64,000 nt of DNA, taken from contig CM070874.1 of assembly GCA_036365515.1 (NCBI GenBank), positions 41,043,083-41,107,082 of the forward strand. Reading direction: 5' to 3'. The DNA comes from Torymus aiolomorphi. Taxonomy: Eukaryota > Arthropoda > Insecta > Hymenoptera > Torymidae. The translations under genes were made by a program, and so were the position numbers. How positions within the stretch are numbered: the stretch's first letter is position 1; the number at the start of each line of letters is the position of its first letter. This document shows positions 1 to 64,000 of this stretch, one piece after another. The notes beneath the pieces were generated by a model. It had not been told where the DNA came from, did no database searches, and saw only the letters and a list, made by a program, of their open reading frames with translations.

Positions 1-384
1 CTGTGAATTCTTATAGTGTGTAAGTTGTAATTTTATATGTGGATTTGAAAAATTGGTTGCCATCTAGTGTTAAAAGGTTGGAACTAAGATTATACAAGAA
101 AAGGCATTTTAGTGTCCGAATGCCATTTGATTCTAAATATGTTGTAAGCGCTCGTGGTGCTATCTTAATAGTTTTGAATTTTTAATCGGACTTCAACGAG
201 CCAATCTCTTATGCGTTAGTCGAATGTCTATTCTCAAATCGAGAAAGGTAGATTTTGTTTAAGCTTCCTCCTCTCTCGATAAGAATTTTTTGACAAACGG
301 CGACACACATAAGAGAAAAATTTTTTTTTATTTTTATTTTTAAGAATGAATAACTATTAATTTCGGAATAAAATATAATATCGG

Positions 385-451
385 GGAGTTTCGTCCTTGT
401 CATACTTGGTGGACTCGTCAGGAAGACCTAAGTAGACATATCTTCGACTCC
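385..451 (-). ncRNA. Hammerhead ribozyme, satellite copy 1
   Basis: On the minus strand the core is complete: CTGACGA, a GTCC/GGAC stem II, GAAAC, a GAAGA/TCTTC stem I and a short GGAG/CTCC stem III with cleavage expected after GTC. The stem I loop differs by one base from the other copies. Stem III is the open helix. Confidence 0.85.
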
Positions 452-852
452 AAAATAATGAAATTACTGTGAGTTCTTATAGTGTGTAAGTTGTAATTTT
501 ATATGTGGATTTGAAAAATTGGTTGCCATCTAGTGTTAAAAGGTTGGAACTAAGATTATACAAGAAAAGGCATTTTAGTGTCCGAATGCCATTTGATTCT
601 AAATATGTTGTAAGCGCTCGTGGTGCTATCTTAATAGTTTTGAATTTTTAATCGGACTTCAACGAGCCAATCTCTTATGCGTTAGTCGAATGTCTATTCT
701 CAAATCGAGAAAGGTAGATTTTGTTTAAGCTTCCTCCTCTCTCGATAAGAATTTTTTGACAAACGGCGACACACATAAGAGAAAAATTTTTTTTTATATT
801 TTTATTTTTAAGAATGAATAACTATTAATTTCGGAATAAAATATAATATCGG

Positions 853-919
853 GGAGTTTCGTCCTTGTCATACTTGGTGGACTCGTCAGGAAGACCCAAG
901 TAGACATATCTTCGACTCC
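853..919 (-). ncRNA. Hammerhead ribozyme, satellite copy 2
   Basis: Same core and stems as the copy at 385-451, 468 bp away on the same strand. Transcription of this array from the minus strand and self-cleavage would release monomers of about 468 nt. Confidence 0.85.
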
Positions 920-1518
920 AAAATAATGAAATTACTGTGAATTCTTATAGTGTGTAAGTTGTAATTTTATATGTGGATTTGAAAAATTGGTTGCCATCTA
1001 GTGTTAAAAGGTTGGAACTAAGATTATACAAGAAAAGGCATTTTAGTGTCCGAATGCCATTTGATTCTAAATATGTTGTAAGCGCTCGTGGTGCTATCTT
1101 AATAGTTTTGAATTTTTAATCGGACTTCAACGAGCCAATCTCTTATGCGTTAGTCGAATGTCTATTCTCAAATCGAGAAAGGTAGATTTTGTTTAAGCTT
1201 CCTCCTCTCTCGATAAGAATTTTTTGACAAACGGCGACACACATAAGAGAAAAATTTGATTTCGATTTGAGAATAGACATTCGACTAACGCATAAGAGAT
1301 TGGCTCGTTGAAGTCCGATTAAAAATTCAAAACTATTAAGATAGCACCACGAGCGCTTACAACATATTTAGAATCAAATGGCATTCGGACACTAAAATGC
1401 CTTTTCTTGTATAATCTTAGTTCCAACCTTTTAACACTAGATGGCAACCAATTTTTCAAATCCACATATAAAATTACAACTTACACACTATAAGAATTCA
1501 CAGTAATTTCATTATTTT

Positions 1519-1585
1519 GGAGTCGAAGATATGTCTACTTGGGTCTTCCTGACGAGTCCACCAAGTATGACAAGGACGAAACTCC
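1519..1585 (+). ncRNA. Hammerhead ribozyme, satellite copy 3
   Basis: GGAGTC (cleavage after C1524) is followed by stem I GAAGA...TCTTC, the core CTGACGA, stem II GTCC...GGAC, GAAAC and the CTCC half of stem III. All invariant core bases of the family are present. Confidence 0.87.
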
Positions 1586-1981
1586 CCGATATTATATTTT
1601 ATTCCGAAATTAATAGTTATTCATTCTTAAAAATAAAAATAAAAAAATTTTTCTCTTATGTGTGTCGCCGTTTGTCAAAAATTCTTATCGAGAGAGGAGG
1701 AAGCTTAAACAAAATCTACCTTTCTCGATTTGAGAATAGACATTCGACTAACGCATAAGAGATTGGCTCGTTGAAGTCCGATTAAAAATTCAAAACTATT
1801 AAGATAGCACCACGAGCGCTTACAACATATTTAGAATCAAATGGCATTCGGACACTAAAATGCCTTTTCTTGTATAATCTTAGTTCCAACCTTTTAACAC
1901 TAGATGGCAACCAATTTTTCAAATCCACATATAAAATTACAACTTACACACTATAAGAATTCACAGTAATTTCATTATTTT

Positions 1982-2048
1982 GGAGTCGAAGATATGTCTA
2001 CTTGGGTCTTCCTGACGAGTCCACCAAGTATGACAAGGACGAAACTCC
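1982..2048 (+). ncRNA. Hammerhead ribozyme, satellite copy 4
   Basis: Identical motif to copy 3, 463 bp downstream. Predicted cleavage follows C1987. Confidence 0.87.
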
Positions 2049-2446
2049 CCGATATTATATTTTATTCCGAAATTAATAGTTATTCATTCTTAAAAATAAA
2101 AATAAAAAAAATTTTTCTCTTATGTGTGTCGCCGTTTGTCAAAAAATTCTTATCGAGAGAGGAGGAAGCTTAAACAAAATCTACCTTTCTCGATTTGAGA
2201 ATAGACATTCGACTAACGCATAAGAGATTGGCTCGTTGAAGTCCGATTAAAAATTCAAAACTATTAAGATAGCACCACGAGCGCTTACAACATATTTAGA
2301 ATCAAATGGCATTCGGACACTAAAATGCCTTTTCTTGTATAATCTTAGTTCCAACCTTTTAACACTAGATGGCAACCAATTTTTCAAATCCACATATAAA
2401 ATTACAACTTACACACTATAAGAATTCACAGTAATTTCATTATTTT

Positions 2447-2513
2447 GGAGTCGAAGATATGTCTACTTGGGTCTTCCTGACGAGTCCACCAAGTATGACA
2501 AGGACGAAACTCC
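2447..2513 (+). ncRNA. Hammerhead ribozyme, satellite copy 5
   Basis: Identical motif to copies 3 and 4, 465 bp downstream of copy 4. Predicted cleavage follows C2452. Confidence 0.87.
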
Positions 2514-2731
2514 CCGATATTATATTTTATTCCGAAATTAATAGTTATTCATTCTTAAAAATAAAAATAAAAAAAATTTTTCTCTTATGTGTGTCGCCGT
2601 TTGTCAAAAAATTCTTATCGAGAGAGGAGGAAGCTTAAACAAAATCTACCTTTCTCGATTTGAGAATAGACATTCGACTAACGCATAAGAGATTGGCTCG
2701 TTGAAGTCCGATTAAAAATTCAAAACTATTA

Positions 2732-3062
2732 AAAAAAAATGATTATCATTTAGAAAGTAGATCTTAGGTTTAAATTTTCAAAAGTACAATGTTATGTACA
2801 AAGTTTTATGGTGAAGTTGTGTCTTGATTCTAATCAAACAACTAAGTAAAAAAGTGAGTTATTTTTTTAATAAAAAGCGAGAATTTAAAAATGTATTACA
2901 TATTAAATAGCAGTCATATAATGACTGCATATGAAAAAAATGTTTTTGTAGTTCTAAGTAATTCTGTATTTAAAAAATTAAGCTCTTGTAATTGTATATC
3001 AAGTGTATTGATCCTCAGTATGTACTCATTCAATAGTCATACTTCTGGTTTTGTATTACATT
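2732..3062. other. AT-rich spacer without a gene
   Basis: This stretch separates the satellite from the piggyBac element. I see no coding signal beyond chance frames and no clear repeat. Confidence 0.6.
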
Positions 3063-3066
3063 TTAA

Positions 3067-3656
3067 CCCATTAATGCGCAAAAGGCCATTTTTGTGCAAG
3101 TATTTTCAAGTGCACCACAGCCGTGCAAAAAAATGTTTGATTTTGCTGAAAATACTATTTCGGGTGTTTCTGGGTATGCTCTTTCCAAATCCGGTGTTAG
3201 TTTTGGAAAAGAACAATTGTAACATTGTTTATTTTGCAAATAAAAAAAAAAGGTGATTTTTCGACATGATTTTTTTTTTCAAAGTCGATTTTGTATTTTT
3301 TTCAGCATCAATTTAACCAAAACAACACCGGGGATCGTGCACTTTTTATTTGAGCTTTCAGAAACCACGCTGACTTTTTTTATTTTTCACCCAGATTTTT
3401 CAAAAATGGCGGATTTGTGCCATGGGACGATAATAATATTCATAAATTTTTTTCTTAGAAACTATCATCTTAACAAAAAAATGTTAAAGAACAAAAAAGT
3501 CTTAAAATTAGCCAAGGAATACGTGTGAATTTTTCCAGAATTTTTCGGGCAACTTTAAGAATTTCGGAATCGGACCATATTTCGAAAACTCTGGAAAATC
3601 CAAAAAAAATCTGAACAAAATCACACATATTCTCTAAATAATTTTAAACACTTTTC
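3067..3656. repeat. Left terminal inverted repeat of piggyBac element
   Basis: It pairs with about 6130-6725. The outermost bases, starting CCCATTAATGCGC, are identical at the two ends; internal differences are single bases and homopolymer length changes. Confidence 0.88.
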
Positions 3657-4105
3657 TATAAATAAAATAAAACTTCTAAGCATTTTTAATGCAATAATTG
3701 CTTTTCTTGTTGTTCTTCGTCTAATTCATGATAAAACTCTAATAATTATTTATAAAAAATACAAATAACATGACTCAAAAGTATGGTGAAATCGTTTCTT
3801 TGCCACTCTGAAATGTTGTGTTGCCCGGTACTCACCACGGGGAGGTGAACGATGAAAAAGAACCATGTTTTTTTGTTACTTTTTTCACCTTTTTATACTT
3901 TTTTTTACATTTTTTACTTTTTTATTCTTTTTTTTACATTTTTTAAATTTTTTATACTTTTTTTTTCATTATTTACTTTTTTATACTTTTTATTTATTTT
4001 TTAAATTTTTTATACTTTTTTTTACATTCCTTTTACTTTTTTTATTTTTTATCTAATTTTCATTAATTTTAATTTATTTTATTTATAAGAGTCTATTGTT
4101 GATAC

Positions 4106-5761
4106 TTACTGTCGATGTGCTACATCAAAACATGTTTTGCAGAAGAATAAATTACATGTTTTGCACAATTTTTTCGTTCTGACCTTACAATTCTGTCTAG
4201 AACAATATTTTTGAGTAGTAGCGTATTCTACTTCGTGCATTTTCGATGCATCATTTCTCAAATAAGTTTTAGCGATTGCTATAACAACATCTTTTGTCCC
4301 AATTTTTCGGCCTTTATTTCCCGTAGCTGTATTATATAATACGGTCGCATTTGTTATGGACATTTGGATATACCTTATAAAGATAACCCATATCCATTTT
4401 TTTGAACGAAATATTGGCAAAACTTTATTACAATGTTGGTCATGGATATCAAGACCACCCATATTTTTGTTATAGGCACAAAAAGCTCTTGGAAAGTCTA
4501 ATTGTTTTTTCAATTTTTCACTTTTGTCATACCGATCAACAGGAGCAGTGGGATGTACACCAGCAGCCGTAGACAAAATCGAAACAGGTTTAGAATCCAT
4601 TACTGTAATGAAGTTTATGCCACTGTTCTTGTCATAGATTGCATGATATTTTCCTCGTTCATCTTTTTTTATCTATGTTATGCTTTATCGGTACTCTATC
4701 CTGTCTTATCGTTCCGGTGCATCGTAATCCGAGTTTTTTCATGTGAACCAATAGATCTGCTGAACAAAACAAATTATCAAAATAAACATGGTACTTTTTC
4801 AAATTACGTGGTGTCGTTGCTAACAAAAATTCTTTCATTGTTTGAATTACAACGCGACTACCAAGTGAACTCTTTGGTAATATATTTTTATGAGCATTCT
4901 TACCACAATATACGTCGAAATCAAACAAATACCCATTAGCATTAGCAAGACCCCACATTTTTATACCGAACCTTATTGGCTTACCTTTGATGAATTGTTT
5001 CAAGGAGCACCGTCCATAATACTTTATCATCATTTCATCCACTGATAACGCTGATGAGAAAAAGCCAAATTGTAAAATATTTTTTTTCATGATATTGCTC
5101 AATGCTCTTACTCGCCAAATTTTGTCATTCTTATCCTCATCATCAGGTTTATGAAATTTCAAATTATATTTGATTTTCTCAAATTTTTTTATGCCCATGC
5201 ATGAACTTACTGGTTTAGCTTGTAAAAATTCGTCTGTCGACCAATAGTCTCGCTGAGCCAATCTCTTATTGAAGCAACTAAAAATAAGAATCCCAATGAA
5301 CTTGTTCAAATCGTCTAAGGAGAGATCATAACCATTACATTTGGTGCAATCGATAATATAATTTTTTACCTCATTTGAGAAAAAAAATTCGAAAATTTCT
5401 GTCAGAGAGCTGTTCAGAATTTTATTCTGATCATCATCCCTGAGAAAAATTTCATTTTCTAAACTCTCCACGTATTTTTCTTCGCCTTCAATCCAATCAA
5501 AAATGTGACTTCCTTCTAATTTTTTTGCGAATCTGTATAGGAATCAAACACTGTCCTGAAAGATTTTAAAGGGCCAAGATTGACAACGCAATCATTGTTA
5601 TCAACAAGCTCATCATCTGCATCAGAAGAACAATCACAATCAGATTCCCCAGAATCATAACTGTCTGGTATAACAGAAACATCGTAATAATTTTCATTTT
5701 CTAAAATTTCTAGTTCAGAGGGTCGTCTTTTTTTATTACTATCACTCTTTCTTTTGGACAT
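4106..5761 (-). pseudogene. piggyBac transposase, broken by frame changes
   Basis: DDD transposase (DDE_Tnp_1_7 family) that excises and inserts the element at TTAA. Three consecutive minus-strand segments read as one protein: an acidic N-terminal part (5516-5761), the core (4659-5471) and the C-terminal part (4106-4600), separated by frame changes near 5471-5516 and 4600-4659. All three catalytic aspartates can be placed: VDEMM and YFDNLF in the core, and GGLDIHD at the start of the last segment. The C-terminus ends in the Cys-rich finger usual for the family (CKxxxxKLCKTC, CKTC). The start is the ATG at 5761 in an MSKRKSD context. As it stands it cannot make a full-length protein, so this copy is non-autonomous. 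Confidence 0.9.
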
Positions 5762-6129
5762 TTTAACTTTTTGTTAACAATGTTTTTTGTCTGCACTTTT
5801 AAAACTGATAGTGCAAAATTGATAGTATGAAAGTGACAAATTAGTAAACAATTTTTTACGCCACAAGTTAGCCCGTTCGGAATGAAATCATTGACAACTG
5901 AATTATTGAGATGGATTATTTAGCAGATAATGTTACCATTTGACTATTAAAAAAATTTTTTTCATAACCTTTGCTACAAAAAAATAGAAGATTACAAAAC
6001 TATACCAAACTGCTCATATAAGAAATGTCCTTATAACATAAGAAAGCAAAGTGAGTAAAAAAAATCACTGAATAAAAAACTAGAAAATTTCACACTCGCC
6101 AAATATCAACATAAAAAACGCTTGAAAGA

Positions 6130-6725
6130 GCAAAAAGTGTTTAAAATTATTTAGAGAATATGTGTGATTTTTTTCAGATTTTTTTTTTTGTATTTTCCAG
6201 AGTTTTCGACATATGGTCCGATTCCGAAATTCTTAAAGTTGCCCGAAAAATTCTGGAAAAATTCACACGTATTCCTTGACTAATTTTAAGACTTTTTTGT
6301 TCTTTAACATTTTTTTGTTAAGATGATAGTTTCTAAGAAAAAAATTCATGAATATTATTATCGTCCCATGGCACAAATCCGCCATTTTGGAAAAATCTGG
6401 GTGAAAAATAAAAAAAGTCAGCGTGGTTTCTGAAAGCTCAAACAAAAAGTGCACGATCCCCGGTGTTATTTCGGTTAAATTGATGCTGAAAAAAATACAA
6501 AATCGACTTTGAAAAAAAAATCATGTCGAAAAATCACCTTTTTTTTTTTGATTTGCAAAATAAACAATGTTACAATTGTTCTTTTCCAAAACTAACACCG
6601 GATTTGGAAAGAGCATACCCAGAAACACCCGAAATAGTATTTTCAGCAAAATCAAACATTTTTTTACACGGCTGTGGTGCACTTGAAAATACTTGCACAA
6701 AAATGGCCTTTTGCGCATTAATGGG
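6130..6725. repeat. Right terminal inverted repeat of piggyBac element
   Basis: Reverse complement of 3067-3656. It ends GCGCATTAATGGG and is followed directly by the TTAA duplication. Confidence 0.88.
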
Positions 6726-6729
6726 TTAA

Positions 6730-7020
6730 GTTGCTATGGTTAATTTTTACAACTTGATATGTCAATTACAATAGTTTGCAAGTATCATGCGCATTCCTAT
6801 TATAACTAACATTTGACAAGTATTGTTTTAAATACGTAGTACTAAAAGCATATAGTATGTAAATTTGCGAAAATACAATTTCAAAATGGAGTTTGTAACT
6901 TTTATACTTTTCATAAAAAAAAACATAATTCATATTTATTTTTATTAGAAAAACCTTTCCCTTTTCCTATATTTAAACAATTTGCGTGTATTATTTTATT
7001 AATAAATAATTAATATTTTT
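6730..7020. other. AT-rich spacer
   Basis: AT-rich sequence between the piggyBac element and a palindrome. No gene or clear repeat is visible. Confidence 0.5.
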
Positions 7021-7198
7021 ATTGTTAAATTGAATTATCTTTAATGATTAATATCATTAAAGATAATTCAATTGAACAATAAAAAATTGTGTCAAATTTT
7101 CAGTATAAAAAACTGTAATCGCTGGCAAATAATAATATGATGAAGTATTTAAATTATTTGCCAGCGATTACAGTTTTTTATACTGAAAATTGGACACA
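7021..7198. repeat. Two adjacent palindromes, foldback/MITE-like
   Basis: The first palindrome spans about 7022-7080 (TTGTTAAATTGAATTATC against its complement, with ATTGAACAAT at the end). The second has arms of about 45 bp at about 7088-7135 and 7150-7198 around TTTGCCAGCGATTACAG. Both could fold into long hairpins. No coding potential. Confidence 0.75.
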
Positions 7199-7356
7199 AT
7201 TGTAATCAATTTCAGTTTTACTGTAAAATTGTGGCAACTAACAAGTTGAATTGAAGAAACAGTGCATGATTTATGCTATTATCGTTAAAAATTCATTGGT
7301 AAGTATTCAACATATTCTTCGTTTCTCTATGTCTTACACAGTATACTTTTGTTTTA

Positions 7357-7370
7357 TAGCTAAATAACAT
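7357..7370. repeat. Target-site duplication, 5' copy (R1-clade element)
   Basis: TAGCTAAATAACAT is repeated exactly at 12794-12807, directly after the poly(A) tail. This fixes both ends of the retrotransposon. Confidence 0.93.
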
Positions 7371-7427
7371 GGCTGTCATAGTTTGTAAAGGGGTAACCGG
7401 CTGTCATAGTCTGTAAAGGGGTAACCC
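7371..7427 (+). repeat. Tandem duplication at the 5' end of the R1-clade element
   Basis: GGCTGTCATAGTYTGTAAAG plus GGGTAACC occurs twice in a row (7371-7398 and 7399-7426). Repeated 5' ends are seen in other non-LTR elements and may mark promoter repeats or template jumping. Confidence 0.8.
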
Positions 7428-8145
7428 GATACAGGTAAATCCTCAACCTCCACGTCCACGTACGTGACAGCTGGAAACGTCTTCTGTCGCGTCAATGCTT
7501 CCAACAGCAACGCTACAACAGAAACGGCTGACGGAGGCTCTGGGTCACGGGTTACACCCTTCCCGTGTGGGGTGCGGAGCCTAAAAAGGGAACCTCCGAG
7601 CTTCATTAAGCGAGAAGGGAAAAAGAGTCAAGAATAGTGGTACCTGACTCTGCTACAGCCACTCATCACAAAGAAAGAAACACACAACACCTCTAACACG
7701 CAGTACACTGACAGACGAACACGCACGACACTTGCACAGCAGAACCTTTGGACGACGGACTACGAGCTTCGCTGTGCTGGCTTGCGGTCCCGCAACCCCG
7801 GCCCGCAGAGGGTACACCGGATAAAACCAGTCCGGCCGCCATCGGATAGTGGCCGGAGCGCTCCTGGGCCGCCGGTAGTGAGGGGCCCGAACCCTGCATT
7901 AACCAGCAGGGAGGCTGCCCTGCATAACGTTGTATAATCTCTCTCCCGTACCAGTGCCGGGTGGTTCCCGGGTGGGACGCTGCTGCGGGGTGTGGGGGGC
8001 TCCGACGAGGCCACTGCGGCCTACCGGGGTGGCGGAACTTCCCGGGAGTACGCCGGCGGATGCCCCTGATCCTAGGCCGAAGGTACTCTGACCAACACAA
8101 CACAACCCACACGAAGTTAGTTTTCAGGAGAGTATAAAAAACAAA
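7428..8145 (+). other. 5' untranslated region of the R1-clade element
   Basis: A GC-rich leader with no frame matching a known protein on the plus strand. Long minus-strand frames here are compositional. The ORF1 ATG at 8146 follows AAAACAAA, a fair context. Confidence 0.6.
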
Positions 8146-9522
8146 ATGCAAGACAAAAGTACAGAAAACGCAGTTACAGCGCAAACTGCATCGGGTGTCC
8201 CGCCCAACACCGAGTACCTGACACCAGGCAACACTCAGGAGATCAGACATAGAACAGCCAGCACGTCAAGCTTTTATAGCGTCATCAGCGACGCTAGCAC
8301 CTCTGGCACGTCGCCTGACGACGTCACAGGGCCCTCCAACTTGGAGCACGAGGTAGACAAAACCGTAAGCAGCATGCTGGCTGAGATTAAAATAATGGAG
8401 AGAGCAACGGAGAAGCAGAAGAACATCTCCAAAGATGTTAAAGAGGGGCTGAAGACGCTCAGGGCTCTGCTGGCGGTACTCCAAACCGCACGCGAAGAAG
8501 CCAAGAGGACGGCCCGTACAATCAGGCTTCCCAAACGGCGTAGAGGTGCAGGGGACAGTCCAGAATCACAGCCTGAGACCCAAAAAACCAAGAAGAAGAA
8601 GACTGCCAGCAACATCCAACGCCCCCAAATCCAGGTATCAGACGACAGAGGGGACCTGGTTGAAACCCAAGTAGGCACAGGTGAAAATCCCCAAGAAGGC
8701 TGGAAAACTATGGAGAACAAAAAGAAGAAAAAGAAGAAAAAAGCAATGGGGGGCCCCAGACCGCCACTACGTCCAAACTGCAAGGCCTCTAAACAACGGG
8801 GCGGCGTAGTGCTAATCGTGCCCAAAGACGGCAAGACCTTCGCGGACGTCGTGCAGACGCTACGTACGGTTGACACCTCTGATAACAACCTCCAAATCAG
8901 AGGAGTCACAAAGACGAAGGACGGCGCCGCACTAGTACGCACCAAAGGAGATGGAAGCACTCACGGAAACCTGAGTGGATGTCTCCTGGAGATGCTAGGC
9001 GAACAGGGGACAATCAAGGACATGACCCGAAAAGTGACCCTGGAGATACTGGACCTGGATTGCCTTACAGATACTGACGAAGTACGAATCGCACTAGACG
9101 GAGTACTGAACCCGGGCGCGGATAGACGGGTCTCGGTCCTCGGGCCAAACAGCCGAGGACAGAAGATGGCTATCTGCGAGCTCGGAGACCGAGACGCGAC
9201 ACGGCTACTCGAGATGGGACGTATAAAGATAGGGTTTGTCAGCTGCCGAGTGAGGACCCGACTGATGGTGCCGAGATGCTACAAGTGTCTCGGCTACGGC
9301 CATTACCGTACAAACTGTAAAGGACCGGACAGACGCGACTGCTGTTGGAAGTGTGGAAAAAATGGACACAGGGCTGGGGCCTGCACGGGTGCTCCCCTCT
9401 GTTTCTTGTGCCCATCACAGGAAGGCAGAGGGGCAGCGCATGTTCCGGGCACGGCGCTCTGCACCGCATTCAAAACAGCGCTGACGGAGGCAAGAGCGAG
9501 ACAGAGGACCGTTCGCACTTAA
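8146..9522 (+). CDS. R1-clade ORF1, gag-like nucleic-acid binding protein
   Basis: 458 residues; the RNA-packaging and chaperone protein of the retrotransposon. The N-terminal half is charged and probably coiled, with a Lys-rich stretch at about residues 185-200 (KNKKKKKKKKA). The C-terminus carries a row of zinc knuckles: CYKCLGYGHYRTNC, then CWKCGKNGHRAGAC, then CFLC, the usual three-knuckle arrangement of this clade. The frame is intact from ATG to TAA. ORF2 follows in a different frame, open across the ORF1 stop, with no ATG near its beginning, so ORF2 is probably translated by coupling or reinitiation. Confidence 0.92.
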   Translation: MQDKSTENAVTAQTASGVPPNTEYLTPGNTQEIRHRTASTSSFYSVISDASTSGTSPDDVTGPSNLEHEVDKTVSSMLAEIKIMERATEKQKNISKDVKEGLKTLRALLAVLQTAREEAKRTARTIRLPKRRRGAGDSPESQPETQKTKKKKTASNIQRPQIQVSDDRGDLVETQVGTGENPQEGWKTMENKKKKKKKKAMGGPRPPLRPNCKASKQRGGVVLIVPKDGKTFADVVQTLRTVDTSDNNLQIRGVTKTKDGAALVRTKGDGSTHGNLSGCLLEMLGEQGTIKDMTRKVTLEILDLDCLTDTDEVRIALDGVLNPGADRRVSVLGPNSRGQKMAICELGDRDATRLLEMGRIKIGFVSCRVRTRLMVPRCYKCLGYGHYRTNCKGPDRRDCCWKCGKNGHRAGACTGAPLCFLCPSQEGRGAAHVPGTALCTAFKTALTEARARQRTVRT

Positions 9523-9523
9523 C

Positions 9524-12503
9524 AAGACGACGACAGTGCTCCAAGGCAACTTGAACGGCAGTAGCCTGGCTCATGCCTTACTGCCCCAGCTTGCCGAGGA
9601 GATGAACGCGGACGTTATAATGATAAGCGAGCCGTACAGAGACAGAGACAGCCCGATTTGGTTCGTTAATACCTCCCGTTCTGCGGCGCTGTGGTTCCGG
9701 GGGCGGGCCAGGTCGCGTATCACAAGCCAAGGGAGGGGCGAGGACTACGTCTGGGCTCGGGTGTCTGATGTGACGTATGTCAGCGTGTATCTTACTCCGA
9801 ACTGTAGCGCCGCGGAGTTCGAACGAAGGGTGGCGGCCCTCGAGGACGCGCTTAGGGGCATCCCCGGCCCCGTTATCTTCGCGGGGGACGTTAACGCCAG
9901 AGCCATTGAGTGGGGCATGACGACAACGAACAAACGTGGACGGCTGCTGTTGGAATTGGCCGCGAGGCTAGACCTAACAGTAGCAAACGTGGGACAGGCG
10001 ACGACATATAGGAGACCCGGCTATGGCGCATCCATCCCAGACGTGACCTTTGTGACGACTGGACTTCTCCGAAATGTCGAGGGGTGGCGGGTGTTCGAGG
10101 GCTACACGGCCAGCGACCACCAGTACATCATCTTCGGAGTGACCGACAAAGCACAGAACAGAACAGGGACCGCCCAAACTCCCGCGGGATGGAACATGAA
10201 AAAACTAGACGTTGACAAACTGACGGCACAGCTGGATAGTGAACCGGACCCGATAACGGCGATCCCTCGCGGCATCGGTGGTAGGGAAAAGGCTGAAAAG
10301 CTAACAGAGGAAACGTCGGGGCTCTTGAGACGGCTCTGTGACGCCTCTATGCCAAGAAAACGGACGAGACGTGACAAAGAACCGGTGTACTGGTGGACCG
10401 AAGATATCGCGCGCCTCCGACGCGAATGCCTACGGCTCCGACGGAGGGCCCAGCGCGCCCGCGACAGAGCGGACGCGATGGCCCACTCGGAGGAGTACCG
10501 GGTAGCGCGCAAAGAACTGAGGCGCGCTATCAATGACAGTAAAAAGGAAAGTTGGACCAAACTGATTAACGAGGTGGACTCAGACCCTTGGGGAGCGGGT
10601 TACAAGATCGTCACCCGCAACCTGGGAGGCAACAATCCACCGGTAGTCAGGGACGAAGAAACGATGGACAGAATCATTGACGGACTCTTCCCTACACACT
10701 TTGAACAAGGGTGGGGGGGGCGACGATACTGGCGGCAACGAGGTGCATGAGTTCACCCGGGGTGAGCTCAGCTTGGCTGTTGCGCAGCTCCCGGCGGGGA
10801 AGGCACCAGATCCGGACGGTATCCCAGCGGAAATTCTCGGGATTGTTGCAAAACGACGCCCAGGGATACTCCTGAACCTATATAATACATGCCTCGCGGA
10901 GGGCGTGTTCAGCAAAGATTGGAAGACGGCGCGACTGATCCTCATTGACAAAGAAAAGGGTGGGGACCCGGACTCGCCGTCATCCTACAGACCGCTGAGC
11001 TTGCTGAATACACTTGGCAAGCTCTTCGAAATGCTCCTGAGACCGCGAATCCAACAGGCGGTTCGGGACGCTGGCGGCCTGAACGACAGACAGTACGGGT
11101 TCAGACAAGGACGGTCGACGATAGGAGCGATCCAAAAAGTGATCGACTCCTTTGACAGAGCACAGACTAGATCCCACAAGAACAGGCCAATAGTGCTCAT
11201 GGCAACACTCGACGTACGAAACGCTTTCAATTCGGTGAGGTGGACGGACATCGTGCGGGCATTCTCCGACGCTTTCCCGCTGCCCCCATACTTTCTCCGA
11301 ATCCTCAAGGACTATCTACGAGACCGTTACATTACGTACGGGACGCAGACTGGGGTTAAGAAAAGAAAAATGACGGCGGGAATAGCGCAGGGCTCGATCC
11401 TTGGCCCCGATATTTGGAACGTAGGTTACGATGAGGTGTTGGATCTTCTGATGCCGCCAGGGGTCTATCTGGTCGGCTAAGCAGACGATCTGGTCATCGT
11501 CATCACGACCAAGGATACACAACTGGCTCAGATGAGGCTGACCCAAGCCATGAGACGGGTGGACGAATGGATGCAAAGTCGGGGACTACAGTTGGCCATG
11601 CAAAAGACGGAGTTACTATACCTAACTAGGAAACGGATAGACACGACGATACCCATGACGGTGGGGACGTCCGTTGTGCATCCTGGACGGTTCGCCAAAT
11701 ACCTGGGGGTGACCCTGGATACGAGGATGACCTTCTGGCCGCACATACGTGGCATCGCTGAGAGAGCGGCGTTAAAGACCGCCGCCCTCGCCCGCCTCAT
11801 GGCAAATACGAAGGGACCGAGACCGAGCGTACGACGACTGCTTATGACAGTGACCAACTCGATGCTCCTTTATGGGGGCGAGATATGGGCGGACCGCAAA
11901 AAGATCGCGGCGGTACAAAGACTGGGAGCGTTGCGAATCGCGTGCGCGTACCGCACCGTCGCAGAGGTGGCGGTACTAGTGATCGCAGGGGTTGTCCTAG
12001 TAGACCTTCTCGCTCTCGAGCGGAAGAGGATCTACGAGTACAGCGAAGAAAGGGGAAGAGCGAGGGCCTCCATAGACGCACGGACGACGACGCTGACATC
12101 CTGGCAAACGCGATGGACAGACAGCGACAAAGCCAAGTGGACGAGACGCCTCATAACGGACGTGCGACTCTGGCATAAGAGAGGAGCTGGGGAGGTGAAT
12201 TTTTACCTGACCCAGTTCCTATCCGGACACGGATACTTCCGCCAGTATCTGCATCGGATGGGGAAGGTAACGACCCAGTTCTGCAGGTACTGCGGACATA
12301 ATAGAGACAACGCGGAGCACACATTTTTCGTGTGCCCCCGCTGGATAGTCGCGAGACACAGACTACAGACGAAGACAGGTGACATCACACCGGAGAACGT
12401 CGTGACACTGATGCTGTCAAGCAAACAAAACTGGGACGACATAGCACGCTACGTGACTCACGTACTACAAGGCAAAAAGACTGACGGTTGCCTTGAAAAC
12501 TGA
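9524..12503 (+). pseudogene. R1-clade ORF2: APE endonuclease and reverse transcriptase, disabled
   Basis: ORF2 cuts the target and reverse-transcribes the element RNA. The endonuclease part shows NLNGS, ISEPY, GDVNAR and ASDHQYI catalytic motifs. The reverse transcriptase shows TLDVRNAFNS (motif A), AQGSILGPDIWN (motif B) and motif C; a CCHC-type knuckle (CRYCGHNRDNAEHTFFVC) closes the protein. There are two lesions. The frame shifts within a G run near 10710-10720. A TAA at 11478-11480 replaces the aromatic residue of the YADD motif, reading G-stop-ADDLV. The first frame begins with GTG at 9536 and is open upstream of it. The product is certainly non-functional. Confidence 0.92.
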
Positions 12504-12793
12504 TACAGAAGACGAAAAATAGACAGACCAGACAAGATATATAAGATTGCCGTAGGGCATAGAAACGCCGACCGGTCCGAAGTAATGTGTATAACAGTTC
12601 CGGACCGGATTCCGGTGAACGCCGCGGGAAAGGTTTTGGGTGTTTAGGGGGTAGAAATCCCTCACACTGCGGAGCCCGGCGCTTCGTGATGGTCTTAGTG
12701 GGCCCCCCTCCATGCTGTAAGCAAGGACGGGGGCCTCGGAAGATTCACCTAGTACCTCGGAAAAACAAACAAAAAAAAAAAAAAAAAAAAAAA
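12504..12793 (+). other. 3' UTR and poly(A) tail of R1-clade element
   Basis: GC-rich non-coding tail ending in a run of about 21 A at 12773-12793, followed at once by the second target duplication. Confidence 0.85.
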
Positions 12794-12807
12794 TAGCTAA
12801 ATAACAT
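12794..12807. repeat. Target-site duplication, 3' copy (R1-clade element)
   Basis: TAGCTAAATAACAT, identical to 7357-7370. Confidence 0.93.
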
Positions 12808-14577
12808 ACTATATATAGTATAGATTGTGAGTATATTACATACATGTCATATACTCATATATATACACTGGCACATGTTTCTAACCTATTCTTTTTTGTG
12901 AAAAAAGTGAGCTTTCTCATTTGTGAAAAAGTCGTGCTTGATAATATTGCCTTTGAAAATATTATTATTGAAATAATTGTTGTCAACTTAATATACTGGT
13001 GCCTCAATGGAAAATTGCAAATGCAATGCATTATAACCTTTATTTACTGCAATAAGTTTATTAGGAATTTGTTGGGAAGGTAAAATTTTAACAACGAAAC
13101 TAAGAAGCATATTTTGTATACACGGAAAAAAAACATGATATTTTAAATATTTATGTGATATTATAACTAATATTGTATTTATATTCTTAACAAAATATTT
13201 ATTTAAAAATGTGTTAAAAAACTTACTACGAGTAATTGATTGTACGATTTTGAAGGTTATTATTTTGTATAACTGTAACAATTAATAATAACTATTAAAT
13301 TAATTAATTATATCTATTAACTATTTATTCAAAATTACATAAATTAAGCCTTACTATGCGTTGCTTCTGTTATCAACCATCTTTTCATTTTTTAACAATC
13401 ATTATTAACAGTGGACACTGATTATAAATTATTACTTATTATATTATTAATGTAAGTTTTTTTCTATTGTTAAAGGTTGCTATAAACTATTTGAAACTGT
13501 TATAAATTATTATAGTTAGGAGAGATGTACAAAGTCTTATATTTTGTAACATTTATAAACAGTTTCAAACTGTAGTTTTAAATAATTTGTAACATTAATA
13601 ATTTAATGTCATGTTAAATATAAACATTCTTATAACATATTTCTGTTTAGCGTATAAGATCTTTATTATAATTGTTAAATGTAAAATCATTTTTATTTAT
13701 AGAAATCATCATCTCTATTCTGCATAAAATATATCAGAGAATTTAATTTCTTAACAGCCGCTAATCAAACTATAATCAGTGGAGTTTGACTTGAACCAAA
13801 TTCAATTGGGATTTCTAAATAGGTAAATTATAGAATATTTTCTAGCTCAGATTTTTATTTAAATAAAAGAATTTTAATCAAAATTATTTTGTAACAAGAG
13901 AATGGTTTCTCAGTTTTTACATATTCCAACACGTATATGTAATTTTGATTATCATTTTAATATGTAATATAATATGTAATATGTAAACAAGATAGGTACT
14001 AATATTTTCTAAACTACATTATTAAAAACACAACGAATTTTTTCAAACATTACTTTTGTTGACTTTTGAAGGTTGAAAAGGTATTTAGTACTAAACTTAT
14101 TAAAAAAATTAGAAGCTACATTTTATATATAATAATGCAAAAATACACACTCATACAAATCTAATTCTTTCTGTGTCTCTGTCCTTGTGCAATAATCAAA
14201 GCTTTTTTAAATTATACCTTATTTAATCAACAAAGAAACTCGCCACATACGCTTTTTACCTGTATGATAAAGTAAAAGATTAAGTAAAGATTTAAGATAA
14301 AAATTTAAGACTAGATTTTTTAATTAAAAATTTATAAGTTGAAGTGCGAGTTTACAGAGCTTTATATTAAAAATAAAGTATCTAATTATTTACAATGTTT
14401 AAAATTATTATAATTTTATAAATTTATTTATTTCTCTCATAAATAAAAACAATCAGGTTGATAACTATTGCTTTTTCTTAAAAGAAACTTTGTGATTTCA
14501 AAGCAAACATGCTAAAAATTTTGTTTTAATGTGCATTCTGTTTTTATTTTTTTTTAAATTTACTAGAGATTTGAACA
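12808..14577. other. AT-rich region without recognisable gene
   Basis: About 1.8 kb of very AT-rich DNA on both strands with only chance frames. At 13126 a TACACGGAAAAAAA motif resembles the termini of the TA-flanked MITE at 39086-40289, but I found no matching right end. Confidence 0.5.
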
Positions 14578-14602
14578 GCGCGCGTTGCGCGCCCTAACCT
14601 AG
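14578..14602. other. GC hairpin plus CTAG, possible decayed Helitron 3' end
   Basis: GCGCGC-GTT-GCGCGC (14578-14592) followed ten bases later by CTAG has the layout of a Helitron 3' terminus and resembles the genuine one at 20566-20594. The next base is A rather than T, so the case is weak. Confidence 0.35.
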
Positions 14603-14661
14603 AACACGGTTCGACTTCCTGATTTAGACGCATGCGCACTACATGAGCCAATCACATAACG

Positions 14662-14782
14662 TTTATTTTGGCTTCACAACATCCGGTCATGACTTTCTTA
14701 TATAGGGAGATAGGAAGATAGGGAGATAGGGAGATTATTTTGGCTTCACAACATCCGGTCATGACTTTTTTATATAGGGAGA
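14662..14782 (+). repeat. Imperfect direct repeat
   Basis: A segment starting TTATTTTGGCTTCACAACAT and ending TATATAGGGAGA occurs at about 14662-14710 and 14735-14782, with short GATAGGGA repeats between. No function can be assigned. Confidence 0.75.
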
Positions 14783-15105
14783 CTATACATTATGTTGCAG
14801 TATACTCTTTCAGGCAAAGATTAATAATTTTCTTTCATTTCAGGTCTTCCATTTAACGAGAAAAATTCTGAAGGGCTGTGAAGTACGATCAAGAAAACTA
14901 TTATAGTTAATTGAAGAGCAAAAAAAAAAAAAAATAGAATCAAAGGCAAATCTGTCAATTATAGTATGTTCTTAGATAAAAAATTTATAAAATTTTATTA
15001 TTGTATATACCATATATTTGAAATATTTATATATGAAATTTAAATAAATTATTTATATATATACACAGACAATTGAAACTATTATTCCTATTACAAACTT
15101 TTGAA

Positions 15106-15250
15106 ACCGAAATTTAACCCAAATAAACTAACGAAATGAAACCTAAAACCGAAATTTAACCCAAAACTAACGAAATGAAACCTAAAACCGAAATTTAACC
15201 CAAAACTAATGAAATGAAACCTAAAACCGAAATTTAACCCAAAACCTAAT
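15106..15250 (+). repeat. Tandem repeat of about 38 bp
   Basis: About four copies of a unit containing AAACCGAAATTTAACCCAAA and ACGAAATGAAACCT. It precedes the Helitron coding region and may be part of it. Confidence 0.85.
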
Positions 15251-15693
15251 CTAAAATCTATACTTCACCTTAAAGCTCAAATTCAACCTCAAATTCAAGT
15301 TATCCGAATTTTGATTGAAGTTGAAATTAACAGAACACCAAGAAGAAAAATTACCTTCTATACATTTAATACATTTAATATATATAAGCCATGAACAAAT
15401 TCTCAAGCTTCATTGTTATTTCAATTCCATATTTGTCTCACACGCTTTCTTATTAACAATGACAGGCAAAAGAGTATAAGCAAAATTTTCTTATAAATTA
15501 TATTTTTTTATATTAATTATTTCATTTATCGTAATTTATTGTTAATATATATTTAGAGATCATTTTATAGAATAATAGCATATTTTAATTGAAATTAAAA
15601 ATTTCTTTTTAATTTATTAATTAATCGATAAATTGTTTTAAATTAACCAAGTTGTTTTATTTCTATTATAAATTATTTCTATTATTAATAAAA

Positions 15694-18600
15694 ATGCCTC
15701 GTAAAAGACCAGTACGTTCAGAAGAAGAAGAAAGAATTTATCAACAAAATCGACGATTGAGGGTAGCTGAAAATCAAAGACTGAGACGTCAGACTACACG
15801 TAATGCTAATCATGATGGACTTAGACAATTAACTCAATCCTTAAATTTAGAAATTAATATTGATAATGCGATTCCACGTGTTATTGAACAAGATTATGTA
15901 GGCGAAATGAATGTTTTATGTATGCATTGTAACGCAAAGCATTTTATTTCAGAAAAAATTACAAACAAAGGATTATCTTTTAGTGATTGTTGTAGCCACG
16001 GAACGGTTAAATTACAACCCACGCCTATCTTTCCAAAAGATCTTCTCGATTTATTTAATGACTCTCATGTAATGTCACATGACTTTTTTAAACATATTCG
16101 TTGCTTCAATAATTCATTATCATTTGCTTCTTTCAACGCAAATTTAGTTAATTTTCAATCAAGACGACCAGGGCCATATTGCTTTAAAATTCAAGGACAA
16201 ATATATTATCAAATTAATACTGCTTTATATCCATGTGAAAATGATAGTCCTTCTTATGGTCAGTTATTTATTATTGATCCACAAGAGGCAACTGATATTA
16301 GAATTAGAAATGCATCATAACTTCATTATCAAACATTAGCAATGTTGGATAAAATAATCCGAGAAAATAATATATTTGCACAATCGTATGAAATGATGAA
16401 TCAAGAAATACATAATCAACAACTATTATTGAATGATGGTAATACTATCCCTGAATTGCAACTATTATTTACATTAAAACCAGGTACAAATAGACATAGA
16501 TATAATTTCCAACGCACTAATGAAGTTGCTGCTATTTTCTCAACTACAGCTGATGGTGAAATTCCGGAATCTTATGTGACTATTAGAAATAAAAATACTA
16601 AGAGTTTGCAATGTGTAAGCACAATGGACCCTAATGTAGAGCCATGAATTTATCCATTATTTTATCCTTATGGTAACCAAGGATGGCACCGAAATTTACA
16701 GCGTATTAGTAATAATAGTAACGATAATCGACGTGTTACACGCTTGGCTTACACTAAATACCAAATTGCTATTAGACCAGACGTGTTTAATCCTTTTCTT
16801 TTAGGAAGACGATTATTTCAACAATATATAGTAGATGGATATGTAAAAATTGAGAAAGATAGAATTTCATATCTTAAGGATCATCAAAAAGAAATTAAAG
16901 CAGATACATACCAAGGACTACACGATTACCTGCAAAACTCTGCTAATGATATTAATGGGCAAATTGGAAAAACAATAATTCTTCCATCGACTTTCATCGG
17001 TTCACCCCGCTACATGCAACAATGTTATCAGGACGCAATGGCTATAATTAATAATAAGGGAAAACCAGATATTTTTCTCACTATGACCTGTAATCCAAAA
17101 TGGCAAGAAATTCAGGAAAACCTTTTACCCAATCAACAAGCTTGTGACAAGCCTGATATTGTAGCTCGAGTATTTCATTTAAAGAAAGATCATTTACTTG
17201 ATATGATTGTCAAAAAGAATTTTTTCGGAGAAGTTGCGGCTTATGTTTATGTTATAGAGTTTCAAAAAAGAGGTTTACCTCATATGCATTTATTAGTTAC
17301 TTTATCACACAGATATAAAATTACAACACCTGAAATTGTAGACAAGTTTATTTCAGTTGAAATTCCTGATGAAGAAGACTCTCAATTACAAGATATTGTT
17401 TTGAAAAATATGATACATGGACCATGCGGCGATTGGTGTACGGTAAATGGTAAATGTTCTAAAAATTTTCCTAAGCCTTTCCAATGTGAAACTAATATGG
17501 ATGAAAATGGTTATCCTCAATACTGCAGAAAAGATACTAGAGTAACTTATCAGCTGGCCAATGGTTACGAAGTAGATAATCGATGGGTCGTACCATATTG
17601 CCCCACCATATTAAAAAAATTTAATTGCCACATGAATGTAGATATAGTCTCAACTATTCTAGCCGTTAAATATTTGTATAAGTACATTTATAAAGGACAT
17701 GATGCTGCTACGGTAACGGTAGGAGAATCAAATAATGAAAGGGTTGTAAATCATGACGAAATTCATGATTTCATAGAAACTCGATACGTTGGACCTGTTG
17801 AGGCCTGTTACAGAATTTTAAGTAAACCGTTACAAGACAAAAGTCATACTATTATAAGATTACCAGTAAACTTGCCAATCAACAATCTGTTATCATTTCT
17901 AACAATGTTATAAATAACACAGAAAATTTAAATCAATCAAGTAGCATGTTAATTGATTATTTTAAATTAAATTTAGAAAATGAAGACACAAAACAATATT
18001 TTTATAAAGATATTCCATCTCATTTTGTTTATAAAAAAGAAAAAATTGATGGTGTTGCAGTTTCTAAATGGAAAGTTCGGAAAAAACGTTTTAATTGCAT
18101 TGGTCGAATGTATTCTGTTAGTCCAACTCAATATTAACTTTTTCATTTGCGATTATTATTATTGCATGTTAAAGGTGCTGTTAATTTTGATTCGCTAAAA
18201 ACAGTGAATGGTGAAAAACAACCCACTTTTTCAGCTGCATGTCTAGCATTAGGACTTATATCAGATGATCAAGAATGGACTAGAGCTATGCAAGAAGCAA
18301 CGCTATGGATGATGCCTCGACAACTTCGTCAATTATTTGTTCGTATTTTAATACACTGTCAACCAATTCATCCTGAAGAATTATGGGATAAGCTCAAAGA
18401 TTCAATGTCTGAAGATTTTTCAAGAAAACATGACACAAATGTAAGTTATCAGATTGCTTATTCTCATGTAAGTAATTTATTAAATAATGAACGAAGATCA
18501 CTAGCTGATTTCCTAATATGGAACAACACGTACAAGATTATACTCTATTCAAAACTGACAGTACATCAGTTGAGCAAATGATAGAACTTGGCAAGCAGCA

Positions 18601-19984
18601 ATACAGTCAGTAAAATGAGCAGCAAAAGGAAATAGTTGATGCAGTTCTTTCTGTAGTTGCTACAGATACGTACAATGGAAATAATTGTATATACATCAAC
18701 GGTCCAGGAGGATCTGGTAAAACCTTTATTTATAATACACTGTATCATTTATTATCATCAAAAAATATTAAAGTATGCTTAATGGCATTTACTGGAATTG
18801 CAGCAACTCTACTTCCCAACGGAAAAACTGTACATAAAACATTTGGTTTGCCAGTACCTATGTTTCACGATTCATCATCAAATATCAAGATACAATCTAA
18901 AGAGGGTCTTTTTCTAAAAGAAGTCAAAGTATTTATTTGGGATGAAGCACCAATGGCTCCAAGATATGCATTGGAAATAGTGAACAAAACATTAAAACAT
19001 ATTATGAATAATGATTTACCATTTGGAGGAAAAATTATTGTTTTAGGAGGAGATTTTAGACAACTTCTTCCTATAAAAATTCGTGGAACGCGAAGCGAAA
19101 CATCGAATCTTTGTATTAAATATAGTGAATTATGGAAGTATTTTATAAAATACACCCTTAAAATTAATATGAGAGTTTTACCGAATGAAATCAATTTTGC
19201 CAAATTTTTATTAGATATTGGAGACGGGAAATTAAATGACCCACATGATAATTTAACTCTTCCTGAACATTGTATTCTTGAGCCAAATGTTAATGTAGCT
19301 CAGCATATTTTTGGAAATTTAATTAGAGATAAAAGATTTACAGATATGAGTAAATGTGCAATTCTATCAGCTCGAAATATCGATGTAGATGAAATTAATA
19401 AACAGGTAACTAATTTATTAGATGTATCCACTGAATGTATATACACAGCTATTGATAGTACTGAAAATTGCAATAATGGTGAATTTGATGATATACTCCT
19501 TCGGGAATATTTAAATTCTTTAAACCCCTCCAGTTTAGCTCCATATGAATTACGTTTAAGAAAAAATTGCATTGTAATGCTTATAAGAAATATAAGTATT
19601 AATGAAGGCTTATGTAACGGTACAAGATTATGAATTATAGAGTTTTCTAATCATTTATTGAAATGTAAAATATTGACGGGTGATAAGGCAGGAGATGATA
19701 TTTTTCTAAACCGCATTACGTTATATTGTGAAAATGTATATCCTTTTACTTTTAAAAGAAGACAATTCCCAATTAAATTAGCTTTTGCAATGACGATTAA
19801 TAAGTCACAAGGACAAACTTTTGATAATATAATTATTGATCTACGAAGAGACGTCTTTAATCATGGCCAATTGTACGTTGTAATGTCTAGAGTTCGATCT
19901 TGGGATTCACTTAATATATACCTTGGGTGTCAAAAAACTAATACAAATATTAAAAATTACGTATATAAAGAATTATATTTATAA
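15694..19984 (+). pseudogene. Helitron Rep-helicase (RepHel), multiply broken
   Basis: The protein nicks DNA and drives rolling-circle transposition. The N-terminal domain starts at ATG 15694. The HUH endonuclease motif is HMHLLV (about 17285) and the two catalytic tyrosines lie in KYLYKYIYKG (about 17670). The PIF1-type helicase shows Walker A GPGGSGKT (about 18704), Walker B DEAPM, GGDFRQLLPI, TINKSQGQ and MSRVRS. Stops interrupt at 16318, 16645, 18135, about 18611 and 19631, and the frame changes near 17880 and 18535. At least two stops look like TGG to TGA changes (16645, 19631). It is a decayed copy with catalytic motifs still readable. Confidence 0.9.
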
Positions 19985-20565
19985 AATTATTACAAATTCT
20001 TAATTGAAATGAAAAAGCATTATATTTTTTTAGAAATATATTTACTAATTAATAACTACTGCAGAAGAGAAAATTAAATTAAACTTCGGAGAATGGTTTT
20101 CCGAATAATCATTTTTATTTACAAACATTTTTTAAAATATTTAATACAAAAATATCTTGAGTTTATGCATATATGTTATTATTAAAATTTTTAATTTCTT
20201 ATATTTCTATGTTATGGTTACCATAACTTAGGAAAAACAAATTTTATTAAGTATTCGTATTTTATTTCAGAAGTGTTAATATTAGATAGAATGGTGACAG
20301 AAGTATTTGTTGAATATATAATCAAGTTACTTGAAGAAAATGGCCCTGCTGTTTAAAATTAATACAAATTGATACGTTTGTACGTTTCCAATAATTCCTT
20401 TATTCGACTTTTATAAAATTAAACAATAGTTAAGTATATAGGTTAACTATTGTATAATTTGAAAAGGAGTCGAATAAAGAAAATAGTCAAAACATCGTTT
20501 TGTATTGATTGTGGACATCAAGATTATATTTATTTCAAAAAACAATTGAAAGTGTAAATATTGTT
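19985..20565. other. Helitron 3' non-coding part with a palindrome
   Basis: AT-rich tail without genes. About 20391-20480 contains an inverted repeat with arms of about 38 bp (TTTATTCGACTTTT against its complement, loop GTATATAGG). Confidence 0.65.
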
Positions 20566-20594
20566 GCGCGCGAAGCGCGCATAATTATCGCTAG
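20566..20594 (+). terminator. Helitron 3' terminal hairpin and CTAG end
   Basis: GCGCGC-GAA-GCGCGC (20566-20580), then ATAATTATCG, then CTAG, followed by T: the signal at which Helitron transposition ends. Confidence 0.88.
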
Positions 20595-20624
20595 TTGGTA
20601 TAAAAAATCTACCTTCTGAGGTAG

Positions 20625-21338
20625 ATTTTTAAACTTCAAATCACAGCAATGGTCTACAATTTAGTTGACAGAGCATTATTATTATCACATAAAAAATTTT
20701 GGGAAAAAAACATCTGTCTGGTAAAAGAACATCTAAATAATAATAACTACCCTGCTAACTTTATTGAATATCATGTGAAAAATAGAGTCAATGGAATTAA
20801 ATATGACAATTCTAATAACAATAACAATAGTAGGGATCACATAAAAGTTATTTTAAGTTTACTTTACATACCAGACACCTTTGAAGAAGTCTCCAATAAT
20901 TTAAAGAAATTTGGTATAAAAACTGTTCCAACAATAAATAATATTCTTAGCAAAGTCATAAAAAGAAGGAAAGATACACAGGAGAAAGACGAGAAAACGA
21001 ACATTGTTTACAAAATCGAATGTAATGATTGTAATGCTAGTTACGTAGGAGAGAGTAAACGCATGTTAAATACTAGATTAAAAGAACACATTGCAAATAC
21101 TAAAAAAGATGATGACAAAAAATTTGTAATTAATAGTCACATCAACAATTATAAACATAAGTTTAACTTTGATAATGCTAAGATACTTGATACTGAAAGT
21201 TGTTGGAAAAAAAGATTCATTTCCGAAATGATTAACATCAAATTACAAGATAATCCTATAATATATATAAAAGAACACACTCAGAAATTAAGTAACCATT
21301 ATTCCCAATTATTGAACAAATTGAAAAGAATCAAATAA
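20625..21338 (+). pseudogene. Penelope-like element 3' part with GIY-YIG endonuclease
   Basis: A 229-residue frame from ATG 20649 matches the end of a Penelope-like protein: the tail of the reverse transcriptase (NLVDRALLLSHKKFW) followed by a GIY-YIG endonuclease. The nuclease shows VYKIEC as the GIY half, ASYVGES as the YIG half, the catalytic arginine region NTRLKEH, and a CNDC pair typical of this branch. The frame is open upstream of the ATG and stops just 3' of the Helitron end at 20594, so the element is truncated by, or was the target of, the Helitron. The endonuclease itself looks intact. No reverse-transcriptase catalytic motifs remain. Confidence 0.85.
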
Positions 21339-21599
21339 ATTGAATATAACTGTTATTTTTATTGGTACAATTTAAGTTTTTACTTTGTGGTTGTGACAAA
21401 CTGATTTTTAGGACACTAACAATAAAGTTTTAATTAAACTGACCCTATCTACCTGTTTAGATAATGTTTTCGGACGTCAGGCCAGGAAGGGATTCGAGTA
21501 GAAAAAATTCGATTTATTTGTATATATTGTTTTATTTTATCACTGTCTTTTCCACTTTATTTATTTACACTTATTTGATAAATTCGCGCTATAATTTTT

Positions 21600-22330
21600 G
21601 GAGCAGGTGTGCTGCGGTCGAGCAACGACTCAAGACTGGCCTCGTGGCGCGCGGGCCCCGGGAAATCGAGCGCGTTCGCATCTGCGCGGCGCAGGTGGGA
21701 ACTAATTTTGCCGCGCTTTTCGGCGTCCGATACGCATTTTTCGCGCGCTTTCCCGCGTTTTTCCGTGTTCCGCTCGTCACGTTGCGCGCCTTCGCCACAC
21801 CTTTTGCGCGCTTTCTGCGCACCTTCCGCGTGCTTTTCGCGCGCTTTTTTTCCCTACCTAATGCGAATATTGCGCGTTTATATAATATCTGCGCGTTTCT
21901 CACGCCGCTTTCCCGACGTTTCTCCCGTCCGCATGGGGCACCGACGAGCTGGACGATAGTTGCCTTATCGACGCGCTGTTTATCACCCCGCTCGTCGGCG
22001 GGGGGCGCGGGTGCCCGCGATTTCGGCTGAGGATTTGCACTGACTCACGCTCGCCATCTCGCCCTGCGGCGACCTCCAGATCTCGAAGAGCAAACTCCCC
22101 GAAATCGGTTAAGATGGCGAGGGAATTCGCGTGCTCGACCTCTCTCCGTCGATCCAAGCACCCATCGCCCTTGGCTTGAAGCTTGCACTGGTGCGTTGCA
22201 AATACAATACGCCCGCTTTCGCCTCGTACCTTTCTTCCATCGCGGCTAGCGGGACGTCTTCGAGATTACAATGCAAAGCGACTAGCAATTTTCCGATCAT
22301 ATTCTTCACCCTGGTAGAAAGTTAACAATT
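21600..22330. other. GC-rich block of unknown origin
   Basis: A block rich in GCGC and CGCG between very AT-rich flanks, with overlapping frames on both strands whose proteins are Arg/Ala-rich and look compositional. On the minus strand 22109-22309 a short frame (LLVALHCNLEDVPLAAMEER) looks less random and might be a fragment of an unknown protein. I cannot assign it. Confidence 0.4.
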
Positions 22331-22408
22331 TTAATGGTTTACGTGTTAAACAAATGGAATAGTACGTTACGTAACGAGTGCGGAACGTATACTGTACGAG
22401 TTACGTAT

Positions 22409-22535
22409 ACTATTTTTCATCACTCCTTGCTGAAAGTTCAACTTACTTTCCGCACGGAGCTAAGTCTCCGAAAGTTGAACTTTCCGCACGGAGCTAAGCC
22501 TCCGAAAGTCGAACTTTCCGCACGGAGTGATGAAA
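22409..22535. repeat. 34-bp tandem repeats inside a short inverted repeat
   Basis: TTTCCGCACGGAGCTAAG plus CTCCGAAAGT occurs in two full copies and a partial third. The block is bracketed by TTTTTCATCACTCC and GGAGTGATGAAAAT, which are reverse complements. MITE-like. Confidence 0.7.
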
Positions 22536-22560
22536 ATATTTTTCGGCATTCCGTTTAAAC

Positions 22561-23221
22561 CAAATCCAAATTCCATGCTCAAGCATAAACAAATGCATAT
22601 TTTGTTGTCGAATAAACCATATTTTCATTAATGCCCATAGAATAATGCAAAAAAACGTAGCGTTATTATTTTATAAATAAATCATTATTCGTACCGCTAT
22701 GGATAATGATTATAAATTAACTAGATTTTAATATCGTCATTGATATACTGTGTCAAGTATTATGTCATATACGTAGTTAATTGACGTTGGTATTGATCAC
22801 TTGACTATATTCAAATTTATCAGTGGTATATTTACTTCTGCTTAACGTAGTCTGACTGCCTTTGCTTTCCTTTGCGTTAATTTATTATTGTTTTGTTTAT
22901 TATATGTTAATTTATTTAGTTACTGTCCTATCTTAATGTGAGTAAAAAAGTGTGCAAAGATCTTAATACAATTGACGATGTTTATATTGTTTTTACCAAG
23001 AAAGCAAGGTAACAGTTGTAATCAATTTGATTTCTCAACCTTTGTGCAAAGTTTTCCATCTCATTTTTCACTATTGTTTCTATATTTTTAGATAAACAAA
23101 AACACAATCTTACAAATTTGACGATGTTTTAACATTATAATGAATGTAATTTTAGGTAAGAATGACGATGTTTATTTGTATGTAGTTTAATTATTGACTT
23201 GTATTTATCTCCATATTTTAA
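22561..23221. other. AT-rich spacer
   Basis: No gene seen. Near 23230-23275 GATAAGGATAACAAAACAG and ATCGAAACGTTGCAC resemble 3' tails of Penelope-like elements, but there is no protein to support it. Confidence 0.4.
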
Positions 23222-23518
23222 TAAATTCTAGTGCTTGATAAGGATAACAAAACAGTTATCGAAACGTTGCACAAATAGTAACTCAATTTACTCATTAACA
23301 TCGAACCTTTCCAAAACTTGTCCGTAAGTATGTTGAGAGCGTCTTTCCACCGGAGCGAATTAAAAGCATTCCTAACATCCAATGTTACTACCATGCAGCT
23401 CTTCCAGGAGTAGTGGTAGACCTGCTGTGCCTTTTCTGCTGTGTTAACTATCATTTTAACAGCGTCTATTGTCGAGCGCCCTGATCTAAAGCCTAGCTGC
23501 CTATCAAAGAGGCCTCCG
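23222..23518 (-). pseudogene. R1-like reverse transcriptase fragment (downstream half of a split element)
   Basis: On the minus strand this reads FDRQLGFRSGRST and then TLDVRNAFNSLRW, the fingers and motif A of an R1-clade reverse transcriptase. It stops after about 90 residues in unrelated sequence. Its upstream neighbour in the protein lies at 41187-43801: the two are separated by the 17.7-kb Transib-like insertion and join exactly when one copy of CTCCG is removed. Confidence 0.85.
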
Positions 23519-23556
23519 CACAGTGGTCTGAAACGCTGAAAAAATGGACAAAAATC
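23519..23556 (+). promoter_or_regulatory. RSS-like terminus, left end
   Basis: Heptamer CACAGTG (23519-23525) is identical to the V(D)J recombination-signal heptamer. A 22-bp spacer follows, then ACAAAAATC (23548-23556), eight of nine matches to the consensus nonamer ACAAAAACC. Confidence 0.8.
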
Positions 23557-24427
23557 TACATTAACGCGGAAAATAATTTATAATAAATATCTATAGTCAA
23601 AATCGGTACTTCATATTCTATAGAATAAAATAGGCTACCGCTTCTTTTAATATTGTTGTTATAGTTTTTTATACAGCATGTTAAATAGACAAAAAATGGA
23701 AGTAAAAAAACCACTTTTTCCTATAATTTGCTCATTTTTGCTAGAAAAATGGCGCTAAAGTCTATATTTATGTAAAATTCGATAACAAATCGATTGGTCG
23801 GAACAGATTTTCAAAAAAATTTCGAAAAACACCTCAAAAACGCATTTATTGTTAACAAAATTTACTACGTTTTTTAAACAATTGCATTTTTCCTTACTTT
23901 AATTGTTTCTAATCGAATTGAAAATGTTTTTTTCGAAAAGCTGAGATTTTTTTTACATCAAAATACGTATCTTTAAAATTTTTTTGGTCATATTTTAGAT
24001 ATAGAAAAAATTCGAAAATTTTACACTGAATTAAATATATTAATTTTAAATCACAGGGATTATAAGATTTACCACATCACGAGATCTGAAGCTACTTATT
24101 AGCTTTTTACAAATGCTTCTTTTGTAAAAAAAACGTAAGGAAACGAATGGTGATATCTAATTCCGTAAAAAGAAGGTAAGAACGAACTCAATAATGCGTT
24201 TTTTTTGTTAACAAATTAACTTTTTTTTATAAATAATTGAATTTTAACTTCTTTAATCTTTTTTATCGGATCAGCAATATTTGTATCGTAAAGCTTGGTG
24301 TTTTTAACGTAAAAATGTATATTTGGATATTCTCTAGATTAGATTTTAAATGTAAATTAAATTATTACATATTTTAAATGCTTAAAAAATTTGAATTTCG
24401 CGCCATAAATAACTAATGACGCCAAAC
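23519..24427. repeat. Left terminal inverted repeat of the Transib-like element
   Basis: It matches the reverse complement of 40291-41186 plus 39071-39085 across an inserted MITE. The match ends at the shared GGCGTCATTA. The two arms are diverged by substitutions and short indels, but long identical runs remain. Confidence 0.9.
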
Positions 24428-24514
24428 CAATTATCATTATAACATATAATATCAATTTATTTCTAATAAATTTAAATAAATAAATCAATTTAATAAAATA
24501 ACAAATTCATAAAC

Positions 24515-24704
24515 TTATTCTTCGGTATCTAATTCATTATCAGAAGCATTTTCATCTGAATTATTATCTGCATGACTGATAGTTAATAGCGCTTTCATTT
24601 CTTTGATAATTTTTCTCTTTTTCTTTTCAATAACTCTGCTCAACCATATAAAAGGATCCGAATTTAATAACAGGCGTAAAAACATGTCAGTATTAGTATT
24701 TATC
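24515..24704 (-). pseudogene. Transib-like transposase, last exon
   Basis: It starts after AAATGCACAG in matching phase with INTNTDMFLRLLLNSDPF and ends with an acidic Asn/Asp/Glu-rich tail and a stop at 24515. The NTDMF...LLLNSDP block follows the catalytic Glu in the family. Confidence 0.78.
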
Positions 24705-24783
24705 CTGTGCATTTAAAACAAATTGTGAATAATACTAATTTTACTATCTTAAAATCGGTTTTAAAATTTGTTATATATTATAC

Positions 24784-25089
24784 CTTGAAGATTTTCGAGA
24801 ATGATGTTCTCGTGATTTTTTAATGTTCTTATTAGGACATTCTTGAGCTTCTTCAGAGAAGAATCCAATCGGAAGAATCCAATCGAAAGAATCATGTTTT
24901 CGATTATACGGTATCCATGTATCAGAATAACATGCATGAATGTTGGCATATAATACCATGAATAGAGCGTCACAAAACGACTTGCTGCTTCTTTACAATA
25001 TAATTGGAATGCTTTAACATTAATTTCTTTTCCAGACGATAAAACGGCAAGAATAACTTTAAAATTCTTTAGTAATTTTTCATCAAATC
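24784..25089 (-). pseudogene. Transib-like transposase, exon with catalytic Glu
   Basis: It starts after TATATACAG and ends TCAAG|GTATAA. Contents: YSWYYMPTFMHVILIHG, then SEEAQECPNKNIKKSREHH, which includes the catalytic Glu. A 14-bp tandem duplication (24861-24874 and 24875-24888) between these two segments shifts the frame. Confidence 0.78.
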
Positions 25090-25158
25090 CTGTATATACA
25101 AACTTTAAATATAACACTTTGTAACTATTGAACAATGTTAAAAAATCTCTAAATATAC

Positions 25159-25290
25159 CTGTTATTCTTGCAACGATCTCTGGGTTATCAAAAAAAGTTC
25201 TAGCAGTATTTCCATCGTTCGTGCTACCGTATCCTTGCTTTGCGCTATCAACTTTGATTCCAAGCTCTTTGTGAAGAAGTTTTTAAATTA
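25159..25290 (-). pseudogene. Transib-like transposase, STNDGNTAR exon
   Basis: Contains KVDSAKQGYGSTNDGNTAR and FFDNPEIVARI, a block I recognise from animal RAG1-like/Transib proteins. Its donor is CAG|GTATAT at 25158; the acceptor is uncertain. Confidence 0.75.
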
Positions 25291-25484
25291 TTATTTTTTT
25301 TTCTTTCATACAAGCTTGTTATTCTTTTGTTACCTGGTTATTTGATAAAATACATAATTAATTCAACATTAATAACAGCATATTTTATAACGATAAAACT
25401 AAGGGACAACCAGAGCTTCTATACAATTACATGATTATCAAAATGTTTAGTATATTAATATAACAAGAACTTCGATATGCATAA

Positions 25485-25680
25485 GTATACCATTGGCTCA
25501 GTCGATTAAGTACGTGATTAGTTCGCTGTACGATCCAAATTCGAATCCTACTTCCAAGACTCTGTAACTTATCTTTAAATAATAATATGCCACATATTTA
25601 TGGTGTCTTAAATGTGTTGTTTATAGGGTATTTAATGCACGAATGATAAAACAATAAGTAAATAAATAAATATACAAGTT
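25485..25680 (+). repeat. tRNA-like SINE candidate
   Basis: A TTGGCTCAGTCGATTAAG segment looks like a Pol III A box, and AAATTCGAATCC about 45 bp later like a B box. The unit ends in AATAAATAAATA, and ACAAG...TTCG at both sides may be a target duplication. It lies where a transposase exon is missing. Confidence 0.5.
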
Positions 25681-26317
25681 CGTTAGAAGCACCGGTATTC
25701 TCTTAACATTTATACACAATGTTTATAATTTGAAGTAACTCTACTTACTCTCCATTTTTTGAAAGATAAGCGATAGGATACATGCAGGACACATTCTAAA
25801 AAGCGATTTTTTGCATGTAACATAGAAATTCCCTAGTTTAAAGCAGATTTGTCAATTTTTCTTTTTTCATGTGATTCAAGTTTGTTCATTTCAGAAATGG
25901 TAGCCCTACATATATGACAACATTGATTAGAACTATTATTAATAACATTACACACTTAAAAGACACACATTTATCATTACTATATAAATAAAATTGTTTT
26001 AAAAAATAACTCTTAAAAATAAGAATCGGTATTTTTTATCTGAACGTTTAAACAAGATACTTAAACTGATGTGAAAAACAGGAATTCATAAAAATCAAAG
26101 TATTTGAAACAAAATTTACTTGTATATAAAGAAATATTTGCACAGTGATGCTTTTCTACATTATTTGAGAATATTCTGTACATTAATTTCATGTTCTTAA
26201 TCAAGTTCTTTTAATATTCATATTTTGGAAGGTTTAAAATTATAGAATTATTGCCAAACGTAGTCTGATCTAGATATTACTAGTTTATAGAAAAGTGCAA
26301 TCTTATTTTTTTCTTAC

Positions 26318-26809
26318 CTTTCCATCAATCATTGTAAGTGATAGGTTAAAATTTACTCTGTAGCCATTATAATCGAAATCTTTTAAATTTTTTATCTGAT
26401 CATTAATTATTCTTTCTTCTTCTTTTGTTAATGCATTCGTTTCGTTTGCGAATTGAATACGGATTGGACGACAGAATCGTGTAGAAGATGGGAAAGGGCT
26501 GGTCCAAATAACTTCATTTTTTCTTTTTCTTTCAATCAGTTGTAGTGGCACTAGCGATGAACAAAATAAATTTTCATCGCAACTTGTTTCGCTCTTCCAT
26601 TTTTGTTTATACGAATTGACCGTTGTACCATCGAAACCGTACTTGACTATTAAAATAAACAGTCTCACTACATTTTTCTTAACATCAAGATTCAAAAACT
26701 TAAGTAAGCGCTCTGCGGTGTGATTCAATAAATCTTGTAAAGGAACTTCACAAATTTGCTCGCTAACTAAAATATTATTTGGATAAGCTTCCTTTTTAGC
26801 ATCTAAAAT
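26318..26809 (-). pseudogene. Transib-like transposase, exon with first catalytic Asp
   Basis: It starts after TTAATTAG and ends AAAG|GTAAGA. Contents: AYPNNILVSEQ, VPLQDLLNHTAERL, KYGFDGTT (probable first catalytic Asp), SSTRFCRPI and SLTMIDGK. The SSxxCRPI and TMIDGK segments line up with the RAG1 core region after its first catalytic residue. Confidence 0.78.
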
Positions 26810-27660
26810 CTAATTAATATGAGAATATATAACAGCTATTAAATTATGCGCTCGATTAAAATATATGTTGTAATCATTTATGTTACAGAAATATAAAAGT
26901 ACATCAAGTTAACATTGTTATAAATATAAATTTTTCATTTCTATTTTTTTATTTCACGAGATGTTAAGGAGAGATTGAAACCGATTACTAAAACAAACGA
27001 AAATGAAAAAATTTTTGAAAAGGAAAAATATGGTAGTGGCATTAGTAGTCGCCCACCCCCTAGTAGTCGGACATTTTTGTCGAAATTTTACTTCAAAATT
27101 AGATTTTCTATATTAATAAATTTCGTATTCTATAGTGTGAGTTACTCATTTCGCAATTGCTATGTTAAAATTCAAAATTTTCCAGTTTTTAAATCGTTAA
27201 TCGTAGAATAGAATGTATCTGACAACTAATCTTAAGTGTCCGAGCACTGGTGCCATTACCCTATAAAGTTTTTAATAAATAATTAATTTAAAGAAGATTA
27301 AATAAAAATAGTACTTTTCGATACTAGTGCGATAATATAGTTCTTGCACGAGTGTGAATTTGTCGGCCATTCGAATCGAGCGAAATTCACACTCGTACAA
27401 GAATCATATTTATCGCACTAGTACCGAACATTATTTTATGATACTTCGTATGTTAAGTGCCTTTTATAAGCACAAGTGCAATGGTACTTATTACCCGGAG
27501 TGTCATAAAATACATTAAAATATAAAGAATTTAGTGAAACATGAGCGAGCTTCGATTCACATCTCTTCAAAGATAAATCATTGAAAAATATATCTATTCT
27601 CACTTTTATGTATGATGGATACAGATCATGTGTGATTCAGAGCTGATTGTCTAATTTATA
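26810..27660. other. Transib-like element interior with a foldback palindrome
   Basis: No coding block found. An inverted repeat at about 27313-27435 pairs CGATACTAGTGCGATAATAT and GCACGAGTGTGAATTT with their complements and could fold into a hairpin of about 50 bp. Confidence 0.6.
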
Positions 27661-27755
27661 CACTGAAAAAATAATATTGGAAAGATTATTAAAATCTACA
27701 GTAAAAATTACCATCTTGTGTAGGGAACGCAACCACAGACTGTAAAACTATGAAT

Positions 27756-28528
27756 TTTTACAAGATAGTATGGTAAAATTTCAAACTTACAAATTTTACT
27801 ATACTGAATTATAAATTTTTTATGTAGAAAGTAAGAAAGTAGTGTAATTATTTTTTTTTAAACTTATACATATTTCTAGAGTACTAAACTAATTTTAACG
27901 AAATTTTTTCTTATATTTTATTTTTTTTTTTATGTCTTTTTTGTAACTGAATCCTACATAGGCAAACAAAAGAAAAAATTACTTTAAAGCAAGTGACTTA
28001 TTATTCTCCATCCTTCAGTGTTGATGATTGTTAGATGTAGGTATATTGTACGATGATTAATAGATTATTACAAGTACAACATTTTTAATTAATTGACGCA
28101 ATTTTTTTCGCACGAATTGTTCTGTATTTGTTCCTTAACTCTAATTTTGCACGCTTTAACCTACTTTAACCTACGCTGACTCGCACTAACGCTATTTGCA
28201 AACGCTCGCAGATATTTTAAAGATTTCGAATCGTGCTTATATATTAACCGCGGTCAAGTTCGGTCACTTGCGGGAGTAAAGAGAGCTTTCTTGATGGTCG
28301 CCACCTGGTGTTGGAATCGGAATTTTAAGGCGCAATTAGTTTTGGTAAGAAGTTATAAATAAGAAGAGATGGATTGGAAAATATTACCAAATAAATATTT
28401 CAATAAAGAAAAACAAATAATTAAAAAAATTTCGGTAGTATAAAAGTAATTTTTATAGCTTTATATAAATAAATAAGTATGCTATTGTTGTAATCACAAA
28501 TTTTATTTTGCACATATAAAAATACAAA
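27756..28528. other. CACTA element 3' non-coding region
   Basis: AT-rich with subterminal copies of TACAAGATAGTATGGTAAAA-like motifs and no gene. Confidence 0.5.
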
Positions 28529-31500
28529 TTACATCCAATTTTTTTGTATAAAATGGAAACCATTAGATTGGTATACAACATGACTTATAATAGAGTTATC
28601 TAATTCACTTTTCTGCAAAATTGTACATTTGCGTTTCGCAATATCATAAACCTTGTAAGCTGAATAATGTTCGTCTAAAAAACAATCTTCTAACTCATAT
28701 GCTAATATAAAAATGTTATTTTTCGAATTTTTAAATATTTGAGATACAATAATAAATGTAGGACTACTTTCGTTAAATAATACTATAATTACATCATTTT
28801 TTATTCGCCTTCCCTGAAAATCCATCCATTTCATGGAAGTAATTTCGTACAAGTTTGTAGGTAACAATTTAGAAAAATTTTGATAATCGTGAATATCATT
28901 TTTCTGAATGTTACTTTTTTTTTTACCACCACAAGTATAAGTAGGATACTCTGCTAATCTATTAATAAATTTGAAATTCAACATAAGTTGGTGTTTCACC
29001 GCAACAGTTTCATTAATGTTTTGACGAGATGCTGTTGTTCTAGATACATTTTTACCTACTTTATTTTTTGCTTCGTCTCTTAAACAGCTGATTTTACCCA
29101 ATGGACCGAAGTTTTTCAGAGAGCGAGCATAATGTAGTAAAAAGTGATGTTTTGGTTTAAGGCAATTTTGAAATACTGACTTTAATTCCGTTAAATATTC
29201 TTCAATTAAGACTTCTAAATAGTTATATGTTGTATTATGGACTTTTGAACTTCAAATAATAATAATTATATATCTTAAGCGTAAATACAAAAGCCAGCAT
29301 TTTTCATTTACTGGAATGAAATGCCCAATCATCAAATTCAAGTTATCTTTGAGACAGCGCATTTCACTAGAGCTCATAATTAAATAACCTTTTTTTACAT
29401 GACTTTCGATAACATCACAAGGTTTATTAATACTAGGTTGACAACCATAATCGAACGCGTGAATCTTAAAATTAAGATCTTCTAAAGTTAAATATTTTTT
29501 AATATAAATAAATTGATTCAAAATATTAGCTAAGTCATATCGGGCTACGCCTTCAAGAATGTCGTGCATAGGATCAACAGCTACATTCTCAGTTGCATGA
29601 AAATGTTGAAGTTTGTGTAATGCGCACTTTTCTTTTATTCCAGATTCTCTTGTATTTCCGGATAATAAAAGGGATTCATAATTACACCTATTACGTAATT
29701 CACAACTTCTTTCAGATGTGATTTCATTTATTTCATTCCTTTTTACTAAACACTTATGACAGAAAGAATGTGCATTGAAGCTTTCAAAAAATCCTAGTAG
29801 AGAATGTAGCCCAAGATTGTCGCCTGTAGTTAGAGCTAACTCAAAGTAAATTTGCTTTTTTCCAAAATCTGAGTTTATAGTGATACCAACATTTTCTAAA
29901 AAATATAATTCTTCAATAATTTTCGACAGTACTACTTCGTTGCCTACAACTTGTCGGTCAATACTATTGAACAATGCGAATACAAAAATGTTTTCTAGTT
30001 TCGAAGAATACTCTGGGGGTAGAGAAAGAATGTTGATATACATAGCTCCAGTTTTACAAATTCCCTTATGAGACCCAAGGAGATTATTATTTTCATAATC
30101 ATCGTAATACAGCGATACGGGCAAAACGAATTTGCCTGGTGTCTAAAATTATATATATTATACAATAAAAATGAGATAAAAATTACAAAATATTATAATT
30201 TACACAAATTCATGGCAACATAAAACAAAAAATAAACCTGAATATGCAGAATAAAAGTTTCCCGACGTTCATCTACCGATAGCTTTGGAGGACGTTGATT
30301 TTCATTTTCATTGCTCTTCCTTTTTCTATTACGTTGTGAACTAATCAAATGTGGAAGTACATAGAAAATAATAAAATTTTCTTGTTCTATAAAAGAAAAT
30401 GATATTGTGAGTAAATAAGCCTTTGTAAAAAATATCATTTATTTAGTGTAACATTTTTCACAGTAATACAAAATAAAAAATCTTAGAAATAAAATCAAGA
30501 AAGTGAAATATTGTAAATATACTTTTGATTAATTTACTTTATGTAATGAATTTTTAATAATATTCGTTACTTTAGTTTAAGTTTACAACTGTATAAGAAT
30601 AATACTACATAATGAAATAGAATTAAATTTTATAATGAATAAATAGTAATAAAGTAATCATAACCTGCTGTTAGAATATTGTTAGACAAATTCAAAATCA
30701 GCGCTTGAGCTTCGATGGGTAGGGTCCTTCGTATGTTAAGCAGATCGGACTTTATACATCCTTTAATCTTTACCCAGTCATCGTTGGAAGTTAATTGCTT
30801 ATTTGGATTTATTTGAGCGAAATCATATTCTATCTGTAATTTAACAAATGGTATGTAGCAAATAAAATTTTAGGTTAAATACTAATGTGTATAATAATTA
30901 TGTTACACAACTTACCAACTCATGTCCCTTCTTAATTTGAAGACCCAGAAAATTAGAAATATATTCGTCTGTAGAAACTCCTGAAGCTAGTTGATTACGA
31001 CGTATATCAAATGTCTCTTTCCAATAAGCCGTCACAGTCTCCCAATCATCACAATTAGTTTTCAAAAAATCAAGCTTTCTGTTTTCTTCTTCAGTAGGAG
31101 CAGTTTCATTGAACATATTCGGTTCTTTTACTTTTTTAATTTTCAAAATTCCAACTGTTTTTAACCTATTTCTTTCGTAACAAAAATGATCCCATAACTT
31201 TCCAGACGTGGGAATTTTCAACTTTCCAACTTTTTTAAATGGGATATAATACGTAGCTTCTGCTTCGTTCTTGAAGATTCTAATAACTTCCTTAGTCAAT
31301 ATCTGAAATCTTTTTGAAGAAATTCTGAAAAGTATAAATAACATGTTAAACGTAAATATATTTTTTGAAATGTGATAGAAATTTATTATACATACGCAAA
31401 TCTTTCTAGTTGATCTTCAGGGCTTACGTTACGTAACTGCCACTCTTTTTCTCTCTGTACAACTAACCTTACAAGCTTGCTACGCGTATTTTTTGGTAAA

Positions 31501-31997
31501 TACTGTTCATTGTTATTGTATTCTTTTAAAATCTCCTTTCCTTTAGCAGTACGTTTTAAATAGTCTTCTAGTCCCTATAACAATGAAAAGATATAAATAT
31601 TTTATTGTTATAAACGTAATATTAACACTTTATTAATAAATTGTCGAAAGAAATATATCATTCTCTGTCCTACTACATATAAGACTTAAAAAACACTTAC
31701 TGTTGTAACCTCTTCATCATCACTAACATCTGGGCTCTGCTCTCTACCGTTGTCTGGGTTATTATTATTTGGACCAAGAATATTCCTCACCACTTCAGGA
31801 ACTGGAACTGTGTCACGTTCTTCGTTGTTTACATCTCGTCTCTGATCATAGTTATTGGGTTCTGCAGCATTATTCGGCAACTCAATATCACTCACTGATG
31901 TTTCGTTGTCCTGCCGTGGTTCCTCTCTTTCCGGTACTCCCAGCGAATTTGACACGTAGTTCTTATTAATGAGAAAATATTTATAAGGCTTTTTCAT
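28529..31997 (-). pseudogene. CACTA TNP2-type transposase gene, multi-exon
   Basis: Transposase of the CACTA element. Minus-strand blocks: acidic N-terminus 31686-31997; about 31385-31575 (GLEDYLKRTAKGKEI); about 30910-31326 (SGKLWDHFCYERNRL); about 30660-30836; about 30238-30387; and a large catalytic block 28529-30147. The large block follows the TNP2 order: YYDDYENNNLLGSHKG, INILSLPPEY, TTGDNLGLHSLLGFFESF, HSFCHKC and AVDPMHDILEGVARYDL. GT-AG borders are visible at 30836, 30660 and 30238. One in-frame TGA at 29252-29254 interrupts the catalytic block after a run of Ile. Otherwise the gene reads well, so this is a fairly young copy. Confidence 0.82.
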
Positions 31998-32640
31998 AAT
32001 CTCCGAATTTATATTAAATTTAAATTTATAATAAAAATAATAATGAAATAATTTCTTTTCTGGTGTATCGTATTTAGGAAAAAGGAATAAAGTTACCTTA
32101 AGGAAGAAAGATTATTTTAAGTTGAGGTTACGTTAATTAGCTTCGGGAATTACCTGCACTTTGGCGTTAGACATAATCTATTTATACATTTAAATACTAT
32201 TACACTCGTACACTGTATAAAATTGATTACAATCACATAAATATTGCAATACTTACCAAAGTTGAACGTAGATGCAGATGCCGGTTGCAAAAATCACAAG
32301 CATACGTATTGCTAGTTACACGCTAGAAACGATGGCGCATAACTTTCGATGATTAGCCGTTATTGGCGGTGGCGCGCACGGCACGGACACGCGGGAAACT
32401 GAGACATTATAGTGCGCATGCGCACAGCACACTTCTACGCGCATCTCATGAAAATTACCATACTGTTTTGGATAATGTACTAAGTATTATAATAAAATCA
32501 ACTAAACTGCTGTGTAAATTTTCCTAATTGAGTATAACAAAATTTGTGATTGATTGTTTTTACCATAATGTTTAGTAATTTTTCTGACTTCTCATTTTAA
32601 TTTAAAAAATTTTTTTTGGTAATTATGTTACTTTTTACAG
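31998..32640. other. CACTA element 5' non-coding region
   Basis: Presumed promoter side of the TNP2-type gene, with a short GC-rich patch (32340-32410). No clear TATA box can be chosen. Confidence 0.45.
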
Positions 32641-32769
32641 TCTGTGGTCGCGTTCCCTGCACAAGATGGTAATTTTTATTGAATGTTTAGTACTTTTTCC
32701 TGTACTTTTTTTTCAGTGTATGTACCCATCTTTAGTTAAATTGGCGTTAATTATTAAAGCCGGCGTTAA

Positions 32770-32973
32770 TTATTCTTCTGGCGTCATTTGAGAGGCTTTT
32801 TTCATGTCACATTCACTACATTTAGGTTTCGCAACTTCATCGATTGCGTCAGAAACAATATCAGACGGAAAATATTCCGTCAGACAATAGTCTGCAACAT
32901 TTTTGTTTAATCTTTTTTTAGTCTTAGTCGTAGCTGAGTTATGGGTTACAATAGGACGACCACGTTTAATTCC
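32770..32973 (-). pseudogene. Transib-like transposase, second exon
   Basis: It begins after TTTTTCAG with GIKRGRPIVTHNS and contains TKTKKRLNKN and CSECDMKK. The GRP region is usual for the family before the catalytic core. It runs into a stop at 32770 about 50 bp from the end of the nested CACTA element; no clear donor is visible. Confidence 0.7.
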
Positions 32974-33016
32974 TGAAAAATATATTATTATCCATTGGAA
33001 AAATCCATATAATCTA

Positions 33017-33139
33017 GGGGGGCTGCGCCCCCCAGCGTGCCTTTGGCACGCCATCCCCCCCGCCCCCACACACACCTGCTCCTCATTTCGCTCGTCGCCC
33101 CCCCCCCCTCTCCCTATGTAAAAACTTCGTTTTTACATA
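33017..33139. repeat. Cluster of three small perfect hairpins with C-rich run
   Basis: GGGGGGC-TGC-GCCCCCC (33017-33033), GCGTGCC-TTT-GGCACGC (33035-33051) and TATGTAAAAAC-TTC-GTTTTTACATA (33115-33139) follow one another, separated by a C-rich stretch. Confidence 0.8.
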
Positions 33140-33387
33140 ATGGCACGACCGCAGCGCTCAGAAGAACCTTATACTTTTATTATTGCAAAAATTGTAATAC
33201 TTTATTTATCGTTTTTATCATTTAAAATAAACATAAAGACATCTGCAATAGAATTTAAATAATAGTTATCCATTTACTTTTACACATTTATTGCTTCTTT
33301 TTTGTAGAAGGTTTGCGTTTTAATTCTACATGTATAAAAATATTTAGATAACTTTTTAAATAGCCTATGATGTATATATAGTACATT

Positions 33388-33530
33388 TCGACACGGGTGG
33401 GGAAGTCGATTATTTAGCTGGTGTGACTTTTTGCACGAGCGAAGCGAGTGCGAAAAAGTCACACCACCTAAATAATCGACTTGCGCACTAGTTTCGAACG
33501 GTATTTTATACCACAAGCGCCGAAAAATCA
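33388..33530. repeat. Foldback palindrome
   Basis: AAGTCGATTATTTAG and GTGTGACTTTTTGCAC are mirrored by GTGCGAAAAAGTCACAC and CTAAATAATCGACTT, giving arms of about 40 bp around GAGCGAAGCGA. Confidence 0.75.
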
Positions 33531-35349
33531 TATCAAAGTTGTGATTTTGAGGTTAGAGGGGTATAAAATTTATTAAGTATTAATTGATATGATTAAAGCG
33601 TGCATGGGAATATTGAATATAAATACCATGATTGCAGTTATATTTAAAATTAAAAACATAGTTTTCATAATTTCTATTATAATTATAATAATTGGTTTTT
33701 TATTTTTATTTATGAAAATGTAATATGAAAACAAAATTTTGTTTTAATCTTATCCATAAGGTGGAAACTAGCTGCTCACGGACTCACGGGTGTTCCTAAC
33801 TACATATAGCTATACAATCTCAATTACAAAAAATACTTGCGCACATATGCATATATACACTAATACCGCGAAAAGGAGAAAAACAGAAGGAGAATGCTCA
33901 ATACTGATGCATTCGGCAACGGCAATCTGGCTTAGCCCTGCGACCTGCGTGCATAAATATACTTATACTGCAGCAGTCGTAACGGCTACGCTAGGTACCT
34001 CGACTCACGCTCGTACACACTTTCCGGACCTATGTGACCGTGCCTCACTGCCTCGGCTATAGGCTGCGTTCGCACACCAAGTACAGCGGAAAAACACATG
34101 CGACTCGCGCAACCGCGAGCGCTCCCTGTATGTATAAGATATATATATATATATGATCGCGCACGCTTTCTGCTACAGTTAAGCTGCTGCTTGTGTCTCT
34201 ACTCTCAGGCTGTTGCTGTTTCCAGCAGTAAAACAATGGTTAAAGGGCTCCACCAGTCCTTCCCCTCTAGTTGTTACAGGAAGCTGGTACAGTGAGTAAA
34301 CAACAGCCATTGCTGCAGACTTTTCTTTTGTATGGTATGTTTTTTTTAATTCATCTATCTATTAGTCATATGTGGTTTTTAGGTGCTCAACTCTCCTCGC
34401 TTGTCCCCCAGAATAGGGACTGATCTGCTGTTCATGTGCTTTGCTGATCCCTAACTGAGGCAGTCCCTGACATGAAACACAATTGACGGTCTCTGTCAGT
34501 ACTTTCCTCCTCGGTGGTGTGGTTACTGACAGTGGATCATTGTTAGATGATTCTCAGCAGACTAGCATCCATGGAGTAGTCGCCAGCCTAGACCGTCCAG
34601 CCCTATTTTGCAACTTCTGCAGCTCTAAGTGATCTTCGAGTGTTAGTGCTTTAAAGTGTGAGGGGCTAGGTAATAGGAACTGGGAAATATTATTTAAGTG
34701 CTGTGTGTGTTGTTAAATGCGATAAGGGTAGGTAGTTGTCCCTGGTAATATTAACTCGTCTATTTAATTTCTAAGTTTAGTCAGGGTGTAAGAACTCGCT
34801 TCAGGGTATCTGTTGTATTAAAATATATCATTATGTATTTCGCAGACTTCTACCCACTGAGACTTGCCTATTTAATAGTTTTCTACATGCTGTAAGACTG
34901 AGTCAGCTAAAACATTGCATTCTTTATGCATTGAAATTTACCATATTACAACATTTATAGCTCATACATTACACAAAAGTTTTTTTTGTATATATGATAT
35001 TCCTTTAATATGTGCTTATATAATATTACACAATTTTGATTCTTTTAGTTCAATCGCTTAGGTCCTGGGAACATAGTTAGTAGGTTAAGCTGGGTAATCT
35101 TATATTAAATTTTTTAAATTTGTTATTAAAAATCTTTTTGTAGAAAACAGGGAAATAGATATTTTGTTTCTTTAATTATTCTTCCAATGTGTTTATCCCA
35201 TTGAATATTGTAATCAAATGTAATTTTGTATCTTATTATTATGTTTTGGAAATTATATTATCTTTGGAATGTTATGTCGATTTTTTCTATCTTATTTAGA
35301 GCTATTGTATCGAATACTTCTGTGCAAATCTAATTCTGTTAAATAATAA
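33531..35349. other. Non-coding stretch inside the GGCACGACCGC pair
   Basis: It contains a moderately GC-rich part (33780-34300) with short chance frames and an AT-rich part. I recognise no protein, tRNA or complete repeat. Confidence 0.4.
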
Positions 35350-35895
35350 GCGAAAATTCACTATACGTGTATTGGGGTATTAAAAATCATGTTTATACGT
35401 TTGATGATCCAGAAATTATTGTACATAAAAATGTTAATTGGGAATAAGTTTTGTTTAAACTATATCTATATGCTTTGTATTTAACAGTTTTATTGAAAGT
35501 CAAATTCTTGTATGATAAGCGAAAATCGACGATTTCAGGTGTATTTAGGCATTAAAAATCGTTTTTATAGGTCTAAGCGGCCAGGAATCCATTTTATATG
35601 AAAATGTTAAATGGGAAAAAATTTTGTTTAAATATTATCTACAACTTTTGTATTTAACACTTTTGTGTAAAATCAAATCCTGTCAAGTTATAGCCGAAAA
35701 TCGTCCATTTTATGTATATTTTGGCGTTTAAAATCGTTTTTATAAGTGTAACTTATCAGGAGTTCATTTTACACAAAAGTGATAAATAGGAAAAAGTATT
35801 GTTTAAATATTATCTCCAACTTTTGTATTTAACATTTTCGTGTAAAATCAAATTCTGTCAAGTGATAGCCGAAAATCGTCCATTTTTGACCTTTT
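35350..35895 (+). repeat. Tandem repeat, about 168-176 bp, three copies
   Basis: Units begin GCGAAAATTC (35350), GCGAAAATCG (35518) and GCCGAAAATCG (35693), with a partial fourth at 35869. Shared blocks include AAAATCGTTTTTATA and TTTTGTATTTAACA. Copies are moderately diverged. Confidence 0.8.
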
Positions 35896-36527
35896 TTGCC
35901 GTTTTTCGCAGTTATCTTGGCAAATATTGCTCGTAGAAAAAAGTTTCCAACAGATAAAAGGTGTATTTTAATTAGTTTTAGCAGATAGACCTGTAGATAT
36001 AGGCTTAAAATTAATTTTTCTAGTCATTAAGCTTAAAAATCGATATTTTGAAATATTTATTTGTGCTCGCATTTTTTAAATTTTTCATCAATCTATCTCA
36101 ATTGAGAACCAGGATTTAGGTATAATTAGAGGAGTATTTTCCCGCGATCCCGATGGAATCGGTTGAAAATTCACTGAGATAATCGAGGAACTTGCGTACA
36201 TACGGGCGTACAGACATACATACATCACAGAAAACGCTTAAAACGCACTCATTTTGACTGGAAAAGACTTTTCTTCTATCAAATTATTAGTTTTTGAAGT
36301 CCGACAATTTTCGCTCTGTTGAAATTATAAGGCTCTCCCGAGCAGCGGTCGTGCCTAAAAAGGAAATAGTTTTAAAATACAAATTTTATAGATATATAAT
36401 TTAACATTTAGCGTAAACAATACGTATCCCTGGTAAAAATTTTTACGTGATAAATTATGTGATTAGACACATACTAAAACACGTGATTTGGCATGTATAA
36501 AAGCACACGCTTTTGCACAATGAAAAT

Positions 36528-37030
36528 TTAATTCTTAATTAGATTTCATATAATTAAAAATGAAAATTTAATTATCAATTAGATTTCATATAATTAAAAC
36601 TGAAAATTTAGTTATCAATTAAATTAAATTTAATAATAATGTAATTATTAATTACATAAATGAAAATGAAAATTTAAACATTAATTAGATTTCATATAAT
36701 TAAAAATGAAAATTTTATTATAAATTAGATTTTATCTAATTAAAAATGAAAATGTTATTATTAATTACATAATTGCAATTGAAAATTTAATTATTAATTA
36801 GATTTCATATAATTGAAAATAAAAATTTAATTATCAATTAGATTTTATCTAACTAAACATGAAAATTCAATTATTAATTACATAAATGAAAATGAAAATT
36901 TAATTATCAATGAGATTTTATCCAATTAAAATGAAAATTCAATTGTGAATTAGATATAATGTAATTCAAAATTGAAATTTAATTATTGATTCAATATAAT
37001 GTAATTAAAAATGAAAATTTAATTATTAAT
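36528..37030 (+). repeat. AT-rich tandem repeat, unit about 40 bp
   Basis: About a dozen diverged copies of a unit built from GAAAATTTAATTAT, CAATTAGATTTCATATAATT and AAAA. Confidence 0.85.
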
Positions 37031-37290
37031 TAAATAAACGATCGAAATGCACGGACAAAATTTCTATAGTACTGAAAATAATCGGTATTATCGCGCGACG
37101 TTATTTCCATGTTATCATTATTTTTTAAATATTGTTATAATATTGTTACAATGTTGCTGCAATATTATGTGCGGTAAGGTTCTACAATATTGACCAAAAA
37201 TGGCATTCTTAAAAATTGAGATATATATAGTTTATATCTTTACACGTATAGAAATGTCTTTTTGTCTATAACATTGCAGCAACATCGTAA

Positions 37291-37314
37291 AAAAGAAAGA
37301 GAGAGAGAGAGAGA
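37291..37314 (+). repeat. GA microsatellite
   Basis: AAGAAAGAGAGAGAGAGAG run; simple repeat. Confidence 0.9.
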
Positions 37315-37494
37315 TTCACTTGAAAGCATTGTTGACCCGAATTGATTAGTTTGTTGCTCGAGTTACACTCGTGAGATTTATAGTTACATATTGCAACTAT
37401 TTTTTTAACTAAATGCATATTACTGCTTTTTATTTATCGTGCATCGGGAAAAAAATTAATAACATATACAATAACTAAACTAACCTGGTTTATA

Positions 37495-37760
37495 CGAACA
37501 TTCATTTTTTTCAGAATTATAAGGAATTTTCAATTCGTTGTTTAACCACTTTGAGTGCACTTTTTCAAAAAGACTGTAACTCTTCTTCTGCTTCTTTAAT
37601 TTGAGCAATTTTTGTCTATAATTGTTGTAAAAAGTTGAATGCAATTTGGAATTTAATTGCGAAATTACTTCTTGATTCTCGGTAATGCTGTTCTTATTTA
37701 AAATATAACTAAGGACATTCTTTTTACGTTCAGTATCGTCAAGTATATGAGGAAATCCAC
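37495..37760 (-). pseudogene. Transib-like transposase, N-terminal exon
   Basis: An open frame containing ERKKNVLSYILNKNSITE and FEKVHSKWLNNEL. It ends CCAG|GTTAGT. The next block starts after TTTTTCAG at 32973, and the phase matches (codon split after the first base). The 5' part of the exon overlaps one arm of a long palindrome, so its true start is unclear. Confidence 0.7.
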
Positions 37761-38188
37761 CGAACCTTTAACTGTTTTGATACTTTTTTTTTAAAGTAAT
37801 TTGTTGCTGCTTTTAGCGAAGCGTGCGAAGCACATAAACAAGACAAGGTGTAAAATCTTCAATTTTTACGTAGAAAACCAGTCAAGTAATCCATATTAGT
37901 GTGCCACGCATGCTCAAGTCTGGGGATGTAAAAAGCTGTCAAAAAAAGTCCACTTTTTCCAATTTTTCCGAAAAGTGGACTTTTTTCGACAGTTTTTTAC
38001 ATCCCCAGACTTGAGCATGCGTGGCACACTAATATGGATTACTTGACTGGTTTTCTACGGAAAAATTGAAGATTTTACACCTTGTCTCCTTTATGTGCTT
38101 CGCACGCTCTGCTAATAGCAGCAATAAATTTCTTTAAGAAAAAAGTAACAAAAGAGTTAAAGGTTTCGTGGATTTCCTCATATTTGTA
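37745..38188. repeat. Long palindrome, arms about 210 bp
   Basis: ATATGAGGAAATCCACC...AAAGTCCACTTTT on the left is mirrored nearly perfectly by AAAAGTGGACTTT...GGATTTCCTCATAT on the right, with only about 15 bp between. The outer 16 bp of the left arm belong to the N-terminal transposase exon. Confidence 0.9.
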
Positions 38189-38329
38189 TCGTTATAAATA
38201 TTAAAAATCTCTCGGATTGAAATACTTATAACATTCATTTTGCTGTATTAGCGTTTACCATAATAACAAGGAATTTTAGTTATTTTATTTTTTGGAAATC
38301 AGAATTGACTTAAAATATGCTATGTGTAA

Positions 38330-38385
38330 TTTACATGTAATTTACATGTAATTTACGTGCAATTTACGTGTAACTCATGTGCAAT
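38330..38385 (+). repeat. 12-bp tandem repeat
   Basis: ATTTACATGTAA-type units repeated four to five times with small changes. Confidence 0.8.
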
Positions 38386-38544
38386 ACCAACTGCAAAATT
38401 GCGATAAAATTTTTTAAAACACATAATATACGATACATAATATATGACCGTACTTAGATGACGTAGTTTTGAAACATGTAATCTTTTAAATATTCATTGT
38501 TATAAATATTTCATATTTACAAACTTTTGTAAGGGTATTATTAA

Positions 38545-38766
38545 CCCGTTAAGACCGAGACGAAAATTTGAAAATTTGATAGAAAATGGAAAACAATAAA
38601 TATAATTAATAATGTAAAATAATTTTTTCAATATACAGTGGTTCATACATTATTCTCGCATTACTAAAACGTATGAACGACTCAGATTTGCACAGCATTT
38701 AAAGTTTAAGAATCTCATGGCTTTCAATTTTCATGTGGCGTGTACGTCACGTATGGACATAACGGG
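38545..38766. mobile_element. piggyBac-type MITE, 222 bp
   Basis: Flanked by TTAA (38541-38544 and 38767-38770), starting CCCGTTAAG and ending ATAACGGG. It fits the piggyBac terminal rule but is unrelated in sequence to the element at 3067-6725 beyond the first bases. Confidence 0.75.
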
Positions 38767-39461
38767 TTAACGAATAAACGAAAATCCGTGCAGTATCTTG
38801 ATAATGCATCTCTACAAAGAATCATCTTCTTTTCGTGCATAGATTTGAACTTTCGAATTCGACGATCTTCTTACAACTTTATTATACATAATTATAATTC
38901 TACATTATATGTATGTATAAACATTATGCAGTAAATAAAGCATTTCAAAGTTTCCTTTTTAAAAAAGAAATTGTCAGAGAGATAGGTGAAGATGGCGCTC
39001 GCGCATGCGCACTATGTAGCGCGAATGGAAAATAGGTAATGGAACCTAATAACACTAGTTATTTTAAAATGATTTGGCGTCATTACACGGAAAGAAATAC
39101 CTTATGAAAAATTACTAGAATCTCAGGTAAAGATGGGACATACTCACACTCTTGAGCAATTTAGTATACTTCTAATAATTATTAGCATAGTTCTATTAAA
39201 AATTAATAGAAAAAGTTTTAAAATTTATTATAGTAACGATTAATTTTTAGTAGATAATATGATAAAAATTTTAAATCTAAATTTTAACAGAATAGAAAAT
39301 AATTTTTACCATATTATCTACTAAAAATTAATAGAATTAGTTTAATTTTTAGTCTAAGTTGTACCAAAAATTTAATAGACAGTATAGTAATTTTGTTGGC
39401 GCGAGGGCTGTCGGTAAAACAGGGTGTACCATATGTAGACAAGTCGAAACCTTATTTATAA

Positions 39462-39511
39462 GTGCGGCAGTGGCCGAGTGGATAAGAGCGCAGCTTCGTA
39501 ATCGGAGGGTC
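39462..39511 (+). repeat. tRNA-like head (A box and CGT anticodon arm), split
   Basis: GTGGCCGAGTGGATAAGAG is a good A box/D arm, and CTTCGTAA resembles a Thr(CGT) anticodon loop. The sequence is cut at about 39511 and its B-box half (GAGGGTTCGAGTC) resumes after 40107. The acceptor ends do not pair, so this is a tRNA-derived repeat, not a working tRNA gene. Confidence 0.55.
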
Positions 39512-40106
39512 CCGAACGGAAAATGAATAGGGCTAGCCCTGTGTAAACGTAAGGGCCTAAGTAGGTTTGCCGTAAGGGCCCCCAGCAAGGCGCGTAACGC
39601 GGTGCTGGTATGGCCCCGGCCCGGACTGATAAGGCCTTAATTTGCCTGAAAATCGCCTTACAAAAATATTTAGATATTAAACTAGGGCTACGTGAATGGC
39701 CCTCGTCTGGCCCTGATATGTATCCATCAGACGGTACGCCTTACGAAGCCCTGATCAAGCCTTGATATTGTAATGACATGTCTGGATTTAGTAGGTTAAA
39801 AATAATTTTGTTTCATTTCTTACGTTAATGTCATTACTACAGAGTAACACATCTGTGTTATTTGAAAAAGTTTATTGAATTATTTTAGATAACTTGCAAC
39901 GCTTACAAAGCTGTGCATTATTTAAAGCAGTAAATTACCAAACAGTGAAAAATACGAGCTATGCCCGGGAAAGCCCGCCAGGGCTGGAGGTGCGCCCCAT
40001 TACGCGACTTGTTAAGGGCCTTACCCGGTGCCATGTCAGGACCTTATGATTATTTTAAGGCATCGGATAAGACCCTGGCATTAGCCCTAAGCCAATTTCT
40101 GTTCGG
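39512..40106. mobile_element. Small inverted-repeat element inside the tRNA-like sequence
   Basis: CCGAACGGAAAATG...AGGGCTA at the left is mirrored by TAGCCCTAAG...TTTCTGTTCGG at the right. GGTC flanks both sides and may be the target duplication. The interior is GC-rich with further short palindromes (GGCGCGTAACGCGGTGC region). Non-coding. Confidence 0.65.
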
Positions 40107-40291
40107 GGTCGAGGGTTCGAGTCTCCTTCTCCGGAGTTTTTTTTTTCTCATGAATTTCAACCTCTCGTCAAAATTACTATAATATATTATAAAACTTGAT
40201 AGAATGCAAGTATGTCCGACTTTTAATTAACACTCTAGTAATTTTTAGTGGATATTCCACTAATTTTTCATAAGGTATTTTTTTCCGTGTA

Positions 40292-41186
40292 GTTATTTAC
40301 GGCACAAAATTCGAATTTTTAAGCATTTAAAATACGTAATAATTTAATTTACATTTAAAATTTAATCTATAGAATATCCAAACTTACATTTTTACGTTAA
40401 AAGCGACAAGCTTTTCGATACAAATATTGCTGATCCGATAAAAAAGATTAAAGAAGTTAAAATTCAATTATTTATAAAAAAAAAGTTAATTTGTTAACGA
40501 AAAACGCATTATTGAGTTCGTTTTTACCTTTTTTTTTACGGAATTTGGTATCACCATTCATTTCCTTACGTTTTTTTTTACAAAAGAAACACTTGTAGAA
40601 CGCTAATAAGTAGCTTCAGATCTCATGATGTGGTAAATTCTATAATCCCTGTGATTTAATATTTAACATATTTAATTCAGTGTAAACTTTGCAAATTTTT
40701 CTATATCTAAAATATGACCAAAAAAATACGTAAGATACGTATTTTGATATAAAAAAATCTCAGCTTTTCAATAAAAATATTTTCAATTCGATTAGAAACA
40801 ATTAATGAAAGGAAAAATGCAATTGTTTAAAATACATCATAAATTTTGTTAAGAATAAATGCGTTTTTGGGGTGTTTTTCGAAATTTTTTTGAAAATCTG
40901 TTCCGACCAATCGATTTGCTATCGAATTTTACATAAATATAGACTTTTAGCGCCATTTTTCCAGCAAAAATAAGCAAATTATAGGAAAAAGTGGTTTTTT
41001 TACTTCCATTTTTTGTCTATTTAACATGCTGTATAAAAAACTATAACAACAATGTCCAAAAACGCGGTAGCCTATTTTATTCTATAGAATATGAAGTACC
41101 GATTTTAACTATAGATATTTAATATAAATTATTTTCCGCGTTAATGTAGATTTTTGTCCATTTTTTCAGCGTTTCAGACCACTATG
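40292..41186. repeat. Right terminal inverted repeat of the Transib-like element
   Basis: Counterpart of 23519-24427. Its innermost 15 bp (39071-39085) were separated by the TA-flanked MITE 39086-40289. Confidence 0.9.
41149..41186 (-). promoter_or_regulatory. RSS-like terminus, right end
   Basis: On the minus strand: CATAGTG (41180-41186, one mismatch to the heptamer), the same 22-bp spacer sequence, and ACAAAAATC (41149-41157). Both ends have the long-spacer layout, so there is no 12/23 asymmetry. Confidence 0.8.
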
Positions 41187-42617
41187 CTCCGGCGGCCTGA
41201 ATCGCGGCCTGCAGTCGCGGTCTTAAGCTTCTCAAGAACCTTACCCGCGGTGTCCAGCATGCACCGGCAGTGTTCAGGTCTCCCATGCCAATGAGAACCA
41301 GTTGCTATGCCGTTCACCGCTTGCAGAAGCTATCCTGCCTGAGGCATCCGTTGTACATGTCTAGTAGCAGTTGCGGGCAAGCCCTCACCGCGACCTTCAA
41401 TGCTTCTGTCGGGATGCCATCCGGCCTGGAAGCCCTTCTGTTCTTGAGTGAACCTACCGCGTGCGTTAACTCTTTCTCTGAGATTAAGGGAATCTCACCT
41501 ATCTCTGATACCACGTCTGGTCCTCTAGCTCTATGGTCCGGAAAGAGCTCGTTTACGATCCTGTCCATCGTCCGTACGTCTTGTGTTATATTGGATGTTT
41601 GGAGATTCAGTCGCCGCATTGCTATTTGGTACCCTTTTCCCCAGACATCTGCATTAACATCTTCGATCAACAGTCTAATCTTTACGTTCTTACTCTTGTT
41701 TATCGCCCACTGTAGTGCTTTCTTCGCGACCTGGTACTCGGCGCATCTAAGGGTAACTTCCACCCCGCGCTTCCTAGCTCTAGTTGCTTTCCTGCGGCAC
41801 TGAGTGGCTGTTCGTCTCAGATTCGCAATTTCGTCCGTCCACCAATATGCAGCCTGTCTCTTTCCTGTCGTCTTTTTTAGCGGCATCGATGCTTTGTATG
41901 CCCGGTATATAACTCGCATTCCCTCATCCAAAATCTCTTCCGCTGACCCGCGGTCGTGCCCTGATCTTTTCATTTTATCGTACCCACTACAGCTCATCAG
42001 GCTGAACACGTCCGCGTTCAGCTTAGCGGGATTGAACTTGAATTCTTTTGATACAGGCTGTCGATCTCGGGGTTCCGATTGCTATTGTATCGAGAAAGAG
42101 ATATACTGGTGGTCGCTTGCGGTAAAACCCTCTAGCATCCTCCAGTCTTTTACTCTACAAGCTAATCCCTCCGATGCCAGTATGACATCGATTATCGTCT
42201 GCCTATACCCTGTCTCCTAAAGGTCGTCGTTGTGCCTCTATTAAGCAAAGTGAGCCCAATTCTGGCTGCCATCTCTACTATAGCCTTACCTCTCGTGTCC
42301 GTCTCCTCACCCCATTCACGGGCTTTCGCGTTTAGGTCACCTCCCATGACTACGTGTCCCGAGCATTCCCGAATGTCATCCTCGAGCGCGCATACTTTCG
42401 CCCTAAACGCCTCGCGGTTTTCACTTGGGATTAAGTAGGAGCTAAAGTATGTTACACCCCTGCTTTTAATCCAGGCGTACCCCACTCCTCGTCCTTTTTT
42501 CTCAACCGGTACCTTCCCAAGGTTCGCGATCCAGATGGCAGCCGTCCCTGTATCGTCCGAGATCCACGACGGTCCTTTCGCGTTCATATACTGTTCGTTT
42601 AGAAGCAGTAAGTTCAC
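41187..42617 (-). pseudogene. R1-like ORF2 (endonuclease, start of reverse transcriptase), broken
   Basis: 42192-42617 holds the middle of the APE endonuclease (VVMGGDLNAKAREWG motif, TTTTFRRQG). 41314-42009 holds the linker and the beginning of the reverse transcriptase (RASRPDGIPTEALK). Stops and frame changes lie between them and near 41310, and the reading continues to the insertion point at 41187. The catalytic RT motif A is on the far side of the insertion (23222-23518). Confidence 0.83.
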
Positions 42618-42690
42618 GTCCCGCTCAGCTTGTGTTTACCAGAGGAGATCATTCGCTAATTTGCTCCTGTGCATGTTACCCTGTATTATT

Positions 42691-43801
42691 CTAATTTCTC
42701 CTGCCATTTTCAAGCTGTAGTTTTCTCTTTTCTAGGGCTAGTTTTAACGCCCGACACTTTGCTGTCCCTAGGATGTGCTTTCGCTCAGCAACACTTACTG
42801 CCATTTCAGCACATAATGCGCAGTGCGGTTCGTTGTCACAATTCTCCGCGAGATGCCTCGTTTGCCCACACTTGTAGCACATCTTCGATCTATCAATTCC
42901 CTTGCAGTCCCTTGCATGGTGTCTGTAACCCAGGCACCTGAAGCATCTGACTAACGAAATCCTGTGCAGTACCCTACAAATTACCCAACCTACCTTAAGT
43001 TTGTCAATCTTAAGTAGCTTTAGTGCCTCCGTCTCCTGCACCGTAGCTATCGCCAAGCGTTGGCCGCTCTTATTTGCGTGGGTTAGGCGAATCACGAGCT
43101 CGCCTCCTACACCGGCGTGAGCTATCGCCTGTCGTTTTGAACAAGGTCTGGGTTGTAGATGGGTCCACGGCATCCTTAATCCTCTGTAGCACAACCGCGT
43201 AAGTTTTACCTTCTGCTGGTTTGACCAGCACCGCTTCGACCCGCTGCCGGCGGAGTTTCTTGCTACTGCCTTGCTTCTCCATAGTTTGTACTCTTGACAC
43301 TGTGGCTGCGGGTTTTTACCCTTTGTTTCCTTTCTTCTTTTCCTTCCTTGGTGGTACGACCTGCCAAGTGTTCCCCTCTGGGAAGCCAAAGAGTGGAGTC
43401 CTAGGGGGGTCCTCTTCTTTATCCTGCCTTGTAACATCTTTGTGTTTTTTCTCGGCTGGAGCCATCTGACTTTCGGGGCTGATTACGTCTGCAGCTCTGC
43501 GCTTGATGTTTTGCTTATCCTTCAGACGTCGCTAGTCCGTTGGTGTGGCCCACCGTCACTTTACAAGGGAGTTCAAAGCTTTTTGCAGATTTGGGAGTCC
43601 TTCTTTTATAGTCCTGTTCACATTCTTTTGCAGCAAGGTGGATTCTACCAACGCCTTGATGAGCTTATCCATCGTCTGGATATATTTCTCTATGTTCTTA
43701 TCTTCTGCTGCTGTTGTTCGTCGGGGCTCTTCAGTTATAGCATCAGCAACCGCTGGAGTGCTACTGGGGTCTTGTGTGTGTGTTTTTTTAAATTTGTACA
43801 T
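42691..43801 (-). pseudogene. R1-like ORF1 (gag-like, zinc knuckles), broken
   Basis: Two minus-strand pieces: 43556-43801, a charged, probably coiled N-terminus ending in a stop, and 42691-43437, the C-terminal half. The latter carries three CCHC-type knuckles, CFRCLGYRHHARDC, CYKCGQTRHLAENC and CALCAE. Frame changes separate the pieces and probably fall within the second one too. It is the nucleic-acid-binding protein of the element. Confidence 0.82.
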
Positions 43802-44564
43802 TATATATATATATATCTTCCTATATTATATAGTTGTAAGAAAATGTTTACGACTCAGCCCCCCCCTCAGCGCCCCACCCCTCAAAATAACGTAAAAATG
43901 TGACTGGTTCGACTTTTTTTTTAAAGAATTTGATAAAAGCTTGCCCCCCCCCCCCGCCCCCACCCCTCAATTGTTTAAGTTATAAATCATGATATAATTA
44001 ATTAGAAGTGGTATCCTTCGCCAATAGCCATATATAACCACCTTATAATAGTATCTCATTGTTCTGAAGAAATGGACATTACCAAAGGACAAAAAGTTTT
44101 TGTTATCGGGGACATTTTTTGTTGAGTGTAAATAATTTCAATAATAAAAGATTTTTAAAAACTTTACATTCCGAGTGTGTCTACACTCTTAATCTTTTTG
44201 TTATAAATTTTTATTAAGATTTAAAATAATTCACTTATTTAAACTTTTCATTAATGTAAAAATTTTATTCAGAAATTTAAAACTATAGATTAAAATTTTA
44301 AATATAGGGGAATAATTTTTGTTTTGTTTAATTGTGTTTTTTGTAGTATATTTTGAAAGTAAATAGAGGATTTTTCTTTTTATAAGGTGACGAGTTTAAG
44401 TATATAGTTTATTAAATTTATAAATATTTCGATAGTATTAGATTTCAAAAATTTTAATTTTTAAAAGTATATAAACATATAATACATATACATATATACC
44501 AATGGAAAATTTAGTTAAAATTATTGGAGATGGAAACTGTTTATTACGATGTTTTTCCTATTTT
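43802..44564. other. AT-rich spacer with C-rich runs
   Basis: Low-complexity sequence (TA run at 43803, C runs at 43859-43880 and 43944-43960). No gene. Confidence 0.5.
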
Positions 44565-46012
44565 CTACACTGAGAAAAAAAATTCTTTGAATCAAAAACC
44601 GGTTTCTTTGATTCAAAGAAATGCATAAAATAAATGAATATTCTTTGAATCAATGAAAATTTCATTGTAATTAAGAAACGCGTCTATACATCAAATAAAT
44701 ATTTTATTGCATCAAAAAAATCAATGAACTAGGTACGGTCAATGCATTATTTTATTAAACTAAAGAAATAATCTTTGGCTCAATACAAAGAAATTTTTTA
44801 TTTAAAAAAATTGATGTCATTCATTTGACGAAATACATTTCAAGAAATATTTATTCAGTCTAAAGAAACATTTTTTCTTTCCAAAGTTGAATCTTTTGTT
44901 AAAAAAAATAACGACTTTGAATTAAAGAAATCTGTCTTCTAATGAAATTCACTAAAACCAAAGAAAGCGTGCATACTAAGAAAGGTTTATTTTTTTGATT
45001 CTATGCTACAGATAGTAACTGCAAAGAAAGTATTTTATTGAACTTAAGTTAATTTCTTCCGATGGTTTTACTTTCAAAGAAGCGCTTATTGATACGAAAG
45101 TCATATATATTTGATTGAATACCATAATTCTTAAAAGCAAATAAATATTTCAATTTTTCCACTATAAATATTTTTAATGTAAATCATAACTTCAAAGAAA
45201 GCATGCATACTAAGAATAGTCAATGTTTTTGACTCAATGATACAGGTATTAACGGCAAAGAAATGATTTTCTTAAACATAATGTAAATTTCTTACGATGT
45301 ATTTGTTAATTTTAAAGAAACTCATATTTACGGAAAAGCAATATATTTTTGATTGAATACAATAATTTTTAACCACAAATAAATATTTCATTGTTTCCAC
45401 TTTAAATATTTTTAATGTAAATCATGACTTCAAAGAAAGCATGCATACTAGGAATAGTCAATGTTTTTGACTCAATAATACAGGTATTAACGGCAAAGAA
45501 ATGATTTTCTTGAACATAATGTAAATTTCTTATTATGTATTTCTTAATTTCAAAGAAACTCATATTTACGGAAAAGTAATATATTTTTGATTGAATACAA
45601 TAATTTTTTTCGAACTAATAAATATTTCATTGTTTCCACTATAAATATTTTTAACGTAAATCATAACTTCAAAGAAAACATGTATACTAGGAATAGTCAA
45701 TGTTTTTGACTTAATAATACAGGTATTAACGGCAAAGAAATGATTTTCTTGAACATAATGTAAATTTCATACGATGTATTTGTTAATTTCAAAGAAACTC
45801 ATATTTACGGAAAAGTAATATATTTTTGATTGAATACAATAATTCTTTTCGAACTAATAAATATTTCATTGTTTCCCCTTTAAATATTTTTTATGTAAAT
45901 CATAACTTCAAAGAAAGCATGCATACAAGGAATAGTCACTGTTTTTACTCAATGATACAGGTATTAACGGCAAAGAAATGATTTTCTTGAATATAATGTA
46001 AATATCTTATGA
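44565..46012. repeat. Tandem repeats of about 238 bp with AAAGAAA/TTCTTTG motif
   Basis: Three to four good copies (landmark GCATGCATACTA..GAATAGTCA at about 45198, 45437, 45675 and 45916), preceded by more diverged related sequence from 44565. The left edge CACTGAGAAAAAAAATTC looks like a transposon terminus, but no matching right end was found. Confidence 0.8.
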
Positions 46013-46301
46013 GTAGTATATGGACTGGTATAGCGAGACATATCATATTACAAGGGGGGAGGGGGGCGCCGCGCCGCGGGTGGGGTCATTAAGTTAAGTG
46101 TTATGTAAACAGTAGCTGCACGGTAGCTAATGACCCATGTCAAGGGCCCATGTAAATGGGGCTATTGTTTTCAAACCCGCTACTGTTTTGTAAACAAGCC
46201 ACCCATTAACAATGGGTAATTAGCTACTGTTTATATAACAGTTATACCCTCTTGACACCTTTATGTAATATGATACGCGCTATACCAGACCATGTACTAG
46301 A
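46013..46301. repeat. Palindromic MITE-like unit, about 290 bp
   Basis: TAGTATATGGACTGGTATAG and CATATCATATTACA at the left are mirrored by the right end (CTATACCAGACCATGTACTA). Inner inverted segments share TAACTGTTT/AAACAGTAGCT and CCCATTTAC-type blocks. Non-coding. Confidence 0.75.
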
Positions 46302-46521
46302 GAGAGAGAGAGAGGACGCACACATCCACCCACGCACACCCGCCCGCCCCACCCACCCACCCCCACCCCCACACACTCACATCCACCAACCCACCCACAG
46401 AGAGAGATGGCGCACCCACCCACACCCACCCACCCACCCACTCACACCCACCACCCACTCACAGCTATCCACCCACCCATCCACCCACCCACCCACTCAC
46501 ACCCACCCATCCACACTCACC

Positions 46522-46557
<36 letters not shown>

Positions 46558-46710
46558 CCCACACACCCGCCCATCGCCCACACACCCTCCCAGCCACCCA
46601 CCCACACCCACATCCGGCCACCTACCCACCACCTTCCACCCACCCCAACCCACCCACCCACCCGCCCATAACCACGCACCCACACACACACAGAGAGAGA
46701 GAGAGAGTTC
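46302..46710. repeat. Simple repeats (AG)n and CCCA/CCAC-rich tract
   Basis: Alternating blocks of AGAGAG and ACCC/CCCACA units. The long Pro/His/Thr frames here are low-complexity artefacts. Confidence 0.92.
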
Positions 46711-46833
46711 CTTTGTGTGGTGCAGGTATGCGTGAGCATCCCTACTCCATCGTTGGTCCGTCGAACTGCGCAGCGGGAGTCCCAAGTGGTCAAAGTATAA
46801 GAAATAGTTTTGTATACGTAATAATGAGTTTGT

Positions 46834-46849
46834 GGCCCTGAAAAGGGCC
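46834..46849 (-). terminator. Histone-type mRNA 3' stem-loop
   Basis: On the minus strand GGCCCTTTTCAGGGCC, a six-base stem with the UUUC loop, flanked by AAAAAC upstream and ACAAAC downstream. This is the replication-dependent histone mRNA 3' processing signal. It starts 9 nt after the stop of the small frame at 46859-47029. Confidence 0.8.
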
Positions 46850-46858
46850 GTTTTTGTG

Positions 46859-47029
46859 TTAAGTTTTAATTACATCGTGAATAACCTTGTTTTTGGGAAA
46901 GGAATTGGTATTGGTGGAAAAAGATTTATATCGCGATGAATCTTTATCCGTCGACGAATAATCTTTCTTTTCTTTATCGATGAGAGGCTGTTTATCCTCT
47001 GATGTCTGCTTGCTAAATGGCGGACCCAT
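46859..47029 (-). CDS. Small hydrophilic protein (56 aa) with histone-type 3' end
   Basis: An ATG-to-TAA frame on the minus strand encoding 56 residues rich in Ser, Lys and Asp (MGPPFSKQTSEDKQPL start, KVIHDVIKT end). It is not a core histone and I do not recognise it. Three things suggest a real gene: a TATATAAG box 58-63 nt upstream of the ATG, a reasonable leader, and a perfect histone stem-loop just after the stop. No poly(A) signal is visible. It lies just downstream of, and on the same strand as, the Polinton genes, so it could be the last viral gene, a captured host gene or a remnant. Expression would be expected in S phase if the stem-loop works. Confidence 0.55.
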   Translation of the reverse strand: MGPPFSKQTSEDKQPLIDKEKKDYSSTDKDSSRYKSFSTNTNSFPKNKVIHDVIKT

Positions 47030-47086
47030 GATGTGTGCTCTGTGAAGGTTGCAGTCCTTCTGCTCTCGCGCCGATGCTACTATTAG

Positions 47087-47092
47087 CTTATA
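47087..47092 (-). promoter_or_regulatory. TATA box candidate for the 56-aa gene
   Basis: TATAAG on the minus strand (CATATAAG context), about 58 nt before the ATG at 47029, leaving room for a start site near 47060. Confidence 0.5.
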
Positions 47093-47194
47093 TGTAAGGC
47101 CAAGTGATTGATGGTGGATGGGGATAGAGCGGAAGAGTAGGGGCTATGAAATAATGAAGAAGAAGGCAATTCAATTAAAATTTGTATTTATTGA

Positions 47195-48134
47195 TTAATT
47201 ATTAACAGCCTCGTATACATCTTTTTCTAGTGTCGGTAAATAAAGACATTTTATTTCTACAAATAGTCTATCCACATTCGAATTACCAAAGTTTGAATAA
47301 ATCATCCGGTTTTTTACATTAGATATTAATTCGTCTTTGTGGTCGTTGAAAAGTTTAAGAAATGTGGACCCGTCGAAACATTTATCAAGTTCGCGACTGT
47401 TCTCGTGCATTTTCAAACTGTCTATCATTACATCATACATGACATTAACATACGTGGACATATCCTCTAACTCGCGAAGACGAAACTCTATACACTCGCG
47501 CATGCTTTTTAATATTAGAAAAGTACGTCGCATGATCACAACACTTGGAAGACTCTCAACTTTTCTCTTCTTTCGCGCCGGTGCACTCGTCGTCGTCGTT
47601 GTTGTCATCTGCGTCGACGGCCGTGATGATTGACTCTGTATCGATGCGCAATCCGTCGTTGGTATCCCAATCTTGCGCCTCATGCTGATACCGGCGCCGG
47701 CTCCGTAATGACACAGGCTCCACTGTTTTCTTTTTCTGATTGATTCCCAGTACTCTCGAGTTATAAGCGGTAGTCAAATTAATCTCGTGCTCAGTTAGGT
47801 CGATTTTTGTAAACTCCTGCTTGTGCCCGTACAGATGATACATTACTGCAGGAAAATGCGTGGTGAATTCCTCCCACGCGGTGATTCCCATTGTTATGTA
47901 TTTGCGTGGCGAAGTATCGCCACCGAATTGAATCACTGTACGGAAATGCCCACCGTAATATTGCAATCCAAGGTATGCAAATTTCGAGTGAGACTTATTG
48001 AGCGCGTAACTTGTGTTAAAAAGCAAGTTTTGCGGAAGATCGTCTTGATTCATTTTAAAATAGCTGTCACAAACTTGTTTTAAAAAAGAAATACTAATGC
48101 TCGTGGCTGAAGCAATGTCGTTGTATGAGTGCAC
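47195..48134 (-). CDS. Polinton-associated protein, two overlapping frames
   Basis: Frame 47556-48134 (192 residues if read from GTG 48134; first ATG 27 residues later) holds a conserved-looking block NLLFNTSYALNKSHSKFAYL and ITAWEEFTTHFPAVMYHLYG, then an acidic tail. Frame 47195-47683 (162 residues, ATG start) overlaps its end and holds a basic patch ARKKRKVES and a helical C-terminus. They are probably two parts of one gene joined by splicing or separated by a frameshift. I have seen this kind of protein beside insect Polintons, but its role is unknown; a DNA-binding role is only a guess. A poly(A) signal AATAAA follows at about 47183. Confidence 0.55.
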
Positions 48135-48620
48135 TTTGTGTGTGTGTAAAGAAATACTGAGGCGTGCTTTCTACAGCTGATTTGACTGCTGGTGCTGCTG
48201 GTGCTGCGTGTTCTACTAGACTGACGTAACGTCGTCGGTTGCGCTATTCGTTTGGGTGTGCGCCTCGAGAGGTGGTAGGGGACGCCGACAGTGGGGGATG
48301 GCGGCGCAGCCAATGAGAGCACGTGTATGACGCAACGTACCCGGTGGTGGGGAAAGGTGGCGAGAAAAATATTAGGTTTATGGCTGTACCCAATGACTGT
48401 GGAAAGCGTTTCCAATAATTGTCGTTATGAATGCGTCCATTGTTTAGCGTTTTCAATCACGTACTCTCGACAAAGATTTTCGTAAAAAGGAAATGCGTGC
48501 TGTGGCACGTACCCGATAACAACGTTAAGTGGTTCTAAGCACAGTTCACCCTGGCCATGAATGCATCAATTGTTCAACGAATTTAACGGACAGTTTCAAG
48601 AGTGTGCTTTCGATTTTACG

Positions 48621-48656
<36 letters not shown>

Positions 48657-49329
48657 AACTGATTACGAGTCAAAGCGTACACATGATAAATTTTTCACAT
48701 GAATGCATTCTTTGTTTTGTGAGAAGGAAATGTGTGCCGCGACATGTAACTATTTATGGTTGTACCCGATAACTGCGTTAAGTGGTTCTAAGAACATTTT
48801 ACCCCCGCCATAAATGCGTTCTTTGTTCAACGGTTTTTAAGTTACGCGTGAAGAAAATGTGTATATGATGATAAAATTTTTCACGCCTAAGTATTTCGTA
48901 ATAAAAGAAAACGTTTTGAATACTCTCTCGCGGGAGGAAAATGAATTTAACTGATTTTTTTTTTCAGGAGTGGGAAAATGAAAGGTCTGTAAATGAAAAC
49001 ATGATTTATATATTTTTTTTTGTTTATTCGATCAAACTTACAAACTATGAATACATAAACTTACATACTATGAATACATAAACTTACAAACTATGAATAT
49101 ATAAATTTTGAAAAGAGACAAAAACTTACAAACTAGGAATACATATGGTTTAACCGAGACAGACACAAGCGATGCTTAAAATTAACTACGAATACATAAA
49201 ATCGCATTTGAACCAGGGGCTGATTCATTTCAGTATTAAGATATTACAAGTAATGAACAATCACGCATACATATATTAGCTTACAAATCTAGGCCCAACA
49301 ATGCAAAATATATCTTAAAGTTAGAGAGA
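48135..49329. repeat. Intergenic region with diverged repeats and GT microsatellite
   Basis: TGTACCCGATAACTGCGTTAAG-like blocks recur near 48385, 48508 and 48763, each followed by an ATGAATGCAT/ATAAATGCGT segment, suggesting an old tandem array of uneven period. A (GT)n run sits at 48623-48653. At 49038-49150 a unit of about 22 bp, ACTTACAAACTATGAATACATA, repeats four to five times. No gene is seen. Confidence 0.65.
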
Positions 49330-49869
49330 TTAATAATGAGTCATTGGCCTACATGCCTGAGTGCACGAGCCGCACCCTTGTGAAGTAGCACGCGGGAAAT
49401 TGTACGCACGTCCTTCTTTTTTTAATTTTTTGTTCTTTATAATGTTATAAAATTTAGCAGCTATTTTGTCGTTGGCGCGAGCATCCGTCGTAAAGATGTT
49501 ACAAAATTTTCGTAAAGTAAACCCACTACACATAAAATGCAAAAACATGACGCAATATTCACCGCACACTTTAGAATCGAAACTTTGCAACTTCTTCTTG
49601 TTCCACCTGAACCACTTGCAATTTCTTCTGAGTCGCTCGAGATGATGTCGCGACGATGGTGGTAGTCCATAGCTATCGAAATAGGTACCTCTTGCATGAC
49701 TGTCTATGTAGAAAGCTACCCAATGAGAGCCGGGCTTGTCCGCTGTGTCGAGATTTGCAATGACCGCCGATGGACGGCTCAACCGGCTTGGTATGTGATT
49801 GGCTGCATAAACTCCGAGCGAATTAGCAGAGAGGCCGCAGATGGCTCGCGTTATTTCATTCGTGTTCAT
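49330..49869 (-). CDS. Adenain-like cysteine protease
   Basis: 179 residues from ATG 49869, chosen because the preceding gene stops 8 nt upstream; the frame is open further but would overlap that gene. It is the maturation protease of Polintons and adenovirus-like viruses (C5/Ulp1 fold), cleaving capsid and core precursors. Catalytic residues can be placed: His49 in GSHWVAFY, Asp65 in YFDSYG, Gln95 in LQSFDS and Cys102 in VCGEYC. The C-terminal part is basic and ends with a small Cys cluster (CGSCTQAC). The frame is intact with all active-site residues. It follows the capsid genes, as in other Polintons. Confidence 0.88.
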   Translation of the reverse strand: MNTNEITRAICGLSANSLGVYAANHIPSRLSRPSAVIANLDTADKPGSHWVAFYIDSHARGTYFDSYGLPPSSRHHLERLRRNCKWFRWNKKKLQSFDSKVCGEYCVMFLHFMCSGFTLRKFCNIFTTDARANDKIAAKFYNIIKNKKLKKEGRAYNFPRATSQGCGSCTQACRPMTHY

Positions 49870-49876
49870 TTTTTTT

Positions 49877-50518
49877 TCAGTCAGAGGATGTGTCGCCCTC
49901 GATGGCTGAGTAGTATATGTCATTATTATCGCTGTTGTCACTATTTGTATCTCTTTGCTCGTAAACTGCTGCAAGGAACATTTCACTTTCCACTTTTTCT
50001 TTAGGAAGCGCTTTCCATTTCGCAGGAAGTATCGAGCACAGCCACTTTTTTAGCTGATGAACTTTGTAAAGAGCACAAAACTCTTTTTTGGCCAAAAAGA
50101 TTTTGGTTGAATGCGTGGCGCACAGTGTATTGTCTGGGAACATTTTGTTGAGCTTTTTAAACGATGGTGAATTAAATTTTTCCAAGTTGATGACGCTGCG
50201 TCCGAAAAGCGCTTCGATGTATCGGGCCTTCTCCTCGCCGCGCACAAAAATTGTTCGCGATACTCTGGCAATGTTGTAAAGATGCCGATGTAGTTGACGA
50301 AGCGTTACTTCGCCGTCAAACCAATGAACACCGTGAATTTCGACGGTTAGAAAGGTGTTTGTCTCTTTGACATCGTCCGGCAAGTCGGCAAAACTATGCG
50401 GCGCTTGCACTATCCAATGATCACTAATTTTCTTTTGCAGGCACGTGATAGCTACTTCCTTGGGCAGAAACTTTTTTTCCGAATCACGAAAACCTTGAAT
50501 ATCGATTACGTAGTCCAT
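49877..50518 (-). CDS. Conserved Polinton protein with VIDIQGF start
   Basis: 213 residues from ATG 50518 (a longer open frame reaches 50593). It begins MDYVIDIQGFRDSEKKFLPK and contains HWIVQAPHSFADLP and VHWFDGEVTL, then a region ending in RSVINLEKF. This family is common beside insect Polintons and as scattered copies in insect genomes. The acidic DIQGF start recalls RNase H-like nucleases, but I see no full catalytic set, so function is unknown. A Cys/His pair region around CATHST and a Ser/Asp-rich tail finish the protein. It is intact and sits tightly between the capsid and protease genes. Confidence 0.75.
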   Translation of the reverse strand: MDYVIDIQGFRDSEKKFLPKEVAITCLQKKISDHWIVQAPHSFADLPDDVKETNTFLTVEIHGVHWFDGEVTLRQLHRHLYNIARVSRTIFVRGEEKARYIEALFGRSVINLEKFNSPSFKKLNKMFPDNTLCATHSTKIFLAKKEFCALYKVHQLKKWLCSILPAKWKALPKEKVESEMFLAAVYEQRDTNSDNSDNNDIYYSAIEGDTSSD

Positions 50519-50672
50519 TTTGTGTAGAGGCGTGTGTTCGCGTGTAAGAGAAAAAGCGAAGTGACGCGAGAGAGCGCCGCATGTGAGCGCCACGCTTCCC
50601 CCACCACTTTTTATGACTGTGGCAATGTGACACGTGGCGCCTCTGCAGGCCCGTCGTCTTCTGCTCTTGCGC

Positions 50673-52007
50673 TTAGGCGCTGAAATCCGTTAAAATTTGT
50701 CGAGTGGAGTCGATTTCGAGAACGTTATCGTACTCTGCGTAGACAATGCAGTTTATTGTAACAGTCGGCGCCGTCGCGAAGCCCACTTCGATACGCACAC
50801 TGCCCGAGCGTACGAGGTTCCAATGAGAGTGGCAATGCGCTGATAAATCGGGTGTGAGATCGAATGCCGTAAGAAAATACCCCATTGAATAGTTGTAACG
50901 GTTTATGCCTAGGCCCTCATTGAGAAAATGTATCCCTGTGCCTGAGTAGAGTGTTTGGAATGCCTCGATAAACGTTGCGCTGTTGCCTGTAAAGTGCGGT
51001 TGTAACGGTTTGCTTGGTATTTGAACCCCGTCGATATATAGCGAGAGATAATTTATGTCAAAGTGTTGAAAGTTGAATGGGTTTAGCGCTCGATTTCCAT
51101 TGAACGCTTTGTTATCGACGAAACCGATGATTATACGTTTCGGCAGTTGACCAAGAATCGCATTATCAATGCTATCGCCTAGTATACCAGTGTGAAGCGT
51201 AAATGTTTTCACCTCGACACGCGTAATGGGGTATTTGGCTGTTGCTTTGGCCAGTGTATTGGCGTGTGCGATCAAAATACCAGGATTTATCTTGACACGA
51301 CGAACAATGAGGGTAGCTTCTTTTATTTTTATTCCGAATCGGCCGTCGTTTGTGGAATCCATCAGGCAAAATGCATCCTTATTACGCACCAGACGCACTC
51401 TCATTTCGATGCCATTGATGAGCATTTTATCCTGATTAAACAAGTCGCAGTGCAGATGTCCAATCATATCGAATGCACGACCCTCTTTCGTAAAATATTG
51501 CCTCTGAACGAGGCCTTTGTTCGAACCGATTGCTTGATTTTCCGGCACGCCCTCCATACAGCCGGGTGTATCATCGTACCAGAGGCTCGCGGTGAGATGA
51601 GATTCTTTGGCAGCGGGGGAATAGCTCAGCAGTGACTCTATGTAAGCTCTGTACGCGTACATGTTGTTGGGCGGTGAGGCGAGCTTTTGATTGAGAAAAA
51701 TATCGATTTGATTGAACATTGAATGAAGAAGATTGTTTACAGGGCCAACTTTTAGATTTGTGTCGACATCGTCGTTGGGGAGTATTTGTGCCTTGACAAA
51801 GAGCATGGTGTGTGCGAGATCGATGTAATGCTCGCTGGCACTAGGTACGACGAATTCGATGGGCGCATCGCCCTCGTCGCTGATCGAAGAGACGGGCTTA
51901 TAGTTCAAAAAACTGCTGCCCTCGATGGAGGTTTGAGTAGATGGGAGGGAGAAAAGATCGAGTTTGCTCGACATACACTCTGACGAGTGAGAGTGCAAGA
52001 AAGACAT
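50673..52007 (-). CDS. MCP: Polinton major capsid protein (double jelly-roll)
   Basis: 444 residues from ATG 52007 (MSFLHSHSSEC). Hexon-like capsomer protein that would build the icosahedral shell; the same family includes the nematode F54H12.2 type. Recognisable stretches are LFSLPSTQTSIE, GDAPIEFVVP, LHSMFNQIDIFLN, AYRAYIESLLSYS and WYDDTPGCMEG in the first half and SHWNLVRSGSVRIEVGF near the end. Length fits the family. The frame is unbroken, which is striking beside four broken neighbours. The start codon is 2 nt after the stop of the pVI-like gene. Confidence 0.92.
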   Translation of the reverse strand: MSFLHSHSSECMSSKLDLFSLPSTQTSIEGSSFLNYKPVSSISDEGDAPIEFVVPSASEHYIDLAHTMLFVKAQILPNDDVDTNLKVGPVNNLLHSMFNQIDIFLNQKLASPPNNMYAYRAYIESLLSYSPAAKESHLTASLWYDDTPGCMEGVPENQAIGSNKGLVQRQYFTKEGRAFDMIGHLHCDLFNQDKMLINGIEMRVRLVRNKDAFCLMDSTNDGRFGIKIKEATLIVRRVKINPGILIAHANTLAKATAKYPITRVEVKTFTLHTGILGDSIDNAILGQLPKRIIIGFVDNKAFNGNRALNPFNFQHFDINYLSLYIDGVQIPSKPLQPHFTGNSATFIEAFQTLYSGTGIHFLNEGLGINRYNYSMGYFLTAFDLTPDLSAHCHSHWNLVRSGSVRIEVGFATAPTVTINCIVYAEYDNVLEIDSTRQILTDFSA

Positions 52008-52009
52008 TT

Positions 52010-52524
52010 TCAAGATTTATTTTGGACCGAAAATATCGTTAGTGTCCCGAAAAACGGGGGTTTCCGCGTTCTCCTGCTCGCTTGACGAGTCTTGCGCGGT
52101 GCGGCTGTCAATTTTTTCTTACGCTTCGTCCGCGAGGTACGGGCGCTTGCACGTGCCTTTGTCGACTGTCGTTGACGTTTGACGCGCCTGATAGTTTTAT
52201 ACCCTGACCCCTTCATGATTTCGCTAATTTTCTCTGCCGCTTTTCTTTTGAGATGGCGTCCCGATTCTCCGGCTCTCGATTTTATGGCCTCCTTGAAATT
52301 GACACCATTGTTTGTGACATCGTCTATGATTTTCATACCTGCGCGCAAGGTCTCTTTCCCGACAGCCTTAGCGCCACTCCTGACGTATGGCAGAATGCGG
52401 CAAAAGAGGCCCCCAACCAAGAGCCAACACCGCGCCCTCTCTGAAAGGCCGAGCCAGCGAAAACGCTTCTTACCCCACTCCCGCCACCTATCTGCTCATC
52501 GTAGTATCTAGTATAATGAGACAT
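52010..52524 (-). pseudogene. Basic pVI-like Polinton protein, frameshifted
   Basis: The N-terminal part is readable from ATG 52524 (MSHYTRYYDEQIGGGSGV, then QRGRGVGSWLG) and the C-terminal part in another frame at 52010-52420 (GLFCRILPYVRSGAKAVGKE, GSGYK, then an Arg/Lys-rich tail). The two overlap, and the frame changes near 52400-52420. The protein type, with a Gly-rich amphipathic N-terminus and very basic tail, accompanies Polinton capsid genes and is usually compared with adenovirus minor core/pVI proteins. GSGYK resembles a possible protease site. The role is inferred from position and composition. Confidence 0.72.
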
Positions 52525-52525
52525 C

Positions 52526-53319
52526 TCAGTGACTTCGTCTGAAATGGAGTGTCACGGTCAGCGTACCGTACTCGAATGGAGTGCGCTGTCCGAGCTGGTC
52601 TCTTATATCGATGATAATATTGTGAAAATTGTGATAGAGAAGCGGTATGTAGTGGGCGGGCGTGAAACGCTGCACAGCACTGCAGCCGTATCTGAATTTT
52701 GAGTTATCCAAGGAAACGATGCGCAGGAGCGAGGTCTGTGTGTCCCCCACTGTGTAGGGTTCACAAATATCTGTATAAACGTTCAGTTGGTCGGGAATGG
52801 CATGAGAGAGCGAGGCTGGTCTCTCGGCTACAATTTCCCGCAGCGCGCCATGGTTAAAGGTCGTAAACAGAATTTTTTTCCCGGGCTCGTCATCGAACCC
52901 AAAAATGCGTAGAATTTTTTCGTTGAAATGAGTCGCATGTGGCTCCTGACAGGCGCACTTGCGGGTCTCTCCTTTACGGGTTCAAGCATGTGATGCTTAT
53001 AAGTGTCATTCGAGTTATTTATGGCGTCTGCCAGCTGTTGAAGAGAGTCGTAAATGCCGACTGGAAAATGGCAGAATATTTTCTCACTCTGTTCGTCGTC
53101 GTTCATGGCGAACAAACTAAAAGTGTAAAAGGCATCATTGTCTTGAAAATGCACGATGCTACATGGTACGTGAATTTCCACCAGTCCGACGTGCCACTCT
53201 CCGTGTAATTTGATCTCGCGTGGCAAGTGGGTGGTGAAACAGCTGGTTGTGTTATCGGGAAAGTAAGCCATACTGCTGTTGCTAGGCAGTACCATGTAAA
53301 AATCTTCGTTCGCGTCCAT
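52526..53319 (-). pseudogene. Penton-like minor capsid protein, frameshifted
   Basis: The first part, 52828-53319 from ATG (MDANEDFYMVLPSNSSMAYF), holds NTTSCFTTHLP and HGEWHVGLVEIHVP. The second part, 52526-52750 plus a short upstream extension, holds GDTQTSLLRIVSLD, YIPLLYHNFHNIIIDIRDQ and YGTLTVTLHF. Both are typical of the single jelly-roll vertex protein of Polintons. The frame changes between about 52760 and 52830. It lies directly upstream of the pVI-like and major capsid genes, the standard late block. Confidence 0.82.
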
Positions 53320-53368
53320 GTCTGCTCGTGGTTTTCTACGAAATGCTCTCGAGTTGACTCGCTTTCAC

Positions 53369-54427
53369 TCAAGAATTAAATTTATCGGGATAGCCTAGCC
53401 ACTTGACGAGCACTTGTTTGTTGGCGCCACGACCTTTCGTGCGCACAATACGCTCGATTTTGAAGCTCTTATCGTCAGTCAGTCGATCGTGCCCGACCAA
53501 AACGAGCTCTTCGTTGTAAAAGAATCCGTCAATTATTTCTCCGTTTAAGTTCGCCAATACATATGTGTACAGCCCTTGCCGCGGAGATACGCGTATAATC
53601 TTGAAAATCTCCTCACTGAAATTTTTTTCGTATCCGCGCTCGAAGGTGTTCTTTGTTCGACTGACACGGACGAGGTCACTCACAGCAAATTTACGGTAGG
53701 GCACGGCGGGGCGGCGATAATTGGAGCGCGCGCGCTTGGCCAGATTTTCGCGCGCTCGCGCAGCGTTGTAAAGGTTGACCTCTGCTGGGCGCATTCGCGT
53801 ACTGCTGTGCCGAGAATGATTGTACGCGTACACAATTTTTTGCAGAACATCGATGTATCGCTTGGTGTTTCTATGTGAGAAATATCTCAATACGCGCTCG
53901 CGCAGCGTTCTGTTGAGCCGCTCGACCACCGCTGCCTTGACATCTGGATTTCTAGCGACACGAAAGCCGATCTCCATGCGCTTGAGAAGATTTTGAAAAG
54001 CGGCGCCAAGAAATTCCTTGCCACGATCGGACTGCACGCACATGGGCAAGCGCGGCTTCGCTCTGTCGGTAATTCGCTCAAAAGCGTCGGCAACGTTGCG
54101 CGCAGTTTTATCCTTCAGTGGTTCAACCCAGGCAAACTTACCGAGTACATCGATGACCACGAGAATATAGCAGTACCCGTCGTTGTAATCCTTTATCGAT
54201 GTCAGCTGAAGTAGATCGCACTCCCACACGTCATCGACATTCGTTACATTGTACGACAGGCGCGGGAATCTTCTTTTTATCGGGTGATGAAGCGTGTAGG
54301 CATCTTGATTGCTCAGCCACGCGTAAATTTTTTTCTTCTCCTTCTTGGCATTTACGCGAAGAAGGTTTCGTGCACCCGCGTAACCCGCCTCATGCTGGAG
54401 ATCGTAGTATTGTTTTCCGTATGGCAT
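53369..54427 (-). CDS. Polinton integrase (retroviral-type, chromodomain)
   Basis: 352 residues from ATG 54427. It integrates the linear genome into host DNA. The rve core shows Asp71 (WECDLLQL), Asp134 (QSDRGKEF) and Glu169 (VERLNRTL), a D-62-D-34-E spacing that fits the D,D(35)E family. An SH3-like segment follows, and a chromodomain at the C-terminus (FKIERIVRTKG, VLVKWLGYP). The frame stops at TGA straight after PDKFNS, where the family continues with Trp, so the last few residues are lost through a TGG to TGA type change. TATATAAG lies just 5' of the start. Confidence 0.9.
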   Translation of the reverse strand: MPYGKQYYDLQHEAGYAGARNLLRVNAKKEKKKIYAWLSNQDAYTLHHPIKRRFPRLSYNVTNVDDVWECDLLQLTSIKDYNDGYCYILVVIDVLGKFAWVEPLKDKTARNVADAFERITDRAKPRLPMCVQSDRGKEFLGAAFQNLLKRMEIGFRVARNPDVKAAVVERLNRTLRERVLRYFSHRNTKRYIDVLQKIVYAYNHSRHSSTRMRPAEVNLYNAARARENLAKRARSNYRRPAVPYRKFAVSDLVRVSRTKNTFERGYEKNFSEEIFKIIRVSPRQGLYTYVLANLNGEIIDGFFYNEELVLVGHDRLTDDKSFKIERIVRTKGRGANKQVLVKWLGYPDKFNS

Positions 54428-54456
54428 CTTATCGCTTATATATCAAAGTGCATCCA

Positions 54457-55162
54457 TTATTTCTTGGTCTGCTTTTTACTGCGAGTTAGCATGGGCGAGG
54501 GTGTATCTATAGTCTGTTGCCGCGGCAAACGTCGTTTGGCCGTATTCGCTGTTGCAGTCAAAATCCGCCCAATTTTCAAAACTTTGGGATTTTCGATAAG
54601 ATTAACGGGCGTCTCGCTAGTTTTGAGAAATTTTGTAAACTCAAAGCGCCCGACAGGGGGTTCTTCCTCCTCCACACGCGGGCTCTTTTGCAGTCTGTCG
54701 AGAAGTAACTCGATTATGCTCGAGCGCGCCACTTGTCGGCCATCGATGCTCACAGTGCCTGCATTGTCCCACTTTAGACGCTCGGGAACCGTTGTCCTCC
54801 AGTGCTGAAACAAGAGTCGCGCTTTTGGCGCGAGTACTTTGGGTATACCTCAGAGAATGGTCTCCTCGCTGAGCGGCCCGAAACTCTCTTCGATTTCGTC
54901 TACCACGTGATTCGTCTCGCGCCGCTCGGCGATACGCTCGTTGTCGCGGAAAAAAAAGATAGCGACGTAAAATCTGCAAACAATTCAGACATTTTTCGTA
55001 ATCATCGCGCGCGGCCTTCGAGCGTAAAACGTCGTACATTTCGGTGTTCACGCGAGAAAAATTATCCCCATGCGTTTGTAAACTTTTTTCCTCGACATCC
55101 GCGGTCGGGCACGCGGCCATCGAACCTTCTGGCACGAGAATCATTTTACGCGCGTGTTCCAT
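54457..55162 (-). pseudogene. Conserved Polinton protein (MEHARKM... family), broken
   Basis: The N-terminal part is read from the first ATG at 55162 (MEHARKMILVPEGSM, then THGDNFSRVNTEM and ARDDYEKCLNCLQILRRYL). The frame changes in a T run near 54950, and a TGA interrupts near 54852. The C-terminal part is at 54457-54813 (LKWDNAGTVSIDGR, SSIIELLLDRLQKSP, VGRFEFTKFL). This architecture recurs in insect Polintons between integrase and ATPase. The product is probably a virion or core component, but that is by position only. GTGAGT upstream at about 55212 might be a splice donor for an upstream leader. Confidence 0.68.
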
Positions 55163-55262
55163 CTTATTGCGTGTCACGCGAGCCAAATATTTTCGAAATG
55201 AGAGTACTCACGATTGGAGCTAATAAGATAGGCAGGAATGATCCCCCGTTCTGAATAATCGC

Positions 55263-55562
55263 TCATTTCTTTGTGCGCCAATCCGTGTCACCACTCGGGT
55301 GCGATAACTTGCGCAACGTGTGTTTATGCTTGCTCAATCGTCTCTTCTCGCTATCCGATAATTTTAGGACCCCGTGTAAAACGTTCAACACGCACTCGCA
55401 TATGCACTTGACAAGGGGTTTGTCAGCCGCTCGGGCTATGGTTGTGCGATGTTTCTTATCGCCGTGGCAGAGCACGCCGAGTAGCGCGAGATTTTTCTTG
55501 GAAAAATGTTTACCGCGCGGTAACTTACCGCGACAAGAGGTAGTTCGTCCGTACGGGGCCAT
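55263..55562 (-). CDS. Small basic Polinton protein
   Basis: 99 residues from ATG 55562, rich in Lys, Arg and His. The centre ADKPLVKCICECVLNVLHGV followed by KLSDSEKRRLSKHKHTLRKL is a pattern I associate with a short conserved protein of insect Polintons. Function is unknown; charge and size suggest a DNA-condensing or virion core role. The frame is intact. It sits between the packaging ATPase and the conserved protein at 54457-55162. Confidence 0.65.
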   Translation of the reverse strand: MAPYGRTTSCRGKLPRGKHFSKKNLALLGVLCHGDKKHRTTIARAADKPLVKCICECVLNVLHGVLKLSDSEKRRLSKHKHTLRKLSHPSGDTDWRTKK

Positions 55563-55594
55563 AGTTATTTCCCGACTGACGTTCGGCGGACAAA

Positions 55595-56251
55595 TCAGCG
55601 TGATTTAAAGTATTTGGGCACGTATGCGTAATGCGCACTGTCACCGGGGAATATGTTTGCGCGAAATCTAAACTCATCGAGACAGTCTTGCGAGAGATCT
55701 ATAAAGAGATAAGAGTGTGGCGCTCGCGTAGCGTCTATGTAGGCTTCGCGGAGAAAACCCGAGTCTTCGGGATAGATTTGGCGCGCGAGATGCTGTATTT
55801 GTGCCTTGTCGCGCGGATTTTTGAACAGCACTAGGTACTTTGTATTTAAATTTATGTCACGCTGCGCCTTTCCCTTGTGGAAAACATTTTGCGTTATGAA
55901 TATCACGCTGATATTTTTGTGATGACTACCTTTCGTAAACAAGTCTAAAATAACGTCGCTCGAGGATTCTCGCATAAGATCATCGAGAATGAGTAATTTT
56001 TTCTTCTCGTTGTCCGAGGAATAGTCGCCTACCCGCGGGAGTCCCTCTCGAAACTCAGTGATAGGTCCATTGGCCTTAAAAGCTGTTCTGTAAGCCTCTT
56101 GCCATTCAGCGTAATAAAACAGTAAACGGTCGAAGCGTGCGTTACACATGACCGGTAAATGGGCGAGAAAGCGCTGAACAAAGCGTGTTTTTCCACAGCC
56201 TGTGGGTCCACACACACAGCAGGTAAACGGGTGTTTCAAGCGTGTATCCAT
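55595..56251 (-). CDS. FtsK/HerA-type genome-packaging ATPase
   Basis: 218 residues from ATG 56251 (MDTRLKHPFT), the usual size and start for Polinton packaging ATPases, which pump DNA into capsids. Walker A is GPTGCGKT at residues 15-22 and Walker B is LLILDDLM. Further family stretches are FTKGSHHKNISVIFITQN and LNTKYLVLFKNPRD (sensor region). The frame is open for another 188 codons upstream, adding a Lys/Ala-rich linker and a predicted membrane segment; whether that part is translated with the ATPase is unclear. The frame is intact. Confidence 0.88.
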   Translation of the reverse strand: MDTRLKHPFTCCVCGPTGCGKTRFVQRFLAHLPVMCNARFDRLLFYYAEWQEAYRTAFKANGPITEFREGLPRVGDYSSDNEKKKLLILDDLMRESSSDVILDLFTKGSHHKNISVIFITQNVFHKGKAQRDINLNTKYLVLFKNPRDKAQIQHLARQIYPEDSGFLREAYIDATRAPHSYLFIDLSQDCLDEFRFRANIFPGDSAHYAYVPKYFKSR

Positions 56252-56812
56252 TTTTTTTTTTTTTACGACCTCTAGCCACCGAATGAGACTGTCCCACGCT
56301 TTCCCAATCATTTTATACCCTTTTTCCCATTCGCGCGAAACATTATCGTCTGCAGGACGCGCGGACGGGGCGGCGGCGGCGGCGGCGCGCGCGCGGGGAC
56401 TAGCATCTTTACCGCGGTGATGAGCTGACATAGCGACAAGCTGGTCGTGCGGGGGGATGGGCTGATCCGCGGTGACTAGCTGATTCACGCGCGCGCGCGC
56501 GTTGACTAGGCTGTCCCCCGCCGCGAGAATGAGCAGGACTACCGCGACGACTAGCATGCACAAGCCGGCGATATAGTTAACTATGAAACATGACGCGACT
56601 TTGTAACTACAATACCTTCTTAGTATATTTAACATGAAAACGCTATAAAACATTCTGTATATTACTTTGTTAAGAAAATATAACGGCCTATTATCACAGC
56701 ATGCTTTTTTTTTCAGCGTACTAATGCGAGGAAAGTGATGGATATAGGTAGAAATAATTTTGACAGGTAAATAATTTTTATTAAAAAGGACAATTTTTAT
56801 TTTACATAAATA
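56252..56812 (-). CDS. Upstream extension of the ATPase frame with a membrane segment
   Basis: In frame with the ATPase and without a stop. It holds a hydrophobic stretch of about 20 residues (IAGLCMLVVAVVLLILAAG), an Ala-rich linker and a basic run KKKK before the ATPase start. The most likely internal ATG candidates are MFYSVFMLNIL and MSAHHRGKD. It may be an independent small membrane protein fused to or leading into the ATPase frame, or simply an open leader. A run of about 13 T on the plus strand (minus-strand A run) just before the ATPase ATG could slip. Confidence 0.4.
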
Positions 56813-56846
56813 CACGCAGTTACAAGTTTTTTATAAAATATACATA

Positions 56847-59800
56847 CTATGCGTCGCTCTTATAACCAAAAGGTAGTGATACTGCATCGCGAAAGTATCT
56901 ACGCTTCTTAAGTACTACGGAACACGACTTTTTTTCGTCGCGAGTGATGACTTCGTGCGTGCGAGTGCGCCTGATCGGTTTATATTTCAAAACGATGGGT
57001 TCTCTTTCGTTTTCAAAATACGCTGCGATCAAACGCGCGATGCTCTCGAAATTTATTATACACGAATTGGCGCTATTGAGACTAATACCCTTAATCTTAC
57101 AGCACTCGACAGTTTCCCCGGTAGAGGGTACGACAGCTTGGAAGCCATAAAATTTTGGACCCGCTGAGAGAAACTTTGTAATATAGGTACCCTCGCCGTA
57201 GGCCTTTAGCTCGTCTGTCATGTTGCCGAGTAAAGCACCCAGAGACGGAGTATACTCAGTAGGGTCGTTTTTCTTACATGTGAAAATACACGAGTCTGTG
57301 TCCATGTATAGAACACGCGCTGCGGTGAGTTTTTCAATATAAGAATACAACTCGAGACGCGCCTGCGCGGTTGTATACGCAGCTATTGCCACATTTGTAT
57401 TACCCGAAACATCGACGGCATCTTCGCGAAAGCGCCAATTCGTGTATAAAAGGTTCTCGTTGACCATAAGAACATCGAATACTTCTTTTTCCGCCGCTGT
57501 AAGAAGTTTTAATAGTCCCTCACGCGTTTTTATAATAGTCGTTTGTTTCATATTTGAGCGTTGGCCGAATTTTCCCCACAGCGAATTCAAACACAATTTC
57601 GCGACAGAACGCAGCCCCGGATTTTTTTCTATTTTTTCCGAGTCTAACCTTATCCCCTCGTCACGCTCGTACTCGTCGACATAACGTTTTCTACTCTCTT
57701 CGTCTGTACACCAAGCAGGCCAACCGCTTGCCTGCTGCTTCAATCGGAGAAAGGTATTGACATACGGGGCAAACAGCCCACCCGCACCCGTGACAGGATC
57801 GAACTGCGTGGTCTCATACTGCCAAATAACAAATATTTCTGTGACGCAGTAGCCAAGTTCGATCGCCTTCTGTAACTCGCAGACAACCCATGTGCCTGTA
57901 AATTCACGCTCAGCGGCTTGGTCGTGATTACAGTCGCCCTCTCGCAATTCCTCACAGCACGAGCGACAGAGTCCGAAAATCAGCCGAGAGTGCATTTTTA
58001 TGGGTAACACAGGCAGCATCAAACTACGAGGTGGTAAAACCTTGCACTTTATCAGCCCTTCCACGCGCGAGAGATCATTGTTTCGACCGCCAGTCAACTC
58101 CGTGCATTCTCCGCCGATGTAAATGCGCGGGTGCCCACTGGGGTAACGTCCCCTCTTGCAGATATATGGGTAAAGAGGGCAAATATCGGTATATTTGATC
58201 TCTTCGTCCGGCGCGGTACTGCGAGAAGTGACGATATTTTCCGTACGGCCACCGAAAAAAGCATCAGGCGGGTTTAAGGATATTTTGCTCATGACCGGAT
58301 GAGTCGCTAAATATTGCGTAATTTCCGGTTGCTGACTTTTCACGCGCGCGAAATCGCATTCCCACATCTCACGCACGTCGTATCCGAACCGCCTCATTGC
58401 TGCGACTTTTGCCACCGTGCCCTCGTACGCCTGTGCGTATGTTTGGCCGTATTTATTTTTTCTCACAGTACGATTATCGCTGAAACAGCGCGGACAGCCA
58501 TGCACGTAACAGCCTTGATATTCAAAAACAATTCCTTTGGCTGTTGAGGCAGGCTCTCCTCCTCCCCCGATTGGCGGTAGATACCCGTCTACGAGAAACC
58601 CCTCGCGTAAACGAAACTCGCGCGATCGCCCCGCGTGTATAATTTCACGCCCGAACTCGCGCTCGCAGTATAGCAGCCACTCTATAGATTGCTGCGAGTG
58701 CTTATCCCCACGCCTATATCCGTTTGGCGGAATCAGGCCAATAGTTTTCGGCTGCAAAAAATTTTTTTTAAAAACATACATACATGTGGACGCAATTGTA
58801 CACGCGGAGACGAACGGGTCTGTTTGAGCGACTTCTATGAAAATTTCGCGAAACCGTATGCACGCGCGTCTCAATATTTCCATGTCCATTTTACAGTATT
58901 CGACAATCTCTTTTTGAAAGTCGAATACGTAGTTTGGGGCTGTATTCTCATACCACACGAGAAAAGCGGCACATTCAGCCACAGACATAGTACCTGGGCA
59001 ATAAAACTCGGGTGCGGGTAGAGGGCCCCTGTAGTGCTCATTCTCACTGGTATTGAGAAGGTGGGGGAAATAACCTTTCTTAGCGCTCTCGGGCAGTCCA
59101 AATGTCGCAGGTAAAGCACTCAGTTTCAATTGAAAGTAATTGATACTATCAATAAACTTTGTGCTCCCGTACTTTAGCTGCGTAATATTGTGGCCATTTA
59201 ATATTACGCGCGGCGTGCCACACTTGGAACTTTCCGCCAACTCTTTCAATATAAATTGAGAGTCGAATGCCCGAGCATTGTGCGCTATACACATAATTTC
59301 GGCAAAATCTGTCTTTTCTCGCACACATAACTCCAAGAGTTGTTTAACGGGATCGCGAGTGAAAATGAATTCGCGCACCTCGCAAGTGGGGCATTCTATT
59401 TGTATGTCGTCCACGCCGATGCAATCCGAGCATACTTGGTGCGCAACGCACAAATTAGGTACGTGAACGCGCGCATTTTCGCCATACGGAGTGTCTTGTG
59501 TTGTCTCGAAATCATAAAAAATATAAAGATATTTCTTCTTTTTTACCCCGGGGACGACAGCGCAGATTGGCTGCATGAAGCACAAGTCGTTAAAGGCATG
59601 GTGCTTTTGACAGTGCCTACAAAAATGATACCACACTCATGTTTCCGCTGATACACGTTTACAATGTGCATGCAATTCTCACACAACCGCACAACGTCGC
59701 ACACTTTTTTATTATTTTTTTTGTAAGAGCCTGCACGCTTGTGATTCGCGAAACACTCGTGACCGAAAAATTGTCGCCCACAATCCACGCACTCTATCAT

Positions 59801-60821
59801 TTCGACTTGATCGCTTCTGCATGGCGGTGAAACGTAACAGCACGCGCATGTTCGCGTACATTTGTGCTGATTTACGCAGCGGAATGCCTTATTACAATAA
59901 GAACAGAAAAAACGCGATTCCGCCGCTCCGAATAAATTAGTAATTAAATTAAAATGTCGTACACGCTCTTGAAACATCAAATAAATAATACCGGCTAGTG
60001 GGGCATTTAATTCCCGGAGAGTGTTTCGTCCATCAAGGAGCGGGGGTTCGCCGCTTCCAAAATTTTGTTTCTCGAAAACAACGAGTGCTACGCCACTTGC
60101 GAGAAAAAAATTTTGAAAGCTCACGAGCTCTTCAAAACCACAGCCATCACCCGGAATATTTACCCCAGCGGCGTCCACGAGACTTTCCGCGCGCTCTTTT
60201 TGCAATTTTCGACGCCCGTCGCGAATCTCATGCCATTCTGCGCGCACCTCATCGCAAGGCTGCGACTTGAGAGCCATGTATACCCTTCGGACCGCAAGCG
60301 CACGCGGTAAACATAAATTATCGGCATTGTTAATAACAACGATTGAGCGCTTTCGCAAATCGCTCAACTTTAAGCCATTACTACATAGCACACCTGTAAC
60401 TCGAGTCCCTCTCCGATACCCAAAATTTCGTTACTCTGACTTATGGAACTTATTAAATTCCATAAATCAGCGTAATTAAAGTTCGCAACAGGCCTGAACG
60501 ACAGCCCGCCCGTACCACGTGAAAATCGCTCATTACAAATTGTAATCCCGATTAATGTATGTCCTGGAACGCGTGTCGTTATATAATCGTGCATGTCCCT
60601 AATCGCGGCCTCTACCCATAATACGGGATTTATATCTGCGCATGGCTCTATAATTGAAAATCTTACTCTATGGCCTTGCACTCCGAAGCGTCGCAGGTAC
60701 TGCTGTCCCTCAACCACAGCAGTGAATCGCACGCCGGGGGGCCGTATGCTGTCGTAGTCTTCGGCATCATAAACGTCCTCACTGCCACCACCGCCTACCT
60801 GCACGGGTGAGCGAACCTCAG
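56847..60821 (-). pseudogene. polB: Protein-primed family B DNA polymerase (Polinton PolB), two frame breaks
   Basis: It replicates the element using a protein primer. 60370-60821 carries the N-terminal region (PGHTLIGITICNERF, LSFRPVANFNYADLW). 59543-60391 carries NNADNLCLPRALAV, KRAGS and a dense Cys/His zinc-binding region. 56847-59636 (929 residues) carries the exonuclease and polymerase: DFET (Exo I, residues 42-45), AHNARAFDSQF (Exo II), YTDICPLYP (motif A), LCLNSLWGKFGQ (motif B) and YMDTDS (motif C, residues 777-782). The frame changes near 60385 and near 59635. All catalytic motifs survive. The 3' end is followed by the ATPase region. Confidence 0.9.
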
Positions 60822-60913
60822 CTGTAACAAAACAAATGATGCCTTTTATTAAAATATATTAAAATAGATTAATGGTTTTACGGTGAGGGATTTACTTTAA
60901 GGTTCTGCGATAC
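60822..60913 (-). other. Spliceosomal intron in the polB leader (92 nt)
   Basis: GCAG|GTATCG at the donor and TTGTTACAG|CTGAGG at the acceptor. The reading frame is open on both sides only if it is removed, and the phase agrees (one base before, two after). Confidence 0.72.
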
Positions 60914-61113
60914 CTGCAAAGCTTTCTAATACTCTATTCACCAAATCCCGCAGATTGCTTTCTGTATACAAAGGCGAGGATTCGTCTTCGGCTTGGTCGC
61001 GAAACCATCGCTGGAGCCGTGCTTGGCGATTGTCTGATACCCGCTCGTATACCTCCTGCAAACGAGCAAGCTCGGGGAGCGATGCCACAATCTGCGTTAA
61101 AGACCGATCGCGA
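60914..61113 (-). CDS. polB leader exon 3
   Basis: It encodes about 66 residues (RSLTQIVASLPELARL, then RWFRDQAEDESSPLYT, NRVLESFA), helical and charged, spliced to the polymerase N-terminus at 60821. No known domain; its presence suggests an extended N-terminal region of the polymerase. Confidence 0.55.
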
Positions 61114-61186
61114 CTTCGCACAACTACGCACGGAAAAATATTTTTAAAAAGGGCACATATTTTAAAATATAAGAATAAATATTTAC
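61114..61186 (-). other. Candidate intron in the polB leader (73 nt)
   Basis: Donor AA|GTAAAT, acceptor GTGCGAAG|T chosen because it keeps the downstream frame. Another AG nine bases upstream would not. Confidence 0.5.
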
Positions 61187-61629
61187 TTGCATTCATTGAC
61201 CACACGGTCGAGGCGCTCGCGTGTGTTGTACCCTGGGGCCGATTGGTTGGCGGTGGCACACAGCACACCCAGTATGTGTCGTCTTTCTCTGCGCGCACTC
61301 TCAGCAGTGGTGGAATGGTCGTCAGCCTCTACATCAGGTGGTTGACTTTCCAGAAGCCGAAAGTCATCATCGATGAGAGGTAGACGATCGTACGCAGCAA
61401 GATACTCGCCTATGGCTTCTTCTTCAAGCTCGATCTCGTTTGCTACTTCTCGCGCTTCTCTTACAGCCTCCTCCTCCTCCTCCTCCTCCTCCAACTCCTC
61501 CTCCTCCTCCTCCATGCGATTAGGGATATCCCCTACAATTAGTGCAGGGCTTTCTACCTCTCGTGGAGGTTCTTCATTCTCCTCGGCGCCAGCATGCACA
61601 TCGCCTATAATAACAGCAGGCTCAGCGTC

Positions 61630-61660
<31 letters not shown>

Positions 61661-61799
61661 CTGGTATCAAAACTCAGAGTGCGTGCGACTGGATTAAACG
61701 TCCCCGCGGCGCGCCACGAGTGTGTAGGCGTGCTGTCTTCCGCGCCGGAAAAATATGTAGCATCGCTCGAATCATCGTCATTTAGTAGACTCTCCAGAG
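61187..61799 (-). CDS. polB leader exon 2, highly acidic
   Basis: About 204 codons with long Asp and Glu runs (for example nine consecutive Asp) and repeats AxxIGD/ALIVGD. It starts after TTTTTCAG and ends AA|GTAAAT. The acidity suggests a disordered protein-interaction region. The complementary Ser-rich frame on the plus strand is a shadow of these runs. Confidence 0.6.
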
Positions 61800-61871
61800 C
61801 TGAAAAATAGCATGTCAATGATTATAAATTTTATAAATATTTTGAAATATTTTGAAATATTTTAAACTTAC
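61800..61871 (-). other. Intron in the polB leader (72 nt)
   Basis: Donor CTTG|GTAAGT and acceptor TTTTTCAG|CTCTGG, both strong, with a phase that continues the acidic exon frame. Confidence 0.7.
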
Positions 61872-62168
61872 CAAGCCGCTCCGACCTTCCTTCGATTATG
61901 TCACTAAAACTGCCAGACCACTTAATCCATGATTAAAAACAAACTCTTCGATTATCCGTAAAACCTCGCCGGAACGTCTAGAGCCCCGATATAAGCGCGC
62001 GATTGCGCGATACCCCGTCGTCCTAAGGGTCCTCTGTAATTGACAGATCAACTCGTCGCGAGTCATCCCGCGTAAGCGCTGCAACCACGCACTACCTCTA
62101 CTATACCTCTCTCTACCAAAGAGCCGCAGTATGGCTTTTCGCAGCGAAATTTTTACGAACGTATCCAT
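61872..62168 (-). CDS. Leader exon 1, basic N-terminal frame
   Basis: From ATG 62168 (MDTFVKISLRKAILRLFGRE) an Arg-rich frame of 90 residues runs to a stop at 61896. The exon continues in another frame to the donor at 61871 (FSDIIEGRSERL). A one-base frameshift or an unseen intron must lie between. A TATA box and initiator sit just upstream, so this is the likely start of the polB transcript. The basic helical sequence matches no family I know. Confidence 0.5.
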
Positions 62169-62187
62169 CTCGGAGTTTCGAACAGAC

Positions 62188-62221
62188 TGATACCACTGCA
62201 GCGTCGCTTAGAGCTCTTATA
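62188..62221 (-). promoter_or_regulatory. TATA plus initiator core promoter
   Basis: TATAAG at 62216-62221 and TCAGT at 62186-62190 place the initiator A (62188) 33 nt downstream of the first T, the arthropod Pol II spacing. The ATG is 20 nt further on. Confidence 0.7.
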
Positions 62222-63056
62222 CAAGCGCAGTCAAAAGCATGAGCGATAAAAAAAATCAGCATCTCGTCACGTGACGTTCGTCAAACTTATTTTTCCTCGG
62301 AGCGTCCAGTCGCATTTTCCTAGGACCCGATATGCCCGTAGTATAAAAAATGCCTCTCTGCGCGCACGAAAAACAATAACGGTGCCCGTGACGACTGTTT
62401 GATAAAAAATCGTCATGTGGCGCGAAACAGCGCGTTTCCAAAGGAGGTCTAAGATGAACGATAAAAAAACAATGAGCCTTCTATACTCGAACATCGACAC
62501 TGAAAAGGGATAGAGTTTCATGGCTCTCGAAACCAAAAGATTTGTGACGCATCTGTGGAAAAAGAACACATGCATGCGAGATAAAAATTTACAACGCACA
62601 GCTAATCATCATGAAATATTGTTCTACAAAAAACATAGTTTATTACTTTCGACAGCACGGGTCAAACCCCTGTGCCGCGTCGTAGCTGACGTTAAAAGCA
62701 GTGATGCCAAAATGGAAAGAGCTATGATAAAAAATTGAAGAGTGCAGGAGCGCAGTGTTGTAAATGCCACTGAAAAATGACCTGACAAACACCCGCTAGA
62801 CGGGTGTATAAAAAATTTCTCTCGGGTTAACTACCCTTGGGTGAAAATATTTCCAGCACGGACGCAGGCCACTTTCTTCCTAACCCGTTGATGTGGAATT
62901 CCCGGCAATAATATTGGCCGGAACGGTTGAGTCATAAAAATTCGACGACTGTACCGCACAAAACGTCCACCACTCGTGCACCCCAGCATCACCGCTTCTT
63001 CCACGTGACCGAAGGGATGAGGTTGACCACGTACGCACGCCGGTTCAGTCTTCACA
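62222..63056. other. Intergenic region between divergent genes
   Basis: It contains several GATAAAAAA-like motifs and only short chance frames on both strands. It is probably the bidirectional regulatory region of the right end of the element. TCAGT at 63045-63049 lies just before the plus-strand ATG. Confidence 0.45.
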
Positions 63057-63464
63057 ATGGAATCTAGCTGTGCGGGTTTCCAGATTATAGTAGCGGTTCT
63101 GTGTGAACTCTGCTATTACGCACAACGAGAGACCAAACAGATAGCAAGGGCTGAGAGCGACGCGGCCAACATAGAAAACCGCATACAGCGCGACTTTGAC
63201 GGACCCGCTGACCGACGGTTATTAAATAAGATATGCAAATATATTTGCATTCGTAGCAAAAGTTTGGCTAAATGTCACGAAGACATTACTTTACTTTTGA
63301 GCGTGTGGCCTAAGGAGCGTAGAGCGGGGGTAGAAGCGTGGGTCTGTGCGCAAGGGTCGGTGCTTCGGAAAGCCCAGCTAGCAGGCGCTAGCACTCCACA
63401 GTCGCACCCCACCACAGAGGCCTCCCCACCAACGTGGCCAAGTCGCGACTCTACCAGTGTTTAA
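63057..63464 (+). CDS. Hypothetical protein, 135 aa
   Basis: ATG start preceded by a TCAGT initiator. It begins with a hydrophobic segment (FQIIVAVLCELCYYAQ) and continues as a charged helical region (ESDAANIENRIQRDF, LLNKICKYICIRSKSL). The tail is Ser/Thr/Pro-rich and its end overlaps the next frame. I do not recognise it. It is the first gene on the opposite strand to the Polinton set. Confidence 0.45.
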   Translation: MESSCAGFQIIVAVLCELCYYAQRETKQIARAESDAANIENRIQRDFDGPADRRLLNKICKYICIRSKSLAKCHEDITLLLSVWPKERRAGVEAWVCAQGSVLRKAQLAGASTPQSHPTTEASPPTWPSRDSTSV

Positions 63465-63496
63465 CAGAATCTGACAGCACCAGTATTCACCGAGCA

Positions 63497-63849
63497 ATGG
63501 ACCAAGAAGTAGCGAGTCTGCGAGCAAGGCTCGCAAGATATCATAAAAAGCTGGAACGTTATCGCGCCAGTGCGGTTGAGGCCAAGGAGATGATTCGACG
63601 CTTAAAGTCGAAAATAAAGCGCCTCGATCAGCAGCAACGGACTCAAGACCACCACCACCACCATCCAATATCGCCAGCGTCAACTGCAACGTGTGCGGAA
63701 TTATGTTCCGCATTCTCAAGAGTGACCCAGAGGGCCGGTCATGGGAGCAGTGCTGGCACTGCAAAAACTTTAGATGCGGTGCCTGCCGCGAAAGCACGTG
63801 TAAGTGCCTTATAGGAATAGACACACCTGGATCGCCTAGCGTCGGATAG
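63497..63849 (+). pseudogene. Coiled-coil protein with Cys-rich finger, frame change inside
   Basis: From ATG 63497 (MDQEVASLRARLARYHKKLE) a clear coiled coil runs to about 63640. In another frame, open from 63580 to the TAG at 63847, a Cys-rich module follows: CNVCG, then CWHCKNFRCGACRES and CKC. The two frames overlap in a CAC-repeat stretch (63651-63664), where a repeat-length change or an intron would join them. The spacing resembles FYVE-related or RING-like fingers. No exact family recognised. Confidence 0.5.
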
Positions 63850-64000
63850 ATTGAAGTATCGGTGAAGGCAAGCAGCGGATGCACCATCAAAGGACGCACC
63901 AGCACCAGTAGCAGCAGCAGCAGCAGCAGCAGCAGCACCAGTGTAAAAACAATGTGCGAGTGTGGGAAGTAGACGCACATGAATGTACGCACCGTGACAA
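63850..64000. other. Window end, CAG-type microsatellite
   Basis: Contains a GCAGCAGCAGCAG run at 63913-63937 and no gene. Confidence 0.6.

Follow-up and report, generated by a model that had tools for sequence, protein, structure and literature searches.

A dead, long-ended transposon with RSS-type termini, assigned to Transib and most likely hymenopteran

The window analysed, a stretch of 64,000 nucleotides, contains a transposon at positions 23519-41186 (17,668 bp) that consists of two long terminal inverted repeats (TIRs), a multi-exon RAG1/Transib-type transposase gene preserved in eight stretches on the minus strand, and four nested elements with definable ends, the whole being flanked by copies of a 5-bp target site duplication (TSD; Table 1). 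Its ends and length rest on a single copy.

Table 1. Features of the transposon and its target site (positions are those of the window).
Feature	Position	Strand	Remarks
TSD, left copy	23514..23518		CTCCG; flanks joined keep LINE reverse-transcriptase (RT) frame
Left TIR	23519..24415	+	897 bp; CACAGTG, then 22-bp spacer and ACAAAAATC; blastn, MAFFT
Exon 6 and stop codon	24515..24704	-	stop 99 bp from inner end of left TIR
Exon 5b	24784..25089	-	C-terminal block; frame broken
Exon 5a	25159..25276	-	contains NDGNTAR; upper border drawn from matches, without acceptor there
Exon 4	25740..25955	-	bounded by matches only; in-frame stop; tblastn of six relatives, 39-48% identity
Exon 3	26318..26809	-	KYGFDG and TMIDGK motifs; phmmer to 6pqn, E 3.9e-21; tblastn; splice signals
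Exon 2, second part	27604..27660	-	in-frame stop; donor GT
Nested element, CACTG...CAGTG ends	27661..32718	-	5,058 bp; TA on both sides; splits exon 2
Exon 2, first part (2a)	32719..32972	-	acceptor AG; in-frame stop; split by CACTG-ended insert
Nested element, GGCACGACCGC ends	33142..36355		3,214 bp; in intron between exons 1 and 2
Exon 1	37485..38239	-	start codon inferred by eye; foldback insert within; donor GT
Nested foldback element	37740..38186		447 bp; TATCGT target duplication; inside exon 1
Nested element, TACACGGAAA (TACACGG) ends	39084..40291		1,208 bp; upstream of exon 1
Right TIR	40290..41186	-	starts CATAGTG; spacer and nonamer as at left end
TSD, right copy	41187..41191		CTCCG; adjoins right TIR

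The two TIRs align by blastn at 92.47% identity over 903 columns (E 0.0), the alignment starting one base outside the TIR on either side, and differ in the MAFFT alignment at 58 of 892 ungapped sites (K2P 0.068). A sequence-only reading of this DNA had put the repeats at 910 bp; that they are long is borne out, and their length is corrected to 897 bp. The left TIR carries an internal direct repeat of about 200 bp (TIR positions 327-528 versus 683-880, 68% identical). Differences between the TIRs are fewer in columns 1-300 (11/299) than in the rest (47/593; Fisher p 0.014), from which we draw nothing, the cut having been chosen post hoc.

At the outer ends, the terminal heptamer agrees with CACAGTG in all seven positions on the left and in six of seven on the right, so that of the CACAGTG termini noted earlier the left one stands, while the right one has a single change inside the CAC triplet, to CAT. 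A 22-bp spacer separates the heptamer at both ends from the nonamer ACAAAAATC, which matches the RSS nonamer consensus, ACAAAAACC, in 8 of 9 positions; over both strands of the element, an equally good nonamer at a spacer of 11-13 or 20-23 is found for 33 of 35,216 positions. The terminal 45 bp of the left end have one match of at least 28/45 in the window, the right end itself (44/45), and neither these 45 bp nor CACAGTG recur within the TIRs; one further CACAGTG lies inside the element, at 26141. Transib elements with symmetric spacers of 20-22 bp have been described (PMC8355894, figure legend), and the first three bases of the heptamer, CAC, are described as invariant and functionally critical (PMC7204232), so the right end, with its CAT, probably would not be cut. 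We infer that this CAT is a later change from CAC, part of the decay of a dead copy.

The 5-bp GC-rich target duplication proposed earlier is confirmed as CTCCG. When the flanks are joined with one CTCCG kept, a single RT frame runs across the junction, and it aligns, again across the junction, to a LINE at 8-12.5 kb of the window (E 2.4e-65, linked stretches). The transposon thus landed in a LINE and duplicated 5 bp there, and both borders are exact. The LINE that received it is itself broken by two in-frame stops upstream of the junction; on the left flank, the ORF at 23218-23577 is recognised as RVT_1 (E 1.7e-7), and the right-flank ORF tested, at 41314-42081, is not. The TSDs of Helicoverpa armigera Transib MITEs, elements with TIRs of 13-27 bp, are given the form CNNNG in PMC7764229; CTCCG fits this form, which counts for Transib.

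The eight stretches of the transposase gene, joined and translated, match the HzTransib transposase (6pqn) with E 1.4e-88, which bears out the earlier suggestion of a RAG1/Transib-type transposase. The match begins at query residue 149, past exon 1 and most of exon 2a, and the stretch holding exons 5a and 5b matches the same protein by itself (phmmer, E 1.1e-23). Exons 3, 4 and 5-6 are matched by 6/6 relatives in tblastn and exons 1 and 2 by 0/6; compared with the N-terminal parts of the relatives, exon 1 finds weak matches in 12/120 with an E-value of 1 or below (best 4.6e-5), exon 2a in 17/120 (best 8.6e-5), both without composition correction. The sequence-only reading had counted six exon-like blocks, which the phmmer and tblastn matches uphold as transposase, with the count raised to eight stretches. 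Splice signals accompany them, with GT at 5/5 donors inspected and AG at four acceptors. As to the catalytic DDE residues, the D of GFDG and the D of MIDGK are present and invariant in the alignment, and in the last transposase block SEEAQE is reached only once a frame break has been passed. Both parts of exon 2 as well as exon 4 contain in-frame stops, exon 5b has a broken frame, and exons 1 and 2 hold inserts, all of which inactivate the gene; because of these stops, the frame break and the four nested insertions, this copy of the transposon is dead.

The coexistence of this gene with such long repeats invites the reading that the locus is composite, the repeats being those of a foldback or non-autonomous element in which the Transib gene is a guest. 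Their length speaks for it, 897 bp being far more than the 40-45 bp tabulated for Drosophila melanogaster transib1-4, which belong to the same superfamily and are 2,167-2,883 bp long (PMC10299278 Table 1). Against this, the ends bear the RSS-type signature together with a Transib-type 5-bp TSD, 99 bp separate the end of the gene from one of the repeats, and a search inside the element for its own terminal 45 bp gives no second copy; the CACAGTG at 26141 does lie inside. We consider a composite origin very improbable and treat repeats and gene as parts of one Transib.

Among 7,995 scored candidates, 435 proteins are homologs of the transposase at E 0.001 or better. The best 120 of them include 15 assigned to a named species, every one an insect and eight of them Hymenoptera. 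Collections of viral and of prokaryote contigs gave no relative when scanned with a 24-row Transib alignment and with 25 bp of the TIR, the viral ones also with one exon stretch; given what these collections cover, nothing follows from this. In a tree of 121 rows the query is sister to P0015 of Trichogramma kaykai (SH-aLRT 99); the pair joins P0001-P0003 with support 67, and Andrena P0007 with support 95. A tree of 51 rows recovers the pair with support 97; the branch leading to P0015 is long there. The two proteins are 53% identical over 341 columns, and P0015 is known as an 878-aa predicted protein alone, with unrelated sequence at both ends.

As both trees were built without RAG rows, they say nothing on the question of RAG versus Transib, which is addressed by the direct and profile comparisons. 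After HzTransib, the next match of the joined translation is ProtoRAG (6b40), with E 0.52 (not significant), and a profile of 24 relatives matches HzTransib with E 7.8e-192, ProtoRAG with 9.9e-16 and 15 RAG1 chains with 3.8e-11 to 2.3e-8. These similarities place the element inside the RAG/Transib superfamily, with Transib and not as an intermediate to RAG. As to the profile check of the translated blocks that had been proposed, the blocks are assigned to Transib by both sequence and profile searches. The proteins of the window pass no Pfam RAG1 cut-off: single exons have no Pfam match above cut-off, and the cut-off of PF12940 (RAG1) is failed by the joined query and passed by 2/9 relatives scanned (P0045 and P0014).

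The RSS-type ends and the 5-bp TSD would also suit a transposon of the RAG-like (RAG1L-RAG2L) kind that has lost its RAG2L gene or has it hidden beneath insertions, both features being described as common to RAG-like transposons and Transib (PMC7204232). The transposase core, however, is nearer to Transib by the E-values given above. Moreover, no Kelch or PHD match was found in the 10 ORFs scanned out of 55 (at least 45 aa, overlapping 32980-40300), a partial scan, nor in eight scanned stretches inside the element, and, with 99 bp between the stop codon and the TIR, that side leaves no space for a second, convergent gene. We therefore give a RAG-like transposon next to no credence. What the element shares with ProtoRAG/RAGL transposons and vertebrate RAG1 is a remote homology visible through the family profile, CAC-type ends and a 5-bp TSD (PMC7204232); it differs from ProtoRAG/RAGL in that its scanned ORFs hold no RAG2-like gene and in that direct similarity is not significant.

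A near counterpart on the Transib side is Hztransib of Helicoverpa zea (GenBank DQ788836; PDB 6pqn), which the present element resembles in its transposase core, 5-bp TSD and long TIRs. Hztransib is 3,518 bp long, with a deduced protein of 489 aa, and its TIRs were stated to be long as early as 2007 (PMC1852546); short ends are consequently not a rule for Transib, and long ends are a previously noted variant within the superfamily. In contrast to the present element, with its nonamer of 8/9, the Hztransib TIRs are described as resembling the RSS nonamer little if at all (PMC8289069), and the present element is multi-exon, dead, and at most about 7.7 kb after subtraction of four inserts. The earlier description of an unusually large, long-ended member of the RAG/Transib superfamily therefore holds for the superfamily and for the long ends; the element is a Transib proper, and the long ends have been reported before.

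The earlier inference of inflation by nested insertions is supported, as the four nested elements make up at least 9,927 of the 17,668 bp. The largest, with CACTG...CAGTG ends, contains transposase-like ORFs at 28529-30142, the longest other ORFs of the transposon, which have 22 relatives; the six named to species are three Hymenoptera, two fish and one mosquito. One relative shows weak matches to Transposase_21 and DUF4218, below cut-off, a combination as in CACTA. The 1,208-bp element overlaps the aligned inner edge of the right TIR by 2 bp. A tRNA-like stretch in this insert, at 39 kb, was considered and dropped, ARAGORN finding no tRNA in the window; it also found none in the roughly joined remnant, a weak null since the remnant kept a few insert bases. 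Between exons 4 and 5a lies a gap of 0.46 kb, where about 20 residues of the relatives are missing in tblastn and which probably holds another insert, and tandem repeats occupy 36.5-37.0 kb. Neither this gap nor the tandem repeats are subtracted in the upper bound of 7,741 bp for the original element, which was therefore probably smaller still.

Taken together, positions 23519-41186 are almost certainly an autonomous Transib DNA transposon that has been inactivated and that, to judge from its relatives, is most likely hymenopteran. The element, with one multi-exon transposase gene between two 897-bp repeats, each ending in an RSS-type heptamer and nonamer, inserted into the RT frame of a LINE and duplicated CTCCG. 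While alive, its transposase would have bound the ends, excised the element and reinserted it with 5-bp duplications, as outlined for Transib and RAG (PMC8355894, PMC7204232). The gene is now interrupted by in-frame stops and a frame break, and no fewer than four further elements lie within the transposon. Since the RSS-like part of each TIR is only its outer 38 bp, the likeliest role for the inner ~0.86 kb is a passive or enhancing one, as sub-terminal sites or as a repeat grown by duplication. It is conceivable, if unlikely, that a hymenopteran Transib lineage with repeats of ~0.9 kb and an internal 200-bp duplication uses sub-terminal repeats as extra sites for transposase binding or pairing beside its RSS-type 22/22 ends, in an IR/DR-like manner; a literature search found no such arrangement for Transib. 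Autonomous Transibs are said to have typical copy numbers of one or a few (PMC4411706), so that few sister copies may exist.

This element enlarges the set of RAG1 relatives by one long-ended Transib with RSS-type termini, probably hymenopteran, and leaves a precise record of its insertion in the form of an empty LINE site. The account of RAG origin is unchanged by it. Should intact long-ended sisters exist, the role of sub-terminal sequence for a RAG1-type transposase would become testable.

Wholly within the TACACGG-ended nested element of the dead Transib transposon lies a tRNA-like sequence, split by an insert of about 0.6 kb that, by eye, has CCGAACGG-type ends and is flanked on both sides by GGTC. 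ARAGORN called no tRNAs in the window, this sequence included, nor any in the remnant obtained by roughly joining the two tRNA-like halves, which still held a few bases of the insert. The nested CACTG element, likewise within Transib, encodes a transposase-like protein with 22 relatives at an E-value of 0.001 or better; a Pfam scan of seven of these relatives gave a family above the cut-off in none.

Further repeats and mobile elements were found across the window. Two satellite arrays adjoin each other, one repeating every 468 bp and the other every 465 bp, with 99% matches. The frames of a second LINE are mostly open; its reverse transcriptase was recognised through alignment with the LINE that hosts Transib, and its first ORF has, by eye, a zinc-knuckle-like end. 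A Helitron carries two recognisable domains, the DDE_Tnp_1_7 ORF is of the piggyBac type, and the GIY-YIG ORF resembles those of Penelope-like elements. The minus-strand block towards the window's end is Polinton/Maverick-like in its gene set.

Features in the window, with domains listed under their elements
Feature	Position	Strand	Remark
Satellite arrays	1-2732
DDE_Tnp_1_7 ORF	4659-5543		294 aa open
Second LINE	8092-12503
LINE endonuclease domain	9485-10747		Pfam
Helitron	15600-19640
Helitron_like_N	16648-17910
PIF1 helicase	18614-19630
GIY-YIG domain ORF	20625-21338
Transposase-like protein, nested CACTG element	28529-30142
tRNA-like sequence	39460-40145
Polinton/Maverick-like block	46000-64000	minus
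Adenovirus-type protease	49333-50049	minus	match below cut-off
447-aa ORF	50676-52016	minus	no Pfam match
rve integrase	53372-54442	minus
Pox_A32-like ATPase	55598-56830	minus
DNA polymerase B	56850-59636	minus
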